This document shows, one piece after another, positions 1 through 64,000 of a DNA stretch of 64,000 nucleotides. A model generated the notes under the pieces. The model saw nothing but the letters and a program-made list of their open reading frames with translations, searched no databases and was not told the DNA's origin. Position numbers and translations under genes: made by a program. Where the stretch lies: positions 181,053-245,052 of the forward strand of contig NZ_FKBR01000050.1 in the NCBI RefSeq assembly GCF_900078335.1, read 5' to 3'. The first letter of the stretch is position 1. Every line of letters begins with the position of its first letter. The DNA comes from Bordetella trematum (GTDB lineage Bacteria > Pseudomonadota > Gammaproteobacteria > Burkholderiales > Burkholderiaceae_B).

Positions 1-476
1 GCCCACAACAGCGCCGAGCCCCAATTGGCAAGCTGAAACCAGGCAGTACGCATGCCGAACACCCCAGCGGCCATCGGCACCGTGGCGCGCAGCGGGCCGA
101 AGAAGCGGCACAGCACGATACTCAGCACACCCCAACGCTCGACATAGGCCGCCGCACGCAGCACCATATGGGGTCGCGCCTGCACCCAACGCCATGTCAT
201 CACCCGTGGGCCGGCCCAGATGCCGATGGCGAATGCCACCCAGTCGCCCAACGCCGCGCCGACCGAAATCGACAGCCAGACCGGCACGAAGCCGGCATGG
301 CTCAGATGAATGGCGGCGCCGATCGACAACAAGAGGGCCGTACCCGGGATGAACAGTGCCACCAGCGGCAACGACTTCACGAAGGCCAACGCGAACGCCA
401 GCGGCGCCAGCCATGGCCCCAGTGCGGGCAGGCTGTCGACAAGGGTGGCGTAAAAAGCGCGCAGCGATTCAAGCAT
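1..476 (-). CDS. DedA/VTT-family membrane protein, 3' end cut by window
   Basis: Reading leftward from the ATG at 476, 158 codons are visible before the window edge. The product is a polytopic inner-membrane protein of the DedA (SNARE-associated, VTT) family, thought to act in phospholipid translocation and envelope homeostasis. The sequence opens with a hydrophobic stretch, then PLVALFIPGTALLL, then the family hallmark RFFGPLRATVPMAAG around residues 122-136 (an arginine/glycine/proline loop before a reentrant helix). Family members are about 200 residues, so roughly the last quarter is missing here. The adjacent gene to the right is divergent. Family identity is confident; the transported substrate cannot be told. 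Confidence 0.85.
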   Translation of the reverse strand, partial: MLESLRAFYATLVDSLPALGPWLAPLAFALAFVKSLPLVALFIPGTALLLSIGAAIHLSHAGFVPVWLSISVGAALGDWVAFAIGIWAGPRVMTWRWVQARPHMVLRAAAYVERWGVLSIVLCRFFGPLRATVPMAAGVFGMRTAWFQLANWGSALLW

Positions 477-582
477 GAAGAGTGACCCAAGAGGCGGGGC
501 TCTACTTTACCGCCTGCACCACCCATCCACGCAGCGCCCTCCCGTCGCTACACTAACGGACCCTGCCTACCGGAACCCGACG

Positions 583-915
583 ATGAACTGGTTTATCTAT
601 CGCACCGCCCCGCTCGATGCGGGCTGGGATTTTCTGCTGACAGTGGCCGAAGCCATGGCCCTGTCCGATCAGGCGCTGGAGACCGGCCTGCTGCGCGATG
701 ACTGGCGGGCCGCGTTCGTGTCGGCCCAGGAGGCGGCCGAACGGGCAGGATGGGAGGGCGATTTCCGGGCCGAGCCACATATCCTGATGCTGCCCCAGCC
801 CGCCACGGGCGCCTTGACGCCTGGGTTTGTCTGGAAGCAGGACAACGCCGGCGCCTGCTTTGTCGCCAGCCCGATGCCCCTGCCCTGGCTGGGCGACCCC
901 TTGCCGACGCTCTAG
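583..915 (+). CDS. Small conserved hypothetical protein, 110 aa
   Basis: A 110-residue soluble protein starting MNWFIYRTAP and ending GDPLPTL. I chose the ATG at 583 because the frame further upstream looks non-coding and would run back to the start of the divergent DedA gene. The Shine-Dalgarno is weak. It is rich in Trp, Ala and Asp, with no signal peptide, membrane helix or recognised motif. It lies between a divergent DedA gene and a convergent diguanylate cyclase only 15 bases from its stop. I do not recognise the family. Coding is supported by typical codon bias and by the tight fit between its neighbours. Confidence 0.6.
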   Translation: MNWFIYRTAPLDAGWDFLLTVAEAMALSDQALETGLLRDDWRAAFVSAQEAAERAGWEGDFRAEPHILMLPQPATGALTPGFVWKQDNAGACFVASPMPLPWLGDPLPTL

Positions 916-930
916 TCCGCCACGCCCGCC

Positions 931-2526
931 TCAGCCACGCGGGCCGCTGGCCATCAACTCGTATCCATCGACAATGCCGCCCGGCGTCATGACGCTCACA
1001 CGGTTACGGCCACGCCCCTTGGCATGGTAGAGCGCGCGATCGGCGGCCTGGAGCAGGCCGTCCGTGTCGACATCGTGGTCGCGGATCCGCGCCACGCCCA
1101 GCGACAAGGTCACCGGTGTGCCGCTGTCGAGCAGCGCATGCGCCACGCTGTTGCGCAAACGCTCGGCAAACGCCGCCGCGCTCTCCACCTCGGTCTGGGG
1201 CAACACCACCAGAAACTCATCGCCGCCCAGGCGCGCCACGTAGTCGCCGGCGCGGATCTGCTCCTGCACCACCTTGCTGACTTCCCGCACCACGCGATCG
1301 CCGACCAGATGGCCGTACTGATCGTTGATCCGCTTGAAGTAGTCGATGTCGAACATCACCACCGACAGCGGTATGCCCTGTTCGCGCAGGCCTTCCAGCG
1401 CCAGCGCCAGGCCGCGCCGGTTAAGCACGCCGGTGAGCGGGTCGCTGCCGCTTTCGCGGCGCAACCGCCCGATACTGTGATCGAGCGCGGCGACCCCGCG
1501 CAGCAGCCCGCGCCGCAGGTCGGCTGCCTCGCGATACCAGCTGCGGATGCGGCGCAAGCGGCTGCCGACGTCGCGCTCCTCGATCCGGCTGGCCGCCTCG
1601 GCCAGTTGGCGCAATGGCCGGGCGATCAGATTGGAGAAAAACACGATCGCCACCACCAGCAAGGCGATGACCGGCAGCACGTACCAGAATGTGCGCCGCA
1701 TCACCTCGTCTACCCGCGCCAGCACCGAGACCGCCGGTTTCTGCACGACGATCCCCCAGCCCGTGCTCGACACCGGGGCAAAGCCACCCAGCATGTCGAC
1801 GCCGCGCCGGTTGGTGAAGCGCAAAGCCCCATGCTCGCCCCGCTTGACCGCATCGACAGCGGCATTGATGGCGCGCTCGCCTTCGCGCTCGGCCTCAGGG
1901 TGATAGATCACGATACCGCTGCGATCCACCAGATAGGCGTAGCCCGCGCTTAACTCCTTGGGCGCGCCCAGGATCGTGCGTACCGCATTGGGCGCATGCA
2001 GATAGATCGTTCCGACCAGATAGCCATTCAAGTGCTGGTCTTCACTTAAGATCGGCTGTGACAAGGCCACTTGCCAACGCCCCGAGGCGGACGAGCGGTA
2101 GGGCTCGGAGATCATGGGAGCGCGCCCCAGGTCCGCCATCATCGGCAGACCGCTGGTGACCGGCTCGCCAGTGAGCGCCGAGTCCGCCAGCACCACGCCC
2201 TGGGCATTGAGAACGCTGAGCGACTGGAACAGATCATTGACCCGATCCAGGCGCATGACCATCTGCCGCATCGGTTGGGGTTCGAGTTCGCGCTCGCTCA
2301 GGTCATTGGCCACCAGCTCCAGCAAATCGCGGCCGCGGCGCAGATAGTCATCCGTAAGCCGGGCAAGCTTGCCGGCTTCCGACTGGTTGGTCTTCAGAAC
2401 GTCATCGATCAGGACATTACGCTTGACCAGATAGGTCGCGCAGATGCTGGCCGCCAACGCCAGAAACAGAAAAAACAGATTGCTTGCCAGAATGAGGCTG
2501 CGCAACCGGAGCCGGGAAGAAAACAT
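931..2526 (-). CDS. Membrane diguanylate cyclase with Cache sensor (copy 1)
   Basis: 531 residues. Makes cyclic di-GMP from two GTP in response to an extracytoplasmic ligand. An N-terminal helix (about 12-32) and a second near 283-305 bracket a periplasmic double-Cache-like sensor. A HAMP-like linker and a C-terminal GGDEF domain follow. The catalytic loop is canonical GGDEF at residues 434-438. The product-inhibition I-site RAGD sits exactly five residues upstream (425-428), so both activity and feedback inhibition are expected. A paralogue of the same architecture lies immediately upstream on the same strand, 43 bases away, suggesting duplication. The ligand is unknown. Confidence 0.92.
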   Translation of the reverse strand: MFSSRLRLRSLILASNLFFLFLALAASICATYLVKRNVLIDDVLKTNQSEAGKLARLTDDYLRRGRDLLELVANDLSERELEPQPMRQMVMRLDRVNDLFQSLSVLNAQGVVLADSALTGEPVTSGLPMMADLGRAPMISEPYRSSASGRWQVALSQPILSEDQHLNGYLVGTIYLHAPNAVRTILGAPKELSAGYAYLVDRSGIVIYHPEAEREGERAINAAVDAVKRGEHGALRFTNRRGVDMLGGFAPVSSTGWGIVVQKPAVSVLARVDEVMRRTFWYVLPVIALLVVAIVFFSNLIARPLRQLAEAASRIEERDVGSRLRRIRSWYREAADLRRGLLRGVAALDHSIGRLRRESGSDPLTGVLNRRGLALALEGLREQGIPLSVVMFDIDYFKRINDQYGHLVGDRVVREVSKVVQEQIRAGDYVARLGGDEFLVVLPQTEVESAAAFAERLRNSVAHALLDSGTPVTLSLGVARIRDHDVDTDGLLQAADRALYHAKGRGRNRVSVMTPGGIVDGYELMASGPRG

Positions 2527-2569
2527 AGTCGGAAGGAAGCCACCAGGTGGGCCGTATCATACTGCCCAG

Positions 2570-4132
2570 CTATGTTTCTGCTTGCAGGCGGCTGCGAACC
2601 TGATTGCGGCCGGCGCGCTTGGCCTCATATAGGGCCAGATCAGCGCATTCCAGCACTTCCGTCAGCGTGCCGCCCTCGTGGGGATACATCGCCACCCCGA
2701 TGGACACCGTGCAGGCCCCGCCCGGCAACGCCTGGAACGACTCCACGGCCGCACGGATACGATCGGCCGCCTGCAACGCCTGGCCGCGCTCCGTATTGGG
2801 CAGCAGGACCACGAACTCTTCTCCGCCCAGCCTGCCCAGGATATCGCTGGCACGCGCGCGATCGCGCAGCAGCGCGGCGATGCTGCGAATGACCGTGTCC
2901 CCGGCGGCATGACCCAATTGGTCATTGATCGACTTGAAATGATCGATGTCGACCGCCAGGATGGCGATCGACTGCCCGGGCCGAGGTTCGGTCTGCAGGA
3001 TTTCGTCCAGGCCGCGACGATTGAGCAGGCCGGTCAGGGCGTCGGTCAGGCTGTCCTGGCGCAACTGATGAAACTTGGTGCCGATCTTGCGGCTGACGGC
3101 AATCAGCGCCGTCTTGAGCTGTTCGGCCTCGCGAAACCAGGCGCCCACAGTGGCCAGACGCTCGCCCACGCGCGGTTTGTCCAGATCGGCCGCCACGCCC
3201 GCCAGCTGCGCCAACGGCCGCGCGATACGGTTGGCCAACCACCAGACGCACAACAACGACAGGCACAGCCAGGGCAAGGAAGTCTGCAGGATGCCGGTCA
3301 GCAATTGCTGCGTGCGTGACAGCGACGACTCGGCCGCGCTCTGCACGATCACGCCCCACCCGGTCTCGCGCACCAGCGCATAGCCAGCCAGCATGTCCTG
3401 GCCATCGAGGCTGGTCAGGCGCTGGGCGCCCTCTTCGGCGCCCATCACCGCCCGCACGGCCCGGTTTTCTTCCAGGTTCTGCCCGATTCGACGCAAGGAC
3501 GGCTGATACAGCAGCGCTCCGCGCGCATCCACCACATAATGATTGCCGTTGCCGACCTCGCGGGATTCGCCCAGGATGTCCGACAGCGCATTGCGCTCGC
3601 TCATCGCCAGCAGGCCCACGACAAAGCCGCCGAAACGTCCATCGGCCAGAAACACCGGCTGCGACAAGGCCAGCATCCACTGCCCGGCCGACGAAAGAAA
3701 CAGATCACTGATGCGCGGCAGGCGGCTGGCCAGGGCCAGCTCCATCTCTGCCGAGCGCACGCGTCGGCCTGCGCCGCCGGGGCCATCGGGCAGCAACATG
3801 GCGACCTGGCCGCGCGCATCGACAAAGCCCACGGCATCGAACCGCCCGTTCTGATGTTTGAGTCGCTGGATCTCGGCGCGTACGCTGGCCGCGGAGGCAT
3901 CGTCGGCGCCGATCTGGCGGGCCGCATAGGACAGTTCATTGAGGCCTTCGCGCAGGAATACGTCGATGCTGCGCGCCATGCGTTGCGCCAGGCTGCGGTT
4001 ATGGTCGAGCGACTGACTCAGCTGGATATCGCGCTGCACGACGACGCTTGCATATAGCGCACCGGCCAGGGCCATCAGCAGAGACAAAATGCTCAGCCCT
4101 AAAATCAGGCCGCGTAAGTCGAGTCGACGCAT
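2570..4132 (-). CDS. Membrane diguanylate cyclase with Cache sensor (copy 2)
   Basis: 520 residues from the ATG at 4132. A longer frame to 4219 would add 29 residues ahead of the MRRLDLRGL signal-anchor start and is judged spurious. The layout matches the neighbouring cyclase: an N-terminal membrane anchor, a periplasmic Cache-type sensor, a second membrane helix near 280-300, a linker and a GGDEF domain. The catalytic loop is GGEEF at 436-440, a normal active variant. The I-site RASD lies five residues upstream. It is probably the first gene of a two-gene cyclase pair reading leftward. The two sensors are similar in layout but divergent in sequence, so different ligands or affinities are plausible (inference). 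Confidence 0.92.
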   Translation of the reverse strand: MRRLDLRGLILGLSILSLLMALAGALYASVVVQRDIQLSQSLDHNRSLAQRMARSIDVFLREGLNELSYAARQIGADDASAASVRAEIQRLKHQNGRFDAVGFVDARGQVAMLLPDGPGGAGRRVRSAEMELALASRLPRISDLFLSSAGQWMLALSQPVFLADGRFGGFVVGLLAMSERNALSDILGESREVGNGNHYVVDARGALLYQPSLRRIGQNLEENRAVRAVMGAEEGAQRLTSLDGQDMLAGYALVRETGWGVIVQSAAESSLSRTQQLLTGILQTSLPWLCLSLLCVWWLANRIARPLAQLAGVAADLDKPRVGERLATVGAWFREAEQLKTALIAVSRKIGTKFHQLRQDSLTDALTGLLNRRGLDEILQTEPRPGQSIAILAVDIDHFKSINDQLGHAAGDTVIRSIAALLRDRARASDILGRLGGEEFVVLLPNTERGQALQAADRIRAAVESFQALPGGACTVSIGVAMYPHEGGTLTEVLECADLALYEAKRAGRNQVRSRLQAET

Positions 4133-4353
4133 CACAACGAAGATCAGTGACCTAAAACAGCAGAAATGAGGAAAACTGTCGCCCTCAGTGTGGCAGATCA
4201 CCTGCTTGCATGACGCCATACCGCCCGCCGGACTGCCCGGCAGGGCTTTGCCGGCAGACGCTTGCCCGCCCTGGAAGTTACAGCCCCGGGCTTGCGTTCT
4301 GCCGGGGTTCGCAGGATAGTGGCATGGCCAAGCTGCCCGCCAGGGAGAGTAAC

Positions 4354-5199
4354 ATGAAACAAGTTATTGCCTGCATTGCAGACTCCCCACAAACCGGCGC
4401 CGTTTGCGACTACGCCATCTGGGCGGCGCGACGGCTGGATACCGATCTGGAGTTCCTGCATGTGTTGCAGCATGCCTCCGAGGCCATGCCGGTCGCCGAC
4501 CTGGGGAGCGGCATCTGGATCGGCGCGCAGGATGATCTGCTCCAGGAGCTTACCGAGCTGGACAAGCGTCGCGATGCGCTGGCGCAGGCCCACGGCGAAC
4601 AATTGCTGCAGGCCGCGCTGCAACGTGCCCGCGATCAGGGCCTGATGCGGGCCGACCAGCGCCAGCGCTGGGGCACGCTGGTCGACACCCTGCTCGAAAT
4701 CGAAGCCGACACGCGTCTCTTTGTGCTCGGCCGTCGGCGCGGCGGCCCGCCACCGCTCAGGCTGCTCGCCGACCCGCGTCTGGAGGCTGCCGTGCGCGCC
4801 CTGCGCCGCCCGGTGCTGGTGGCGCAGTCGCCCTATCGCGCTCCCGAGCGCTACATGATCGCTTTCGATGGCAGCGCGACAGCCAGCCACATGATAGAAA
4901 TGGTCAGCCGCAGCCCCTTGCTGACCGGCCTGGAATGCCACCTGGCCATGGTGGGCGAGGCCCACGCACCCGCCCTCGACGAAGCCGCTCGCATGCTGAC
5001 GCAGGCCGGATTCTCACCGCAGATCGCTCGCCTGACCGGCGAGGCCGTGCCCGCCCTGGTCAGCCATGCCCGCAGCGTGCAGGCCGATCTGCTGGTCATG
5101 GGCGCCTATGGCCACAGCCGCATCCGGCAGTGGGTGCTGGGCAGCACCACCACTGCCTTGCTTGAGCAGGCGCCCGCGCCGGTACTGATCCTGCGCTGA
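4354..5199 (+). CDS. Tandem-domain universal stress protein (UspA family)
   Basis: 281 residues; soluble cytoplasmic protein with two Usp domains in tandem, the arrangement that folds as an intramolecular dimer. The C-terminal half carries the ATP-binding signature G-x2-G-x9-G-S (GAYGHSRIRQWVLGSTT) near residues 250-266. The N-terminal half is degenerate at that site. The start at 4354 was chosen for the GGGAGAG Shine-Dalgarno just ahead of it and the standard Usp opening MKQVIACI. Usp proteins bind nucleotides and support survival under stress. No FNR-type box was seen upstream. It stands alone, divergent from the cyclase pair. Confidence 0.9.
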   Translation: MKQVIACIADSPQTGAVCDYAIWAARRLDTDLEFLHVLQHASEAMPVADLGSGIWIGAQDDLLQELTELDKRRDALAQAHGEQLLQAALQRARDQGLMRADQRQRWGTLVDTLLEIEADTRLFVLGRRRGGPPPLRLLADPRLEAAVRALRRPVLVAQSPYRAPERYMIAFDGSATASHMIEMVSRSPLLTGLECHLAMVGEAHAPALDEAARMLTQAGFSPQIARLTGEAVPALVSHARSVQADLLVMGAYGHSRIRQWVLGSTTTALLEQAPAPVLILR

Positions 5200-5218
5200 G
5201 CCCCGCCCGCAGCGCGAC

Positions 5219-5635
5219 TCAGGCGCGCTTGCCCAGCAGGCCGCCCAATGCGCCCAGCAACTGGCTGGCGTCGGGCAAGCGTGCACTCTCGGCCTTGCCA
5301 TCCGGCGCCGCCAGGTTGACCAGCCGCGGCAGCAGCACGCTCAGGCCGTCCAGCACCGAGGAGCGCTCCTGGCCGCTGCGTTCGGCCAGGCCATCGACCA
5401 GGCCCGGCTCAAGCGCCCGATCCAGGGCTGCGGGCTCGACCGGCTCCGGCTTGCCACCCAGCCAGGCCGCCACAATATTGCCCAGCCCGCCCTGCTGCAA
5501 CTGCTGCAACAGGCCGCCAATGCCGCCAGGGTACTTGCCCAGCATTTCGATCAGGGCCGGCACCAGCGCGGCGGGCCCGCCGCGGTTCGCCAGACTGCCC
5601 ACGGCGGCCGAAGCCAGGGAATCGAACAGACTCAT
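5219..5635 (-). CDS. YidB-like protein (DUF937 family)
   Basis: 138 residues from the ATG at 5635, which has a good AAGGAG Shine-Dalgarno. The opening MSLFDSLASAAVG is typical of YidB/DUF937 proteins. It is followed by glycine-rich amphipathic helices (GGIGGLLQQLQQGGLGNIVAAWLGG) and a C-terminal helix LLGALGGLLGKRA. The function of the family is not established. Proteins of this type are small, soluble and often present as single genes. It is convergent with the universal stress gene (19-base gap) and is followed upstream by a lytic transglycosylase on the same strand. Family assignment by motif style only. Confidence 0.75.
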   Translation of the reverse strand: MSLFDSLASAAVGSLANRGGPAALVPALIEMLGKYPGGIGGLLQQLQQGGLGNIVAAWLGGKPEPVEPAALDRALEPGLVDGLAERSGQERSSVLDGLSVLLPRLVNLAAPDGKAESARLPDASQLLGALGGLLGKRA

Positions 5636-5714
5636 TTCACTCTCCTTCGTACGAATAGAGGGCGAGTATAGGTTGGGCGGCGCCCCCTTCACGCCCGCGC
5701 CGGCTAAAGAATCG

Positions 5715-6929
5715 TCAAGGCTGGGCGCGCAGCGCGCGCAGCGTCTTCTGCCCTGCCCGGCCATCCTCGGGCAGGCCCAGCTCGCGCTGGACCTGTTGCA
5801 GCGCCTGACGGGTGCGGGTGCCGATCACGCCGTCAGGCTTGCCGATATCGTGGCCACGCGCCACCAGCAGCTCCTGGAGTTCGAGGCGTTCGGCACGCGA
5901 CAGGCCGGGATCGTCCGTCGGCCAGGCGCGCGCAAACGGCATCCCGCCCCTCAGGCGGTCGGACAGATGCGCAATGGCCAGCGCATAGCTTTCGGCCGCG
6001 TTGTACGAGTAAAGCGCATCGAAATTGCGGGTCACGAGAAAGGCCGGACCTTGCGGGCCTGCGGGCAGCAGCAGCCCGACAGGCGTGTCGCCTGCCGGCA
6101 AGGCCTGGCCGTCGGCGCGCTTGATGCCGCGCGCAGCCCAGGCCGACATTGCCTGCTTGTTGCGACGGCCGGCCACGCTGGTGTCCATGCCAGGGGGCAG
6201 CGTCACCTCGAAGCCCCAGGTCAGGGCCGGATTCCAGCCTGCACGCTTGAGGAAGTTGGCTGTCGAGGCCAGCGCATCGGGCACGCTGTCGACCAGATCG
6301 CGGCGGCCATCGCCGTCGAAGTCGACCGCCAGGCGCAGATAGGTCGAGGGCATGAACTGGGTCTGACCGAAAGCGCCGGCCCACGAGCCCTTCAGGCGCT
6401 CGGGCGCGACCTGCTCGTCCTGAATGATGCGCATCGTGGCCAGCAGCTCGCCGCTGAAATAACTCTGGCGACGCCCGAAGCAGCTCAGGGTGGACAGCGA
6501 GGTCAGCAAGGGGCGTCCACCCAGGTTCTGGCCAAAGTTGCTTTCCACGCCCCAGACCGCGACCACGGTGGCCGGATCGACCCCGTATTGCTGCTGGACC
6601 CGCGCCAGCACTTCCTGCCATTGGGCCATGCCCTGCTGGCCGTCGTCGATGCGCGCCTGATCCACCAGGGAGGCCATGTAGTCCCAGATCGGCGTCTTGA
6701 ATTCAGGCTGGGCATCCAGAAAGCCGATCACGTCCATGTCAGGGCGAAGGCCCTGCGTGTAGCGATCGAAATTGGCGGGCTTGACCCCCGCCTCAGGCGC
6801 CTTGGCGCGCAGCTGCACCAGGCATTGACGATAGGTATCGAGCTCGGCTGCCGTGGGTTCGGCGGCATTCGCGAGGCTGGCGGCCAGCAGCAGCGGCGCG
6901 CAAAGGGAGATCGGGATCAAGGGCTTCAT
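5715..6929 (-). CDS. Lytic murein transglycosylase (MltB family) with peptidoglycan-binding domain
   Basis: 404 residues. Cleaves the MurNAc-GlcNAc glycosidic bond of peptidoglycan, producing 1,6-anhydromuropeptides in the periplasm. A signal peptide ends near ANA-AE (residues 21-24). There is no lipobox cysteine, so the protein is expected to be soluble periplasmic. The catalytic glutamate is E129 in VWGVESNFGQ, the family signature. FGQTQFMPS and the conserved FDGDGRRDL segment follow. Residues about 345-404 form a PG_binding_1 domain (LQELLVARGHDIGKPDG...TRQALQQVQ). Length agrees with the MltB-like subfamily that carries this C-terminal module. It lies 33 bases downstream of the DUF455 gene, possibly co-transcribed. 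Confidence 0.93.
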   Translation of the reverse strand: MKPLIPISLCAPLLLAASLANAAEPTAAELDTYRQCLVQLRAKAPEAGVKPANFDRYTQGLRPDMDVIGFLDAQPEFKTPIWDYMASLVDQARIDDGQQGMAQWQEVLARVQQQYGVDPATVVAVWGVESNFGQNLGGRPLLTSLSTLSCFGRRQSYFSGELLATMRIIQDEQVAPERLKGSWAGAFGQTQFMPSTYLRLAVDFDGDGRRDLVDSVPDALASTANFLKRAGWNPALTWGFEVTLPPGMDTSVAGRRNKQAMSAWAARGIKRADGQALPAGDTPVGLLLPAGPQGPAFLVTRNFDALYSYNAAESYALAIAHLSDRLRGGMPFARAWPTDDPGLSRAERLELQELLVARGHDIGKPDGVIGTRTRQALQQVQRELGLPEDGRAGQKTLRALRAQP

Positions 6930-6962
6930 GCCGGCATTCTAAACGCCGCCCGACCCGCTGCG

Positions 6963-7766
6963 CTACGGGCCCGGCGGCGCCTGCAACGCCGCAAGTTCGG
7001 CCTCGTCGAAGCCGGCTGCGCGGCGCGCCTCGAGGTTGAAAGGCCCGCGCAGCCTGGGCGCCCCGTAGCGGCGCGAGAGTTCGGCATAGGTGATCAACGG
7101 GTCGACCCCTCGCTCGGCGCAGAAATGGCGATACCAATGGTTGCCAATCGCCACATGACCGATCTCGTCGCGCAGAATGATCTCCAGGATGGCAGCCCCC
7201 CGGGCATCGCCGGCCTGGGCCAACTTGTCGCGGATCAGCGGCGAGGCATCCAGGCCGCGCGCCTCCAGGGTGCGCGGCACCAAGGCCAGGCGCGCCAGCA
7301 GATCATCGCGGGTTCTTTGCGCCATGTCCCACAGGCCGTTATGAGCCGGGAAGTCCCCATAGGCGTGGCCCAGCGTGGCCAGATGACGGTTGAGCAGATC
7401 GAAGTGATAGGCCTCTTCGCGCGCCACCCGCAGCCAGTCGCGATAGAACGTCCCGGGCAGCCCGGCGTAGCGCCAGATGGCATCGAGCGCCAGATTGATG
7501 GCGTTGAATTCGATGTGGGCCAGCGCATGCAGCAGGGCGGCACGGCCCTGCGGGCTCTGCACCGACCGCTGCGCCACCTGCGACGGCGGCACCAGCTCGG
7601 GTTGCGCCGGACGGCCGGGCAGATCCGGCGGCTCGGCCAGCTCCTGATCCTGACCCAGCGCCAGGGTATCGTCCAGGCCCGCCACGGCGGCCAGCTTGTC
7701 CTGCCAGCTGCGCGCCGCCAGGGCCGCCCGTGCCTGGGTTCTCAGGGTCGTTGCCTGCCCTTGCAT
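6963..7766 (-). CDS. DUF455 ferritin-like protein
   Basis: 267 residues from the ATG at 7766, preceded by AAAGGAGAA. The DUF455 family adopts a ferritin-like four-helix fold. Likely metal ligands are visible as HIEFNAINLALD, REEAYHF and RDEIGHVAIGNHWY, where two ExxH motifs and paired glutamates are the signature of a di-iron or di-manganese centre. The reaction is not known for the family. A possible role in modifying tRNA or small molecules is speculation. It is divergent from the DUF482 gene with a 59-base shared promoter region, and upstream of mltB on the same strand. Confidence 0.85.
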   Translation of the reverse strand: MQGQATTLRTQARAALAARSWQDKLAAVAGLDDTLALGQDQELAEPPDLPGRPAQPELVPPSQVAQRSVQSPQGRAALLHALAHIEFNAINLALDAIWRYAGLPGTFYRDWLRVAREEAYHFDLLNRHLATLGHAYGDFPAHNGLWDMAQRTRDDLLARLALVPRTLEARGLDASPLIRDKLAQAGDARGAAILEIILRDEIGHVAIGNHWYRHFCAERGVDPLITYAELSRRYGAPRLRGPFNLEARRAAGFDEAELAALQAPPGP

Positions 7767-7825
7767 AGTGCTCTGTTCTCCTTTCTGTCGCCCCCCGGGG
7801 GGAGGCGGCACTTTATCATTGCGGC

Positions 7826-8971
7826 ATGACCGACGCTTACCGCCTGCAGGCCGACACGCCGCTGCACGATCTGGACCCCGCGCAATGGGATGCGCTGGCC
7901 GGCGACCACCCCACCCTGCGCCATGGCTATTTCTCGGCGCTGCACGACACCGCCTGCGCCAGCCCGAAGACAGGCTGGACCCCGTTTTTCCTCACGCTGC
8001 ATCGCGACACGACCCTGGCGGGCGTGGTGCCGCTGTATCTCAAGATGCATTCGCGTGGCGAGTATGTCTTCGATCAGGGCTGGGCCGATGCCTATGCGCG
8101 CCACGGCTTGCGCTACTACCCCAAGCTGCTGGCAGCCGTGCCCTTCACCCCCGTACCCGGTCCCCGGCTGCTGGCCGAGGATGACGCCGCACGCGGCCTG
8201 CTGGCGCAAGGCCTGGTGACGTTAGCCCGCCAGATCAAAGTGTCCTCACTGCACGTACTGTTCGGTGCAGATGCCGATATGGCCGCGCTGCACCAGGCCG
8301 GCTGTCTGCTGCGTCAGGGCATACAGTTTCATTGGCGCAATGCCGGCTACGCCGGTTTCGAGGACTTTCTGGGGCAGTTCCGCCACGACAAGCGCAAGAA
8401 GCTGCGCCAGGACCGCAAAAAGGTGTTCGGCCAGGGCATCCGTTTCCGGCACCTGGAGGGCGCGGCTATCGGCCCGCGCGAGCGCGAATTCTTCTACGCC
8501 TGCTACCGCAACACTTATCTGGCGCATGGCAACCTGCCTTACCTCAACCCGGAATTCTTCGAGCAACTGCAGGCCAGCCAACCGGGCGCGCTGATGATGG
8601 TGCTGGCCGAAAAGGACGGCGAACCACTGGCCTGCGCACTCAATCTGCAGTCAGCCGACACCCTCTATGGCCGTTACTGGGGCGCCACCACCTATGTGCC
8701 GGGCCTGCACTTCGAGACCTGCTACCTTCAGGCCATCGAATACTGCATCCGGCGCGGGTTGACGCGATTCGAGGGCGGCGCGCAAGGCGAACACAAGATG
8801 GCCCGCGGCCTGATGCCCACGCCGACCTGGTCGGCCCACTGGCTGGCGGATGCGCGTTTCACGGCCGCCGTGGATGATTTTCTGCAACACGAGACGGCGG
8901 CCGTCAATGAGTACCTCGACGACCTGGCCCGGCATACCCCGCTGCGCCGGGAGGATGACCAGGCGGGCTAG
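7826..8971 (+). CDS. GNAT-like acyltransferase, DUF482 (FemAB-like) family
   Basis: 381 residues. DUF482/PF04339 proteins have tandem GNAT-like folds resembling FemABX aminoacyl transferases, and are often labelled peptidoglycan biosynthesis proteins although the substrate is unproven. Recognisable landmarks are HGYFSALHDTACASPKTGW near residues 33-51, VPLYLKMHSRGEYVFDQGWADAY, FRHDKRKKLRQDRKK and the C-terminal ARGLMPTPTWSAHWL. There is no signal peptide, so it is cytoplasmic. It is divergent from DUF455 and overlaps the stop of the convergent DUF1854 gene by 4 bases. Family identity is confident, substrate unknown. Confidence 0.88.
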   Translation: MTDAYRLQADTPLHDLDPAQWDALAGDHPTLRHGYFSALHDTACASPKTGWTPFFLTLHRDTTLAGVVPLYLKMHSRGEYVFDQGWADAYARHGLRYYPKLLAAVPFTPVPGPRLLAEDDAARGLLAQGLVTLARQIKVSSLHVLFGADADMAALHQAGCLLRQGIQFHWRNAGYAGFEDFLGQFRHDKRKKLRQDRKKVFGQGIRFRHLEGAAIGPREREFFYACYRNTYLAHGNLPYLNPEFFEQLQASQPGALMMVLAEKDGEPLACALNLQSADTLYGRYWGATTYVPGLHFETCYLQAIEYCIRRGLTRFEGGAQGEHKMARGLMPTPTWSAHWLADARFTAAVDDFLQHETAAVNEYLDDLARHTPLRREDDQAG

Positions 8972-9435
8972 AGGAAACGATCCAGCAGCTTGCGGCTGTG
9001 GCGATCAAGTGCCTGGGCGTCGCGGATCAGGTAATGAATGCCATGCATGTCCGAGATCAGCAGGGTCGGCCCGTTCAGGCGCCGGATGTCTTCTTCGCCG
9101 CGCAGCACGAAATGGGTTTCGCCCCGGTCGGTGGCGACGCGCCAGGTCGAGGGCGTGGCGTAGGTCGACACGGACAGCAAGCGCTGGATCTCGGGCATGA
9201 ACTCGCGCGCGGCCAGCTCGTCTTCGATCAGGGCGCGTGCCGCGGCCGGCGCCTGGCCCAGGTCATCCAGCCACAAGGCCTCACGCCCGTCGGCCGTCAT
9301 CAAGGCCAGCCCCTGCTGCGGCGCACTGATCGGAAAAGCACGCACCGGCACGATGCCCTCGTAGGCGCGCCCCTCAAGCAGCAGCACCAGACGCCCCTGG
9401 GGGTTGCGCTGCAGTTCAAATGCTCGGGTCACCAT
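8968..9435 (-). CDS. DUF1854 protein associated with cyanophycin metabolism
   Basis: 155 residues, soluble, no signal peptide or membrane helix. Matches the DUF1854 style: an N-terminal beta-rich part (FELQRNPQGRLVLLLEG), the centre VRAFPISAPQQGLALM, and a helical/beta C-terminus with THFVLRGEEDIRRL and LISDMHGIHYLIRD. This family is regularly found beside cyanophycin synthetase genes, and that is the case here. It starts 11 bases after the stop of the ABC exporter gene, so the two form an operon. A role as an accessory or regulatory subunit for the exporter or for polymer handling is inference. No catalytic residues can be named. Confidence 0.82.
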   Translation of the reverse strand: MVTRAFELQRNPQGRLVLLLEGRAYEGIVPVRAFPISAPQQGLALMTADGREALWLDDLGQAPAAARALIEDELAAREFMPEIQRLLSVSTYATPSTWRVATDRGETHFVLRGEEDIRRLNGPTLLISDMHGIHYLIRDAQALDRHSRKLLDRFL

Positions 9436-9446
9436 GGTCTGCTCGC

Positions 9447-11714
9447 TCAGGATGCTTCGTCGCCGGCCGGCTCGCCAGCCAGATTTTCATTGTTTCGCAA
9501 CTGCGCCTGGTAAAGACGGTAGTAGGCCCCCTGGCGCGCCATCAAGGCCTCGTGCGGGCCCTGCTCGACGATCTGGCCCCGATCCAGCACCACCAGCCTG
9601 TCGGCCCGTCGCAGCGTACTCAGGCGATGGGCGATGGCGATGGTGGTGCGCCCGCGCACCAGATTGTCGAGCGCTTTCTGGATTTCTTTCTCGGTGGTGG
9701 TATCCACCGACGATGTGGCCTCATCGAGAATCAGGATGCGCGGATCGATCAGCAGCGCGCGCGCGATCGAGATGCGTTGCCGCTCCCCGCCCGACAGCGC
9801 CTGGCCGCGCTCGCCCACCAGCGAGTCATAGCCTTGCGGCAGCCGCAGGATGAACTCGTGGGCATGCGCCGCGCGTGCGGCCGCCATGATTTCCTCACGG
9901 CTGGCCTCGGGCCGCCCATAGGCGATGTTGTCGGCGATGGTGCCGAAAAACAGGAAAGGCTCCTGCAGCACCAGGCCGATATGGCGCCGGTAGTCCGCCA
10001 CGCGCAGGGAGCGTATGTCCTTGCCGTCGACCAGCACCGCGCCTTCGGTGACGTCGTAGAAGCGGCAGATGAGATTGACCAGCGTACTTTTCCCCGAGCC
10101 GCTGTGGCCTACCAGGCCGATCATCTCGCCCGGCGCGATGGAAAGATTCATGTCGCGCATGACCGAGCGGTTGCCGTAGCGGAACCCCACGTCGCGCAAG
10201 GTGATGCGCCCTTGCACCTGCGGCAGCGGCTGCGGCTTGACCGGCTCGGGCACGCTGGAGACATGATCCAGGATGTCAAAGATGCGCTTGGCCCCGGCGG
10301 CCGTTTTCTGGGTCACGGAAACGATGCGGCTCATCGAGTCCAGACGCGTGTAGAAGCGCCCGATATAGGCCAGGAAAGCGGCCAGCACGCCCACGGTGAT
10401 CTGCTTCTGGGAGACTTGCCAGATGCCGAAAATCCAGACGACCAGCAGACCGATCTCGGTCAGCAGGGTGACGGTGGGCGTGAACAGCGACCACACCCGG
10501 TTGACGCGGTCATTGACCTCCAGGTTGCGGTTGTTGGCCTCGCGAAAACGCTGCACCTCACGGTGTTCCTGGGCGAACGCCTTGACCACCCGGATGCCGG
10601 GAATGGTATCGGCCAGCACGTTGGTGATTTCCGACCAGATGCGGTCCACTTTCTCAAAGCCATGGCGCAGACGGTCGCGCACCACATGGATCAGCCACAT
10701 GATGAGCGGCAGCGGCGCCAGTGTCACCAGGGCCAGCCAGGGATTGATCGTGAACAGGATGATGGCCGTCATCACGATCATCAGCACATCGGTGGCGAAA
10801 TCCAGCAGATGCAGCGAAAGGAATACGCAGATGCGATCCGACTCGCTGCCGATGCGCGACATGAGATCACCGGTGCGCTTGCCGCCGAAATACTCCAGCG
10901 ACAGCGTCTGCAGGTGGGCGTAGGTGGTGGTGCGCAAGTCCGCGCCGATGCGCTCGCTGACCTTGGCCAACAGGTAGGTGCGCGCCCATCCCAGCACCCA
11001 TGCCACCAGGGCCGACGCCAGCAGGCCGCCCAGGTAGAGCTGCACCTTGCCGTAATCGATCGCCTCGCCATTCTGGAACGGGATCAGCACGTCGTCCATG
11101 AGCGGCATGGTCAGATAGGGCGGCACCAGCGTGGCGGCCGTGGCCAGCACGGTCAGCACAAAGCCGCTGATCAGAGGCACCCGGTAGGGATGGGCAAAAC
11201 GCCACAGACGCAACAACGCCCATCCTGTGGCGGCCCGCGGCGCCTCATGGCAAGCCGGGCAGTGCTCATCCTGAGCCGGCAGCGGCTCCTGGCAGGTCGG
11301 GCACAGCTGGGTCCCGGCGTTGTCCGCCCGCAACGCCGGCGCCTGCAGGCTGTCGAACAGCGCCACCAGTTTGATTGCGGCCGGGTTGTGGCCAAGCGTA
11401 AACCGCCACTGCGCCAGGCGCCCGGATGGGCCCTCCAGCGTCAGGCTGGCCGCGCCGGCGTGATCCAGCAGCGTCAGGGACTGCCCGGGCTGCCGAGCAA
11501 AGGTCTGCCAGTCCTGAGACTGGGGCGCCTGCGCCAGCAAGCGCCTGTCGGTCAGCACCAGCAAGCCAGGATGAAAGCACAACCTGGCATCGAGGTCTGT
11601 TTCCAGCCAGGCCAGCACGGTTTCACGCGGCTGCAGACGAGCCTGCACCGCGTCCTGCCACCGCGAGGGCAGCTCGCGCCCCGAGGGGCGGCTTTCAAGG
11701 TCGAGCAATGTCAT
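9447..11714 (-). CDS. Cyanophycin-associated ABC exporter with N-terminal PH-like region and zinc ribbon
   Basis: 755 residues from the ATG at 11714. A TTG further upstream is possible but less likely. Residues 1 to about 130 resemble a bacterial PH/GRAM-like module (LCFHPGLLVLTDRRLL). A C4 zinc ribbon follows, with cysteine pairs near 138/141 and 152/155. Then comes a type I exporter transmembrane domain (about 180-470) and an ATPase domain. Walker A has its lysine at about 542 (GHSGSGKST), followed by signature LSGGERQR, Walker B ILILDEATSSVD and the H-loop IAHRLS. One chain holds TMD plus NBD, so a homodimer is expected in the inner membrane. It is divergent from the cyanophycin synthetases and co-transcribed with DUF1854. 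The cargo is unknown; a link to cyanophycin or its dipeptide is inference from context. Confidence 0.88.
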   Translation of the reverse strand: MTLLDLESRPSGRELPSRWQDAVQARLQPRETVLAWLETDLDARLCFHPGLLVLTDRRLLAQAPQSQDWQTFARQPGQSLTLLDHAGAASLTLEGPSGRLAQWRFTLGHNPAAIKLVALFDSLQAPALRADNAGTQLCPTCQEPLPAQDEHCPACHEAPRAATGWALLRLWRFAHPYRVPLISGFVLTVLATAATLVPPYLTMPLMDDVLIPFQNGEAIDYGKVQLYLGGLLASALVAWVLGWARTYLLAKVSERIGADLRTTTYAHLQTLSLEYFGGKRTGDLMSRIGSESDRICVFLSLHLLDFATDVLMIVMTAIILFTINPWLALVTLAPLPLIMWLIHVVRDRLRHGFEKVDRIWSEITNVLADTIPGIRVVKAFAQEHREVQRFREANNRNLEVNDRVNRVWSLFTPTVTLLTEIGLLVVWIFGIWQVSQKQITVGVLAAFLAYIGRFYTRLDSMSRIVSVTQKTAAGAKRIFDILDHVSSVPEPVKPQPLPQVQGRITLRDVGFRYGNRSVMRDMNLSIAPGEMIGLVGHSGSGKSTLVNLICRFYDVTEGAVLVDGKDIRSLRVADYRRHIGLVLQEPFLFFGTIADNIAYGRPEASREEIMAAARAAHAHEFILRLPQGYDSLVGERGQALSGGERQRISIARALLIDPRILILDEATSSVDTTTEKEIQKALDNLVRGRTTIAIAHRLSTLRRADRLVVLDRGQIVEQGPHEALMARQGAYYRLYQAQLRNNENLAGEPAGDEAS

Positions 11715-11828
11715 TCGAACAGGTTTCGATTCCGACCATCGGCCCGCGAGAACAGCGCTCCCGATCAAGGGCTTCGACCTGTCCTTTCTTTACAACAGCG
11801 CGAGTGCAATTAGGCGTAAAGGCGGCGT

Positions 11829-11857
11829 ATAGTAGCAGCCGAAAAGACAATTTCCAA
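11829..11857 (-). promoter_or_regulatory. Candidate sigma-70 promoter for the ABC exporter / DUF1854 operon
   Basis: On the minus strand a TTGGAA element is followed after 17 bases by TACTAT, each matching the sigma-70 consensus at four of six positions. It would give a leader of about 115 bases before the ATG at 11714. The 258-base divergent region 11715-11972 must also hold the cphA promoter, for which I see no clearly better box. Low confidence. Confidence 0.3.
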
Positions 11858-11972
11858 TGCAGGAAATAACCCCGCCAGCAAGCGCTTGAGCTGTCTCCCC
11901 GAGTGCCCCCCGACCGACTCCAGGCCGGGCCTTCGCACCGTCAAGCGTCCATACCCCCCTTTCTCTCCCACC

Positions 11973-14585
11973 ATGAAGAAAAAAGACATTGAATTTCTCG
12001 ATGTCGTGGCCCTGCGCGGCCCTAACATCTGGACCTACCGCCCCGTGCTTGAAGCCTGGGTAGATATCGGGGAGCTCGAGGACTACCCCTCCAACGTCAT
12101 TCCGGGTTTCTACGAACGCCTGACCGCCTGGCTACCCTCGCTGATCGAGCACCGCTGCAGCCCTGGCGTGCGCGGGGGCTTTCTGCAACGGCTGCGGGAA
12201 GGCACCTGGCCCGGCCACATTCTCGAACACGTCACTCTGGAGCTGCAGAATCTGGCCGGCCTGCCGGGCGGCTTCGGCAAGGCGCGCGAGACGTCCACGC
12301 GCGGCGTCTACAAGGTGGTCGTGCGAGCCTGGCACGAGACGGTCACCCGGGCCGCCCTGGACACCGCGCGCGACCTGGTCATGGCCGCCATCGAAGACCG
12401 GCCTTTCGATGTGGACACGGCCGTCGCCAGTCTGCGCCGCCTGGTCGACCGCCATTGCCTGGGTCCCAGCACCGCCTGCATCGTGGATGCCGCCGATGAC
12501 CGCGACATTCCCTATATCCGCCTGTTTGAAGGCAATCTGGTGCAGTTCGGCTATGGGGCGCGCCAACGGCGCATCTGGACGGCAGAAACCGACCGCACCA
12601 GCGCCATTGCCGAAGGCATCTCGCGCGACAAGGACCTGACCAAATCCATCCTGGAAACCTGCGGCGTACCGGTGCCCGAAGGCGAGCGCGTCGACAGCGC
12701 AGCACAGGCCTGGGAGATCGCCCAACAGATCGGGCTGCCGGTGGTGGTCAAGCCCTACGATGGCAACCATGGCCGTGGCGTGTTCACCAATCTCGCCTCA
12801 CGCGAGGAAGTCGAGGCGGCCTATGCGGTTGCCGTGGACGAAGGCAGCGGCGTCATCGTGGAGCGATTCGTCCCCGGCAATGAACATCGCCTGCTGGTCG
12901 TGGGCGGGCGCCTGGTCGCCGCGGCGGCAGGCGAGCCCGCCTGGGTGGTCGGCGACGGCCAGGGCAGCGTGCGCGAGCTGATCGAAAGCCAGATCAACAC
13001 CGACCCCCGCCGCGGTCGCAGCGAAGATCACCCGCTCAACCCGGTGCGGCTGGACTCGGCCGCACGCCTGGAGATTGCCCGCCAGGGGCTGGAGGCCGAC
13101 AGCGTGCCCGCCGCCGGACAACGCGTGCTGGTGCAGCGCAGCGGCAACGTGGCGTTCGACGTCACCGACCGGGTGCATCCCGACACCGCCGAACTCGTCT
13201 CCCTGGCCGCCCGGGCGGTCGGTCTGGACATCGCGGGCGTGGATCTCGTGGCCGAGGACATCGCGCGACCGTTGGCCGAACAGCGCGGCGCCATCGTGGA
13301 GGTCAATGCCGGCCCCGGGCTGCTGATGCATCTGAAGCCGGCCGACGGCCAGCCGCGTCCGGTGGGCCGCGCCATCGTCGATCATCTGTTCCCCGCCGGC
13401 GACGACGGCCGCATTCCGGTGGTGGGCGTGACCGGCACCAACGGCAAGACCGTGGTCGCTCGCCTGGTCGCGCGTTTGCTGCATCTGTCAGGCAAGCAGA
13501 CGGGCCTGGCCTGCAGCGACGGCCTGTATCTGGGCCGCCAGTGGGTGCAGAAAGGCGACGGCGCCAACTGGGCCACCGGACGCCGCGTACTGATGAACCG
13601 CAACGTCGAGGCGGCGGTCATCGAGAACGACAGCGCCGTGATCCTGGGCCAGGGACTGGCCTACGACCGCTGCCAGGTCGGCGTGGTCACGAACATCGAC
13701 GAAGGCGACCACCTGGGGGACTTCGATATCCACGAAGCCGACCGCCTGTTCAATATTTTCCGCACCCAGGTCGACGTGGTGCTGCCGGGCGGGGCCGCCG
13801 TGCTCAACGCGCGCGATCCGCGCGTCGTCGAAATGGCCGAACTGTGCGATGGCGACGTGCTGTTCTTTGCCATCGACCCGGCCCTGCCGGTCATGCGGGA
13901 ACACCGTCGACAGGGCCGCCGCGCGGTGTTCGTGCGCGATGGCCAGATCATGCTGGCGCGTGGCGCCGATGAAGAACGTCTGGCCGCAATCGACGCCGTG
14001 CCGCTCACGCATGGTGGACGGGTCGATTTCCAGACCGAGAACGTGCTGGCTGCCGTGGCCGCGGCCTGGGCGCTCGATTTGCCGGTGGCGGTGATCCGCG
14101 CCGGCATCGAGACATTCCAGATAGACCATGCCGAAGCGCCCTGGCAGTTCACCGTCTTCCAGCGTGGCGACGTGACCGCCGTGGTCGATGATGTCCACAA
14201 CGCCGCCGGCCTGCGCGCCCTGGCCGCAGCCGTGCCGCGTTTTCCCGCCCGGCGTCGGGTGGCCGTTTATGCCGCCGGGGCAGATCGCCGCGACGTCGAC
14301 CTGGTCGAGCAGGGCCGCCTGCTGGGCGAACTGTTCGACCGCGTCGTGCTGTATGACGACGCCACCGTCACCAGCCGGCGCCCGCCCGGTCAGGCGCGCG
14401 CACTGCTGCGCCAAGGCCTGAACGAGAGCAGCCGCGCACCGCAGGTCATCGATGAACCCGATCACGGCCGTGCCATCGACCAGGCCTTGTTCGCAGCGGC
14501 CCCGGAAGACTTCATCCTGCTGCAGACCGATGAAGCCGCCTCCGGCCCGACCATGGAACAGGTCCGTCGCTGGACCCAGATCTGA
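11973..14585 (+). CDS. cphA: Cyanophycin synthetase-like protein, upstream copy with degenerate Mur-ligase motifs
   Basis: 870 residues, the normal CphA length. Family enzymes polymerise aspartate and arginine into multi-L-arginyl-poly-L-aspartate: the ATP-grasp domain adds Asp and the Mur-ligase-like domain adds Arg. Here the N-terminal domain and ATP-grasp are well kept: K260 in VVVKPYDGNHGRG, RLLVVGG, and VEVNAGPGLLMHLKP. The Mur-type P-loop GTNGKT is at 488-493. Two motifs conserved in the downstream copy are altered. ETARGG is replaced by ENDSAV (551-556) and DYGHNP by DDVHNA (739-744). The tyrosine-acidic-RGR motif near the end is also gone. It is intact, so not a pseudogene. It may have a changed or lost arginine-adding step, or act as a partner of the downstream enzyme (inference). 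Confidence 0.88.
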   Translation: MKKKDIEFLDVVALRGPNIWTYRPVLEAWVDIGELEDYPSNVIPGFYERLTAWLPSLIEHRCSPGVRGGFLQRLREGTWPGHILEHVTLELQNLAGLPGGFGKARETSTRGVYKVVVRAWHETVTRAALDTARDLVMAAIEDRPFDVDTAVASLRRLVDRHCLGPSTACIVDAADDRDIPYIRLFEGNLVQFGYGARQRRIWTAETDRTSAIAEGISRDKDLTKSILETCGVPVPEGERVDSAAQAWEIAQQIGLPVVVKPYDGNHGRGVFTNLASREEVEAAYAVAVDEGSGVIVERFVPGNEHRLLVVGGRLVAAAAGEPAWVVGDGQGSVRELIESQINTDPRRGRSEDHPLNPVRLDSAARLEIARQGLEADSVPAAGQRVLVQRSGNVAFDVTDRVHPDTAELVSLAARAVGLDIAGVDLVAEDIARPLAEQRGAIVEVNAGPGLLMHLKPADGQPRPVGRAIVDHLFPAGDDGRIPVVGVTGTNGKTVVARLVARLLHLSGKQTGLACSDGLYLGRQWVQKGDGANWATGRRVLMNRNVEAAVIENDSAVILGQGLAYDRCQVGVVTNIDEGDHLGDFDIHEADRLFNIFRTQVDVVLPGGAAVLNARDPRVVEMAELCDGDVLFFAIDPALPVMREHRRQGRRAVFVRDGQIMLARGADEERLAAIDAVPLTHGGRVDFQTENVLAAVAAAWALDLPVAVIRAGIETFQIDHAEAPWQFTVFQRGDVTAVVDDVHNAAGLRALAAAVPRFPARRRVAVYAAGADRRDVDLVEQGRLLGELFDRVVLYDDATVTSRRPPGQARALLRQGLNESSRAPQVIDEPDHGRAIDQALFAAAPEDFILLQTDEAASGPTMEQVRRWTQI

Positions 14586-14603
14586 ACCCAGCCCTTTATC
14601 GCC

Positions 14604-14629
14604 GGCGCCGCCCCTGGCGGCGCCCTTTT
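14604..14629 (+). terminator. Terminator-like hairpin between the two cphA genes
   Basis: A perfect 9-bp stem (GGCGCCGCC with GGCGGCGCC), a 3-base loop and a following CTTTTG, lying 18 bases after the first synthetase stop and 18 bases before the second start. The U-run is short, so partial termination or a processing/stability hairpin is more likely than a full stop. Confidence 0.55.
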
Positions 14630-14646
14630 GGACGCCCAAGACCCCT

Positions 14647-17220
14647 ATGGAAGTCTCCCGAATCCGCGCCCTTCGCGGCCCCAATCTCTGGAGCCGCAAT
14701 ACCGCCATCGAGGCGGTCGTCACCTGCTCCGAGACAGAGTGCGCCATCGACGGCATCGCCGATTTCGAAGCGCACCTGCGCGCCCGCCTGCCCCAGATCG
14801 GCCTGCTGCGGCCCGAGGGCCATGGCGGCGCCGTTTCCATGGCGCATGTGCTGCAGGTCATTGCCCTGGCATTGCAGGCGCATGCCGGTTGCCCGGTCAC
14901 CTTCGGACGCACCTCGGCCACAGCCGAACCCGGCGTCTACCAGGTGGTGGTCGAGTACAGTGAAGAAGAGGTCGGACGCCTTGCTCTCGAGCTGGCCGAA
15001 ACCCTGATCGAGGCCGCACGCCAGGACCTGCCCTTCGATCTGCCCCAGGCGCTGGCGCGGCTGCGTGAGCAGGATGAAGACATCCGCCTGGGGCCCTCGA
15101 CCGGCTCCATCGTGAACGCGGCCGTGGCGCGCGGCATCCCCTATCACCGCCTGACGCAGGGCAGCCTGGTGCAGTTCGGCTGGGGCAGCCGCCAGCGCCG
15201 CATCCAGGCCGCCGAAACCGACCACACCAGCGCCATCTCCGAGTCCATCGCCCAGGACAAGGACCTGACCAAGATGCTGCTGGACGCCGCCGGCGTGCCG
15301 GTCCCGATGGGCCGAAGCGTCGATAGCGCCGAAGCCGCCTGGGAGGCGGCACAGATGCTGGCCGGCCCGGTGGTGGTCAAGCCGCGCGACGGCAGCCAGG
15401 GGCGCGGCGTGGCCGTCAACATCGACACCCGCGAACGCGTGCTGGCCGCCTATGAGGCGGCCGCGCAGATCAGCGACGAAGTCATCGTCGAGCGCTACAT
15501 CCCCGGCCACGATTTCCGCCTGCTGGTGGTCGGCCAGACGCTGGTGGCCGCCGCCAGACGCGATCCGCCACAGGTTACCGGAGACGGCCTGCACAGCATT
15601 GCCGAGCTGGTCGAGCAGGTCAACACCGACCCCTTGCGCGGTGATGGCCACGCCACCTCGCTGACCAAGATCCGGCTGGACGACATTGCGCTGGGCGTGC
15701 TGCAGAAACAGGGCTATGAACCGGCCAGCGTACCGCCGGCAGGCAGCCTGGTGGTGTTGCGCAACAATGCCAACCTGAGCACCGGCGGCTCGGCCACCGA
15801 CGTGACCGACGAAGTCCACCCCGAGATGGCCGCGCGCGCCGTGACGGCGGCCCGCATGATCGGGCTCGATATCTGCGGCGTGGACGTGGTGGCGGAGTCG
15901 GTTCACCTGCCGCTGGAAGCCCAGCATGGTGGCGTGGTCGAGGTCAACGCCGCCCCTGGCCTGCGCATGCACCTGACGCCGTCGTTCGGCAAGGGGCGCG
16001 CCGTCGGGGAGGCCATCATCGGCCAGATGTTCGCCGATGGCGACGATGCCCGCATCCCGGTGGTCGCCGTCTCGGGCACCAACGGCAAGACCACCACGGT
16101 GCGCCTGACCGCCCATCTGCTGGGCATGAACGGGCGCTGCGTAGGCATGACCAACTCCGATGGCGTCTACATTGGCAAACGCCGCATCGACGCCGGCGAT
16201 TGCAGCGGTCCGCGCAGTGCGCGCCGCGTCCTGCTGCACCCGGACGCGGACGCCGCCGTCTTCGAAACGGCGCGCGGCGGCGTCCTGCGCGAGGGCCTGG
16301 CCTTTGACCGCTGCGATGTCGCGGTGGTCACCAATCTGGGCATGGGCGATCACCTGGGCCTGGGGCATATCGGCACCATCGACGAACTCGCGCGCGTCAA
16401 GCAGGTCATCGTGCAGTACGTGCGTGAAGGCGGGATGGCGGTGCTCAATGCCGCCGATCCGCTGGTCGCCGCCATGGCCGGCGCCTGCCCGGGCCGCATC
16501 ACCTACTTCGCCACCGACGGACATCATCCGTTGCTGGCCACGCACCGGGCCCAGGGCGCACGCGTGGTCTACCGTGACGATGACGCCATCGTCGCCGCCG
16601 AAGGCGAACAGGTCACGCGCCTGCCGCTGGCCGACATCCCGCTCACCTTGGGCGGACGCATCGGTTTCCAGGTCGAGAATGCCATGGCCAGCATCGCCGC
16701 GGCCTGGGCCCTGGGGCTGGACTGGACGCTCATCCGGGCCGGGCTGGCCAGTTTTGTCTCCGACGCCGGCACCGTCCCGGGCCGCTTCAATATCTTCGAC
16801 TATCGGGGCGCAACCCTGATCGCCGACTACGGACACAATCCTGATGCCATCCAGGCGCTCGCCCAGGCCGTCCAGTCGCTGCCGGCTACGCGGCGCAGCG
16901 TGGTCATCAGCGGCGCCGGCGACCGGCGCGACGAAGACCTGCGCCAACAGACCGAGATCCTGGGAGCGCACTTCGATAGCGTGTTTCTCTACGAAGACCA
17001 GTGTCAGCGCGGCCGCGCCGATGGCGAAGTCATCGCCTTGCTGCGCCAGGGCCTGAAGGGGGCGACCCGCAGCCGTCATATCGAAGAAATTCGCGGCGAG
17101 TTCGCCGCCATTGATCGGGCGCTGGAGCAGATCCAGCCCGGCGAGCTGTGCCTGATCCTGGTCGACCAGGTCGAGGCGGCGCTGGACTACCTCGCCCGTC
17201 AGGCTGCCAGCCCGGCCTGA
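14647..17220 (+). CDS. cphA: Cyanophycin synthetase, canonical copy
   Basis: 857 residues from the ATG at 14647. Makes cyanophycin granules from Asp and Arg with two ATP per cycle, in the cytoplasm. Domains in order: N-terminal domain (1 to about 160), ATP-grasp (about 215-470, K245 in VVVKPRDGSQGRG, EVNAAPGLRMHLTP) and Mur-ligase domain. The last has P-loop GTNGKT at 477-482, ETARGG at 540-545, DYGHNP at 727-732 and YEDQCQRGR near 785. All motifs expected of an active CphA1 are present. It is 61 bases downstream of a divergent paralogue, separated by a hairpin. No cyanophycinase or isoaspartyl dipeptidase is in this window. The start has no strong Shine-Dalgarno, so translation could be coupled or weak. 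Confidence 0.95.
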   Translation: MEVSRIRALRGPNLWSRNTAIEAVVTCSETECAIDGIADFEAHLRARLPQIGLLRPEGHGGAVSMAHVLQVIALALQAHAGCPVTFGRTSATAEPGVYQVVVEYSEEEVGRLALELAETLIEAARQDLPFDLPQALARLREQDEDIRLGPSTGSIVNAAVARGIPYHRLTQGSLVQFGWGSRQRRIQAAETDHTSAISESIAQDKDLTKMLLDAAGVPVPMGRSVDSAEAAWEAAQMLAGPVVVKPRDGSQGRGVAVNIDTRERVLAAYEAAAQISDEVIVERYIPGHDFRLLVVGQTLVAAARRDPPQVTGDGLHSIAELVEQVNTDPLRGDGHATSLTKIRLDDIALGVLQKQGYEPASVPPAGSLVVLRNNANLSTGGSATDVTDEVHPEMAARAVTAARMIGLDICGVDVVAESVHLPLEAQHGGVVEVNAAPGLRMHLTPSFGKGRAVGEAIIGQMFADGDDARIPVVAVSGTNGKTTTVRLTAHLLGMNGRCVGMTNSDGVYIGKRRIDAGDCSGPRSARRVLLHPDADAAVFETARGGVLREGLAFDRCDVAVVTNLGMGDHLGLGHIGTIDELARVKQVIVQYVREGGMAVLNAADPLVAAMAGACPGRITYFATDGHHPLLATHRAQGARVVYRDDDAIVAAEGEQVTRLPLADIPLTLGGRIGFQVENAMASIAAAWALGLDWTLIRAGLASFVSDAGTVPGRFNIFDYRGATLIADYGHNPDAIQALAQAVQSLPATRRSVVISGAGDRRDEDLRQQTEILGAHFDSVFLYEDQCQRGRADGEVIALLRQGLKGATRSRHIEEIRGEFAAIDRALEQIQPGELCLILVDQVEAALDYLARQAASPA

Positions 17221-17292
17221 GCTCGCCTGACCAGGGCTGTGCCGGTCAGATTTTCTTACCTGGCCGGCGCAGTCTCGCTGCAGGATGCGCCG

Positions 17293-17390
17293 GAATGTAA
17301 CGCTGCGGGGGCATCGATCCCGCAGGGACTGTCCCTCGCTGTCCCCAAGGGCTCGGACGCCGTCCGAGGCCCCTCTCGCTTGTTACATTC
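17293..17390. promoter_or_regulatory. Cluster of nested inverted repeats upstream of csbD
   Basis: Within 98 bases three dyads are seen. The outer 9-bp arms are GAATGTAAC (17293-17301) and GTTACATTC (17382-17390), exact complements. A CTGCGGG/CCCGCAG stem with a 9-base loop lies at 17303-17325. A 17-base palindrome, CTCGGACG with centre C and its complement, lies at 17352-17368. The rest of 17221-17508 (288 bases) has no credible gene. The array probably represents operators or a structured leader for the csbD operon; none of the stems has a U-run. Confidence 0.45.
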
Positions 17391-17508
17391 ACCGACAGCC
17401 TCGGTTTGACCTCCTGCCAAGGCCTGCCTTAGGGTTGACCCATGCCCGCTGTTTTCCGATCCGAACACAACGGGCAGGCATTCCCGCCAAGCCATGAATG
17501 GAGGTGCT

Positions 17509-17709
17509 ATGAATAACGACATCATCGCAGGCAAGTGGAAGCAACTCACCGGTAAGGCCAAGGCCGCCTGGGGTAAGCTCACCGACGACGAGCTGACGCA
17601 GACCCAAGGCAATGCCGAGCAACTGGCCGGTCTGGTGCAGGAACGTTATGGCAAGACGCGCGAAGAGGCGCGCAAGGAAGTACAGGACTTCTTCGATCAA
17701 AACCGCTGA
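17509..17709 (+). CDS. CsbD-family stress protein
   Basis: 66 residues starting [28 protein letters not shown], the classic CsbD opening, with a charged amphipathic helical C-terminus ([16 protein letters not shown]). The start at 17509 is preceded by a near-perfect GGAGGT. CsbD-like proteins are small, abundant general-stress proteins of unknown biochemical role. It heads a cluster with a DUF1328 membrane peptide and a BON protein, and all three begin behind strong Shine-Dalgarno sequences, so high expression under stress is likely (inference). Confidence 0.92.
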
Positions 17710-17747
17710 GCGTCCCCCGGACGCCTCATTATTCGAGGAGAACCACC

Positions 17748-17912
17748 ATGCTTCACTATGCAGTTGTTTTCTTCGTGATCGCGATCATTGCCGCGGTGCT
17801 CGGCTTTGGCGGCATCGCCGCCGGTGCCGCCGGCATCGCCAAGATCCTGTTCTTCGTATTTCTGGTGCTGGCCCTGCTCTCCATCCTGAGCGGCGTGCTG
17901 CGCAAGAAATAG
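17748..17912 (+). CDS. DUF1328 (YtjA-like) small membrane protein
   Basis: 54 residues: [20 protein letters not shown], a glycine/alanine turn ([12 protein letters not shown]), then a second hydrophobic helix ending SGVLRKK. Two transmembrane helices with a positively charged C-terminus are the DUF1328/YtjA pattern. The Shine-Dalgarno GAGGAG stands 8 bases ahead of the ATG. It sits 38 bases after csbD and 67 bases before the BON gene. Its role is unknown, but it often occurs with CsbD and BON proteins in envelope-stress clusters. Confidence 0.9.
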
Positions 17913-17979
17913 CCCCCACCGCGCCCACCCGCCGGGTCCGGGCGCGGCCCCTCCCCCGCAAACGCAAAGGAGAACGTCC

Positions 17980-18315
17980 ATGACCATTTCCAAACTGATT
18001 GCCGCCATCACCCTGGGTAGCAGCGCCGCAGTGCTGGGCCTGAGCGCCCATGCCGCCGAGGCGCAGCCCAAGCAATCCGTCGGTGAATACACCAGCGACG
18101 CAGCGATCACGACCAAGGTCAAGGCCGCCATCGTAGGCGAGGCTGATCTGAGCGCCTTGGACATCGCGGTCGAGACCAACAACGGCGTGGTCACTCTGAG
18201 CGGCACGGTTGCCACGGGCGCGCAGGCCGAGCAGGCCGCCACCCTGACGCGTGGCATCGACGGCGTACAGCAGGTACGCAACGAGATCAAGGTGGATCCC
18301 ACCCGCGACAAATAA
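17980..18315 (+). CDS. Periplasmic BON-domain protein
   Basis: 111 residues with a signal peptide (MTISKLIAAITLGSSAAVLGLSAHA, cleaved near residue 25) followed by one BON domain: DAAITTKVKAAIVGE, ETNNGVVTLSGTV and GVQQVRNEIKV. BON domains bind phospholipid or peptidoglycan surfaces, and OsmY-type members protect the envelope in osmotic stress. Only one BON repeat is present, against two in OsmY. AAAGGAG precedes the start. It is last in the csbD cluster and is followed by a strong terminator. Confidence 0.92.
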   Translation: MTISKLIAAITLGSSAAVLGLSAHAAEAQPKQSVGEYTSDAAITTKVKAAIVGEADLSALDIAVETNNGVVTLSGTVATGAQAEQAATLTRGIDGVQQVRNEIKVDPTRDK

Positions 18316-18352
18316 GCCGGTGCATCGACGGCCTTGTCGTCACCCGGAATGA

Positions 18353-18383
18353 AAGCGGGCCTCCACAGCGAGGCCCGCTTTTT
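18353..18383 (+). terminator. Intrinsic terminator of the csbD-DUF1328-BON operon
   Basis: A 9-bp stem AGCGGGCCT / AGGCCCGCT with an 8-base loop is followed by five Ts, 38 bases after the BON stop. The convergent PhzF-like gene ends at 18400, so the hairpin may serve both directions. Confidence 0.85.
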
Positions 18384-18399
18384 CATGCCTGCCCCGGCG

Positions 18400-19266
18400 T
18401 CAGGGCAGATGCACCACCCCCTCGCCCAGGCCGATCACCTCGCCACCGACATGGATCTCGCCGCCTGCGCCAAGATCCAGATACAGCCGGCAGGGCCGCC
18501 CCATCTGATCGCCCTGTTCCACCACCACCCCGCCGGCAATGGCGCGGCCCTGACCCAACAGCCAGCCACCCAGGTTGGCGCAGGCCGAGCCCGTGCCGGG
18601 ATCTTCCATGACCCCGCTGCCCTTGACCGCGAAGTAACGCGCGCTCACGACCTCCCGGCCCTGACGCCGCTCACCGGTGAAGGCCACCGGGTAAAGCACG
18701 CAGCGTCCATCCCGGGCTGCTTCCCAGCGATCGATGTCGCGCGGCTGCACCTGTTGCACCGCTTGCGCCGACACCAGCGGGACCACGCACTGCTCCACCC
18801 CGGTGTCGACCCACATCGGCTCCCCCGCCAGCGCTTCGACGGGCAGCCCGAGGCTGGCTGCCACCTGCTCGCGCGACCGCGCACAAGGGCGCTGGCGCAG
18901 GCGGGCCGCTCCGGGCGCAGCCAGGGTCCAGATTGCCCCGCGAGCCGAGACCGGCACCGCCCCGGCCGCCAGCTCCAGCGTCACCTCGCCGTCGCGGGCG
19001 ACGCCAAGCTGCTGCAATACCCAGGCGGTGCCCAGCGAAGGATGGCCGGCGAACGGCATCTCGTGCGTCGGCGTCATGATGCGCACCTTTGCATGCCCCG
19101 CGGCGCGCTCCAGCACGAACGTGGTTTCAGAGAGGTTGAATTGCAGCGCCAGCGCCCGCATGTCGGCATCCGACATGCCCCGGGCGTCCTCGAACACACA
19201 AAGGGGATTGCCGCCGAACAGCGATTCGGCGAAGACATTGACCAGGCGGTAGCGAAAATCGGCCAT
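18400..19266 (-). CDS. PhzF-family isomerase/epimerase-like protein
   Basis: 288 residues with the two-lobed diaminopimelate-epimerase-like fold of PhzF proteins. Landmarks: YRLVNVFAESLFGGNPLCVF at the start, NLSETTF with the presumed catalytic glutamate near residue 47, PFAGHPSLGTA in the first lobe, and EDPGTGSACANLGGW in the second. The family includes phenazine biosynthesis isomerases, but most members have unknown substrates. No phenazine genes are nearby, so phenazine synthesis is not implied. It starts at the ATG at 19266 with a weak Shine-Dalgarno. It is a single gene between the csbD cluster and ftrD. Confidence 0.88.
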   Translation of the reverse strand: MADFRYRLVNVFAESLFGGNPLCVFEDARGMSDADMRALALQFNLSETTFVLERAAGHAKVRIMTPTHEMPFAGHPSLGTAWVLQQLGVARDGEVTLELAAGAVPVSARGAIWTLAAPGAARLRQRPCARSREQVAASLGLPVEALAGEPMWVDTGVEQCVVPLVSAQAVQQVQPRDIDRWEAARDGRCVLYPVAFTGERRQGREVVSARYFAVKGSGVMEDPGTGSACANLGGWLLGQGRAIAGGVVVEQGDQMGRPCRLYLDLGAGGEIHVGGEVIGLGEGVVHLP

Positions 19267-19350
19267 ACGGGCAGGTTCCGGTAAACGATGAACGAGCCCG
19301 TACTATATCGGCCGCCCAGGGCGGCCGACAGGTACAGCTGCTTGCGGTTT

Positions 19351-20730
19351 TCACCAGGCCACGAAGAACAGCCACCAGGCCACACAGAACGGCGCCAGGC
19401 CGACACCCGCCACGCACCACGCCAAAGCGCGGCGCAATGGGCTGGCGGGCCGGCGCAGCAAGATCCGCCCCAGCAATCGCAGGGTCCAGACCAGCGCGAG
19501 GGTCAGCAGGGTGAAGCGCAAGGGCAGCACCCAGCTGGTGCCGACCCCTTCGTGCTTGAGCAACGTGACAGTGGTGGCCGACAGCCCCAGGAACACCCCC
19601 ACCCCGGCACAGGGAATCAAGGCCTGTGCCAGCTTGTGCACCCCCGCCATCGGCGTGGCGGCCTGGGCTGGCGGCGCCAGGCGGTTGGCCAGCCACAACG
19701 CCACGAAGCTCGCTCCCCCGACGCAGACGACCGCCCCCACCACGAACGTCAGGATGCCCAGGCCGTCCAGCCAGGAAAAGCTGTCGTTCACCTCGGGGTA
19801 GTGCGTCAGGATGAACCAGGGCGCGTTATCGATCAGCGGCCAGGTGATGTCCTGCCCGATGAGCCAGGTCGCCAGCCATTGCTTGAACGTGACGAACCAG
19901 GGACTGGCGCTCCAGAGGAAAGCGCCGATGGCAACACCCATCAGGCCGAAGCAGATCAAGGCGGTCTGCCACGCATCCCCCTGGGCCAGATGCACGATTT
20001 CGGCCTCGGGCGAGCGCGGCGTCAACGCAATGGCGCCCCGGTAATCGCTGCAGCGCCCGCACATATGACACTCGCCCGCACCCTTCATGTGGCGCAAGGG
20101 CACCAGCGGTGCACAGTTGATGGGCTCGATGCGTATCACCGGATGTCGCCAGGCTTGTTCGTCGACCTTGTAATGCCAGGGGGCCAGCTTGGCCAGCAGA
20201 TTGAAGACACCGTTGACCGGGCAGAGATAGCGGCACCAGACGCGCTTGCTGCGGCCGTAGCGAAATCCCACGATCATGGCCGCCACGGTCGAGCCACCCA
20301 GGATGGCCAGCACGGCCAGCGGATACTGGTAAACGCTCACCAGCTGACCGTAGACCGTGGTGAGCACAAAGGCCACGAAGGGCCAGCCGCCCCAGCGCAT
20401 CCATTTCGGGATGGCGCGTCCCTCACCGCGCTCGCTGGCCCATTCGGTCAGCATGCCTTCCGGACAGAGCCAGCCGCACCAGGCACGGCCCAGCAGCGGC
20501 ATCGACACCAGCACGAAGGGCCACCACACGCCCCAGAAGGCAAACTGCGCCAGCACGGTCAGGTTGTTGAAGACCGATGCCGTATAGTCCGGCAAGGGCA
20601 GGAAAGGGGGGACCAGCAACAGAAAGGCGTAAATGGCGACAATGCCCCACTGCAGCTTGCGCAACAGCGAGGCATGATCACGAAGGAAATCGGCCAGGCG
20701 GGCCGTCATGCGGCCCAGCGAAGAAACCAT
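19351..20730 (-). CDS. ftrD: FtrD, polyferredoxin-like membrane protein of ferrous iron uptake
   Basis: 459 residues, at least six transmembrane segments, with ferredoxin-type cysteine clusters: CGWLCPEG near 84-91, CRYLCPVNG near 166-174 and CHMCGRC near 221-227. In Bordetella FtrD is proposed to pass electrons for the iron oxidation/reduction step coupled to the FtrC permease. It resembles NapH/CcoG-type proteins, but the position directly after FTR1-type permease, cupredoxin and P19-type genes makes FtrD the right name. It is last of the four-gene operon, 27 bases after ftrC. Confidence 0.92.
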   Translation of the reverse strand: MVSSLGRMTARLADFLRDHASLLRKLQWGIVAIYAFLLLVPPFLPLPDYTASVFNNLTVLAQFAFWGVWWPFVLVSMPLLGRAWCGWLCPEGMLTEWASERGEGRAIPKWMRWGGWPFVAFVLTTVYGQLVSVYQYPLAVLAILGGSTVAAMIVGFRYGRSKRVWCRYLCPVNGVFNLLAKLAPWHYKVDEQAWRHPVIRIEPINCAPLVPLRHMKGAGECHMCGRCSDYRGAIALTPRSPEAEIVHLAQGDAWQTALICFGLMGVAIGAFLWSASPWFVTFKQWLATWLIGQDITWPLIDNAPWFILTHYPEVNDSFSWLDGLGILTFVVGAVVCVGGASFVALWLANRLAPPAQAATPMAGVHKLAQALIPCAGVGVFLGLSATTVTLLKHEGVGTSWVLPLRFTLLTLALVWTLRLLGRILLRRPASPLRRALAWCVAGVGLAPFCVAWWLFFVAW

Positions 20731-20757
20731 GATGCAATCCTGTGAGCGGAAAACCTC

Positions 20758-21591
20758 TTAGCGGGCAGGCGCCCCGACGCGGCGGTCCGCGCGGCGCAAC
20801 AGCGCCCACACGACCAGCCAGTACGCCAGCCAGAGCAGCACCGAACTGAGTGCCGGGTAGGCGCGATAGCCCGCAAAGTCAGCCAGAATCTTGCCCACGC
20901 CGCTGCTGTCATCGAGCAGCCAGGCGCTGTCCCAGACCGGATCGATCAGGGTCGGCAACACATCCAGCGAAATCAGGTGATCCAGGCCGCCGACCAGCAA
21001 GGCGCCGGCCAACAGCAGAAGCAACACTTCGGTAATGCGGAAGAAGCGTCGCCAGGTAATCAGCTTTCCGCCCAGCTGCAACAGCCAGAACGTCACCAGG
21101 GCGACGACGAAACCCCCCAGCCCGGCCAGCGCCAGCATCGCGGGGCTGCCGCCATCGCGGGCCGCAGCCACCGTGCCGTAGAGAAACACCACCGTCTCGC
21201 TGCCCTCGCGGGCCACGGCGATCATCACCAGCACCAGCACGCCCCACCAGCTGTCGTGCTCGGCGGAGGCGCGCGCGCCGGACTCCAGCTCATTCTTGAG
21301 CGTGCGGCCATGGCGCCGCATCCAGACGACCATCTGCACCACCAGCACGCAGGCCAGCAGCGACATCCCGGCCTGGAACCACTCCTGGCCGGTATCGCTC
21401 AGCCACTCGGAGACGCCCAGCAGCACCAGCGCCAGCATGACGGCCAGCCCGAGCCCTGCCGCCACGCCCCCCCAGAGATAGGGCAGGCCACGACGGCCCT
21501 GGGGCGTCGCACGCAGCCACGAGTACAGAATGCCCACCACCAGCAGGGCTTCGACGCTTTCGCGCCAGACAATGAATGCAACCTGTTCCAT
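20758..21591 (-). CDS. ftrC: FtrC, FTR1-family high-affinity iron permease
   Basis: 277 residues, seven hydrophobic segments. The two REXXE-type iron-binding motifs of FTR1/EfeU permeases are R10-ESVE (RESVEALL) and REGSE at 128-132. The protein is the inner-membrane channel that moves oxidised iron into the cytoplasm. It follows ftrB after 15 bases and precedes ftrD, in the FtrABCD order. The length fits bacterial FTR1 proteins without the extra periplasmic domain found in EfeU-type fusions. Confidence 0.94.
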   Translation of the reverse strand: MEQVAFIVWRESVEALLVVGILYSWLRATPQGRRGLPYLWGGVAAGLGLAVMLALVLLGVSEWLSDTGQEWFQAGMSLLACVLVVQMVVWMRRHGRTLKNELESGARASAEHDSWWGVLVLVMIAVAREGSETVVFLYGTVAAARDGGSPAMLALAGLGGFVVALVTFWLLQLGGKLITWRRFFRITEVLLLLLAGALLVGGLDHLISLDVLPTLIDPVWDSAWLLDDSSGVGKILADFAGYRAYPALSSVLLWLAYWLVVWALLRRADRRVGAPAR

Positions 21592-21606
21592 AACGCCCGT
21601 CCGGGC

Positions 21607-21945
21607 TCAATCCTTGGGCTTGACGACCAGCGTCCCTTTCACGTCGGGGTGAAAGTCGTCGAAAAAGGGATACTCGCCGGGCCGGGAAATCGTGATCACG
21701 ACGAACGATCTGACCCCTGGCCCAAGCACTTTCTCCTTGCGCAGCGGGATGCTCTCGAACTCGACCGGCTCGTTGCTTGCGTTGACGAGTTCAATCTTGA
21801 AGCGGCCGGCCGGCACCTCCAGCCGCGCCGGCTCGAAAGTGCCATCCGGCTTGAACGTGAGCGTGAATGTCGGCAGGTCCGAAGCCTGCGCGCTCAACGG
21901 CCCGCCCAGCAACATCGCAAACAGAAACGCCCACAGGATGCGCAC
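21607..21945 (-). CDS. ftrB: FtrB, periplasmic cupredoxin-like protein
   Basis: 112 residues with a signal peptide (MRILWAFLFAMLLGGPLSAQA, cleavage near 21-22). The mature part is a single cupredoxin-like beta-sandwich (FTLTFKPDGTFEPARLEVPAGRFKIELVNAS...GEYPFFDDFHPDVKGTLVV). FtrB is proposed to oxidise Fe(II) in the periplasm for the permease. Typical type 1 copper ligands are not obvious apart from the histidine in DDFHPD. It starts 2 bases after the ftrA stop, so translation is probably coupled. Confidence 0.9.
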   Translation of the reverse strand: MRILWAFLFAMLLGGPLSAQASDLPTFTLTFKPDGTFEPARLEVPAGRFKIELVNASNEPVEFESIPLRKEKVLGPGVRSFVVITISRPGEYPFFDDFHPDVKGTLVVKPKD

Positions 21946-21947
21946 GA

Positions 21948-22487
21948 TCAGTACCCACCCTTCTTGCCGGTGCCGGCGTAGACGAACTCATATTCCAGCT
22001 GGATCGGATCGAACCACGGACCCACCCCAGTCTCTTTGTCGATGTGACGCCCGAAGTGCGCCATCTTGTTGGCCGTCGGCGGCAGAATGGTGTACTTGAG
22101 CTGGTACTTGCCCGGGCCTTCGAGCTTGATGTTTTCGCCATAGTGCGGGCCATCGTTGGCCACCATCGGCATCAGTTCGCCCTTTTGCACGTTCTGGCTG
22201 CCCACCTTCTGGATTTCGTAATTCACCACCAGGTAGGGCATCCATTCGCCCTCGGGAAAACCCGTCGGGTTGTTGGCCAGGGCATGGATGTCGGCTTCCA
22301 GGTGGATGTCCGAGTCCTTGGCCGGGCGCATCATTCCCGGCGGATCCATCTCGACCGGCTGCAGGTAGACCGCACCGATTTCCATGCCGCCTTTCTCGAC
22401 CGGCTTGCCGATCGGGTACTCGACGGCCTGAGCGGCACCGGAGACAGTCATTGCGGCCAGGGCCAGCCAGAGGGCTTTCTTCAACAT
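21948..22487 (-). CDS. ftrA: FtrA, P19-type periplasmic iron-binding protein
   Basis: 179 residues from the ATG at 22487, preceded by GAGGAAAAG. A signal peptide ends near GAAQA-VEYP (residue 21). The mature protein matches the P19/Tpd iron-transport family: YPIGKPVEKGGMEIGAVYLQPVEM, PAKDSDIHLEADIHA with metal-binding histidines and acids, FPEGEWMPYLVVNYEI, and GPHYGENIKL. It binds iron (and copper) in the periplasm and hands it to FtrB/FtrC. First gene of the ftr operon, downstream of an AT-rich Fur-like region and separated from phaR by a terminator. Confidence 0.94.
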   Translation of the reverse strand: MLKKALWLALAAMTVSGAAQAVEYPIGKPVEKGGMEIGAVYLQPVEMDPPGMMRPAKDSDIHLEADIHALANNPTGFPEGEWMPYLVVNYEIQKVGSQNVQKGELMPMVANDGPHYGENIKLEGPGKYQLKYTILPPTANKMAHFGRHIDKETGVGPWFDPIQLEYEFVYAGTGKKGGY

Positions 22488-22530
22488 GGGCTTTTCCTCG
22501 GTAAGTGTCAGCTTACGAAAGCAATCTAAA

Positions 22531-22556
22531 TAATAAGTGTTCTTATTAATGATAAA
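22531..22556 (-). promoter_or_regulatory. Candidate Fur operator upstream of ftrA
   Basis: An AT-rich island in GC-rich DNA, with an AATAAG / CTTATT dyad (4-base spacer) followed by TTAATGATAA. It lies 44-69 bases ahead of the ftrA ATG. The match to the 19-bp Fur consensus is only moderate, much weaker than the box upstream of fecI. Iron control of ftr in Bordetella is established knowledge; the exact site is inference. Confidence 0.4.
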
Positions 22557-22597
22557 AGCGCAGCGCTGACAGCCTCCTGAATTTTTCGGCCCTTCAG

Positions 22598-22626
22598 AAA
22601 ACAAAAGGGCGCTCCAGAGAGCGCCC
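22598..22626 (-). terminator. Intrinsic terminator of the pha block
   Basis: On the minus strand an 8-bp stem GGGCGCTC / GAGCGCCC with a 4-base loop is followed by TTTTGTTTT. It lies 20 bases beyond the phaR stop and separates phaR from ftrA. Confidence 0.85.
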
Positions 22627-22645
22627 AAGGCATTTACAGACGGTT

Positions 22646-23203
22646 TTACTTTCGGCCGCCCTGTCCCGGCGGGAAAGGAAAGTTGGAGAACATCGCCCGC
22701 GTCTGATCTTGCATCTGGTCCTGCATCTGCACGAACAGGTTTTTGCTCTGGTCGATGTAGTTGTTCATCATCTTCTGCAGCATCGGCGTCTGCACATTCA
22801 TGAACTGCGTCCAGGCCTCGGGGCCGAACTGACTGCCGTACAGGCCCTTGGACTGCTCCGCCATACGCTGCTGGATCTCGATGAAGGCCTGGATGTTCTT
22901 CTCCAGGTAGGAGCCCATGATGCCCTGCATGGCGTGGCCATAGAAACGGATGATCTGCGCCAGCATGCTTGCCGAGAACATCGGCATGCCGCCGCCCTCT
23001 TCTTCGAGGATGATCTGCAGCAGAATGCTCCGGGTCAGATCCTCGCCGCTCTTGGCATCGACCACCTGGAACACTTCGTCGGCCAGCACCAGCTGCTTGA
23101 CGTCGGCCAGCGTGATGTAGGTGCTGGTCTGCGTGTCGTACAAGCGGCGATTCGGGTACTTCTTGATCAGACGCTGGGGCGCGTCAGATTGTGCTTGGGT
23201 CAT
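22646..23203 (-). CDS. phaR: PhaR, polyhydroxyalkanoate synthesis repressor
   Basis: 185 residues from the ATG at 23203 (GGTGA six bases ahead; a GTG three codons upstream is possible). The N-terminal PHB_acc_N domain is unmistakable: LIKKYPNRRLYDTQTSTYITLADVKQLV. The PHB accumulation regulatory repeats follow (LLQIILEEEGG, MLAQIIRFYGHAMQ, YLEKNIQAF) and a Gln/Met-rich C-terminus. PhaR binds both DNA and PHB granules, repressing phasin genes until polymer appears. It is the last of phaC-phaB-phaR on the same strand, 86 bases after phaB. Confidence 0.95.
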   Translation of the reverse strand: MTQAQSDAPQRLIKKYPNRRLYDTQTSTYITLADVKQLVLADEVFQVVDAKSGEDLTRSILLQIILEEEGGGMPMFSASMLAQIIRFYGHAMQGIMGSYLEKNIQAFIEIQQRMAEQSKGLYGSQFGPEAWTQFMNVQTPMLQKMMNNYIDQSKNLFVQMQDQMQDQTRAMFSNFPFPPGQGGRK

Positions 23204-23289
23204 GGCGGTCACCAGGATCGATATTTTTCAAATCTAAACTATTTTACGTGCTTTGCCGGACCGGCGCTGGCCGGCCCGGTCAAGCGGCG

Positions 23290-24027
23290 TCAGCCCATGT
23301 GCAGGCCGCCGTTGAGCGAGAAGTCCGCTCCGGTGGCAAAGCCCGACTCGTCGCTGGCCAGCCAGGAGCAGATCGAGGCGATCTCTTCGGGCGAGCCCAG
23401 GCGGCGCACCGGGATGGTCGCCACGATCTTCTCCAGCACATCGGGGCGGATGGCGCGCACCATGTCGGTACCGATATAACCCGGCGAGATGGTGTTGACC
23501 GTGACGCCCTTGCTGGCGACCTCCTGGGCCAGCGCCATCGTGAAACCGTGAATGCCGGCCTTGGCGGTGGAGTAGTTGGTCTGCCCGAACTGGCCCTTCT
23601 GCCCGTTGACGGAACTGATGTTGATGATTCGCCCCCATTGGCGCTCGACCATGGGGTCGATGACCTGCTTGGTGACGTTGAACAGGCTGTTCAGGTTGGT
23701 GTCGATCACGGCGCGCCAGTCATCGACCGTCATTTTGCGGAACAGGCCGTCACGCGTGATGCCGGCATTGTTGACCAGCACATCGACCTCGCCCAGTTCG
23801 GCGCGGACACGATCGAAGGCCTCGACAGTGGAATCCCAATCCGAGACGTTGCCTACCGAGGCATAAAAGGTATAACCCTGGGCTGCCTGCTCATCCAACC
23901 ATTGCTGGTAATTGCGGCTCGGGCCGCAACCGGCGACCACGCGGAAGCCGTCCTTGGCAAGGCGCTGGCAAATAGAGGTCCCGATGCCACCCATGCCGCC
24001 CGTCACATACGCCAGTTTTCCGCTCAT
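23290..24027 (-). CDS. phaB: Acetoacetyl-CoA reductase
   Basis: 245 residues; NADPH-dependent short-chain dehydrogenase giving (R)-3-hydroxybutyryl-CoA for PHB synthesis. Visible motifs: cofactor loop TGGMGGIG (9-16), NNAG (86-89), catalytic S139, Y152 and K156 (YSTAKAG), and PGYIGTDMV. The PhaB-type features RVVAGCGPSRN and NTNLNSLFNVTK separate it from the closely related FabG. It lies 61 bases after phaC and before phaR. The beta-ketothiolase phaA that often completes this block is not here and must be supplied elsewhere. Confidence 0.95.
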   Translation of the reverse strand: MSGKLAYVTGGMGGIGTSICQRLAKDGFRVVAGCGPSRNYQQWLDEQAAQGYTFYASVGNVSDWDSTVEAFDRVRAELGEVDVLVNNAGITRDGLFRKMTVDDWRAVIDTNLNSLFNVTKQVIDPMVERQWGRIINISSVNGQKGQFGQTNYSTAKAGIHGFTMALAQEVASKGVTVNTISPGYIGTDMVRAIRPDVLEKIVATIPVRRLGSPEEIASICSWLASDESGFATGADFSLNGGLHMG

Positions 24028-24088
24028 TTTGACTTCCTCCTATTCGACCCGCTCAGATTGATAATCACCAGATAATTGCTGCGGACGA

Positions 24089-25714
24089 TCAGGTCGCCCG
24101 CACTTTCACATAGCGCCCGGGCGCGGGCTCGATGGGCGGATAGGCCTTGCTGCCGGCCGCGCGCGGCGCTGCCACGCGCCTGCCCGCATGCGGGGCCAGC
24201 CAGTCCAGCCAGTCCGGCCACCAGCTGCCGGGATGTTCATCGGCCTCGGCCAGCCAGGCCTGGGGATCGCCCGGCAGGGGCTGGAGCTCGTCGCAGCACC
24301 AGTAGCTGCGGCGCTGCTTGGCCGGCGGATTGATCACCCCCGCAATATGCCCGGAAGCCCCCAGCACGAAGCGCGCCGGGCCGCGCAGCACCTGCGTGGA
24401 GGCATAGGCGGCCTGCCACGGCACGATGTGATCCTCGCGCGAGCCGTAGATGTAGGCCGGCATGGTCAGGCGGGTAAGGTCAAGGCCGACGCCGCCGGCC
24501 TGCGTGCCGCCCGGCACTTTCAGATTGTTCTCAAGATAGGTATTGCGGAAATACCAGGTGAAAAAGGGACCCGGCAGATTGGTGCTGTCGGCGTTCCAGA
24601 AGAGCAGGTCGAACGCCGGCGGCGTCTGGCCTTTCAGGTAGTTGGACACCACATAGTTCCAGACCAGCTCGTTGGGCCGCAAAAAAGAGAAGGTGGTCGC
24701 CAGGTCGCGCGCCGGCATCAGGCCGCCCTGCCCCATCTGCTGCTCTCGCAGCAGGGCATGCGCCTCGTCGACAAACACCTTGAGCACGCCCGTGTCGTGG
24801 AAATCCAGCAGCGAGGTCAACAGGGTCAGCGAGGCCACCGGCTTGTGCCCCCGCGCCTCGGCCAGCGCCAGGGCTGAGGCGAGCATGGTGCCGCCCACGC
24901 AGAAGCCCAACGCGTTGACCTGCTTCTGACCGGTTATCTCGCTGGCCACGGACAGCGCGGGCAACACGGCCTCGTCGAGGTAGTCGCTCCAGGTGGCGCG
25001 CGCCACATCGTCGGGATCGCCCTCCAGCGGGTTGCGCCACGAAACGATGAAGACCGTATGCCCGGCCTGCACGGCATGCCGCACGAAGGAATTCTCGGGC
25101 TGCAGGTCCAGAATGTAGTACTTGTTGATGTTGGGCGGCACCACCACCAGCGGGCGCGCATGCACGCGCGCCGTCAGCGGCGCGTACTGGATGAGCTGCA
25201 TGAGACGGTTTTCGTAGACCACCTCGCCCGCGGTCGTCGCGACGTTGCGCCCGATTTCGAAATGGCTTTCGTCGGTCTGTGTGATGCGCCCCTTCTTCAG
25301 GTCCGCCATCAGGTTGGCCAGCCCGGCAGTCAGGGCCTTGCCGCCACTGTCGATGATGGCCTGCTGCGCATCGGGATTGAAGGCCAGGAAGTTGGCCGGC
25401 GACAGCGCATCGACCCACTGCATGACGGAGAAACGCAGACGACTGCGTACCGGCTCACTGACCTGCGCGGCCTCGACCATCCGGTTCAGGGTGCGGGCCG
25501 ACAGCAGGTAGGCATGCGCCATCAGCAGGCGCTGACCATCGGCAAGCCAGGCCGGGCTGGAAAAGCGGCGATCCGCAGGCGCGCCCAGTTCGCCGCGTTG
25601 GGCCAGGTCGCAGATGCGCAGCCACTCTTGGGAAAACTCGGCCTGGATATCTGCCAGGGCTTGCGGCGCCATGCTTACCGAACCAGGCCATGAGGGAGAA
25701 ATTTGGACGGTCAC
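24089..25714 (-). CDS. phaC: Class I poly(3-hydroxyalkanoate) synthase
   Basis: 541 residues. Polymerises (R)-3-hydroxyacyl-CoA into PHA on the granule surface. An alpha/beta-hydrolase fold with lipase-like box GFCVGG; catalytic cysteine C272. The partner Asp is in SREDHIVPW and the His in SGHIAGVIN. The hallmark NKYYILDLQPENSFVRHAV and WRNP segments are present. The GTG at 25714 is chosen because AAGGTG sits five bases ahead of it; an internal ATG at 25672 is the alternative. First gene of phaC-phaB-phaR; an FNR-type box lies 128 bases upstream. Confidence 0.95.
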   Translation of the reverse strand: MTVQISPSWPGSVSMAPQALADIQAEFSQEWLRICDLAQRGELGAPADRRFSSPAWLADGQRLLMAHAYLLSARTLNRMVEAAQVSEPVRSRLRFSVMQWVDALSPANFLAFNPDAQQAIIDSGGKALTAGLANLMADLKKGRITQTDESHFEIGRNVATTAGEVVYENRLMQLIQYAPLTARVHARPLVVVPPNINKYYILDLQPENSFVRHAVQAGHTVFIVSWRNPLEGDPDDVARATWSDYLDEAVLPALSVASEITGQKQVNALGFCVGGTMLASALALAEARGHKPVASLTLLTSLLDFHDTGVLKVFVDEAHALLREQQMGQGGLMPARDLATTFSFLRPNELVWNYVVSNYLKGQTPPAFDLLFWNADSTNLPGPFFTWYFRNTYLENNLKVPGGTQAGGVGLDLTRLTMPAYIYGSREDHIVPWQAAYASTQVLRGPARFVLGASGHIAGVINPPAKQRRSYWCCDELQPLPGDPQAWLAEADEHPGSWWPDWLDWLAPHAGRRVAAPRAAGSKAYPPIEPAPGRYVKVRAT

Positions 25715-25841
25715 TTCGACACCTTGTTATCGGAACTGCGCGCTTTGATGGTCTATCCGGCCCCCTGGCCTGTCAATCCGGGTAATCCAAGGCCAGGCGG
25801 GAGCATACCCCATGCGCTTGAATGCTCGGGCTGGGCCCGAT

Positions 25842-25855
25842 TTGACTTAGATCAA
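25842..25855. promoter_or_regulatory. FNR/ANR-type box upstream of phaC
   Basis: TTGACTTAGATCAA matches the FNR/ANR consensus TTGATnnnnATCAA at nine of ten fixed positions. It stands 128 bases ahead of the phaC GTG and overlaps the stop of pgeF. Its placement suggests low-oxygen control of the pha operon (inference). Nothing else obvious lies in 25715-25841. Confidence 0.55.
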
Positions 25856-26619
25856 TCCGGCGTGTGCTCCAGCCACGCCAGCAGCGCCATACGGCCCGTC
25901 TCGCGGTCGCGCCGATAGGAAAAGAAACGATCCCGCTCGCGATAAGTGCAATAGCCGCTCAGTTCGACGGTTTGCACTCCGGCCCGCGTCAGCCGCAGGC
26001 GTGCCAGCGCCGGCAGATCGGCCAGCCATTTTCCCGGGCTGGCCGGCTTGAAATGCGCCGCCACCTCGGCATCGCCTTCGGCGCCGAACGCCTGCAGCAC
26101 ATCGGCGCCCACCTCGAAGTGGGCCGGACCGATGCCCGGCCCGACCCAGGCGCGCCAGCCCTGCGCCTGCGGGCGCTTGGCCTGCATCAGGGACAGAGTG
26201 TTTTCCAGGACCCCGCTGGACAGGCCGCGCCAACCTGCATGCGCGGCGCCCAGAACCTGTCCGCGGGCGTCCGCCAGCAACACCGGCAGGCAATCGGCCA
26301 CCATCACTGCCAGCACCTGCCCGGGGCAGGTCGTGACACTGGCGTCGGCGGCGATCTCGCCTTGAGGAGCCGGCGCATCGGCGTCGTGCACGGCATTGGC
26401 GTGCACCTGGCGCAGCCAGCGCGGTTCGCCCGGCAGCACAGCCGCCAGGCGGCGACGGTTTTCCGCCACGGCCTCGGGCGCGTCGCCGGCGCGGATGCCG
26501 AGATTGAAGGTGTCGAACGGGGCCTGGCCCACGCCGCCGCAGCGGGTAGTGCAGAAATACCTTACGCCGGGCCACTCGGCCCCGGCCACCACCGGCAGGC
26601 CGGCCATCATGCGTTCCAT
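25852..26619 (-). CDS. pgeF: Peptidoglycan editing factor PgeF (YfiH, multicopper-oxidase-like fold)
   Basis: 255 residues of the DUF152/YfiH family. Members act as purine nucleoside phosphorylase/adenosine deaminase-type hydrolases, and in E. coli correct misincorporated amino acids in peptidoglycan precursors. Zinc ligands and signatures are visible: QVHANAVHDADA, the VADCLPVLLAD cysteine, HAGWRG, and the C-terminal GYCTYRERDRFFSYRRD. Its start lies within the last codons of rluD (13-base overlap), the usual gene order rluD-pgeF in proteobacteria, implying coupled translation. Confidence 0.92.
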   Translation of the reverse strand: MERMMAGLPVVAGAEWPGVRYFCTTRCGGVGQAPFDTFNLGIRAGDAPEAVAENRRRLAAVLPGEPRWLRQVHANAVHDADAPAPQGEIAADASVTTCPGQVLAVMVADCLPVLLADARGQVLGAAHAGWRGLSSGVLENTLSLMQAKRPQAQGWRAWVGPGIGPAHFEVGADVLQAFGAEGDAEVAAHFKPASPGKWLADLPALARLRLTRAGVQTVELSGYCTYRERDRFFSYRRDRETGRMALLAWLEHTPD

Positions 26620-27569
26620 ATGAGCGCCTCCTCGACGTCTTGCATGTCCTGGGGCGGGGCGGCGGCAAAGGACAACTCGCCGCGCCCGCCCGGGTCATCG
26701 AAATGCAGGGCGCGTGCGTGCAGCATCTGGCGCGTGGCGCCGGCCAGCGCGCGCCCGCCATAAATAGTGTCGGCCAGCAGCGGATGGCCCAGGCTGGCCA
26801 TGTGCACACGGATCTGGTGGGTGCGTCCGGTTTCCAGCCGGCAGACCACCGCCGTCACCCGCTCACCGCCTGCGGCCACGCCCTGGCGCTCCACCCGGTA
26901 ATGCGTGACGGCCGGCTTGGGCGCGATGGGTCGCTCCACGCTCATCCGCACCGGCACCCGGGCGTCACGCCCGATATCGCGCGCCACCGTGCCGTGGCCG
27001 GAGAGCCAGCCATGCACCAGGGCGATGTACTCCCGCCCCATGGAACGGGCCTGCAACTGGCGCACCAGATGGGTTTGCGCCAGCTCGTTGCGCGCCACCA
27101 CCATCAGGCCGGAGGTATCCTTGTCCAGGCGATGGACGATGCCCGCGCGCGCCACCCGCGACAATTCGGGGTAACGATGCAGCAGCCCGTTGAGCAAGGT
27201 GCCGCTCCAGTTACCCGCGCCGGGATGGGTGACCAGACCAGCGGGTTTGTTGACAACGATCCAGTCCGGGTTTTCATCGACAACGGCGAATTCGACCGGT
27301 TCTGCAGTAAAAGCGTGGCTTTCCGGCGCAGGCTGCTCCCACACAGTCAGGACGTCACCGGCGCCGACGGCCTGGCGCACCTTGGCCGGCGCGCCGTTGA
27401 CCAGCACATGGCCGGCCTCGATCCAGCCCTGCAGGCGGCTGCGGGAATGCCCCGGCATCAGGCCCGCCAGGACCTTGTCAAGCCGGTCTCCGGGGGTGCC
27501 TGCAGGGATGAGAATCGCCAAAGGTTCGTCATCGGAAGACGGTTCAACGCAGGCGGCTGTATCAGACAT
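26607..27569 (-). CDS. rluD: 23S rRNA pseudouridine synthase RluD
   Basis: 320 residues from the ATG at 27569. Converts uridines of helix 69 (1911/1915/1917) of 23S rRNA to pseudouridine. An S4 RNA-binding domain (GDRLDKVLAGLMPGHSRSRLQGWIEAGHVLVNG, about 27-60) precedes the RluA-type catalytic domain. Catalytic D149 lies in HRLDKDTSG, and CRLETGRTHQIRVHMASLGHPLLAD is the second family signature. A longer frame to 27743 is ignored as it would overlap the divergent bamD. The 52-base gap to bamD is a divergent promoter region; the bamD-rluD-pgeF order is conserved in proteobacteria. Confidence 0.94.
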   Translation of the reverse strand: MSDTAACVEPSSDDEPLAILIPAGTPGDRLDKVLAGLMPGHSRSRLQGWIEAGHVLVNGAPAKVRQAVGAGDVLTVWEQPAPESHAFTAEPVEFAVVDENPDWIVVNKPAGLVTHPGAGNWSGTLLNGLLHRYPELSRVARAGIVHRLDKDTSGLMVVARNELAQTHLVRQLQARSMGREYIALVHGWLSGHGTVARDIGRDARVPVRMSVERPIAPKPAVTHYRVERQGVAAGGERVTAVVCRLETGRTHQIRVHMASLGHPLLADTIYGGRALAGATRQMLHARALHFDDPGGRGELSFAAAPPQDMQDVEEALIWNA

Positions 27570-27621
27570 GGCACAAATCATATAATCAGCCCAGCATCCT
27601 ATCACCAAGGAAACGACTCTC

Positions 27622-28464
27622 GTGATTCTCCGCAACGCAGCTCTCCTGAATCCCCGCCGTGGCAAGGCCCTGAGCGCGGCCCTGGCCCTGGCCGCCGTGC
27701 TGCTGGTCTCTGGTTGCGGTACATCCGACACCAAGTACGACAAAACGGCCGGCTGGAGCGCCGAACAGCTCTACGCCGACGCCAAGGAAGAAATCTCCGC
27801 CGGCAACTGGAAAGAGGCGCGCGAGCGCCTGACCGCCATCGAAAGCCGCTACCCCTTCGGCAACTATGCCCAGCAGGCCCTCATCGAACTGGCCTATGTC
27901 AACTGGAAAGACAGCGAAAACGAGCAGGCCCTGGCCGCCATCGACCGCTTCCAGCAGCTCTACCCGAATCACCCGGGCACCGACTACATGCTCTACCTGA
28001 AAGGGCTGATCAACTTCACGCCGGCCAGCGCCTTCATGGCCAACATCACCGGCCAGGACCCGGCCGAGCGCGATCCCAAGGGCCTGCGCGCTTCTTACGA
28101 CGCCTTCCTCGAACTGGTGCAGCGCTTCCCGGACAGCAAATACACGCCCGATGCCGAGAAGCGCATGACCTGGCTGGTCAACGCCATCGCCATGAACGAA
28201 GTGCACGTGGCGCGCTACTACTACACGCGCGGCGCCTACCTGGCCGCCATCAACCGCGCCCAGACCGTGATCACCGACTTCGAGGGCGCACCCGCCACCG
28301 AAGAGGCGCTCTACATCATGTGGCTGTCCTATGACAAGCTCAAGATGACCCAGCTCAAGGACGACACCGAGCGCGTGCTGGACAGCAACTTCCCCAACAG
28401 CAAGCTCAAGAAAGAAGGCTTCAAGGACGACAAGAGCTGGTGGAACCCCTTCCAATTCCGCTGA
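27622..28464 (+). CDS. bamD: Outer-membrane assembly lipoprotein BamD
   Basis: 280 residues, GTG start with AAGGAAA upstream. A lipoprotein signal peptide ends at lipobox LVSGC with the lipidated cysteine at residue 32. The mature protein is a TPR-repeat scaffold: WSAEQLYADAKEEISAGNWKEARERL, ESRYPFGNYAQQALIELAYVNW, YPNHPGTDYMLYLKGL. BamD is an essential partner of BamA in folding outer-membrane beta-barrels, so it also serves the TonB receptor and any TpsB in this strain. Divergent from rluD. Confidence 0.95.
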   Translation: MILRNAALLNPRRGKALSAALALAAVLLVSGCGTSDTKYDKTAGWSAEQLYADAKEEISAGNWKEARERLTAIESRYPFGNYAQQALIELAYVNWKDSENEQALAAIDRFQQLYPNHPGTDYMLYLKGLINFTPASAFMANITGQDPAERDPKGLRASYDAFLELVQRFPDSKYTPDAEKRMTWLVNAIAMNEVHVARYYYTRGAYLAAINRAQTVITDFEGAPATEEALYIMWLSYDKLKMTQLKDDTERVLDSNFPNSKLKKEGFKDDKSWWNPFQFR

Positions 28465-28485
28465 TCGACCTCCTGCGCGGCTGAC

Positions 28486-28537
28486 TCGCCGCCGCCGGCT
28501 CCCTCCCCTGCCCGGGGACCGGGGCAGGCGGCGGCGA
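28486..28537. terminator. Long GC-rich hairpin between bamD and the thioesterase gene
   Basis: Perfect 11-bp arms TCGCCGCCGCC and GGCGGCGGCGA enclose an inner CCTGCCC/GGGCAGG stem. It stands between two convergent genes, 22 bases after the bamD stop. There is no U-run in either direction, so it may act as a blocker or Rho-assisted site. Confidence 0.4.
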
Positions 28538-28553
28538 AATCGTCTCTGTCGCC

Positions 28554-28985
28554 TCAGCGCGCCTCAGATGGCACGTTGACCAGGGTGGCCTGCATCAGGG
28601 CGACGACTTTGTAGCCGGGTTTATCGGCGCTGAAAGCGCGCACTTCCCCCGTGCACACCGTGAGCGCCCGGCCCGCGTTCTGCACCTTGCCCACGGCCAG
28701 GAAATGCCGTCCCAGCGCCGGACGCATGAAATTGACCTTGAATTCGGCCGTCACAATCTCGCAACCGGCCGGCGCCTGGGTCAGCGCCGCATAACCGCAG
28801 GCGCTGTCGACCACGCTGGTGATGGCGCCCGCATGCACGAAACCGTGCTGCTGGGACAGACGTTGGGAGAACGGCAGTGCGATATGCACCTCGCCATCGC
28901 CGACGAAAGCCAGCGTCGCGCCCAGCGTGCTCATCAGGCCTTGCGCGCCGAAGCTGGCCGCGACCCGTTGCTGCCTATCCTGCAT
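28554..28985 (-). CDS. Hotdog-fold thioesterase (PaaI-like)
   Basis: 143 residues from the ATG at 28985, preceded by TTGGAGG. Single hotdog domain: HIALPFSQRLSQQHGFVHAGAITSVVDSACGYAA contains the HGFVHAGAI turn and the acidic residue of the long helix used by PaaI-type acyl-CoA thioesterases. FKVNFMRPALG and KVQNAGRALTVCTGEV follow. Likely hydrolyses a medium or aromatic acyl-CoA. The substrate cannot be told, and there are no phenylacetate genes nearby. Single gene. Confidence 0.88.
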   Translation of the reverse strand: MQDRQQRVAASFGAQGLMSTLGATLAFVGDGEVHIALPFSQRLSQQHGFVHAGAITSVVDSACGYAALTQAPAGCEIVTAEFKVNFMRPALGRHFLAVGKVQNAGRALTVCTGEVRAFSADKPGYKVVALMQATLVNVPSEAR

Positions 28986-29111
28986 GCCCTGCCTCCAAGT
29001 CGTAGTCGATGCCGGCACACGAAAGCGCGGGTCCGCCCTGCCGCGGCGCGTCCGCCTCGCGATTGCACTGATCCGACTATAAACCAGCCGTCCGTCCGAA
29101 GCAGGCCTGGC

Positions 29112-31175
29112 TCAGTCCGGGCTGCCGTGCTGGCGATAGAAGGCCAGCGCCGCCCCGATATCGCGGGTACGCGCAAACGGCGGCAGGCCGCGCCACAGGC
29201 GCTTGCCGTAAGGCTTCTCGACCAGCCGGGGATCGCCCACCATCAATACGCCCCAATCGGTCTCGGTGCGGATAAGGCGGCCGGCCCCCTGCTTCAGGGA
29301 AATGGCTGCCTCGGGCAACTGGTACTCGGCGAAAGGATTGCCGCCTTCGGCGCGGCAGGCGCGCAGGCGCGCCTCGATCACCGGATCGTCGGGCGGCGCA
29401 AAAGGCAGCTTGTCGATGGCCACCAGCGTCAGCATGTCGCCAGGCAGATCTATCCCTTCCCAGAAACTGGCGCTGCCCACCAGCACCGGGTGCTCCAGGC
29501 GCGCGAAACGATCCAGCAGATCCCGCCGTGTGGATTGCCCCTGCTTGAGCAACGGCCACTCGTGCCCGGCCTGTTCGAATGCCTCGCCCAGCAATTGCGC
29601 CACCCGTTCGACAGCGCGCAAGGTGGTGCATAACACCAGCGCACCGCCAGGGTTGACCTCCAGCAAAGGCAGCAGGTTATCGACAAAGCGTTGCATGAAC
29701 TGCGGCGACTGCGGCTCGGGCATGCCTTGTGGCACGAAAAGCAATCCGTGCGACGGATAGTCGAAGGGGGACTCCCAGCGTCCGGTGCGGGCATCGCTCA
29801 GGCCCAGCTGGCGCGTGAAATGACCGAAGTCGCCCTGCACGGACAAGGTGGCCGAGGTCAGCACCCAGGCCTGTCCGCCTTTGCGATAGCGGGAAAACGC
29901 CTGCGCCACCGACAGCGGCGCAGCATGCAGGCGCACATGGTGCTGCCCCTGCTCGACCCAGCGCACGGCCGGACCGCTCCAGGCAGGCGCTTCCTGGGTG
30001 GCCAGGGCCGCGATCAACTCGTCAGCCGGCGTGTTGACATCTTCGCCCCAGCCTTCGTCGGCATGCCCGTGGCGGGCCGGCAGCGACCAGCGCCCCAGTT
30101 TCAGGCACAGGTCGGCGCCCTGGCGCGCGACGGTAGCCAGGTCCGGATGCTTCTCGGCCACCTGGGTCAAGGCGCGCGTGGCCGCCTCCAGGACCTGGCG
30201 CAGCTGCGCCAGCGCAGCGTCGAAGGTTTCGGGTTCCGGGATCGCCTCGAAGGTGGCTTTGCGGCCCGGCAGGTGCTCCAGCGCAGCACAGGCCAGACGC
30301 AGCTCGCGCGCAGCGGTCTCGACCTGACGGCCCACGTCGCTCCATTTGGCAGCCTCGCGCGCGTGCCCCAGGCCGGCGGCCTCCAGGGCGCGGGCGAAAT
30401 CGAGCAGTTGATGCGTGGAGACACTGCTGCCCAGAAAACGCGTGGCGGTATCGGGCAACTGATGCGCCTCGTCGAACACCACGGTATCGACTTCGGGCAA
30501 CAGATCGGTCACCCCTTCTTCGCGCAATACCAGATCCGCCATGAACAGCGCGTGATTGACCACCACGATGTCGGCCTCCTGGGCCTGGCGGCGGGCCTTG
30601 ACCACGAAACAGTCGCGGATGCGCGGGCACTCCTGCCCCAGGCAATTCTCCCGTGTGGAGGTCACGCGCTGCCAGATGTCGGCGTCTTCGGGGATCTGCG
30701 CCAGATCGGCACGGTCACCGGTCTTGGTGGTGCCGGCGAAAACCTGGATCTGACGCAGCTGAGCGACTTCCGTGCGCGACTTCAGCGCCCGGTCATCGCC
30801 CTGCAGACGTTCCAAATGGTAATGGCAGAGATAGTTGCCGCGCCCTTTGAGCAGTGCGGCCGTCACCGGCGCGCCCAAGGCCGCGCGCACCTTGGGCAGA
30901 TCGCGCGCGAAGAGCTGGTCCTGCAGGGTTCGCGTGCCGGTCGAGACCAGCACCTTGCCGCCCTGCACGATGGCGGGCACCAGATAGGCCCAGGTTTTGC
31001 CCGTACCGGTGCCGGCCTCGGCCACCAGCGTGGCGCGGTCGGCCATGGCGCTTTCGATGGCTTGCGCCAGCTCTACCTGCGCGTGACGCGGGCGATAGCC
31101 CGGCATGGCTTGAGCCAGCGGGCCATCGGCGTCGAAAAATTCTGAAATATCCAGGTCCAGCATTCGGGGTGACAT
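29112..31175 (-). CDS. ATP-dependent DNA helicase, DinG/YoaA (XPD-like) family
   Basis: 687 residues. A superfamily 2 iron-sulfur helicase that unwinds DNA 5'-3' and helps resolve damage or R-loops. Walker A is AEAGTGTGKT with K60; the DEAH box is at 235-238. Four cysteines, C117, C178, C183 and C189 (NYLCHY, CLGQECPRIRDC), fit the 4Fe-4S domain. C-terminal motifs are ALVLCTTLRAVERV, VGSASFWEGIDLPGD and QGAGRLIRTETDWG. Length and lack of an exonuclease domain fit YoaA/DinG of proteobacteria. A start five codons in (31163) is equally possible. Divergent from tex. Confidence 0.93.
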   Translation of the reverse strand: MSPRMLDLDISEFFDADGPLAQAMPGYRPRHAQVELAQAIESAMADRATLVAEAGTGTGKTWAYLVPAIVQGGKVLVSTGTRTLQDQLFARDLPKVRAALGAPVTAALLKGRGNYLCHYHLERLQGDDRALKSRTEVAQLRQIQVFAGTTKTGDRADLAQIPEDADIWQRVTSTRENCLGQECPRIRDCFVVKARRQAQEADIVVVNHALFMADLVLREEGVTDLLPEVDTVVFDEAHQLPDTATRFLGSSVSTHQLLDFARALEAAGLGHAREAAKWSDVGRQVETAARELRLACAALEHLPGRKATFEAIPEPETFDAALAQLRQVLEAATRALTQVAEKHPDLATVARQGADLCLKLGRWSLPARHGHADEGWGEDVNTPADELIAALATQEAPAWSGPAVRWVEQGQHHVRLHAAPLSVAQAFSRYRKGGQAWVLTSATLSVQGDFGHFTRQLGLSDARTGRWESPFDYPSHGLLFVPQGMPEPQSPQFMQRFVDNLLPLLEVNPGGALVLCTTLRAVERVAQLLGEAFEQAGHEWPLLKQGQSTRRDLLDRFARLEHPVLVGSASFWEGIDLPGDMLTLVAIDKLPFAPPDDPVIEARLRACRAEGGNPFAEYQLPEAAISLKQGAGRLIRTETDWGVLMVGDPRLVEKPYGKRLWRGLPPFARTRDIGAALAFYRQHGSPD

Positions 31176-31329
31176 GCGCTAAATTGGACGCCATATTAAC
31201 GCGCCGGGGCTTGTGCCGTGCGCCGGGTCCCTTTGACCGAACCCGCATCCCGGGTCTGCGGCGCCGGAATCGCTTATGGCACAATCCGGCCCTTGCTGAC
31301 CCTTCTTTTTCCCTTGTCGACGTATCGAG

Positions 31330-33714
31330 ATGTCTGAAACTTCCGCTCTCACGAACGCCGCGCCGGGCGTTGTTGATCATGCCCGCATCATCGAGCAACT
31401 GGCCACCGAACTTGCGGTGCGCGCCAGCCAGGTCGCTGCGGCCGTGGATCTGCTGGACGACGGCGCCACTGTGCCCTTCATCGCGCGCTACCGCAAGGAA
31501 GCTACCGGTGGCCTGGACGACGGCGCACTGCGTACCCTGGAGGTCCGCCTCTCCTATCTGCGCGAGCTCGAAGAGCGTCGCATCGCCATCCTGGAGTCCA
31601 TCAACCAGCAAGGCAAGCTGACCCCCGAGCTGCAACACGAAATCGCCAGCGCCGAAACCAAGCAGCGTCTCGAAGACCTGTACGCCCCCTACAAGCCCAA
31701 GCGGCGCACTCGTGCGCAGATCGCGCGCGAGGCCGGGCTGGAGCCGCTGGCCGACGCCATTCTGGCCGATCCGTCCTGCGACCCGGCAGTCCTTGCCGCG
31801 CAGTACCTCAATCCGGAAGCCAAGATCGAGGATGCCAAGGCCGCGCTGGACGGCGCGCGCGACATCCTCGCCGAGCGCTTCGCCGAGAATGCCGATCTCC
31901 TGGCCGACCTGCGCGAGCATCTCTGGACCACCGGCCTGCTGTATTCCAAGATGGTCGATGGCAAGGAAACCGAAGGCGCCAATTTCCGCGACTGGTTCGA
32001 CTTCAACGAGCCACTGCGCACCCTGCCCTCGCACCGCGTGCTGGCACTGATGCGCGGCCGCCAGCAGGGCGTGCTGGAACTGCGTGTGGGCCTGCAGGAA
32101 GAACTCGAAGCGCAACTGCCCCACCCCTGTGTGAGCCGTATCGCAGCCTTTCTGAAGCTGGGCAGCGGCCTGTTCGCCCTGGACGCCACCCCGCGTGCAC
32201 GCTGGCTGGGCGAAGTCTGCCGCTGGACCTGGCGCGTGAAGCTGCTGACCGCATTCGAAACCGAGTTCTTCGGGCGCCTGCGCGAAGAAGCCGAGGCCGA
32301 GGCGATCCGCGTGTTCGCGGCCAACCTGAAAGACCTGCTGCTGGCCGCGCCCGCCGGCCCCAAGGTCGTGCTCGGCCTGGACCCCGGCATCCGCACGGGC
32401 TGCAAGGTGGCCGTGATCGACCGTACCGGCAAGGTGGTCGACACCGCCACGGTCTACCCCTTCGAGCCGCGCATGGACCGCAAGGGCACCATCAACACCC
32501 TGGCCGCGCTGTGCGCACGCCACAAGGTCGAGCTGATTGCCATCGGCAACGGCACCGCCTCGCGCGAGAGCGAGAAACTGGTTGCCGACATGATGAGCCA
32601 GTTCCCCGAGCTGTCGCTCACCCGCGTGGTGGTATCCGAGGCAGGCGCTTCGGTGTACTCGGCCTCCGAAGTGGCCGCGCTGGAGTTCCCGGACCTGGAC
32701 GTCACGCTGCGCGGGGCGGTTTCCATCGCCCGCCGCCTGCAGGATCCGCTGGCCGAACTGGTCAAGATCGATCCCAAGGCCATCGGCGTGGGGCAGTACC
32801 AGCACGACCTCAATCAGCGCGAACTGGCGCGCTCCCTCGATGCCGTGGTCGAAGACTGCGTGAACGCCGTGGGCGTGGACGTCAACACTGCCTCGGCAGC
32901 GCTGCTGGCGCGGGTGTCGGGCCTGAACAACTCCCTGGCCAAGAACATCGTCGCCTGGCGTGACGAGAACGGCGCCTTCCCCACTCGCGAGCAATTGCGC
33001 CGCGTGCCGCGTTTTGGCGAAAAGGCCTTTGAGCAGGCTGCCGGCTTCCTGCGCATCCCCAATGGCGAGAACCCGCTGGATGCATCCTCGGTGCACCCGG
33101 AGGCCTACCCGGTGGTCGAGCGCATCGTGGCCCGCATCAAGGCCGATGTGCGCCAGATCATCGGCCAGCGCGAAGCGCTCAAAGGCATCTCGCCGGCAGA
33201 CTTCACCGATGAGCGCTTCGGGCTGCCGACCGTGCGCGACATTTTCAGCGAACTGGAAAAACCCGGCCGCGACCCGCGCCCCGAGTTCAAAACTGCCCAG
33301 TTCAAGGAAGGCGTCGAAACCCTCAACGACCTGCATCCGGGCATGGTGCTCGAAGGCGTCGTCACCAACGTCGCCAACTTCGGCGCCTTCGTCGACATCG
33401 GCGTGCACCAAGATGGTCTGGTGCATATCTCGGCGCTGGCCGAGAAGTTCGTCAAAGACCCCCGCGATGTCGTGCGGGTAGGCCAGACTGTCTCCGTCAA
33501 GGTGCTTGAGGTCGACGTGCAGCGCAAGCGCGTGGCCCTCACCATGCGCCTGAACGACAGCGCCGAGCCGCAGCAACGCCGCAGCTCCGCGCCGGCGGGC
33601 GGCGCGCGCGGCGGCAACGAGCGCTCGCAGCGCCGTGGCAATGACCAGGGGAGCCGCCAAGGCTTGCCGGCCAACAGCGCCATGGCCGACGCTTTCGCAA
33701 AACTCAAGCGCTGA
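31330..33714 (+). CDS. tex: Tex, S1-domain RNA-binding transcription accessory protein
   Basis: 794 residues, first described as affecting toxin expression in Bordetella pertussis. Nucleic-acid-binding protein related to eukaryotic Spt6. Order: N-terminal Tex helical domain ([29 protein letters not shown]), YqgF-like RNase H fold starting near 345 ([19 protein letters not shown]), helix-hairpin-helix region ([23 protein letters not shown]...[17 protein letters not shown], about 510-575) and an S1 domain at about 670-740 ([31 protein letters not shown]). The C-terminal tail is Arg/Gly/Ser-rich and disordered. Single gene. Confidence 0.96.
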
Positions 33715-33735
33715 CCAAACCCGCGCCAGACGCAA

Positions 33736-33768
33736 CGCCCCACGCTGAACACCGTTCTGCGTGGGGCG
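33736..33768. terminator. Hairpin between tex and the DUF4260 gene
   Basis: A perfect 10-bp stem CGCCCCACGC / GCGTGGGGCG with a 13-base loop stands 22 bases after the tex stop and 18 bases from the convergent DUF4260 stop. It is followed by CTTGC rather than a U-run, so it is a weak or bidirectional terminator. Confidence 0.5.
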
Positions 33769-33785
33769 CTTGCATCAGAAGCGGT

Positions 33786-34190
33786 TCAAGGCCGCGAAGG
33801 CGCGTCGCGGCCGATCTTTCCGAGATGGGTGTAGCGGAACCCCTGCCCGTACTTCAGGCCATAGCCCAGCATGCGATCAAAGCCGATATGGCAGACCCAT
33901 ATCCAACCGGCCGCAATCACCCAGGGCGCAGCCGACCAGACGCCTGCAGCCAGGCACAGCATCGCGCCCACATAGGAATGCGCACTGTTGTACAGCCAGG
34001 CGCCCACGCGCGGGCCAGCCAGATAGCCCAGCAATGTCAGGTCCGGCAACAGGAATCCCACCGCAAAGAACGGCCAGCCTGCCCCATGCTCGGCATAGAC
34101 CAGCAGGCCGATACCCAGCACGCACAACCCTTCGGCCCTCAACAGCCATCTGACGCCACCGCGCGCGGCGTCGTTTTCCATCGTGTGCAT
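33786..34190 (-). CDS. DUF4260 membrane protein
   Basis: 134 residues from the ATG at 34190 (AGGA five bases ahead). Four hydrophobic helices with the DUF4260 layout: LLRAEGLCVLGIGLLVYAEHG, FFAVGFLLPDLTLLGYLAGPRVGAWLYNSAHSYVG, WVIAAGWIWVCHIGFDRMLGYGLKY, and the closing GFRYTHLGKIGR. The family's role is unknown. The HSYVG and CHIGFDR histidines inside or next to helices are conserved-looking. It is convergent with tex, and upstream on the same strand is aceE. Confidence 0.85.
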   Translation of the reverse strand: MHTMENDAARGGVRWLLRAEGLCVLGIGLLVYAEHGAGWPFFAVGFLLPDLTLLGYLAGPRVGAWLYNSAHSYVGAMLCLAAGVWSAAPWVIAAGWIWVCHIGFDRMLGYGLKYGQGFRYTHLGKIGRDAPSRP

Positions 34191-34300
34191 CGCCTTCCTG
34201 ATCAATGAACCATGAGACCGGACGGGGATCCGTCCCCATCCGGCAGCGATCATAGCAAGGCACGCGTGCGCCAGGCCGGCACGGCGAAAGGAAAGCGCGT

Positions 34301-36973
34301 TTATTGAATGCTGGCCGGGTCGGTTTTCCCCGGATCGATCTCGTAGCGCTGCATAGCTTCGCTCACGCGCTGGCGCGCAATCAAGCCATCATCGGCCAGC
34401 GCCTTGAGGGCGGCCAGGGCAATGAAGCGACGATCGACCTCGAAGAAGCTGCGCAACGATTCCCGCGTGTCCGAGCGCCCGAAACCGTCGGTGCCCAGAG
34501 CCACGAAGCGCCCCGGCACGAACGGCCGGATCTGGTCCGCGACGATCTTCATGTAGTCGGTCGCCACCAGCACCGGCCCGGGATGGCCTTGCAGACACTG
34601 CTGCACATAGGAAATCCTTGGCTCGTCCTGCGGATGCAGCAGATTCCAGCGTTCGGCGGCCAGGCCATCGCGGCGCAGTTCGGTCAGGCTGGTGGCGCTC
34701 CAGACATCGCTTTGCACGCCGAAGTCATGGGCCAGCATTTCACTGGCGGCGAGCACCTCGCGCAGAATCGCGCCGCTGCCCATGAGCTGCGCCCGTGGCG
34801 CCTGCCAGGCGCCCTGATCTGCCGCACGCAGCAGGTACAGGCCCTTGAGGATGCCGGCCTCGCTGCCCATCGGCAGTGCCGGATTGGGATAGTTTTCGTT
34901 CAGCAGGGTGATGTAATAGTAGATATCTTCCTGCTCGGCATACATGCGCCGCAAGCCGTCCTGGATGATGACGGCCAACTCATAGGCATAGGTGGGGTCA
35001 TAGGAAATGCAATTCGGAATCACCGACGACAAGACGTGGCTGTGCCCGTCGTCATGCTGCAACCCCTCCCCCATCAACGTGGTGCGCCCCGACGTGGCGC
35101 CCAGCAGAAAGCCGCGCGTGCGCGCATCGGCCGCGGCCCAGGCCAGGTCCCCTACCCGCTGCAGCCCGAACATCGAATAAAAGATATAGAAGGGAATCGC
35201 AGCCACGCCGTGATTGCTGTAGGCCGTGCCCGCGGCGATCCACGAGGCGATGGCGCCGGACTCGTTGATGCCCTCCTGCAGGATCTGCCCGTCCTTGGCT
35301 TCCTTGTAATAACTCAGCTGCCCGGCATCCTGCGGGGTATAAAGCTGGCCCAGATAGGCGTGGATGCCGATCTGGCGGAACAGTCCCTCCATGCCAAAGG
35401 TGCGTGACTCATCCGGCACGATCGGAATGACCAACTTGCCCAGTTCCGGGTGCTTGAGCAAAGTGGCCAGGATACGCACGAAAGACATGGTGGTGGACAC
35501 TCCGCGCTCGCCGCTGTCCTTGAGCTGCGTGGCGAAAGCCTCCAGGGCAGGCACGGCCAGCGGGGCCACCCTGGCCACGCGCGCCGGCACATAACCGCCC
35601 AGCGCCTCGCGCCGCGCTGCGAAGTAACGTCCTTCCGCGCTCTCGGGGGCCGGTTTCAGATAGGGCATTTCTTCGAGCTGCCCATCCGGGACCGGCAGAT
35701 CGAAACGGTCGCGAAAAGCGCGCACGGCATCGGCGCTCATCTTCTTGAGCTGGTGGTTGATGTTCTGGCCCTCACCGGCCTCACCCATGCCGAAACCCTT
35801 GACCGTCTTGACCAGCACCACACTGGGACAACCCGTCTTGCGTGAGGCGGCCTCGTAGGCGGCATAGACTTTCTCGAAATCATGGCCGCCGCGCGTCAAC
35901 GCCCAGATGTCGTCATCCGACAGATGCGCCACGAGCTCCAGCAGCACGGGATACTTGCCGAAGAAATGCTCGCGGACATAGGCGCCGCCTTGCGACTTGA
36001 AGGTCTGGTATTCGCCGTCGACGCATTCCATCATGCGCTGGCGCAGCAGCCCGGTGGCATCACGCTCAAGCAAATCATCCCAGCCGCTGCCCCACAGCAC
36101 CTTGATCACATGCCAGCCGGCGGCGCGGAACGCGCCCTCCAGTTCCTGCACGATCTTGGCGTTGCCGCGCACCGGCCCGTCCAGGCGCTGCAAATTGCAA
36201 TTGACCACGAAGATCAGGTTATCGAGCCGCTCGCGCCCGGCCAGAGAGATCGCCGCCAGGGACTCGGGCTGGTCCATCTCGCCATCGCCCAGGAAAGCCC
36301 AGACCTTGCGCCCCTGGTGCGCCAGCAGGCCACGGTATTCCAGATAGCGCATGAAGCGCGCCTGATAGGCGGCCGTCAGCGGCCCAAGGCCCATGGATAC
36401 CGTCGGGAATTGCCAGAAATCCGGCATCAGTCGCGGGTGCGGATAAGAAGACAGGCCCTCGCCCCCGGCCTCGCGCCGGAAATTGTCCAGCTGCGCTTCG
36501 GTAATGCGTCCTTCCAGGTACGCACGGCCGTAGATACCCGGCGCAGAATGCCCCTGGATATAGACCATGTCGCCGCCGTAACGCTCGGTGCGGCCACGAA
36601 AGAAATGATTGAAACCGACGTCATACAGCACGGCAGCCGATTGATAGGTGGCGATGTGTCCACCCACGTTCGAGTGCTTGCCCGCGCGCAGCACCATCAC
36701 CATGGCGTTCCAGCGGATATATGCGTTAAGGCGCGCTTCCAGCGCCAGATCGCCGGGATAGGCGGGTTGTTGCGCACGACCGATGGTGTTGACGTAGGCG
36801 GTCGTCACACGCCCGTGCAGATCACCATGGCGCTGCGCGTCGGCATCGATCAGCTGATCGATGAGGTAATGGGCGCGCGGGCGGCCTTCGGCAGCCACCA
36901 CGGCCTCCAGCGCCTCCAGCCACTCTCGTGTTTCCTGAGGATCGACATCGCGCAAGGCAAGGGGCGGATTCAT
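34301..36973 (-). CDS. AceE-type (homodimeric) pyruvate dehydrogenase E1, orphan copy 1
   Basis: 890 residues from the ATG at 36973 (AGGAGA Shine-Dalgarno). Thiamine-diphosphate enzyme that decarboxylates a 2-oxoacid and reductively acylates a lipoyl E2. The ThDP/Mg motif GDGEMDQPES begins at 229 and ends at NCN (258-260). HSAPGIYGRAYLEGR, ERGVSTTMSFVR, MEGLFRQIGIHAYLGQLY and DGFGRSDTRESLR are AceE hallmarks. No E2 (aceF) or dedicated E3 is adjacent. Instead a MarR regulator is divergent with an operator-like repeat between them. It may act on pyruvate or on a related acid such as 2-oxobutyrate (inference). A second paralogue lies at 55.2-57.9 kb. Confidence 0.93.
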   Translation of the reverse strand: MNPPLALRDVDPQETREWLEALEAVVAAEGRPRAHYLIDQLIDADAQRHGDLHGRVTTAYVNTIGRAQQPAYPGDLALEARLNAYIRWNAMVMVLRAGKHSNVGGHIATYQSAAVLYDVGFNHFFRGRTERYGGDMVYIQGHSAPGIYGRAYLEGRITEAQLDNFRREAGGEGLSSYPHPRLMPDFWQFPTVSMGLGPLTAAYQARFMRYLEYRGLLAHQGRKVWAFLGDGEMDQPESLAAISLAGRERLDNLIFVVNCNLQRLDGPVRGNAKIVQELEGAFRAAGWHVIKVLWGSGWDDLLERDATGLLRQRMMECVDGEYQTFKSQGGAYVREHFFGKYPVLLELVAHLSDDDIWALTRGGHDFEKVYAAYEAASRKTGCPSVVLVKTVKGFGMGEAGEGQNINHQLKKMSADAVRAFRDRFDLPVPDGQLEEMPYLKPAPESAEGRYFAARREALGGYVPARVARVAPLAVPALEAFATQLKDSGERGVSTTMSFVRILATLLKHPELGKLVIPIVPDESRTFGMEGLFRQIGIHAYLGQLYTPQDAGQLSYYKEAKDGQILQEGINESGAIASWIAAGTAYSNHGVAAIPFYIFYSMFGLQRVGDLAWAAADARTRGFLLGATSGRTTLMGEGLQHDDGHSHVLSSVIPNCISYDPTYAYELAVIIQDGLRRMYAEQEDIYYYITLLNENYPNPALPMGSEAGILKGLYLLRAADQGAWQAPRAQLMGSGAILREVLAASEMLAHDFGVQSDVWSATSLTELRRDGLAAERWNLLHPQDEPRISYVQQCLQGHPGPVLVATDYMKIVADQIRPFVPGRFVALGTDGFGRSDTRESLRSFFEVDRRFIALAALKALADDGLIARQRVSEAMQRYEIDPGKTDPASIQ

Positions 36974-37063
36974 GGCATTTCTCCTGGACAAGACGGCAGG
37001 TCATAACAGGCCGTCGTTCGAGGCGGCCGGGAAAACTCGCGATGGGAAGGTCATCCCATAGAG

Positions 37064-37091
37064 TTGCATTTGCAATCATAGCATTTGCAAC
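37064..37091. promoter_or_regulatory. Candidate MarR operator between aceE-like gene and marR-type gene
   Basis: GTTGCATTTGCAA followed after five bases by GCATTTGCAAC. The 10-mer GCATTTGCAA occurs twice with a 15-base period (37066-37075 and 37081-37090), and the outer GTTGCA/TGCAAC form an inverted repeat. TTGCA-n2-TGCAA is the style of site bound by MarR-family dimers. It lies 57-91 bases from the starts of the two divergent genes, so one regulator could control both. Confidence 0.6.
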
Positions 37092-37147
37092 CATATGGCA
37101 TGAGCTAGAATCCCGTTTGCCACCCGCAACGCAACAGGAACAGTGTG

Positions 37148-37603
37148 ATGACGGCGAAAGAGCCCGATCTTTGGTACGCGTTCGTGCGCACGCACCGCCT
37201 CATGATCCGCGAGATCGAGCGCCGCCTGGCTGCCGCCGGCCTGCCTGGCTACGCCTGGTACGACGCCCTCTGGGGTCTGGAAAGCGGGCCCGATGGCACT
37301 CGCCGCATGCATGAGCTGGCCGACACCCTGGCCATCGAACGCTATAACCTCACCCGGCTGATCGACCGCCTGGAAAAGGAAGGCCTGGTCACGCGCAGCC
37401 GCAGTGCCGACGACGGCCGCGCCGCCTTCGCCTCGATCACCAAAGAAGGCCGGGCCCTGCGCAGGAAGATGTGGAAAATCTACGAGTCCACCGTGGCCGA
37501 GCTCTTTCTGGCCGAGTTCCCGGCAGATCTGCAAACCACGCTGGCCGCCGCCCTGAATCGCAGCGCCGCCGCCGCCCGCGCCAGCACGGACAGGGCCCGC
37601 TAG
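37148..37603 (+). CDS. MarR-family transcriptional regulator
   Basis: 151 residues. Winged helix-turn-helix dimeric regulator: PDLWYAFVRTHRLMIREIERRLAAAGLPGYAWYDALW (dimerisation helix and helix 2), LADTLAIERYNLTRLIDRLEKEGLVTRSRSADDGRAAFASITKEGRALRRK (recognition helix and DxR-type wing). The ATG at 37148 is preferred over the GTG one codon earlier (AGGA at suitable spacing). It is divergent from the orphan E1 gene, with a duplicated TTGCA-type operator in between, suggesting autoregulation and control of the E1. The effector is unknown; possibly a 2-oxoacid or aromatic acid (inference). Confidence 0.92.
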   Translation: MTAKEPDLWYAFVRTHRLMIREIERRLAAAGLPGYAWYDALWGLESGPDGTRRMHELADTLAIERYNLTRLIDRLEKEGLVTRSRSADDGRAAFASITKEGRALRRKMWKIYESTVAELFLAEFPADLQTTLAAALNRSAAAARASTDRAR

Positions 37604-37722
37604 GTACGGGACTGATTGAGCGCTCCGGGACTCGGGCGATACCCATGCCCCGGCGCGTCGCAAGCGTGCAGTCCCCGCCGCGCCTGCACGAACGGCCACG
37701 GCAGCCAGGCGCCCGCCCAATG

Positions 37723-37747
37723 AAAACAGCTGCCCGCAGGCAGCTGT
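37723..37747 (-). terminator. Intrinsic terminator of trpS
   Basis: On the minus strand a perfect 9-bp stem ACAGCTGCC / GGCAGCTGT with loop of four is followed by TTTTC, 22 bases beyond the trpS stop. The remaining part of 37604-37768 shows nothing else. Confidence 0.75.
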
Positions 37748-37768
37748 CAGGGGTCACGCAGATGGCAG

Positions 37769-39082
37769 TCAGCCCGCCAGGCTGGCGAGCGCCAGGCGGA
37801 TGCGGACTTCATCCACCCCTGCGCAGGCCTGCGCGACCACGGCCCCTTCCAGGGTGACGTCGCCACTATCGGCCAACACTACCTCGCCCTCAGGGAATTG
37901 CTTGATCACCGTGCCTGCCGCCTTGGGGTCGACAAAAGGCTTGGAGACCAGCAGCTCATCGCCATCGGCGGCCAGAAGACGGAACCGGAAGCTGCCGTCC
38001 TGCTCGCGGAAGCTGACGAAACGCGCGCCTTTGGCCGACGGCTTCTTGCTCTCGGCGGCCGACACCGGTGCGGCGCCCAGGCGCGACAGACCCACGGCAT
38101 CGCGCAGCCGGGCCATCAGTGGACGGGCATGCTCACGCGCCTTGCGCGCGCCGGCCTGCAGGATGTCTTCGATCTGATCCGGGTTGGCCATCAAGGCATC
38201 GTACCTGTCGCGCATGGGGGCCACGATGCCCTCAAGCAGCTCATACAGTGCGTTCTTGGCGTCGCCCCAGGCCATGCCTGCCTGCAGTTGCTCACGCAGC
38301 GCCGTGGCCTGCGCCGGCGTCGCAAAGGCGCGGTAGATCGTGAACAGATGCGAATCCTCGGCATCCTTGGGCTCGCCCGGCTGACGCGAGTCGGTCACGA
38401 TGCGCGACACCGCCGCACGCAAAGCCTTTGCGCCGCCTTCGAACAGCGGAATCGTATTGTTGTAGCTCTTGGACATCTTGCGCCCGTCCAGCCCCGGCAA
38501 GGTCGCCACGTCTTCCTCGATCTGCACTTCCGGCAGCACGAAGAAATCCCCCTGGTAAAGATGATTGAAACGTTGGGCGATGTCGCGCGCCATCTCCAGG
38601 TGCTGCACCTGATCGCGCCCGACCGGAACCTTGTGCGCGTTGAACAGCAGGATGTCCGCCGCCATCAGCACCGGGTAGGAAAACAAGCCCATGGTCACGC
38701 CATCATCGGGCTCCACGCCCTTGGCGTTGTTCTGATCCACCGAGGCCTTGTAGGCATGAGCGCGATTCATCAGGCCCTTGGGCGTGACACAGGTCAGCAG
38801 CCAGGTCAGCTCCGTCGTTTCGGGAATATCCGACTGACGGTAGAAGGTGACTTTTTCGGGATCCAGGCCGGCAGCCAGCCACGTCGCGGCGATTTCCAGG
38901 CGCGAGCGGGCCACGCGTGCCGGATCATCACACTTGATCAGCGCGTGGTAGTCGGCCAGAAAAAAGAAGGCGTCAGCCCCCGGCTGCGTGCTGGCACGGA
39001 TCGCCGGACGCAAGGCGCCCGCATAGTTGCCGAGATGAGGAGTACCTGTGGTGGTGATACCAGTAAGAACGCGAGTAGTCAT
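37769..39082 (-). CDS. trpS: Tryptophanyl-tRNA synthetase with C-terminal DUF1508-like extension
   Basis: 437 residues, against about 330-350 for a standard bacterial TrpS. Class I synthetase: HIGH-type motif HLGN at 16-19, KMSKS at 202-206, and GRDQVQHLEMARDIA. The catalytic body ends near residue 335. A Ser/Lys/Ala-rich linker leads to a C-terminal module (about 353-396: RFVSFREQDGSFRFRLLAADGDELLVSKPFVDPKAAG). This resembles the DUF1508/YegP beta-meander. A further 40 residues with two short strands follow. The extension's role is unknown; tRNA or nucleic-acid contacts are a guess. Terminator downstream. Single gene. Confidence 0.94.
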   Translation of the reverse strand: MTTRVLTGITTTGTPHLGNYAGALRPAIRASTQPGADAFFFLADYHALIKCDDPARVARSRLEIAATWLAAGLDPEKVTFYRQSDIPETTELTWLLTCVTPKGLMNRAHAYKASVDQNNAKGVEPDDGVTMGLFSYPVLMAADILLFNAHKVPVGRDQVQHLEMARDIAQRFNHLYQGDFFVLPEVQIEEDVATLPGLDGRKMSKSYNNTIPLFEGGAKALRAAVSRIVTDSRQPGEPKDAEDSHLFTIYRAFATPAQATALREQLQAGMAWGDAKNALYELLEGIVAPMRDRYDALMANPDQIEDILQAGARKAREHARPLMARLRDAVGLSRLGAAPVSAAESKKPSAKGARFVSFREQDGSFRFRLLAADGDELLVSKPFVDPKAAGTVIKQFPEGEVVLADSGDVTLEGAVVAQACAGVDEVRIRLALASLAG

Positions 39083-39131
39083 GGCACGTAACGTAAGCTG
39101 CAGGGACGGAACAAGCTTGCAGTGTAACGTG

Positions 39132-39458
39132 TCAACCGAAGGCAGCCAGCAACAGGGCCGCGCCAGCCGCAGCGCCGCCCAGCCCCCAGGCCAGGCGCGC
39201 GGCGTAGGTCAGGATCCAGATCAACAGCAGGCCGGCCGCCGTCAGCAGGCCGATCCACTGGATACTGCCGTAGGACCATCCATCGGCCAAGGCGCAGCTC
39301 CACAACGACAACCCCAGCGCCACGGCACCCAGGGCACGCAAGATACGCTGGTGCGTGCGCGACAGCGTACGATCAAAGGCGTCTTCGTAGTGGCGTTCCA
39401 TCGCCAGGCTCAAGGCGGCAAAGCCGCCAAAGGCCAGGAAAAAAGCCATCAGGTTCAT
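39132..39458 (-). CDS. DUF3325 small membrane protein
   Basis: 108 residues from the ATG at 39458. Three hydrophobic helices: MNLMAFFLAFGGFAALSLAM, ILRALGAVALGLSLWSCALADGW and LGGAAAGAALLLAAFG, with HYEDAFDRTLSRTHQR between. This is the DUF3325 pattern, a family found at the end of PepSY-type TonB-linked iron operons. It begins 2 bases after the PepSY gene stop, so it is translationally coupled. Its role in iron-siderophore handling is inferred from context only. Confidence 0.82.
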   Translation of the reverse strand: MNLMAFFLAFGGFAALSLAMERHYEDAFDRTLSRTHQRILRALGAVALGLSLWSCALADGWSYGSIQWIGLLTAAGLLLIWILTYAARLAWGLGGAAAGAALLLAAFG

Positions 39459-39460
39459 GC

Positions 39461-41122
39461 TCAGCTCTCCATGGCCGCGCGCGGCGCGCGGCGGGGTTGT
39501 AGCGCCGGAGCCGCCAAGCGGCGGGCGCAGCGATGCGCCACCCAGGCAAAGAACAGACCCGTGGCCACGCAACTCAGATCAAAGCCGGCCATGACCCAAT
39601 CACCGGCCGACAACGATTGGCCCAGGTGACGCGGCGAAGTCAACGCATTGACCAGCGGCACCAGGACGAAGGCGGCTGCGGTCAAGGCCATCAGGTCGCG
39701 CCATTTGGCGCGCCGGCGGACGAAGGCATAGGCCAGGCCGAATATCCACGCAAGGAAGAACCCCCGCACTTCCCATTGCGCATGCTGGGCGAGGTCCACC
39801 GGCAGCAGCCGGTTCAGCAGGAAGAACACCGCCACTCCCAGGCACACGCCGCCGATGGTGCCGGCATTGAGCGCATCGACCAGACGCAGCGAGAACGTCT
39901 CGCCCTTGGGTTGTTTCTGGCGCCGCTTGGCCACCCAGAGCACCAGCCCGGTGGCGACCATGGCCGTGCCGGCCATGCTCACCAGGAAGTACAGCCAACG
40001 CAACACTGTCTGGGCATAAAGGCCCAGGTGCAGCCCCACGATGGTGCCGGCCGTGACCGCAACCGCGCCATCGCCATCATGGCGCTTGAGCAATTCGCCC
40101 GAGACCCCGTTGAAAGTCAGCACCGGCGCCATGCGCCCATAAGAAACCCGGTCGGTATTGGACCGAGAAACGCTCACCGTCGCCCCGGCATCGCCCGGAT
40201 GGTTGATCGTCATGCGGCCCACTTTGCCGCCATCCCAGATGGACTCGGCCTGCTGTAGCAGGGGCACCAGCGGCGTGAGTGCCGCCGGCACTTTCTGAGG
40301 CGGCGTTACCGCGAACGAGGGAAACAATTCGTCGAAATAGGCGCGTTCGTTGTCGTAAGCCGCCATGATGCCGGCCGGCATCAACATGGCCATGAACAGC
40401 ACCAGGCCGCTGAAGGTGATCATCAGATGAAACGGCAGGCCCAGCACAGACAACACGTTGTGCCCGTCCATCCAGGCGCGCTGCCCGCCCTTGCGCGGCC
40501 GGAAGGTGAAGAAGTCGGTGAAGATCTTCTTGTGGGTGATCACCCCGCTTATGATCGCCAGCAGCATGAACATGCCGGCGACGCTCGCCAGCCAGCGGCC
40601 CCACGGGTAGCCCACTTCGAGTTCGAAGTGAAAACGGTAGAAGAAGTCGCCCCCGCGCGTGGCGCGCGCCGAGATCTCCTGGCCGGTATCGGGGTCCAGC
40701 ATGACACGCTTGAAGCCGCGCTCGCCCGGCGCCGGATTGGGGATCTGATACGACACGCTGACCCAGGGTTCACGCTCACTGGGCACGTTGATGAACCAAC
40801 GCGTCGCCTGCGTGGCATGCGTCTTGAGATAGCGCTCGGCAGTTTCCACCGCCTTGGCCGGCGGCACCATCTGGGCCGTGATCTCGGGCTGCATCCAGCG
40901 TGTGATCTCGGGCCGGAAGAAAGCCAGCGTGCCGGTCAGGAACATCGCGAACAACACCCAGCCGAACAGCAGGCCGGACCAGGTGTGCAGCCAGGACATC
41001 GCCTGACGCAGGCCTTCGGCCTGCGCCGGCCGTGCCGCCCGGCCCTTGCCCGAAGCGGGCTTGCCGGCTGGGGTCGCCAACCTTCCCGCACTGGCTGCCG
41101 GCGTCTTTACCGCATCACTCAT
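39461..41122 (-). CDS. PepSY-associated transmembrane protein (PiuB-like iron-uptake factor)
   Basis: 553 residues from the ATG at 41122. N-terminal Ala/Lys-rich cytoplasmic tail, then LRQAMSWLHTWSGLLFGWVLFAMFLTGTLAFF, the usual first helix of PepSY_TM proteins with its conserved histidine. A periplasmic PepSY part follows (GERGFKRVMLDPDTGQ), then HFELEVGYPWGRWLASVAGMFMLLAIISGVITHKKIF, WMDGHNVLSVLGLPFHLMITFSGLVLF and three or four more helices. Related proteins (PiuB, FoxB) reduce or release iron from ferri-siderophores at the inner membrane, perhaps with heme. Overlaps the DUF3649 gene by 4 bases (ATGA). Confidence 0.88.
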   Translation of the reverse strand: MSDAVKTPAASAGRLATPAGKPASGKGRAARPAQAEGLRQAMSWLHTWSGLLFGWVLFAMFLTGTLAFFRPEITRWMQPEITAQMVPPAKAVETAERYLKTHATQATRWFINVPSEREPWVSVSYQIPNPAPGERGFKRVMLDPDTGQEISARATRGGDFFYRFHFELEVGYPWGRWLASVAGMFMLLAIISGVITHKKIFTDFFTFRPRKGGQRAWMDGHNVLSVLGLPFHLMITFSGLVLFMAMLMPAGIMAAYDNERAYFDELFPSFAVTPPQKVPAALTPLVPLLQQAESIWDGGKVGRMTINHPGDAGATVSVSRSNTDRVSYGRMAPVLTFNGVSGELLKRHDGDGAVAVTAGTIVGLHLGLYAQTVLRWLYFLVSMAGTAMVATGLVLWVAKRRQKQPKGETFSLRLVDALNAGTIGGVCLGVAVFFLLNRLLPVDLAQHAQWEVRGFFLAWIFGLAYAFVRRRAKWRDLMALTAAAFVLVPLVNALTSPRHLGQSLSAGDWVMAGFDLSCVATGLFFAWVAHRCARRLAAPALQPRRAPRAAMES

Positions 41123-41388
41123 TTCGCGCCCATCCAGTACAGCAGGGCCAGCAGCGCCGTGGGCACCATGATCCCGCCCCAGGCGCGCCAGGCGCTGTAA
41201 GTGGCAAAGACCCAGATCACGCCGCAGGCATAGACCACAAAGGCCAGCATCTGGGCTGTCACCACGGCATCCACGCGGGACATGGGCAGCCATACCGCCA
41301 GGCAGGCCGCTGCAGCCGACGCCAGGGCGTAGCCGCCGCCTATGGCCGCCAGGGCACGCGAGGCCACGGCGAACCGGTAGCGCAGCAT
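41119..41388 (-). CDS. DUF3649 small membrane protein
   Basis: 89 residues from the ATG at 41388, chosen because DUF3649 proteins begin with the RYRFAVASRALAAIGGGYALA segment; longer in-frame starts at 41451 or 41550 would add AT-rich promoter-like sequence. Three helices follow, with VWLPMSRVDAVVTAQMLAFVVYACGVIWVFA and a closing helix. The family accompanies PepSY and DUF3325 genes downstream of TonB-dependent siderophore receptors, as here. Its biochemical role is unknown. An AT-rich stretch at 41465-41495 with a perfect TATAAT on the minus strand (41470-41475) may be its promoter. Confidence 0.8.
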   Translation of the reverse strand: MLRYRFAVASRALAAIGGGYALASAAAACLAVWLPMSRVDAVVTAQMLAFVVYACGVIWVFATYSAWRAWGGIMVPTALLALLYWMGAK

Positions 41389-41560
41389 CGCCGCGCCCGA
41401 ATTAGGAGCTTTCACGTCATTCCAGAAAAAGATTGCCGATACCCGCTGCATCAGCAAAAAAACCTGCAAATTATAATAATTCCTAATCGTATTTGATAGT
41501 AGAGCCATCCATGAGCGCAATCGGGGCTGCGGCCATGCCCGGGGGAGCACCGCCGGCGCC

Positions 41561-41588
41561 GCCCATCCGGATAGCCATCCGGATGGGC
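41561..41588. terminator. Perfect 12-bp hairpin after the TonB receptor gene
   Basis: GCCCATCCGGAT, loop AGCC, then its exact complement, beginning 8 bases beyond the receptor stop. It is symmetrical and lacks a U-run; it likely caps the receptor transcript or limits read-through to DUF3649. Confidence 0.45.
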
Positions 41589-41595
41589 GACGGGC

Positions 41596-44103
41596 TTACC
41601 AGCGGTAGCGCAGGCTGGCCTTGACCGTGCGCTGATAACCGAACCAGCACCAGGCATCATTCAGGCACGACGCGACGTACTCCTTGTCGAACAGGTTCGA
41701 GACATTGAGCGCCACCTGCATGCCCTTGAGCGACGTCGTCAGACGCCCCAGGTCGTAGTCGATCATGACATCCACCAACGTGGCCGATGGCACTTTGTAG
41801 GTGTTGGCCGAGTTGCCCCAGGTCGAGCCCAGGTAGCGAACGCCTGCCCCGACCCCCAGCCCCGACAGCGGCCCTTCCTGCAGCTGATAACGCGCCCACA
41901 CCGACGCGTTGTGCTCGGGCACACCGGCCTGGCGCTTGCCTTTCAGGTTGAAGCCCACCAGATCGGCATTGGCCTTGGTGTACTTGTTGTCCAGGTAGGT
42001 GTAGGCCGCCGTCACCGCCAGCCCGCGGATGGGCTGGGATTTGGCTTCCAGTTCGATCCCCTTGCTGCGGACCTCGCCCGCCTGGATCGAGCAGCGGCCC
42101 GTGCCGCAGATGTGATCCGGATTGGGGTCGGTGGTCAGCATGTTCTGGCGGCGCAGATCAAAGGCGGCCAGCGTGACCATGGTGTCGGCCCCCGGCGGCT
42201 CATACTTCAGGCCGATCTCATACTGCTTGCCCTCGATGGGCTTGAAGGTCGCGTTATTCCAGCCTGTGCCGGATTGCGGCTCGAACGACTCGCTGTAGCT
42301 GACATAGGGTGCCAGGCCATTGTCGAAGTTGTAGATCAGGCCCGCGCGGCCCGTGAACGCCTCGGCCGACAATGCCGAGCTGCTGTGGGTGCCGCGCTGC
42401 AGGTTGTCGGTGCCGGTGTGGGTACGGGCCCAGTCATACCGTCCGCCCAGCAACAGCGACAGCTTGTCCCACTTGATCTGATCCTGTGCGTACAGACCGG
42501 TCTGCACCTGGCGTTGGGTCTGATCCGACGTGAAGGCCGGCACCGGGATGCGCATGCGATTGTTCGGATTGAGGACATCGATCGGCGGCGCCGAACCGGA
42601 GCCCGACAAGGTGTCGGTGCGCACGTGCTGGTAATCGAAGCCGGTGATGAAAGTATGCGCTAGCGGGCCCGTATCGAAACGCGCCTGCAGGTTGTTGTCC
42701 AGCGTGAAGGCATCGACATCCACATCGGTGGCGATGGCGGCGCGCTGCTGATAACGATAGTCCGGGCCGGTGTAGCCGTAGTAAGGCGAGCTGCTGCCAT
42801 ACACGCTGCGATACACCCCTTCGGCATGCTGGTAGCGCAGGCTCTGGCTGACCTTGAAGGTATCGTTGAAGCGGTGTTCGAACACGTACCCCAAGGAATA
42901 GCTCTTGCGGTCGCTCTTTTCGAAGTTGGCGTCGCCGTCGTAGTAATTGGGCTTGAGCTTGCGGCCGTCCGGCGCCGAAAGCACCGTGCGCATCGCCGAG
43001 GCGGCGCCATACGAGCCCATATCCGGATCGTGCTGGAAGTTGGTCAGTATGGTCAGGCTGGTGTCGGCACTGGGTTGCCAGGTGAAGGCCGGCGACACGA
43101 AATAGCGCCGCTCCTTGGTGTGCTTGAGCTGGCCGTCCGAACCATAGGCCGACCCCGTCATCCGGTACATCAGGGTGCCTTGCTCATCAAGCGCGCCGCC
43201 GAAGTCCATGTTGACGCGGCGCAGGTCGAAATTGCCCGCCTGTACCTCGACCTCATTCTGGCGCTCCAGCGTAGGGCGCTTGCTGACCTGGTTGACCACC
43301 CCACCCGGCCCGCCCTGGCCATACATGACCGACGACGGGCCCTTGAGCACATCGACGCGCTCCAGGCGATAGGCATCGACCTGCGGCAAGGCATCGCGCC
43401 CGCCAAAGACGCGCATGCCGTCCAGATAGGTCGAGGCCGAGAAGCCGCGCACGGTGAACTGATCCAGGCGCGTGGCCGTGGCCCCGCGCGTCTCGGTCGC
43501 CACGCCGGAGGTATAGCGCAACACCTGGTTGAGCGTCTGCGCGCCCTGCTCCGTCATCTGCTCGCGCGTGACCACGGACACGGACTGAGGGATCTCGATC
43601 AACGGCGTGTCGGTGCGCGTCGCGCTGACGATCGCGGTGGCCACATAGCCGTCGGTCGGGTCATTGGGATTGCTGCTGCCCCGCACCGTGATCGGCGCCA
43701 AGGTCTGCGCGCCCTGGACGGACGGCACCGCCTGCAGGGTCCAGACGCCGTCGGCGGCCCGCCGCGCCTGCAGCCCGCTGCCGGCCAGCAAGGCGGCAAA
43801 CCCCCCGCCCACGTCATACTGGCCTTGCAGGCCGGAACTGGTGCGGCCCCGCAATTGCGCCGGGTCGAAAGACAGCACCGCCCCGGCAGCATGGGCAAAC
43901 CGGGTCAAGGCCGTTGCAAGCGGACCTGCCGGGATATCGTAGCTCGCAACGGCTGCCTGGGCCTGCGCGGCCTGGGCGCTCAGTGCGCCGGCGCCGGCCA
44001 GCGCGCTGCTCAGCACACCGCATGCCAGGCGCTGGCGCCAGGCGGGGGAGTCGGACAAAGTGGACAAAGCAAATGGCTCCTGTAGCAAAACTGGCGGATT
44101 CAT
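41596..44103 (-). CDS. TonB-dependent siderophore receptor with STN signalling domain
   Basis: 835 residues from the ATG at 44103. Outer-membrane receptor for a ferri-siderophore. A signal peptide (about 1-48, SALAGAGALSAQAAQA) is followed by an STN secretin/TonB short domain (about 52-115: YDIPAGPLATALTRFAHAAGAVLSFD). Then come the plug (IPQSVSVVTREQM, DQFTVRGF, VDVLKGPSSVMYGQGGPGGVVNQVSKRP) and a 22-strand barrel ending in SLRYRW with aromatic last residue. The STN domain contacts FecR, so the receptor signals iron-siderophore binding to the sigma factor encoded just upstream. Substrate cannot be told; the FhuE/FpvA-type layout suggests a hydroxamate or mixed-type siderophore (inference). 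Confidence 0.94.
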   Translation of the reverse strand: MNPPVLLQEPFALSTLSDSPAWRQRLACGVLSSALAGAGALSAQAAQAQAAVASYDIPAGPLATALTRFAHAAGAVLSFDPAQLRGRTSSGLQGQYDVGGGFAALLAGSGLQARRAADGVWTLQAVPSVQGAQTLAPITVRGSSNPNDPTDGYVATAIVSATRTDTPLIEIPQSVSVVTREQMTEQGAQTLNQVLRYTSGVATETRGATATRLDQFTVRGFSASTYLDGMRVFGGRDALPQVDAYRLERVDVLKGPSSVMYGQGGPGGVVNQVSKRPTLERQNEVEVQAGNFDLRRVNMDFGGALDEQGTLMYRMTGSAYGSDGQLKHTKERRYFVSPAFTWQPSADTSLTILTNFQHDPDMGSYGAASAMRTVLSAPDGRKLKPNYYDGDANFEKSDRKSYSLGYVFEHRFNDTFKVSQSLRYQHAEGVYRSVYGSSSPYYGYTGPDYRYQQRAAIATDVDVDAFTLDNNLQARFDTGPLAHTFITGFDYQHVRTDTLSGSGSAPPIDVLNPNNRMRIPVPAFTSDQTQRQVQTGLYAQDQIKWDKLSLLLGGRYDWARTHTGTDNLQRGTHSSSALSAEAFTGRAGLIYNFDNGLAPYVSYSESFEPQSGTGWNNATFKPIEGKQYEIGLKYEPPGADTMVTLAAFDLRRQNMLTTDPNPDHICGTGRCSIQAGEVRSKGIELEAKSQPIRGLAVTAAYTYLDNKYTKANADLVGFNLKGKRQAGVPEHNASVWARYQLQEGPLSGLGVGAGVRYLGSTWGNSANTYKVPSATLVDVMIDYDLGRLTTSLKGMQVALNVSNLFDKEYVASCLNDAWCWFGYQRTVKASLRYRW

Positions 44104-44176
44104 AAGACAGTCCGAAGCAGGACGGCCAATCTGCAGTGTCCCTGGCAGAATTTTTGTAACTGATTGAGTCGTCGAA

Positions 44177-45088
44177 TCAGGCCGGCACGACACTGAGCCA
44201 GAAGCGGCTGCGCCGCTCGATCTGAATCGGCAGCGACCGCGCTGCCGCGGCCAGCGCACGCTCGGCGTCATAAAGCGGAAAGACGCCCGACACGCGCAAT
44301 CCGGCCACCCGATCGTCGACGAGAATGACGCCATGCCTGGCCCGCGAAAGCCGGTACACCAGACGATCCAGAGACCAATCCTGGGCGACCACCAGGCCGT
44401 CCACCCAGGCCGCGGCGTCGGCATCCACGGCTTGCAGCCTCAGTCCGCCCGCCCGCCCCAGACGCAGCCCCTGAGGCGCGGACAGCCGTTGCTGCAGCTC
44501 GCCGTGATCGACGGCCAATCCCCCCTCCAGCAACTCGACCCGGCAGCCGCGTTCGCCGCGTGCCGCGCAAAAGCGCGCCTGCTCGGTATGCAGCAAGCCA
44601 AAGCCGGTATCGAGCCACAGCGGCGCCGAACGCACATCGGCCAGCACCTCGCCGCGCAACAAGTGCACGGCGTGACCACCGCCCTGCTGCCGTACCCGCA
44701 GCGCCGTATCGCTGGCCAGAATGAGCGAGGCCCCGGACCCCAGGGCCACGTGACGGGTCTGCCCTACGGGACTGCCGAAATCCGCCACCAGATGCTGCCA
44801 CGGGGCGTGGCGATAGACGCCCCAACCCGCCAGCGCCCCGACTCCCAGACCCAGCAGGCCCCGCAACACCGTGCGGCGGCGCACTGGCGTGAACGCGGCA
44901 TGCGCCAGCGCTGGCGGCACCTGGCGTATGCCGCGCTCGACTGCCCGCACACGCTCCCAGGCCTGCCGATGCCCGGCGTCGGCGCGCAACCAGGCCTCCA
45001 GCTCGGCGCGCTGCTGCTCGGTCGCCGCGCCGGACTGCATGCAGACCCACCAGGAAATCGCCTCGCGGCGAAGTGCCGCCTCACTCAT
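44177..45088 (-). CDS. FecR-type anti-sigma / transmembrane sensor
   Basis: 303 residues. N-terminal cytoplasmic DUF4880-like region (AISWWVCMQSGAATEQQRAELEAWLRADAGHRQAWERV) that holds the sigma factor, one membrane helix (RTVLRGLLGLGVGALAGWGVY, about 72-92) and a periplasmic FecR domain (VGQTRHVALGSGASLILASDTALRV). A C-terminal STN-like part (SLDRLVYRLSRARHGVILVDDRVAGLRVSGVFPL) binds the receptor's STN domain. Transmits the surface signal from the TonB receptor to the sigma factor. Its start overlaps the sigma gene by 8 bases, implying translational coupling. Confidence 0.93.
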   Translation of the reverse strand: MSEAALRREAISWWVCMQSGAATEQQRAELEAWLRADAGHRQAWERVRAVERGIRQVPPALAHAAFTPVRRRTVLRGLLGLGVGALAGWGVYRHAPWQHLVADFGSPVGQTRHVALGSGASLILASDTALRVRQQGGGHAVHLLRGEVLADVRSAPLWLDTGFGLLHTEQARFCAARGERGCRVELLEGGLAVDHGELQQRLSAPQGLRLGRAGGLRLQAVDADAAAWVDGLVVAQDWSLDRLVYRLSRARHGVILVDDRVAGLRVSGVFPLYDAERALAAAARSLPIQIERRSRFWLSVVPA

Positions 45089-45608
45089 GGAAGACCTCGC
45101 AGCAGGCGGTCATGGCGCGGATCATGTATTGCTGCACCGAGCTGAGCGAGACATTCAGGCGCGCGGCGATCTCGGCATAAGCCAGCCCATCGATCTGCGA
45201 CAGCAGAAAGGTCTGGCGCACGCGCGGCGGCAGTTCGGCGAGCATGCGGTCCAGGGTGCAGAGCGTCTGCATCAACTGCATGCGCTCCTGGGGAGAAGGT
45301 TCTGCGCCTTGCGGCAGGCTGGCCAGATAGTCGAGGCAGGCCTGCTCCAGGGCGTTGCGGCGACGGTAGTCGATGACCAGGCCCCGGGCGATCGTGGCCA
45401 GAAACACCCTGGCCTGATCGGCGCGCACGACCTTGCGGCCCTGCAGAATGCGCATGAAAACATCCTGGCTCAGGTCTTCGGCCTGCTGCGGGCTGTCCAC
45501 CCGCCGCCGCAACCAACCCATCAGCCAGGGACGATGCTCCCGGTACAGGCCTTCAAGCGGCGCACTGGCCGCTGGCGTCACGGTGGGGAAAGAAACATGC
45601 GCGGACAC
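45081..45608 (-). CDS. FecI-type ECF sigma factor
   Basis: 175 residues. Sigma-70 family, extracytoplasmic function type: region 2 (LYREHRPWLMGWLRRRVDSPQQAEDLSQDVFMRIL, about 20-54) and region 4 (LAELPPRVRQTFLLSQIDGLAYAEIAARLNVSLSSVQQYMIRAMTACCEVFHE, about 123-175). Directs transcription of the receptor gene when FecR is signalled. Preceded by a near-consensus Fur box, so it is expected to be repressed in high iron. Order sigma-anti-sigma-receptor matches classical fecIR-fecA loci. Confidence 0.94.
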   Translation of the reverse strand: MSAHVSFPTVTPAASAPLEGLYREHRPWLMGWLRRRVDSPQQAEDLSQDVFMRILQGRKVVRADQARVFLATIARGLVIDYRRRNALEQACLDYLASLPQGAEPSPQERMQLMQTLCTLDRMLAELPPRVRQTFLLSQIDGLAYAEIAARLNVSLSSVQQYMIRAMTACCEVFHE

Positions 45609-45649
45609 AGGGATAGCTGCAAGATAACGACCAAAACAGGCATGTTATT

Positions 45650-45668
45650 GATAATCACTTGCATTATC
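45650..45668. promoter_or_regulatory. Fur box upstream of the FecI-type sigma gene
   Basis: GATAATCACTTGCATTATC matches the 19-bp palindromic Fur consensus at 15 positions, with perfect outer GATAAT and ATTATC arms. It is 42-60 bases ahead of the sigma gene ATG. This is the best iron-regulatory site in the window. Confidence 0.8.
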
Positions 45669-45703
45669 AATATATAGGCCCTATCCGCCCCCCTGCTCCG
45701 CCC

Positions 45704-45731
45704 AAAAAACAACACCCCGCGAACGGGGTGT
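45704..45731 (-). terminator. Intrinsic terminator of zapE
   Basis: On the minus strand an 8-bp stem ACACCCCG / CGGGGTGT with a 4-base loop is followed by TGTTTTTT, beginning 8 bases beyond the zapE stop. It closes off zapE from the sigma gene. Confidence 0.9.
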
Positions 45732-45738
45732 CGGAAAC

Positions 45739-46830
45739 TTACAGAATTCCTGCCTGGCGCCGTTCGGACTCCAGGTATTCGCGGGACTGCATTTCGAGAA
45801 TGCGCGACACCGTGCGATGGAATTCATTGGCCAGCACGCCCTCGGTGTACAGCTCTTCGGCGGGACACTCGGCCGACATGATGAGTTTGACCTTGTGGTC
45901 ATAGAACACATCGATCAACCACGTGAAGCGGCGGGCCTCGGAGGCTTGGCGTGGCCCCATGCGCGGAACGTCCGACAGAATCACGGCGTGGAAGCGATTG
46001 GCCAACTCGAGGTAATCATTCTGAGAACGCGGGCCGCCACAAAGCGTGGCGAAGTCGAACCACACCACCGAACCCGCAAGCGCCACGGCCCGTATCTCGC
46101 GATGCTCGATATGCAGCAACGGCTCCTGGGGCGCCGTATCGGCCAGCTGGTTGAAAGCCTGCTGCAACGCCTGGCTCGCCGCCTCATCCAGCGGCGAGTG
46201 ATAACACTGCACCTGTTCGAGCGAACGACGCCGGTAATCGATGCCCGCGTCCACATTCATGATGTCCATGCGCGCCTCGATGAGTGCAATGGCCGGCAGG
46301 ATACGATCGCGGTGCAAGCCCTCGGGGTACAGCGTGGACGGCTCGTAGTTGGACGTCATGATGAATGACGTGCCGTACTCGAACAGTTTGAAGAGCAGCC
46401 GGTGCAGAATCATGGCATCGGCCACATCGGAGACGTGGAACTCGTCGAAACAGATCAGGCGATAGCGCTTGGCCACGCGCCGGGCAACCTCGTCGAGCGG
46501 ATCCTGCATGCCCTTGACGTTTTCCAACTCGCGATGGACACCGCGCATGAACTCGTGAAAGTGCAGCCTTGTCTTGCGTTGCACCGGCACGGTGGCGTAG
46601 AACGCGTCCATCAGAAAGCTCTTGCCCCGCCCCACCCCTCCCCACAGATAGACGCCGCGCGGCACTTCGGGCCGGTTTAGCAGTTTCTTCAGGGCATTGG
46701 AGCGCATCGACTTGAAGCGCACCCAATCGTCGTAGTAACGCTGCAGGCGATCGATCGCCTTCAGCTGGGCCTCGTCGGGCTGATAACCCCGTTCGGCCAG
46801 GGCGTGTTCGTAATATTCGCGGACGTTCAT
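45739..46830 (-). CDS. zapE: ZapE (AFG1-family) cell-division ATPase
   Basis: 363 residues from the ATG at 46830 (AGGAAGC ahead). AFG1-like P-loop ATPase that acts on FtsZ rings in late division and under low oxygen. Walker A is GGVGRGKS with K70; Walker B is LICFDEFHVSDVADA; sensor region SNYEPSTLYPEGLHRDRILPAI. FHEFMRGVHREL and RFTWLIDVFYDHKVKLIMSAE are family signatures. It is 118 bases downstream of lpdA on the same strand, a conserved association with the odh operon in betaproteobacteria, with a hairpin between. Confidence 0.93.
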   Translation of the reverse strand: MNVREYYEHALAERGYQPDEAQLKAIDRLQRYYDDWVRFKSMRSNALKKLLNRPEVPRGVYLWGGVGRGKSFLMDAFYATVPVQRKTRLHFHEFMRGVHRELENVKGMQDPLDEVARRVAKRYRLICFDEFHVSDVADAMILHRLLFKLFEYGTSFIMTSNYEPSTLYPEGLHRDRILPAIALIEARMDIMNVDAGIDYRRRSLEQVQCYHSPLDEAASQALQQAFNQLADTAPQEPLLHIEHREIRAVALAGSVVWFDFATLCGGPRSQNDYLELANRFHAVILSDVPRMGPRQASEARRFTWLIDVFYDHKVKLIMSAECPAEELYTEGVLANEFHRTVSRILEMQSREYLESERRQAGIL

Positions 46831-46863
46831 CTCGGCTTCCTGGCGGCACGCCAGCATGCGAAC

Positions 46864-46889
46864 GCCGCCAACCCTGTCGGATTGGCGGC
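46864..46889 (-). terminator. Hairpin between lpdA and zapE
   Basis: GCCGCCAA and TTGGCGGC form a perfect 8-bp stem with a 10-base loop, 60 bases beyond the lpdA stop. Only a short GTTCG follows on the minus strand, so it is probably a leaky terminator. Confidence 0.4.
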
Positions 46890-46948
46890 GTCGCGGCACA
46901 TCGAAACGCCGGGGCAGCCGATACCGCTGCTGCGCCCGGCGCGCGGCA

Positions 46949-48376
46949 TCAGAAGTTCAGCGCGCGCTTGTCCACCGCCAGGGCGGCTTCCTTGACGGCT
47001 TCGGACAGCGTCGGGTGCGCGTGGCAGATGCGCGCGATATCTTCGGCGGCGCCACGGAACTCCATGATGGTCACGGCTTCGGAGATCAGCTCCGAGGCCA
47101 TCGGACCGACAATGTGCACGCCCAGGACTTCATCGGTCTTGGCGTCGGCCAGCACCTTGGCAAAGCCCGTGGTGTCGCCCAGCGCGCGCGCACGGCCGTT
47201 GGCCATGAACGGGAAGGAACCCGCCTTGTACTCGCGGCCTTCGGCCTTGAGCTGCTGCTCGGTCTTGCCGACCCAGGCGATTTCGGGCGAGGTGTAGATG
47301 ACCCAGGGCACGGTCGCGAAGTTCACGTGACCGTGCTGACCGGCGATACGCTCGGCCACCGCCACGCCTTCCTCTTCGGCCTTGTGCGCCAGCATCGGGC
47401 CGCGCACCACGTCGCCCACCGCCCACACGTTGGGCAGGTTGGTCTTGCAATCGTCGTCCACGGCGATGAAACCGCGCTCGTCGAGCTTCAGGCCCACGCT
47501 GTCGGCATCCAGGCCGCCCGTGTACGGCACGCGCCCGATCGAGACGATAAGCTTGTCGACCACCAGCTTGTGCTCGGCGCCCTTGGCGTCGGTGTAGGGG
47601 ATCGTGATGGACTTGGCGCCCGCCTTGATCTCGCCGATCTTCACGCCGGTCTGGATGTCCAGGCCCTGCTTGGTGAAGGCCTTGAGGGCTTCCTTGGCCA
47701 CTTGCTGGTCAGCGGCAGCCAGGAACTCCGGCATCGCTTCCAGCACGGTGACTTCGGAGCCCAGACGGCGCCACACGCTGCCCATTTCCAGGCCGATCAC
47801 GCCCGCGCCGATCACGCCCAGCTTCTTGGGCACGGCCGACAGGTTGAGCGCGCCGTCGTTGGACAGCACGTTCTTTTCGTCGAACGGCAGGCCCGGCAGT
47901 TCGCGCGGCGAGGAACCGGTGGCGACCACGACATGCTTGGCAACCAGGTCTTCGTTGGCAGTGCCGGTGACCTTGATGGCCCAGCCGCCGTCGACCTTGC
48001 CGGCGAAGGCGCCCTTGCCGTGGAAGAACGTGACCTTGTTCTTCTTGAACAGGTACAGGATGCCGTCGTTGTTCTGCTTGACGACCGTGTTCTTGCGGCC
48101 GATCAGCTTGTCGAGGTTCAGTTTGACATCCTTGGCTTCGATGCCGTGATCGGCGAAGTGGTGCTTGACCCCTTCGTAGTTTTCCGAAGACTGCAGCAGC
48201 GCCTTGGACGGGATGCAACCCACGTTGGTGCAGGTGCCGCCGGGAGCAGCGCCGCCGTCACCGTTTTGCCAGGCGTCGATGCAGGCCACCGACATGCCGA
48301 GTTGCGCGGCGCGGATCGCGGCAATGTAGCCGCCGGGGCCGGCACCGATGACGACGACGTCAAATTGTTTGGACAT
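46949..48376 (-). CDS. lpdA: Dihydrolipoyl dehydrogenase (E3) of the 2-oxoglutarate dehydrogenase complex
   Basis: 475 residues, without an N-terminal lipoyl domain. Reoxidises dihydrolipoyl groups with FAD and NAD+. FAD loop [10 protein letters not shown] (11-20), redox pair C49 and C54 in [16 protein letters not shown] loop [20 protein letters not shown] loop [21 protein letters not shown], and the active dyad H454/E459 in HAHPTLSE at the C-terminus. Third gene of odhA-odhB-lpdA, 96 bases after odhB. It could also serve the orphan E1 enzymes in this window (inference). Confidence 0.96.
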
Positions 48377-48472
48377 AGTGTTCTCGATTAGGGACAGGAA
48401 GAAAGACGGCCCGTCAGGGCCGCCGCGCGCTTCAGATGCGCGCGGGGCGGCATGATTGCCGCCCCAGCCGGA

Positions 48473-49684
48473 TTACAGGTCCAGCAGCAGGCGCTGCGGA
48501 TCTTCCAGCGCTTCCTTCATGGCGACCAGGCCCAGCACGGCTTCGCGGCCGTCGATGATGCGGTGGTCATAGGACATGGCCAGGTAGTTGATCGGGCGGA
48601 TCACGATCTGACCGTTCTCGACCACCGGGCGCTCCTTGGTGGCGTGCACGCCCAGGATGGCCGATTGCGGCGGGTTGATGATCGGGGTCGAGAGCATCGA
48701 ACCGAACACGCCGCCGTTGGAGATCGAGAAGGTGCCGCCGGTCATTTCTTCAATGCCCAGCTTGCCGGCTGCGGCGCGCTGACCGAAGTCGGCGATGCCC
48801 TTTTCGATTTCAGCGATCGACAGCTGGTCGGCGTTGCGCAGGATCGGCACCACCAGACCGCGCGGGCTGCCCACGGCGATGCCGATGTCGAAGTAGCCGT
48901 GGTAGATGATGTCCTTGCCATCGACCGAAGCGTTCAGGACCGGGTACTTCTTCAGGGCAGCGACTGCCGCCTTGACGAAGAAGGACATGAAGCCCAGCTT
49001 CACGCCGTGTTCCTTCTCGAACTTCTCTTTGTACTTGTTGCGCAGGTCGATCACGCCCTGCATGTTGACCTCGTTGAAGGTCGTCAGGATGGCGTTTTCC
49101 TGTTGCGACTGCAGCAGGCGCTCGGCCACGCGGGCACGCAGGCGGCTCATGGGCACACGCTGCTCCGGACGGCCGTCCAGCGACAGCGTGGGCGGGGCGA
49201 CCGGGGCGGCGGCCTTGGGCGCGGCGCTGGCGGACATGGCGTCAGCCTTGGTGACACGGCCGTCACGGCCGGTGCCCGCCACGCTGGCGGCATCCACGCC
49301 CTTTTCGGCGAGGATCTTCGAGGCGGCCGGCGAAGCCACGCCGGCAGCGGCGTTGCTGGCCGCAGCCGGGGCGGCGGCAGCGGCAGCCGGGGCAGCGGCG
49401 GCCGGTTCGGCAGCGGCGGCGGCCGGCGCGGCAGCGGCCTTGGCAGCCGTATCGATACGGGCGATCAGCTCACCCGAGGTGACGGTGGCGCCATCTTCCT
49501 TGACGATTTCAGCCAGCACGCCCGACGAGGGGGCAGGCACTTCGAGCACGACCTTGTCAGTCTCGATCTCGATCAGGATCTCGTCGGCCTCGACCGCAGC
49601 GCCAGGCTGTTTCTTCCAGTTCAGCAGGGTGGCTTCCGAAACCGATTCGGAAAGCTGGGGAACGACGACGTCAGTAATAGCCAT
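48473..49684 (-). CDS. odhB: Dihydrolipoyl succinyltransferase (E2) of 2-oxoglutarate dehydrogenase
   Basis: 403 residues. Single lipoyl domain (1-77) with lipoyl-lysine K44 in [11 protein letters not shown], then an Ala/Pro-rich flexible linker (about 80-117). A peripheral-subunit-binding domain follows ([34 protein letters not shown], about 117-150), a second short linker and the catalytic domain. The catalytic pair H374 and D378 are in [10 protein letters not shown]. The E2o type is shown by the single lipoyl domain and by its neighbours. Second gene of the operon, 47 bases after odhA. Confidence 0.96.
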
Positions 49685-49731
49685 GATGATGAATTCCGTT
49701 AAATGCGTGTTCTGTTGTCAGCGACCGGTGC

Positions 49732-52602
49732 TTACTTGGTCAGCATGAAGCCCTTGTACTTGGAAGCAAAAGCCTGCTCGATGAGCGCCTTCTGCTGCTC
49801 CTGGTGCTTGGCCAGATAGCCCACGGCCGGCGAAGCCGATGCGGGACGGCCGGCGTAGGCCAGTTTCTGGCCTTCGGCCATATTCTCGTACAAGTGGTGT
49901 TGGACATAGAACCAGGCGCCTTGGTTCTGCGGCTCGTCCTGCACCCAGATCACTTCGGTCGCCTTCGGGTACTTGCGCAGCTCGGTCTCGAACGCCTTGT
50001 GGGCGAAGGGATAGAGCTGTTCGACACGCACGATGGCGATGTGATCCGCCTCACGCTCCTTGCGGGCGTTGACCAGATCGTAATAGACCTTGCCCGAGCA
50101 TGCCAGGACGCGCTTGACCGAAGAAGCCTTGATCGAGTCGTCCAGTTCACCGATGACCGGACGGAAGCTGCCGCCTGCGAGTTCGGTCAGGGGCGAGCCG
50201 GCGTCCTTGTTGCGCAGCAGCGACTTCGGCGTGAAGATCACCAGCGGCTTGCGGAACGGACGGATCATCTGGCGGCGCAGCAGATGGAAGATCTGCGAAG
50301 CCGTGGTCGGCTGAACGACCTGGATGTTGTGGTCTGCGCACAGTTGCAGGAAGCGCTCGATGCGGCCCGACGAGTGCTCCGGGCCCTGGCCTTCGTAGCC
50401 GTGCGGCAGCATCAGGGTCAGGCCCGACTGACGACCCCATTTGGCTTCGCCCGAGGAGATGAACTGGTCGATGACGACCTGCGCACCGTTGACGAAGTCA
50501 CCGAACTGCGCTTCCCAGATGGTCAGGGTGTTGGGTTCGGCCGACGAGTAGCCGTATTCGAAACCGAGCACGGCCTCTTCGGACAGCACCGAGTCGATCA
50601 CCGTGAACGGCGCCTGGCCTTCCGAGACGTTCTGCAGCGGAATATAGGTGCCGTCGTTCCAGCGCTCGCGGTTCTGGTCGTGCAGCACGGCGTGACGGTG
50701 CGTGAACGTGCCGCGGCCGGAGTCCTGGCCGGTGATGCGCACGGCATAGCCCGAGGCCACCAGCGTGGCGAAGGCCAGATGCTCGCCCATGCCCCAGTCG
50801 AGGTTCTGCTCGCCCTTGGCCATGTTGCGGCGGTCGTTCAGCAGCTTGGCGACCAGCGGGTGCACCGTGAAGCCTTCCGGCACCGTGGTCAGACGCTCGC
50901 CGATACGCTTGAGCTCGGCCAGCGGCACGGCGGTGTCGGCCTGGTCGGTCCACTTGGCGCCCAGGAAGGGCGACCAGTCGATCGCGTACTTGCTCTTGTA
51001 GTCGGTCAGCACCGGCTCGATGGTGCGCTGGCCGTCTTCCATCAGCTGACGGTAATCCTTGACCATCTGGTCGGCGTCGCCCTCGGCCAGCACACCCTGC
51101 GTGACCAGCTTGTCGGCGTACAGCTTGCGCGTGCCGCCGTGCTTGCCGATGCGCTTGTACATCAGCGGCTGGGTCAGCGCCGGGGTGTCCTGCTCGTTGT
51201 GGCCGAGCTTGCGGAAACAAACAATGTCGATCACGACGTCGCGGCCGAACTCCATGCGGAAGTCGAGCGCCAGACGGGTCGCGAAGACCACGGCTTCGGG
51301 GTCGTCGCCGTTGACGTGGAACACCGGGGCTTCGATCATCTTGACCACGTCGGTGCAATACAGCGTCGAACGCGAGTCACGCGGGTCGGAGGTGGTGAAG
51401 CCGATCTGGTTGTTGATGACGATGTGCAGCGTGCCGCCCGTACCATAGCCACGCGTGAGGGCCAGGTTCAGGGTTTCCATCACCACGCCCTGGCCGGCGA
51501 AAGCGGCGTCGCCGTGCACCAGCACCGGCAGCACCTGCTTGCCTTCCGGATCGCCACGACGCTCCTGGCGCGCGCGGGCGCTGCCTTCGACGACGGGGTT
51601 GACGATTTCCAGGTGGGAGGGGTTGAACGCCAGCGACAGGTGCACGGGACCGCCACGGGTCGAGACATCGCTCGAGAAGCCGTTGTGGTACTTCACGTCA
51701 CCGTCGGTCAGGCCTTCGGCGTGCTTGCCTTCAAATTCGGCAAACAGATCGCCGGGCATCTTGCCCATGATGTTGACCAGCAGGTTCAGGCGGCCGCGGT
51801 GGGCCATGCCGACCACGATTTCCTGGACGCCCTTGTCGCCGGCGTGGTTCACGACCTCGTCCATCGAGGCGATGAAGCTCTCGCCGCCTTCGAGCGAGAA
51901 ACGCTTCTGGCCAACGTATTTGGTATGCAGGAAACGCTCGAGCCCTTCGGACTCGGTCAGTTGCTGCAGAATGCGACGCTTTTCTTCGACCGAGAACGTC
52001 GGCGCCGACAGCGTCGACTCCAGGCGCTGCTGGATCCAGCGCTTGGCAGCCGGATCGGAGACATACATGAATTCCGCGCCGATGGAGCGGCAGTACGTAT
52101 CGCGCAGGGCCTTCAGGATGTCGCGCAGCGTCATCGTGCTGGCGGTCGTGAAGTAGGTATTGGTGGCCGAGTAGGTTTGATCCAGGTCGGCTTCGGTCAG
52201 GCCGTAGAAGGCCGGATCCAGTTCGGGGATCGGCGGACGCTCCTGACGCTTGAGCGGATCGAGGTCGGCCCAGCGAACACCCAGCGAGCGATAGGCCGCG
52301 ATCAGCGACTGTACCGACACCTGCTTGGAGGCCACCGACAGATCGGGCTCGACCGAGCGTTGCACGAAGGCATTGGCACGAGCGCGCTGCGCGAACGATT
52401 CGACAATGGGGGCGTGCGCCTGATCGCGCGTGGATTCCTGCCCGTCGGCTGCCGGCGTGTGCTGCAACTGGTCGAAGTACTCGCGCCAGTTATCCGGTAC
52501 TGAACCGGGGTTGTCGAGATAAGCTTCATAGAGCTCCTCGACATAAGGCGCATTACCGCCGAACAGATAGGAGGTAGAAAGGGATTCTGATTCCGTAGAC
52601 AT
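49732..52602 (-). CDS. odhA: 2-oxoglutarate dehydrogenase E1
   Basis: 956 residues. Thiamine-diphosphate-dependent decarboxylase of the TCA cycle. The N-terminal E2-binding segment is SYLFGGNAPYVEELYEAYLDNPGSVPDNWREYF. Active-site segments are GMAHRGRLNLLVNIMGK, GDAAFAGQGVVMETLNL, VVINNQIGFTTSDPRDSRST and HNEQDTPALTQP. Transketolase-type C-terminal half: GQDSGRGTFTHRHAVLHDQ, EEAVLGFEYGYSSAEP, and LPHGYEGQGPEHSSGRIERFLQL. First gene of odhA-odhB-lpdA. GGTGA stands ahead of the ATG at 52602. Confidence 0.97.
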   Translation of the reverse strand: MSTESESLSTSYLFGGNAPYVEELYEAYLDNPGSVPDNWREYFDQLQHTPAADGQESTRDQAHAPIVESFAQRARANAFVQRSVEPDLSVASKQVSVQSLIAAYRSLGVRWADLDPLKRQERPPIPELDPAFYGLTEADLDQTYSATNTYFTTASTMTLRDILKALRDTYCRSIGAEFMYVSDPAAKRWIQQRLESTLSAPTFSVEEKRRILQQLTESEGLERFLHTKYVGQKRFSLEGGESFIASMDEVVNHAGDKGVQEIVVGMAHRGRLNLLVNIMGKMPGDLFAEFEGKHAEGLTDGDVKYHNGFSSDVSTRGGPVHLSLAFNPSHLEIVNPVVEGSARARQERRGDPEGKQVLPVLVHGDAAFAGQGVVMETLNLALTRGYGTGGTLHIVINNQIGFTTSDPRDSRSTLYCTDVVKMIEAPVFHVNGDDPEAVVFATRLALDFRMEFGRDVVIDIVCFRKLGHNEQDTPALTQPLMYKRIGKHGGTRKLYADKLVTQGVLAEGDADQMVKDYRQLMEDGQRTIEPVLTDYKSKYAIDWSPFLGAKWTDQADTAVPLAELKRIGERLTTVPEGFTVHPLVAKLLNDRRNMAKGEQNLDWGMGEHLAFATLVASGYAVRITGQDSGRGTFTHRHAVLHDQNRERWNDGTYIPLQNVSEGQAPFTVIDSVLSEEAVLGFEYGYSSAEPNTLTIWEAQFGDFVNGAQVVIDQFISSGEAKWGRQSGLTLMLPHGYEGQGPEHSSGRIERFLQLCADHNIQVVQPTTASQIFHLLRRQMIRPFRKPLVIFTPKSLLRNKDAGSPLTELAGGSFRPVIGELDDSIKASSVKRVLACSGKVYYDLVNARKEREADHIAIVRVEQLYPFAHKAFETELRKYPKATEVIWVQDEPQNQGAWFYVQHHLYENMAEGQKLAYAGRPASASPAVGYLAKHQEQQKALIEQAFASKYKGFMLTK

Positions 52603-52730
52603 AACGTCGCTTCACCTTGACGAGCGCTTCACTCGTAATCGATGCAGGAAAACCTTCCGCGACACGGGCTTCCCGGTTAGCGGATAGCAGGGGCAGAAGG
52701 CGCGTACAAGCCTTGAAAGCCGGTCCTACG

Positions 52731-52759
52731 AGTATACCCCTTCGGCCCTGCCCCGTCTT
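52731..52759 (-). promoter_or_regulatory. Candidate odhA promoter
   Basis: On the minus strand AAGACG, a 17-base spacer and TATACT (five of six matches to the -10 consensus). The leader to the odhA ATG would be about 125 bases. The -35 match is poor (three of six). Confidence 0.35.
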
Positions 52760-52884
52760 GCTGCAATCATGCGGCACTGCGGCAAAACCAGGCTGCCGGG
52801 AAGGCCGTGGCGCGAAGCCCCCGCAGCAAACCTCGCGCTACGGGCGCCTACGCAACTCGTACACACCGCATCATGAACACATCT

Positions 52885-52911
52885 CGCGGCGCCAGGTTTT
52901 CCGGCGCCGCG
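52885..52911 (-). terminator. Hairpin downstream of the OPT transporter gene
   Basis: CGCGGCGCC / GGCGCCGCG perfect 9-bp stem with a 9-base loop, 37 bases beyond the OPT stop. No clear U-run follows on the minus strand. Confidence 0.4.
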
Positions 52912-52947
52912 CAGGCGGCAGGGTGGCCAGAATACGACGGTCCAGCC

Positions 52948-54999
52948 CTAACCCGCCGCCTTGCGTGCGCCCAGCACCCGCCGGCCGAAACCGACCACGA
53001 CCAGAGAAAACACCGCCAGGCCCAGCCATTGGGCCGTCGTGGCGAAGCCCGGCCCGGTCAGCGCCAGGGGCGCCTCCTGGCGCGAGGCGCCGATAATGGC
53101 GGCCATGAGCACGCCAACCAGGCTTTCTCCCACGATCAGGCCCGATGCCAACAGTACGCCGCGCCGGTTGGCCGAGACCGCATACTCTGCGTAAGGCACG
53201 CCCTGCGCCTGCGCCCGGCGCTGCAACATCCGTGTCAGCACCCAGGCCAGGATGGCGCCCACCACGATGGGCGCGTTGACCGAGGGAGGCAGGTAGATGC
53301 CGATGCCCACCGCCAGCACCGGGAGGCGGGCCACCCGGCAATGGTGCTTCAGGAACTGGTCGACCAGGATGAGCGCGACCCCTATCCCCATGCCGATCAG
53401 GATCATGAGCCAGTTCAGGTCGTGCAGGAAGATACCGCGGGCAATGGCCAGCATGAGGGAGGCCTGGGGGGCGGACAGGGCGCGGCCCGGGTCCATGTCG
53501 GGGCGGGGCAAAGCGCCGGTAAACCCATAGGCGTTGTAAAGCAGGTCCAGGACCGGCGAGATGACGGCCGCACCGACCAGACAGCCGATCAGCAACGCCA
53601 CCTGCTGGCGCCACGGCGTGGCCCCCACCAGCCAACCGGTTTTCAGGTCCTGAAGATTGTCATTGGCAATGGAGGCCACGGCGATCACGGCCGCCGTCGT
53701 GAAGATCGCCAGCGCCGTCGCCAGTTGCAACCCTTGCGGGGTGGAGAGCAGACCGTCCTCCTGATGCGTGGCCACCATGAGGATGGACACCAGCACGATG
53801 GCCACGATGCCCACGCCCGAAATCGGGCTGGTCGAGGACCCCACCAGCCCGGCCATGTAGCCACAGGCCGCCGCCACCAGAAAACCGAACACAAAGGCAA
53901 AGAGCACCGCATAGGTCACGAGTTGCCAGAGCTGGCCCTGCGCAGGCGGCGCATCGGCCAGAAATGCCGCGAACACCCATACCAGGACAGCCACCAGCAC
54001 GAGCGTAAGCAAGGCGATCCAGATGCCGGGCATATCGCGCTCGGTGCGCGGTGTCTCGCCGCGCGGCCGACCGCTTTCGGTCATGGATCCGAACATGGTC
54101 GCCATGCCGCGCACCATGGGCATGAACAGCAATGCCAGCGTCCAGATCGCTCCCACGCCGATCACGCCCGCGCCGATGAAGCGCACCTGCGTGCTCCAGA
54201 TATGGGTGCCGAACTCAGCCAGGCTTTGGCCGACCGCCGGCGCAGACTGCAGCGTCAGCACCGGCACGGCCACGCCCCAGGCAATCAGCAGCCCGGTCAG
54301 CATGGCCAGGCCGGCTACGATCCCGATCAGATAGCCGGCCCCCAGCAAGGCGAGCGAAAACCCCATCGGCAGGCGCAACACGGCGCCCCCCAGCGACCAC
54401 CAGCCACTGGCCGATTCGCCCAGCAGGCGCAAGCCGCTGGCCGCGAAGCTCACCAGCGCGGCCACGCCACCGCCAGCGAGAATGTCGCCCATGCCCGTGG
54501 CGCCTTCCTTGGCCAGGCCGTCCGGCGTGCTACTCCGGGCGCTGCTGCCCACCCGAAGGATCTCGGCGGCCGCCACGCCCTCCGGGTAAGGCAGCGTACT
54601 CTTGACCACCATCAGATGGCGCAAGGGAATGGAGAACATCACCCCCAGCATCCCGCCTGCGGCACAGATGGCCAGGGTCTGCCAGAACGGAAAGTTCTGC
54701 CAATGGCCCAGCATCACCAGCGACGGCAGGATGAAAATGATGGCAGACAGCGTGCCGGCTGCCGAAGCCTGGGTCTGGACCATATTGTTTTCGAGGATGT
54801 TGGCCCCCGGAAACATGCGCAACACCGACATCGATATCACGGCGGCCGGAATGGCCGAGGAGAAGGTCAGCCCGACCTTCAGGCCCAGAAACACATTGGA
54901 CGCCGTGAAAATCACCGTGATCACCGCGCCCAGCAACACGCCGCGCACGGTCAACTCGGGCAAAGACACTGCATCCGGAACCCGCAAACCCTCGGTCAT
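52948..54999 (-). CDS. OPT-family oligopeptide/metal-chelate transporter
   Basis: 683 residues from the ATG at 54999, which has a strong AGGAGGGG. About 15 hydrophobic segments typical of the OPT superfamily: PELTVRGVLLGAVITVIFTASNVFLGLKVGLTF, NILENNMVQTQASAAGTLSAIIFILPSLVM, and TLPYPEGVAAAEILRVG, the family signature. GYMAGLVGSSTSPISGVGI and NDNLQDLKTGWLVGATPWRQQ follow. Bacterial members import short peptides or, in other cases, metal chelates, driven by protons. The substrate here is unknown. Single gene, divergent from the second AceE-type gene across 229 bases. Confidence 0.93.
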   Translation of the reverse strand: MTEGLRVPDAVSLPELTVRGVLLGAVITVIFTASNVFLGLKVGLTFSSAIPAAVISMSVLRMFPGANILENNMVQTQASAAGTLSAIIFILPSLVMLGHWQNFPFWQTLAICAAGGMLGVMFSIPLRHLMVVKSTLPYPEGVAAAEILRVGSSARSSTPDGLAKEGATGMGDILAGGGVAALVSFAASGLRLLGESASGWWSLGGAVLRLPMGFSLALLGAGYLIGIVAGLAMLTGLLIAWGVAVPVLTLQSAPAVGQSLAEFGTHIWSTQVRFIGAGVIGVGAIWTLALLFMPMVRGMATMFGSMTESGRPRGETPRTERDMPGIWIALLTLVLVAVLVWVFAAFLADAPPAQGQLWQLVTYAVLFAFVFGFLVAAACGYMAGLVGSSTSPISGVGIVAIVLVSILMVATHQEDGLLSTPQGLQLATALAIFTTAAVIAVASIANDNLQDLKTGWLVGATPWRQQVALLIGCLVGAAVISPVLDLLYNAYGFTGALPRPDMDPGRALSAPQASLMLAIARGIFLHDLNWLMILIGMGIGVALILVDQFLKHHCRVARLPVLAVGIGIYLPPSVNAPIVVGAILAWVLTRMLQRRAQAQGVPYAEYAVSANRRGVLLASGLIVGESLVGVLMAAIIGASRQEAPLALTGPGFATTAQWLGLAVFSLVVVGFGRRVLGARKAAG

Positions 55000-55228
55000 T
55001 GCACCCCTCCTGTTCGCCCCTGCGGAACAACGCCGCAAATTAATTATGGTAGCGTCCGCAGCCTGCAATCGGCGCCGCTCGCGCCCCCGACCCCCCACTA
55101 TCAGCAGATTCCTCCGTCAAACTCCGAACCGGCGGCAGACCATGCCGCCCGCCCCCGGTTTGCTGCGCCGCTTTCGGTCACCCATGCCGCCGGCTCAGGC
55201 ATAGCATTGTCAAAAACAGGAGACAGCC

Positions 55229-57892
55229 ATGCCCGCAGCACTTCCCATCCCCGACAGCGACAGTCACGAAACCGCCGAATGGCGCGACGCCCTCAGCTCC
55301 CTGCTGCAGGCCGACGGCGCCGAGCGCGCCACCTACGTGCTGGAGCGACTGCTCGAACATGCCGGCGCCCTGGGCCTGCCGGCTGCGCGCGGACGCAACA
55401 CGCCCTATCTGAACACCGTGGCGCGTGCCGACGAGCCGCCCTTCCCCGGCGACCTGGCGCTCGAAGAGCGGATTGCCTCGATCAACCGCTGGAATGCCCT
55501 GGCCATGGTGGTACGCGCCAACCAGGCGCACGGTGAACTGGGCGGGCACATCGCCAGCTACGCCTCCGCAGCGGACCTGTTCGAGGTCGGCTTCAACCAT
55601 TTCTTCCGGGCTGGAAGCGCCGATCAGCCTGGCGATCTGGTGTACATGCAGCCGCACTCGGCGCCGGGGGTGTACGCGCGCGCCTTCCTGGAGGGCTTCC
55701 TGAGCGAGGAGGATCTGGCCCTCTTTCGCCAGGAAATCACCGCCCAGGCGCTGGGACGCCGGGGGCTGTCTTCCTACCCGCACCCGTGGCTGATGTCGGA
55801 TTTCTGGCAATTCCCGACAGGATCCATGGGCATCGGCCCGATCAATGCCATTTATCAGGCGCGTTTCATGCGTTACCTGGAGAACCGGGGCTTGAGCGAA
55901 CCGGCGCCGCGTCGCGTGTGGGGCATCTTCGGCGACGGCGAAATGGATGAGCCGGAGTCCATTGCCGCCCTGACCCTGGCTGCGCGCGAGAAGCTGGACA
56001 ACCTGGTGTTCGTCATCAACTGCAACCTGCAGCGCCTGGACGGTCCGGTACGCGGCAATGGCCGCATCGTCGACGAATTGGAAACCCTGTACGCCGGGGC
56101 GGGCTGGAACGTCGTCAAGCTGCTGTGGGGCAGCGACTGGGATGCGCTGCTTGAAGCCGACCAGCAGGGGGCCCTGGCGCAGGCCTTCGCGACCACCGTG
56201 GACGGCCAGTTCCAGACCTTCGCCGCCAAGGATGGCGCCTATAACCGCGAACATTTCTTCGGCCAGAACGCCGCCCTGGCCGCACTGGTGCAAAACCTCA
56301 GCGACGAAGCCATCGATCGCCTGCGCCGCGGCGGCCACGACATGGTCAAGATTTTTGCCGCCTTCGAGCGCGCCGTGTCCCATCGCGGACAGCCGACCGT
56401 GATCCTGGCCCAGACCAAAAAGGGATTCGGCATGGGAACGGCCGGCCAGGGCCGCATGACCACCCACCAGCAGAAAAAACTCGACGACGAAGCCCTGCTC
56501 GCGTTTCGCGACCGCTTCGCCTTGCCGCTTTCCGATGAAGACTGCACCAACCTGCGCTTTTTCCGTCCGGCTGAAGACAGCCCGGAAATGCGCTACCTGC
56601 ACGCCCAGCGCACCCGCCTGGGCGGGTATATCCCGCGCCGCCTGCCCGGCGCCGCGCCGATGGCCACGCCCACCGCCGCGGAATTCGGCGCTTTCGCGCT
56701 GCAGGCCGGCGGCAGGGAGATGTCCTCCACCATGGCGGTGGTCCGCATGCTGACCCAGTTGCTCAAGCATCCGCAGCTGGGCCCGCGCGTGGTGCCCATC
56801 GTGGCCGACGAGGCGCGCACTTTCGGCATGGCCAATCTGTTCCGCCAGATCGGCATCTACTCTGCGCAGGGTCAACTGTACGAGCCGGAAGATATCGGCT
56901 CGATGCTTTCCTATCGCGAGGCGCGCGACGGCCAGATTCTCGAGGAGGGCATCACCGAAGCCGGCGCCATCTCGTCCTGGACGGCGGCAGGCAGCAGCTA
57001 CTCGACGCATAACCTGGCCACGCTGCCCTTCTATATCTATTACTCGATGTTCGGCTTCCAGCGCGTGGGCGACCTCATCTGGGCCGCCGCCGACCAGCGC
57101 TGCCGGGGCTTTCTGGTCGGCGCGACCTCGGGCCGCACCACACTGGGCGGCGAGGGCCTGCAACACCAGGACGGCGCCAGCCACCTGATCGCCAGCACCG
57201 TGCCCAACTGCCGCGCCTATGACCCTGCCTACGCCTACGAGGTGGCCGTGATCGTCGAGGCCGGCATGCGCCGCATGCTCCAGGAACAGCACGACGAGTT
57301 CTATTACCTGACCGTCACCAACGAAAACCTGGCGCAACCCGACATGCCGGCCGATGCCCCCGAGGGCATCCTGCGTGGCATGTACCGCAGGCACGGTGCC
57401 GCCGATGCAGCCGTGCGTCTGCTGGGCGCCGGCCCCATGCTGCCGGAGGCCGAGACGGCCGCACAGCGGCTGCGCGAGCGCTATGGCATCGAAGCCGAGG
57501 TCTGGAGCGTGACCAGCTTCAGCGAACTGGCACGCGACGCGCGGCGCGCCGAGCGTGAGGCCGCGCTCGGCCTGGACGGCGAAGCGGCCTGGATTTCGCA
57601 ATGCCTGGACACCCCCCTGCCGACAGTGGCGGCCTCGGACTACGTTCGGGCCGTGGCGGATCAGATCCGCGGCTGGATCCCCGGGCCGCTGCGCATTCTG
57701 GGCACCGACGGCTTCGGCCGCAGCGACACCCGCCAGAAACTGCGCGACTTCTTCGAAGTCGGTGCAGAGTGGATTGTGCTGCATGCGCTCGATCTGCTGG
57801 CCGCCCGGGACGGCCGCTGGGTCGAGGCCCGCGATGCGCAACGCGCCCTGCTGAACGGCGCTGACCGCAGCCTGCCTCCCTGGCAAGCCTGA
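55229..57892 (+). CDS. AceE-type (homodimeric) pyruvate dehydrogenase E1, orphan copy 2
   Basis: 887 residues, ATG preceded by AGGAGA. Same family and length as the copy at 34.3-37.0 kb but clearly divergent. ThDP/Mg motif GDGEMDEPES starts at 235, with NCN at 264-266. HSAPGVYARAFLEG, EMSSTMAVVRMLTQLLKHPQLG, MANLFRQIGIYSAQGQLY, SGRTTLGGEGLQHQDG and DGFGRSDTRQKLRDFFEVGAEW are all present. No E2 or E3 is adjacent; downstream is a malic enzyme gene on the same strand that generates pyruvate. Whether it uses pyruvate or another 2-oxoacid cannot be settled here; the housekeeping aceE-aceF-lpd operon must be elsewhere (inference). Confidence 0.93.
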   Translation: MPAALPIPDSDSHETAEWRDALSSLLQADGAERATYVLERLLEHAGALGLPAARGRNTPYLNTVARADEPPFPGDLALEERIASINRWNALAMVVRANQAHGELGGHIASYASAADLFEVGFNHFFRAGSADQPGDLVYMQPHSAPGVYARAFLEGFLSEEDLALFRQEITAQALGRRGLSSYPHPWLMSDFWQFPTGSMGIGPINAIYQARFMRYLENRGLSEPAPRRVWGIFGDGEMDEPESIAALTLAAREKLDNLVFVINCNLQRLDGPVRGNGRIVDELETLYAGAGWNVVKLLWGSDWDALLEADQQGALAQAFATTVDGQFQTFAAKDGAYNREHFFGQNAALAALVQNLSDEAIDRLRRGGHDMVKIFAAFERAVSHRGQPTVILAQTKKGFGMGTAGQGRMTTHQQKKLDDEALLAFRDRFALPLSDEDCTNLRFFRPAEDSPEMRYLHAQRTRLGGYIPRRLPGAAPMATPTAAEFGAFALQAGGREMSSTMAVVRMLTQLLKHPQLGPRVVPIVADEARTFGMANLFRQIGIYSAQGQLYEPEDIGSMLSYREARDGQILEEGITEAGAISSWTAAGSSYSTHNLATLPFYIYYSMFGFQRVGDLIWAAADQRCRGFLVGATSGRTTLGGEGLQHQDGASHLIASTVPNCRAYDPAYAYEVAVIVEAGMRRMLQEQHDEFYYLTVTNENLAQPDMPADAPEGILRGMYRRHGAADAAVRLLGAGPMLPEAETAAQRLRERYGIEAEVWSVTSFSELARDARRAEREAALGLDGEAAWISQCLDTPLPTVAASDYVRAVADQIRGWIPGPLRILGTDGFGRSDTRQKLRDFFEVGAEWIVLHALDLLAARDGRWVEARDAQRALLNGADRSLPPWQA

Positions 57893-57913
57893 GCACGCCT
57901 TGCTGACGTCGTG

Positions 57914-57946
57914 CGCAAACGCCGCCCGCCCCGGGCGGCGTTTGCG
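57914..57946 (+). terminator. Perfect 14-bp hairpin after the second AceE-type gene
   Basis: CGCAAACGCCGCCC, a 5-base loop and the exact complement, beginning 22 bases after the stop. The descending arm ends in GTTTGCG and is followed by TTGG, so termination is likely though the U-run is inside the stem. The rest of 57893-58074 is the malic enzyme leader. Confidence 0.6.
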
Positions 57947-58074
57947 TTGGAAATCCATGCAGAATCGTCCGCTTTCTGGTGAAATAGAGCGCTTCTCGAT
58001 ATGGCGGCTCCATATGCCGTCGGACAGGTTTTCCTCAAGTTGGCGCTCTCGCGCAAGGCAAAAGACAGTACCCC

Positions 58075-60357
58075 ATGGACGATACCCTCACCAAGCTGGC
58101 GTTGGATTACCACGCGCATCCGATTCCCGGCAAAATCTCCGTCTCCCCGACCAAACCCCTCGCCAACCAGGACGACCTGTCCCTGGCCTATTCGCCCGGC
58201 GTCGCGGCGGCCTGCATGGCCATCTTCGACCAGGGCAATCAGGCGGCCGCCCTGTACACCTCGCGCTCCAACCTGGTCGGCGTCATCACCAACGGCACCG
58301 CCGTGCTCGGCCTGGGCAACATCGGCCCGCTGGCCGCCAAGCCCGTGATGGAAGGCAAGGGCTGCCTGTTCAAGAAATTTGCCGGCATCGATGTGTTCGA
58401 CATCGAGCTGGCCGAGACGGATCCGGACAAGCTGGTCGACATCATCGCCGCGCTCGAGCCCACGCTGGGCGGGGTCAACCTCGAAGACATCAAGGCGCCC
58501 GAATGCTTCTACATCGAGAAGAAGCTGCGCGAGCGCATGAAGATCCCGGTCTTTCACGATGACCAGCACGGCACCGCCATCATTTCGTCGGCCGCCATCC
58601 TCAACGGCCTGAAGGTCGTGGGCAAGGCGCTGGACTCGGTCAAGCTGGCCTGCTCGGGCGCCGGCGCCGCCGCCATCGCCTGCCTGGATCTGCTGGTCAA
58701 CCTGGGCATCAAGCGCGAGAACATCTACGTGGTGGACTCGCGCGGCGTGATCTGGGATGGCCGCGACGAAAACATGGAGGCCAACAAGCGCCGCTATGCG
58801 CAGAAGACCGATGCCCGCACCCTGGCCGATGTGGTCAAGGACGCCGACGTCTTCCTGGGCTGCTCGACTGCCGGCGTGCTGACTGCCGAAATGGTCAAGA
58901 CCATGGCCAGCAAGCCCCTCATCCTGGCGCTGGCCAACCCCGATCCCGAGATCCTGCCCGAGGTCGCCAAGGCGGCGCGTCCGGACTGCATCATCGCGAC
59001 CGGCCGCTCGGACTATCCCAACCAGGTCAACAACGTCCTGTGCTTCCCCTTCATCTTCCGCGGCGCGCTGGACGCCGGCGCCAGCCGCATCACGGAAGAA
59101 ATGAAGATGGCTTGCGTGCACGCCATTGCCGAGCTTGCGCAGGCTGAGCAGAACGACGAAGTGGCCCGCGTCTATGCAGGCGAAGAACTGAGCTTCGGCC
59201 CGGACTACATCATCCCCAAGCCCTTTGATCCGCGCCTGATCGTGCAGATCGCGCCGGCCGTGGCGCAGGCCGCCGCCGACTCGGGCGTGGCCGCCCGCCC
59301 GATCGAGGATATCGAAGCCTATCGCCAGAAGCTGATGGGCTTCGTGTACCACTCCGGCCAGTTGATGCGCCCGCTGTTCCAGCAGGCCAAGTCCGCGCCC
59401 AAGCGCGTGGTCTACGCCGACGGCGAAGACGAGCGCGTGCTGCGCGCCGTCCAGGTCGTGGTTGACGAAAAGCTCGCCCACCCCATCCTGATCGGCCGCC
59501 CGTCGGTGATCGAGATGCGCATCAAGAAGTTCGGCCTGCGCATGACGCCGGGCCAGAGCATCGAGATCGTGGATCCGGAGGACGACAGCCGCTATAACGA
59601 AACCTGGCAGGCCTATTACCAGATGCAGGGCCGCAATGGCGTGACGCCCTCGGTGGCGCGCTCCATGATCCGCAAGCACAACACGCTGATCGGCGCGATG
59701 CTGCTGCGCCGTGGCGATGCCGATGCACTGCTGTGCGGGGTGGCCAGCAAGTACGACAATCAGCTCAAGTACGTCGAGGAAGTCATCGGCACCAAGCCGG
59801 GCCAGACCTTCGCCGCCCTGAACGTGCTGATGCTGCCCGACCAGACGCTGTTCGTGACCGACACCCACGTCAACGAAAACCCGACGGCCGAAGAGATCGC
59901 CAACATCACCATCCAGGCTGGCGAGGAAATGATGCGCTTTGGCGTGGTGCCCAAGATCGCCCTGCTGTCGCATTCCAACTTCGGCAGCCGCCCGAGCGAC
60001 TCCTCGCGCAAGATGGCGCACGCCCGCCGCCTGGTGGCCGAGCGCGCACCGCACCTGGAAGTCGACGGCGAGATGCATGCCGATGCGGCCCTGTCGGAGA
60101 AGATCCGTGTGCAGGCCTACCCCGACAGCAGTCTGAAGGGCCCGGCCAACCTGCTGGTGATGCCGAACCTCGACACCGGCAACATCACCTACAACACGCT
60201 CAAGATGACCGGCAGCAATGGCGTGTCCATGGGCCCCATCTTGTTGGGTGCGGCGCGTCCGGTGCACATCCTGACCACCAGCGCCACGGTGCGCCGTATC
60301 GTCAACATGACGGCGCTGGCCGTGGTGGACGCGCAACAGGAAAGCGAGCAGTCGTAA
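58075..60357 (+). CDS. maeB: NADP-dependent malic enzyme, MaeB type with phosphotransacetylase-like domain
   Basis: 760 residues. Oxidatively decarboxylates malate to pyruvate with NADP+. Residues 1 to about 430 are the malic enzyme: [54 protein letters not shown] and the nucleotide loop [14 protein letters not shown]. Residues about 430-760 are a Pta-like domain ([44 protein letters not shown]). It usually lacks phosphotransacetylase activity and acts in allosteric control by acetyl-CoA. A strong terminator follows. It may supply pyruvate and NADPH for PHB synthesis (inference). Confidence 0.96.
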
Positions 60358-60395
60358 TCCGCCGGCTGCGGGCCTTGGCCCGCTGACGGCAGACG

Positions 60396-60427
60396 GTGGT
60401 CGGGCGCAAGCCCGACCACTTTTTTTT
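60396..60427 (+). terminator. Intrinsic terminator of maeB
   Basis: A perfect 10-bp stem GTGGTCGGGC / GCCCGACCAC with a GCAA tetraloop and eight Ts, 38 bases after the maeB stop. The best terminator in the window. Confidence 0.95.
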
Positions 60428-60587
60428 GTGGCAGCCAGGCCTTGCGCGCAAGCGGTGTGCCACCGATGCCCACCGGCTTTACAGACCCGGCTGATAGGCC
60501 ATGGCATAATCGCGGCGCTAAGGTTGCGCTCGCTGAATCCCCGTCCTGCTGACACGTCCAGGCAGCAAGGCGAACAGAGCGCCTGCC

Positions 60588-63500
60588 ATGCACACCGAAC
60601 GCCTCTCTCCGACCCTGCCTGCCCTTCCCTGCACACTGGCCGCCTGCCTGCTGACGCTGGCCACGGGCACTGCGCTGGCCGATGCCGCGACCGGCCGCAA
60701 GGCGCCCAATGGCGTGCCTGTCTACGACATCGCACCCGCCAACCCGCAGGGCCTGTCACACAATGTCTATTCTCAGCTGCAGGTCAAGGAGCCCGGCGCC
60801 GTCTTCAACAATAGCCTGCAAGACGGGCGTTCGCAGCTGGCGGGCTTTATCCTCAAGAATCCACGCCTGAGTCCAGGCCATCAGGCCAGCGCCATCCTGC
60901 TCGAAGTCGCGGCCGGAGGCGCCGCTTCGCGCCTGTCCGGCGCCCTGGAGGTCTTCGGCTCCAGGGCGGCGCTCATCATCGCCAATCCCAATGGCATCCT
61001 GGCCGACGGCCTGATGACACTCAATGCCTCGGCATTGAGCCTGATGGCCGGCGCCAGCCGCCAGACGCCCCACGGATTGCGCCTGAGAACCACGGACGCA
61101 ACCGTCGAGATCGGGCCGGGTGGCGTGAACACCGACGGCCTGAGTCGCTTTGATCTGATCGCCAGGGTCCTGCAACTACAAGGACCGATCGGGCCGGGTC
61201 AGTCAGGCCGGCCTGCGCGGCTGCGCCTGCAAGCCGGCGCGGCAGAACTGGATCCGGCCACCGGCCAGCTGCAAGCGACAGCACAGACCGCCACCGGCGC
61301 CCGCATCAGCGGCTCGGCGCTGGGCGCCATGTACGGCAGCCACATCACCCTGGTCGCCACCGGCCGCGGCGCAGGCGTCAATCTGCCCGGCGCCCTGCTG
61401 TCGCCTGATGACATCCGCATCCAGGCCGACGGCGATATCGCCGTCGCAGCCCTGCAGGCCGGCGGGCAGATCCGTCTCGCGGCCGGACAGAACCTGCAAC
61501 TGGGACGGCCTGAGCAGACCGCAGCCGCCTTGCAAGGCGGCACGACCCTGACGCTGTCGGCGGGCAAGACGCTGCAGGTCAACGGCATGGCACGTGCGCT
61601 CGATGACATCGACGTGCAGGCCGCGCGCCTGGACAACCATGCCACGCTCGCCAGTGCGCGCGGCGCACTGACCCTGAAGCTGGACGGGCCGCTGCACAAC
61701 ACAGGGCGACTGCTTGCCGCCAACGAGCTGGCCCTGAACGCACAGGATGTGCGCAATGACGGGCAGATGCAGGCAGGCGGCCTGCTGCGCGGCAACAGTT
61801 CGAGCCTGCACAACACGGGCCGGATTCAGGCGGCCGACATCGCCTGGCAGACCGGGGTGCTGGACAATTCCGGCCGCCTCGAGGCGACTGACCGCGCGCG
61901 ATGGCTGTCGACCTCCTTGCGCAACCAGGGCTCGATCACGGCGCAGGATCTCACGCTGCAGACCGAGCAGATGCTGCTGCTCGACGGCCACGCCCCCCAG
62001 GGGCGGCAGCGTCTGCAACTGATCGCGCCGGCCTTCACGATCCGCCAGCGCCTGAGCGCCAGCGAGGATCTGAGCCTGCAGGCAACCCGCGGCGACATCG
62101 ACAACCACAACGCCATCGAAAGCGCGGGCACGCTGCGTCTGAACGCCGCCGGCAATCTTCGCAATCACGACACCGCCCTCATCTGGGGCGCGCGGGATGT
62201 CGGCTTGCACGCCGGGGGCGGGCTGGAGAACGGGCGCGACGCTTTCATCGGTGCCGGCCGCGACCTGTCCGCCCAGGCCGATGGCCGGATCATCAATCGG
62301 GCCGGGCGTATCGAAAGCGGCGCCGACATGCGGCTGGACAGCCCCGTCCTGGAGAATCTCGCAACGCTCGCCGGTTCGCTGTCCATTGCCCGGGGCAAGG
62401 GGCCGCAGATATCGTCGGGCCACTTCGCCCACTATCGGGATCTGCGCTGGGTGCATCTGACAACGACCGCTTTCAAGGCCGGGCAAGTGCGCAACCAGCT
62501 GCGCGCGCAACAAGGCGTGATCCATGCCGGCGGCAATCTCGACATCAACCAGCATGAACGTGCCGGACACGACAACGCGCTTCTGAACCAGGCGCGCCTG
62601 ACTTCCGCAAAACACCTGCGCATCCACGCCGACGTCGACAACCTCAGCCTGTCGCGCACGCTGTCCAGCGCCGATCACCTGCGCGCCACCAGTCCCATGC
62701 AAAGCCGCATCTGGGACATCCTGGCGCTGGCCAATGGCGAAGACCGCCGCTACGGCTCGCTCTACGAGCTGCTGGACTATGCCCTGGCCAGCACTGATCG
62801 CTGGACCACGCTTTTCGTGGCCTACAACTACAACCACAACTGGCTCGGCGAGACCTTGGCCACCGTCGATTTTTCGGCAGCACCCGACCTGGAGCGCACG
62901 ATGGCCCAGGTGCTGGGCGGCGATTGGCGCGGCTTGAGCGCGGCCGGCCTCTCGCAGCGATGGCAGGCCTTCAAGCGCGGCGAACGCGGCCAGCATCTGC
63001 AGCACTACTATCCGGAGCAACGCACCGTGCTGGGCGGGCGGCAAGGCGTGCGCATCGATGGCGCACTGCGCAATGGCGAACACGCCGATACGCCGGGACG
63101 CGACGCCACCGACCCAGCCCTGCTGGCAGCCCTGGACTCGGTCACGGCCGCCGTCCCATCCTCGCCTCCGACGCCCCGCCCCCCTGCAGCGACGCCCTCG
63201 GCACCCCCGCTGCCGGCGAGGCACGCCCCAACGGCGCTTTCGAAGCCCTGGTCAACGGCGTGCCGCATGTCTTTGCCACGGCGGCACAGCGAGACGCCTT
63301 TCTGCTGACCCACAAGGCCAGTCAGGCCGAGCAGGCGCGCCAGCGCCAGCGCGACGCCGAACGTCAGGCGCAGGCATCGCAGGCCGAGCGAGAGGCGGCG
63401 CTCCAGCGCAGCCTGCGCACCGACGAACTGTTGCTTGCGCTGAAAGACATGCTCGCCAATCCGCATCGTTTCCATCGCCAGACCGGTGCGCAAGGCCCTC

Positions 63501-64000
63501 TCTATGAAACCCGCCTCGCCTACACCGATCCCGAGCGCTTCTACGGCTCGGCCTACTTCTTCCAGCAGATCGGCTACCGGCCCTCGACCCTGCCCCGCCC
63601 AGGCGGCGACGCCATCTTCGACACCACGCTCATCGAGCGCCAGGCCGAGCGCCTGCTAGGCGCGCAAACGCTGCGCCAGGCAGCCGGCAACGAGGCGCGC
63701 GCCCGGGAGCTGATGGATAACGCCGCGCTGGTCCAAGCCAAACTGGGCCTGCGGCCCGGGCGAGCACTTACCGAAACGCAGCTGCGCCAGCTTGACCGCG
63801 ACATCGTTTGGTATGTCAGCGTGATGCACCAGGGACGCCAGCTGCTGCTGCCACGACTCTATCTGAGCACCGCGTCACGCCAGCAGGCGCAACGCCTGCG
63901 CGACGCGGGCGGCGCGGCCATTGCCACTGCCGGGCGCCTGGACATCGACACCGGCCCGCAAGCCGGGCGGGACCTGCGACAACGCCATGCACTGCTGCTG
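60588..64000 (+). pseudogene. TPS-type filamentous haemagglutinin adhesin, frame broken at a C-rich tract, 3' end cut by window
   Basis: Large exoprotein (TpsA) secreted through a TpsB pore. A signal peptide lies at about 1-31 (LAACLLTLATGTALA). The TPS secretion domain follows, with NPRL near residue 89 and NPNGI near 129 (ALIIANPNGILADGL). Beta-helical repeats come next (LDNHATLASARGALTL, LHNTGRLLAANELALNAQDVRNDGQ). The first frame stops at 63308 after a proline-rich nonsense tail. The genuine continuation reads in another frame from about 63158 (GEARPNGAFEALVNGVPHVFATAAQRD, RFYGSAYFFQQIGYRPSTLPRPGGDAIFD) to the window edge. One missing base near the C6 run at 63179-63184 explains this. It may be phase variation, a sequencing error or a true pseudogene. 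No TpsB gene is visible in the window. Confidence 0.85.
63174..63184. repeat. C-rich tract at the adhesin frame break
   Basis: CCCCGCCCCCC. Adding one C restores an open frame from the adhesin N-terminal half to its continuation. Poly-C tracts switch Bordetella fimbrial genes at promoters; a coding switch here is possible but six Cs is short. Confidence 0.55.

Follow-up and report, generated by a model that had tools for sequence, protein, structure and literature searches.

A tandem cyanophycin synthetase pair with reciprocal loss of catalytic sites, associated with an ABC exporter and a DUF1854 protein

The locus

The window (the whole stretch of 64,000 nucleotides of Bordetella trematum DNA that was analysed) carries two adjacent genes, U (upstream, ATG start at 11973) and D (downstream, ATG start at 14647), whose products share 47% identity and both exceed the cut-offs of the CphA family models NF010623 and TIGR02068. 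Both are open and of near normal length (870 aa and 857 aa), as a preliminary description of this DNA had stated. They have the N-G-M domain order and align to SuCphA1 over residues 8-829 (U) and 5-849 (D). The genes and their features are listed below; residue numbers marked Su, and those of all site counts, are those of SuCphA1.

8968..9435, minus strand: DUF1854 protein, NCBIfam NF052234 'cyanophycin metabolism-associated DUF1854 family protein'
9447..11768, minus strand: ABC exporter (membrane domain and ATPase), divergent from U, NCBIfam NF052233 'cyanophycin metabolism-associated ABC transporter'
11973..14585, plus strand: U, the upstream protein of 870 aa, resembling cyanophycin synthetase; it retains the N site and has a rebuilt aspartate pocket and a degenerate Mur site
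12150..12230, plus strand: U N-domain peptidase motif HRC-x19-HILEH (U 60-86; Su H57, C59, H79, E82, H83), motif function from PMC9262961
12750..12782, plus strand: U ATP-grasp P-loop KPYDGNHGRGV, His266 corresponding to Su His267, role from PMC9427784
12918..12944, plus strand: U AAAAGEPAW, Gly320 replacing the aspartate-binding Arg323
13131..13160, plus strand: U shortened G-omega loop VQRSGNVAFD, the loop of N394/S396 lacking about 5 residues relative to CphA1
13305..13331, plus strand: U NAGPGLLMH, Leu451 replacing the aspartate-binding Arg458
13623..13640, plus strand: U ENDSAV replacing Mur-type ETARGG
14187..14204, plus strand: U DDVHNA replacing Mur-type DY(A/G)HNP
14647..17220, plus strand: D, the downstream cyanophycin synthetase of 857 aa; it has lost the N site and retains an intact aspartate pocket and Mur site
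14806..14859, plus strand: feature within D
15379..15411, plus strand: D ATP-grasp P-loop KPRDGSQGRGV, Gln replacing His267
15760..15789, plus strand: D aspartate-recognition loop RNNANLSTGG, N394/S396 present
16264..16281, plus strand: D Mur-type ETARGG, intact
16825..16842, plus strand: D Mur-type DYGHNP, intact

Seven regulatory consensus patterns were scanned upstream of U and none was clearly enriched.

Division of the catalytic sites between U and D

The preliminary description located the loss of motifs in the upstream copy only. Its account of the Mur half is borne out: U retains the P-loop GTNGKT (488-493), has ENDSAV at 551-556 and DDVHNA at 739-744, and lacks the RGR segment (YDDATVTSRRPPG, 794-806), and D carries GTNGKT, ETARGG, DYGHNP and YEDQCQRGR. 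The length of the lid is also kept in the U of the window and its motif residues are lost. However, the loss is not confined to U, as D is devoid of the Cx19HxxEH motif, has a deletion of the segment around Su 67-74 and carries Gln instead of His267. The claim that U keeps its ATP-grasp half holds as far as the fold, His267 and the ligands of ATP and Mg are concerned; R323, S396 and R458, however, are missing, and the N394/S396 loop is shortened.

The same sites were counted in 155 U, 152 D and 29 other CphA1. Proteins that reached 350 bits with neither query, along with identical copies, had been left out initially (349 rows reduced to 341), and the counts also drop U proteins that are shorter than 640 aa or lie at an edge, as well as D or other CphA1 proteins of 800 aa or less. 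All 155 U have the complete primer-making motif of the N domain, Cx19HxxEH (C59, H79, E82, H83), against none of the 152 D and 25 of the 29 other CphA1. Conversely, the Mur core set (G498, K499, T/S500, E558, R561, G562, G563, D585, H586) and the aspartate pocket (R323, S396, R458) are each complete in none of the 155 U, in all of the 152 D and in 27 of the 29 other CphA1. Taking the lid residues together with the Mur core set likewise gives 0/155 U and 152/152 D. Judged from these alignments, the losses in U and D are reciprocal, and the pattern of U is no local accident since it recurs in 155 distinct, sufficiently long proteins. Each of the two losses, that of the N site in D and that of the Mur site in U, probably happened once in an ancestor; the counts therefore reflect long retention rather than many independent losses.

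The two altered sites of U differ in their uniformity. In the aspartate pocket, substitutions are uniform (frequencies of 0.97 for R323 to G, 0.95 for R458 to L, 0.99 for A203 to T and 1.0 for the deletion of 396-399). The Mur site is variable: R561 is replaced by S in 68, A in 29, P in 24 and H in 8 of 156 sequences, the P-loop is altered in 60/155 U, the lid region is gone in 108/155 (proteins shorter than 790 aa) and the D745 column is empty in 106/156. The ATP ligands are retained in 153/155 U. His267 of the ATP-grasp P-loop is found in 150/155 U, 25/29 other CphA1 and only 4/152 D; the other 148 D have Gln. Glu215 is replaced in D (S in 113, A in 32 of 155) and also in U, both consensus sequences having a Glu one position earlier. 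An altered acceptor at the ATP-grasp site of U is plausible from the substitutions in its pocket.

Such a site recalls CphA2, the cyanobacterial enzyme that polymerises dipeptides. U might be an independently arisen ligase of that type, its ATP-grasp joining beta-Asp-Arg dipeptides or oligomers and its Mur half lost for that reason, but we regard this as distinctly unlikely. In its favour, chain 7ta5, which we take to be a CphA2 (its database record names glutathione synthase), has Phe at R458 within PGIFMHLKPA, close to PGLLMHLKPA in U, so that the hydrophobic residue and the HLKP segment are shared, and the ATP ligands of U persist. R323, however, is kept in 7ta5 and in chain 8fxh, presumably also a CphA2, and is Gly in U, and the 5/155 U that have lost His267 fit poorly. 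The Mur P-loop and lid are also missing from CphA2 (PMC9427784), which recalls the loss of the lid in most U and the altered P-loops, but CphA2 is devoid of the N-site motif (PMC9262961) present in each of the 155 U counted, and U is moreover paired with D.

Two simpler readings were rejected: the complete N site in 155/155 U and the open gene of the window rule out that U is a simple pseudogene, and the lost N site rules out that D is a fully canonical enzyme. U could still be a partner with a structural or regulatory role and no catalytic activity, its conserved motifs serving only folding or metal binding. It is altered at two of three catalytic sites, and pseudo-enzyme partners are common. 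Nevertheless, none of the four N-site residues varies among 155 sequences and the N domain of U diverges less than that of D (ratio of 0.58 in 44 full-length pairs and of 0.87 in 106 pairs with a shortened U), which makes this reading very unlikely. In three pairs of one family (L112-L114), the ATP-grasp residues of U are damaged and the N site is still complete.

Pairing and phylogeny

D lies directly 3' of U in 156 of 160 U loci, a total that includes four pairs with identical U; the 4 U-only loci lie at contig ends, as do 2 D-only loci. In the tree, from which CphA2 sequences are absent, U forms one clade and D another. The suggestion that U belongs to a conserved clade with a canonical partner is thus right as to clade and pairing but not as to the partner, since D has no N site. 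U/D pairs were found in named Cupriavidus, Ralstonia and Gallionella loci. Twenty-two plasmid records match U, the best of them at 39.5% identity; most D proteins are closer to U than that, at 41-49%.

One protein, L133, represents an unsplit form. With the ATP-grasp columns alone, the node uniting U, D and L133 has a support of 0.23 and L133 joins D (0.98), not U. This tree was counted against the reading adopted here. Among relatives of the L133 genome, the exporter was found in 1/48 and CphA in 1/41, in both cases the L133 genome itself; the unsplit form therefore comes down to one contig, cut at its end, from a genome listed at 8% contamination.

A composite ATP-grasp site, with His267 supplied by U and the aspartate pocket by D, was set aside, because in the solved enzyme these residues serve the site of one protomer, except for the Glu215 of the neighbour (PMC9427784), and because L133 and two N-dead CphA1s of one genome have Gln267 with an intact pocket. 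A hint of compensation comes from two genomes of one family: D has His in 2/5 pairs whose U has lost His267 versus 2/144 otherwise (p 0.005 in a Fisher test that used 147 rather than 144).

Association with an ABC exporter and a DUF1854 protein

The exporter and the DUF1854 protein of the window score 1400.9 bits against NF052233 (cut-off 880) and 224.6 bits against NF052234 (cut-off 150). Among 200 genomes of the order, both genes occur in the same 68 of the 69 genomes carrying the pair and in none of the 131 others (Fisher test). The exporter was also found in 8/8 further pair genomes versus 0/20 genomes with other CphA1-like genes, and it co-occurs with the pair even where the two are not adjacent (G115, G034, G146, G183). 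U, D, the ABC exporter and the DUF1854 protein are thus a four-gene module. The structural model of the DUF1854 protein is confident (mean pLDDT 94.4), and a Foldseek search against the PDB gave zero matches at E <= 0.001.

Cyanophycinase exceeds the cut-off in 4/69 pair genomes versus 6/6 genomes with a single complete CphA1, a comparison that leaves aside five genomes whose matches are weaker (G010, G016, G027, G053, G156) and also G136, which has a divergent N-dead copy and no cyanophycinase above the cut-off. Weak matches below the cut-off occur in the pair genomes G112, G183, G075 and G005. This scarcity, the exporter and DUF1854 neighbours and the reciprocal loss had all escaped the preliminary description of the pair.

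The scarcity invites the view that U is itself the missing cyanophycinase: D would make storage cyanophycin, the N-domain endopeptidase of U would both prime and mobilise it, and the exporter would have another role, such as moving dipeptides. Besides the counts above, this agrees with the presence of cyanophycinase in only 2.8% of 903 beta-proteobacterial CphA1 genomes (PMC10206079 Table 2), with an Asparaginase_2 gene (PF01112, IaaA family) in the window genome that could complete degradation, and with PMC5178258, where the pair is taken for a storage system, with nitrogen storage or the buffering of pH as its role. But it leaves unexplained why the exporter and DUF1854 track the pair so strictly; cleavage by CphA1 is several-fold slower than synthesis, chains being largely stable with site-bearing CphA1s (PMC9262961), and the Ralstonia eutropha H16 genes, when expressed, gave no detected cyanophycin (PMC8560796). 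On balance, this view appears unlikely.

A proposed model of a divided cyanophycin synthetase

The explanation that we prefer, to which we would give about an even chance, is a cyanophycin synthetase with division of labour, its sites split over U and D, working with the ABC exporter and the DUF1854 protein. What can be read directly from the genes is the reciprocal site loss, the adjacency and the co-occurrence with the two neighbours; we infer a U-D complex, the peptidase activity and ATP-grasp chemistry of U, the activity of D, export and the identity of the product. The process can be pictured as follows. D would grow the chain, adding aspartate through its ATP-grasp domain and arginine through its Mur domain, without a primer-making site of its own. 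U would no longer add arginine; its N-domain metallopeptidase site would cut the growing chain into primers and short pieces, its ATP-grasp domain, with ATP ligands kept, would have been remodelled to take an acceptor that is not free aspartate, and its other domains would probably form an assembly scaffold beside D. The short product would probably leave through the ABC transporter, as the transporter family suggests, instead of being stored as insoluble granules. Among the roles listed for U in the preliminary description, primer handling fits best, because the only catalytic motif complete in all 155 U is that of the primer-generating peptidase.

Published data bear on this divided synthetase in both directions. 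The isolated N domain of SuCphA1 supplies primers in trans for TmCphA1, and engineered SuCphA1 heterodimers with sites on different protomers are somewhat less active without primer than those with all sites on one (PMC9262961). Aspartate addition by D is not certain given its Gln267 and replaced Glu215: mutation of His267 to Ala reduces or eliminates the activity of TeCphA1 and SuCphA1 (PMC9427784, PMC9262961), Glu215 to Ala removes most activity of TeCphA1 (PMC9427784) and His267 is kept in the other solved CphA1 chains compared. The Gln267 objection, which 148/152 D raise, is softened by L133 and the two N-dead CphA1s described above. Since expression of the R. eutropha H16 genes gave no detected cyanophycin, the product may be something else.

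A more specific version can be offered, tentatively and as an unlikely one. The product of the four genes would be a soluble, end-modified Asp/Arg isopeptide, made for export instead of forming a storage granule: D would polymerise, the N domain of U would trim the length, the ATP-grasp of U would cap the C-terminus with a non-amino-dicarboxylate acceptor, and the exporter and DUF1854 protein would release the product. To our knowledge, no cyanophycin-type synthetase has switched from storage to secretion.

Relation to known systems

U and D share with single-chain CphA1 (SuCphA1/TeCphA1) the domain order and homology over nearly their whole length, but here the sites are divided, neither protein having all of them, and an exporter is linked. 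Two synthetase genes have been reported in beta-proteobacteria, namely Ralstonia eutropha H16, Sideroxydans/Gallionella and Herminiimonas, adjacent ones in Sideroxydans, and cyanophycinase is given as absent from Sideroxydans and Herminiimonas (PMC5178258, PMC5670224, PMC8560796); the likeness is one of gene count rather than of established U/D pairs. The tandem arrangement and the module association are already known, whereas reciprocal site loss and, for the published tandem genes, an exporter module were not found stated in the passages of the literature consulted.

The split would give a testable reason for puzzling features of the beta-proteobacterial duplicates (undetected R. eutropha cyanophycin, scarce cyanophycinase, two tandem copies), and it predicts that U and D must be assayed together and the product sought outside the cell. 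If true, it would be a natural multi-site polymerase split into chain-growing and primer-cutting proteins, and of use in adjusting chain length in an industrially interesting biopolymer. As for NF052233 and NF052234, whose curated cut-offs the window genes far exceed, the names of these models tie them to cyanophycin metabolism; the tie observed here is to the split pair rather than to a single CphA1.

Reciprocal Loss of Active Sites

The tandem consists of two cyanophycin synthetase-like genes in the same orientation:

11973-14585, + strand: upstream protein (U), open reading frame of 870 aa
14647-17220, + strand: downstream protein (D), open reading frame of 857 aa

The genes are 61 bases apart and their products share 47% identity. 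Both proteins score above the cut-offs of NF010623 and TIGR02068 (NCBIfam), a solved CphA1 aligns along nearly the entire length of each, and the 4.44 Mb genome contains no other strong CphA match. Residues were mapped in SuCphA1 numbering by pairwise U and D alignments and by aligning 341 distinct complete or partial proteins together, of which 156 are U, 155 are D and 30 are further CphA1-like sequences. The functions of these residues come from PMC9262961 and PMC9427784.

Complete sites in U, D and other CphA1-like proteins
Site	U	D	Others
N-domain motif Cx19HxxEH	155/155	0/152	25/29
ATP-grasp ATP ligands	153/155	152/152	29/29
Aspartate pocket (R323, S396, R458)	0/155	152/152	27/29
Mur core set	0/155	152/152	27/29
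Mur lid residues	0/155	152/152	27/29

The loss of sites between U and D is reciprocal. The altered Mur-half motifs that the preliminary description had noticed in U were confirmed on checking the sequence, but motif loss is not confined to the upstream copy, as then proposed: not one of 152 D proteins has a complete Cx19HxxEH, the motif that enables CphA1 to cleave its own product into primers (PMC9262961). Changes specific to D are chiefly a deletion of the N-site segment and the replacement of His267 by Gln; Glu215 is replaced in U and D alike. In 108 of the 155 U, the protein is shorter than 790 aa and the lid is gone, and 45, including that of the window, are full-length. S396 is deleted in U under both phmmer and MAFFT alignments, whereas the state of N394 is alignment-dependent (deleted by phmmer, kept as Asn in 146/156 by MAFFT).

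Phylogeny and Pairing

A tree computed from the columns of the N domain, ATP-grasp and Mur core unites 155 U in one clade (support 1.0) and 150 D in another (0.90); both join a single protein, L133, in a clade apart from the other CphA1s (1.0). ATP-grasp columns alone recover the U (0.96) and D (0.97) clades, but the joint node has a support of only 0.23. D lies downstream of U on the same strand in 156/160 U loci (median gap of 47 bases), and the loci with U alone (four) or D alone (two) are all at contig ends. The idea of a conserved upstream clade paired with a canonical copy is supported for the clade and the pairing but not for the partner, as D lacks the N site. Among the best 80 of 551 confirmed relatives, named carriers of full-length U include Achromobacter, Cupriavidus, Pandoraea, Ralstonia and Bordetella spp., and those of shortened U include Herbaspirillum, Collimonas, Gallionella and Rhodocyclaceae genomes. 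At one locus (L041 of G011, 5033-7847), D is spread over two open reading frames, reflecting an assembly error or real damage.

L133 (G729, contig 9) is the only CphA of its locus and adjoins the same exporter and DUF1854 genes as the pairs (see below). Its N-site and aspartate-pocket residues are intact, as are its Mur residues as far as the cut end of the contig, and it has Gln at 267. It may represent an unsplit state, but it is known from a single truncated contig, in a genome with a listed contamination of 8%, and one tree groups it with U, the other with D.

Apparent Decay and Rebuilding in U

The replacements in the Mur site of U differ between species, as at R561 (S 68, A 29, P 24, H 8; n=156), and therefore resemble decay. 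Those in the ATP-grasp pocket are uniform (S185->N, A203->T and D307->E, each 0.99; R323->G 0.97, A393->G 0.94, R458->L 0.95; residues 396-399 deleted, 1.0), which makes this domain look like one with a changed acceptor. The U/D divergence ratio varies by domain. Where both proteins are full-length (44 pairs), the N domain has a ratio of 0.58, the two parts of the G core have 0.89 and 0.77, G-omega has 1.42, the Mur core 1.27 and the lid 2.17. Where U is shortened (106 pairs), the corresponding values are N domain 0.87, G-core parts 0.99 and 1.06, G-omega 1.48 and Mur core 1.66.

Three genomes from a single family (loci L112, L113 and L114) have a U with damaged ATP-grasp residues and a complete N site. 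The U of L113 (G290) is devoid of several ATP-grasp ligand residues, yet its N-site motif persists, suggesting that this site by itself could justify keeping U.

U resembles CphA2 in part. At the position of R458, chain 7ta5, which we take to be a CphA2 (its record reads glutathione synthase), has Phe within PGIFMHLKPA where U has PGLLMHLKPA, but 7ta5 keeps R323, where U has Gly. CphA2 is devoid of the Mur P-loop and lid (PMC9427784); unlike U, it also lacks the N-site motif (PMC9262961).

A Four-Gene Module

Upstream of U, and usually divergent from it, lie two genes that NCBIfam labels "cyanophycin metabolism-associated":

9447-11768, - strand: ABC exporter (NF052233)
8968-9435, - strand: DUF1854 protein (NF052234)

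Together with U and D, they constitute a four-gene module. The fetched flanks, many of them just 3 kb, contain the exporter at 153/160 U loci and DUF1854 at 137/160; at nine loci, the four genes share a strand. Within a sample of 200 genomes of the order, exporter and DUF1854 occur in an identical set of 68 genomes, and U in those 68 plus G122, whose short contig ends in the exporter region. In G115, G034, G146 and G183, both genes are present but away from the U/D pair. Outside this sample, the exporter is found in 8/8 additional pair genomes, and in 0/20 genomes with other CphA1-like genes (one, G427, divergent); family f142 has it in its three pair genomes.

Walker and signature motifs are conserved in the exporter alignment. 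The exporter also has an N-terminal extension before the membrane domain, with a four-cysteine CxxC...CxxC arrangement in ~134/152 copies. A FemAB-like (PF04339) gene (7826-8971) adjoins DUF1854 in the window; such a neighbour occurs in 17/160 loci, all from Achromobacter or Bordetella, the flanks of most unnamed loci being too short to reveal one. Farther along, 19351-22628 carries a gene run that, judged by eye, resembles iron-uptake genes (polyferredoxin-like, FTR1-like permease and P19-like periplasmic protein).

Proposed Division of Labour

The best-supported explanation of these sequences is a division of labour in which D is predicted to extend the chain and U would provide the primer-cutting site. 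In vitro, the isolated SuCphA1 N domain provides primers in trans for TmCphA1, though heterodimers engineered to carry this site on the opposite protomer had somewhat lower activity without primer (PMC9262961). Given the exporter, the module would be explained most simply by the release of a short product, an inferred step.

The cyanophycinase model TIGR02069 scores above cut-off in 13/200 genomes (31/200 at E <= 0.001): 6/6 genomes with a single complete CphA1, 4/69 pair genomes (G056, G102, G068, G021) and 3 others. Its scarcity in pair genomes agrees with the 2.8% of 903 beta-proteobacterial CphA1 genomes in PMC10206079. The module probably differs from an ordinary storage system. For R. 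eutropha H16, PMC8560796 states that the genes were expressed and cyanophycin was not detected.

The tandem, the lack of cyanophycinase (both reported in beta-proteobacteria: PMC5178258, PMC5670224) and, from the NCBIfam name, the association with cyanophycin metabolism are already known. No account of the reciprocal site loss, nor any literature on DUF1854 or "cyanophycin metabolism-associated", was found in a search whose scope excluded most subscription journals, so absence in print is not proven. In Variovorax paradoxus, a cyanophycin synthetase (Varpa_1128) shows a 27-fold increase that is unique to biofilm (PMC7494200, Table 1). One pair genome, G056, has a separate second locus apart from the U/D module (L104, 2248-9534), with two CphA1-like genes face to face, both N-dead and with Gln267, and a cyanophycinase immediately upstream of one of them.
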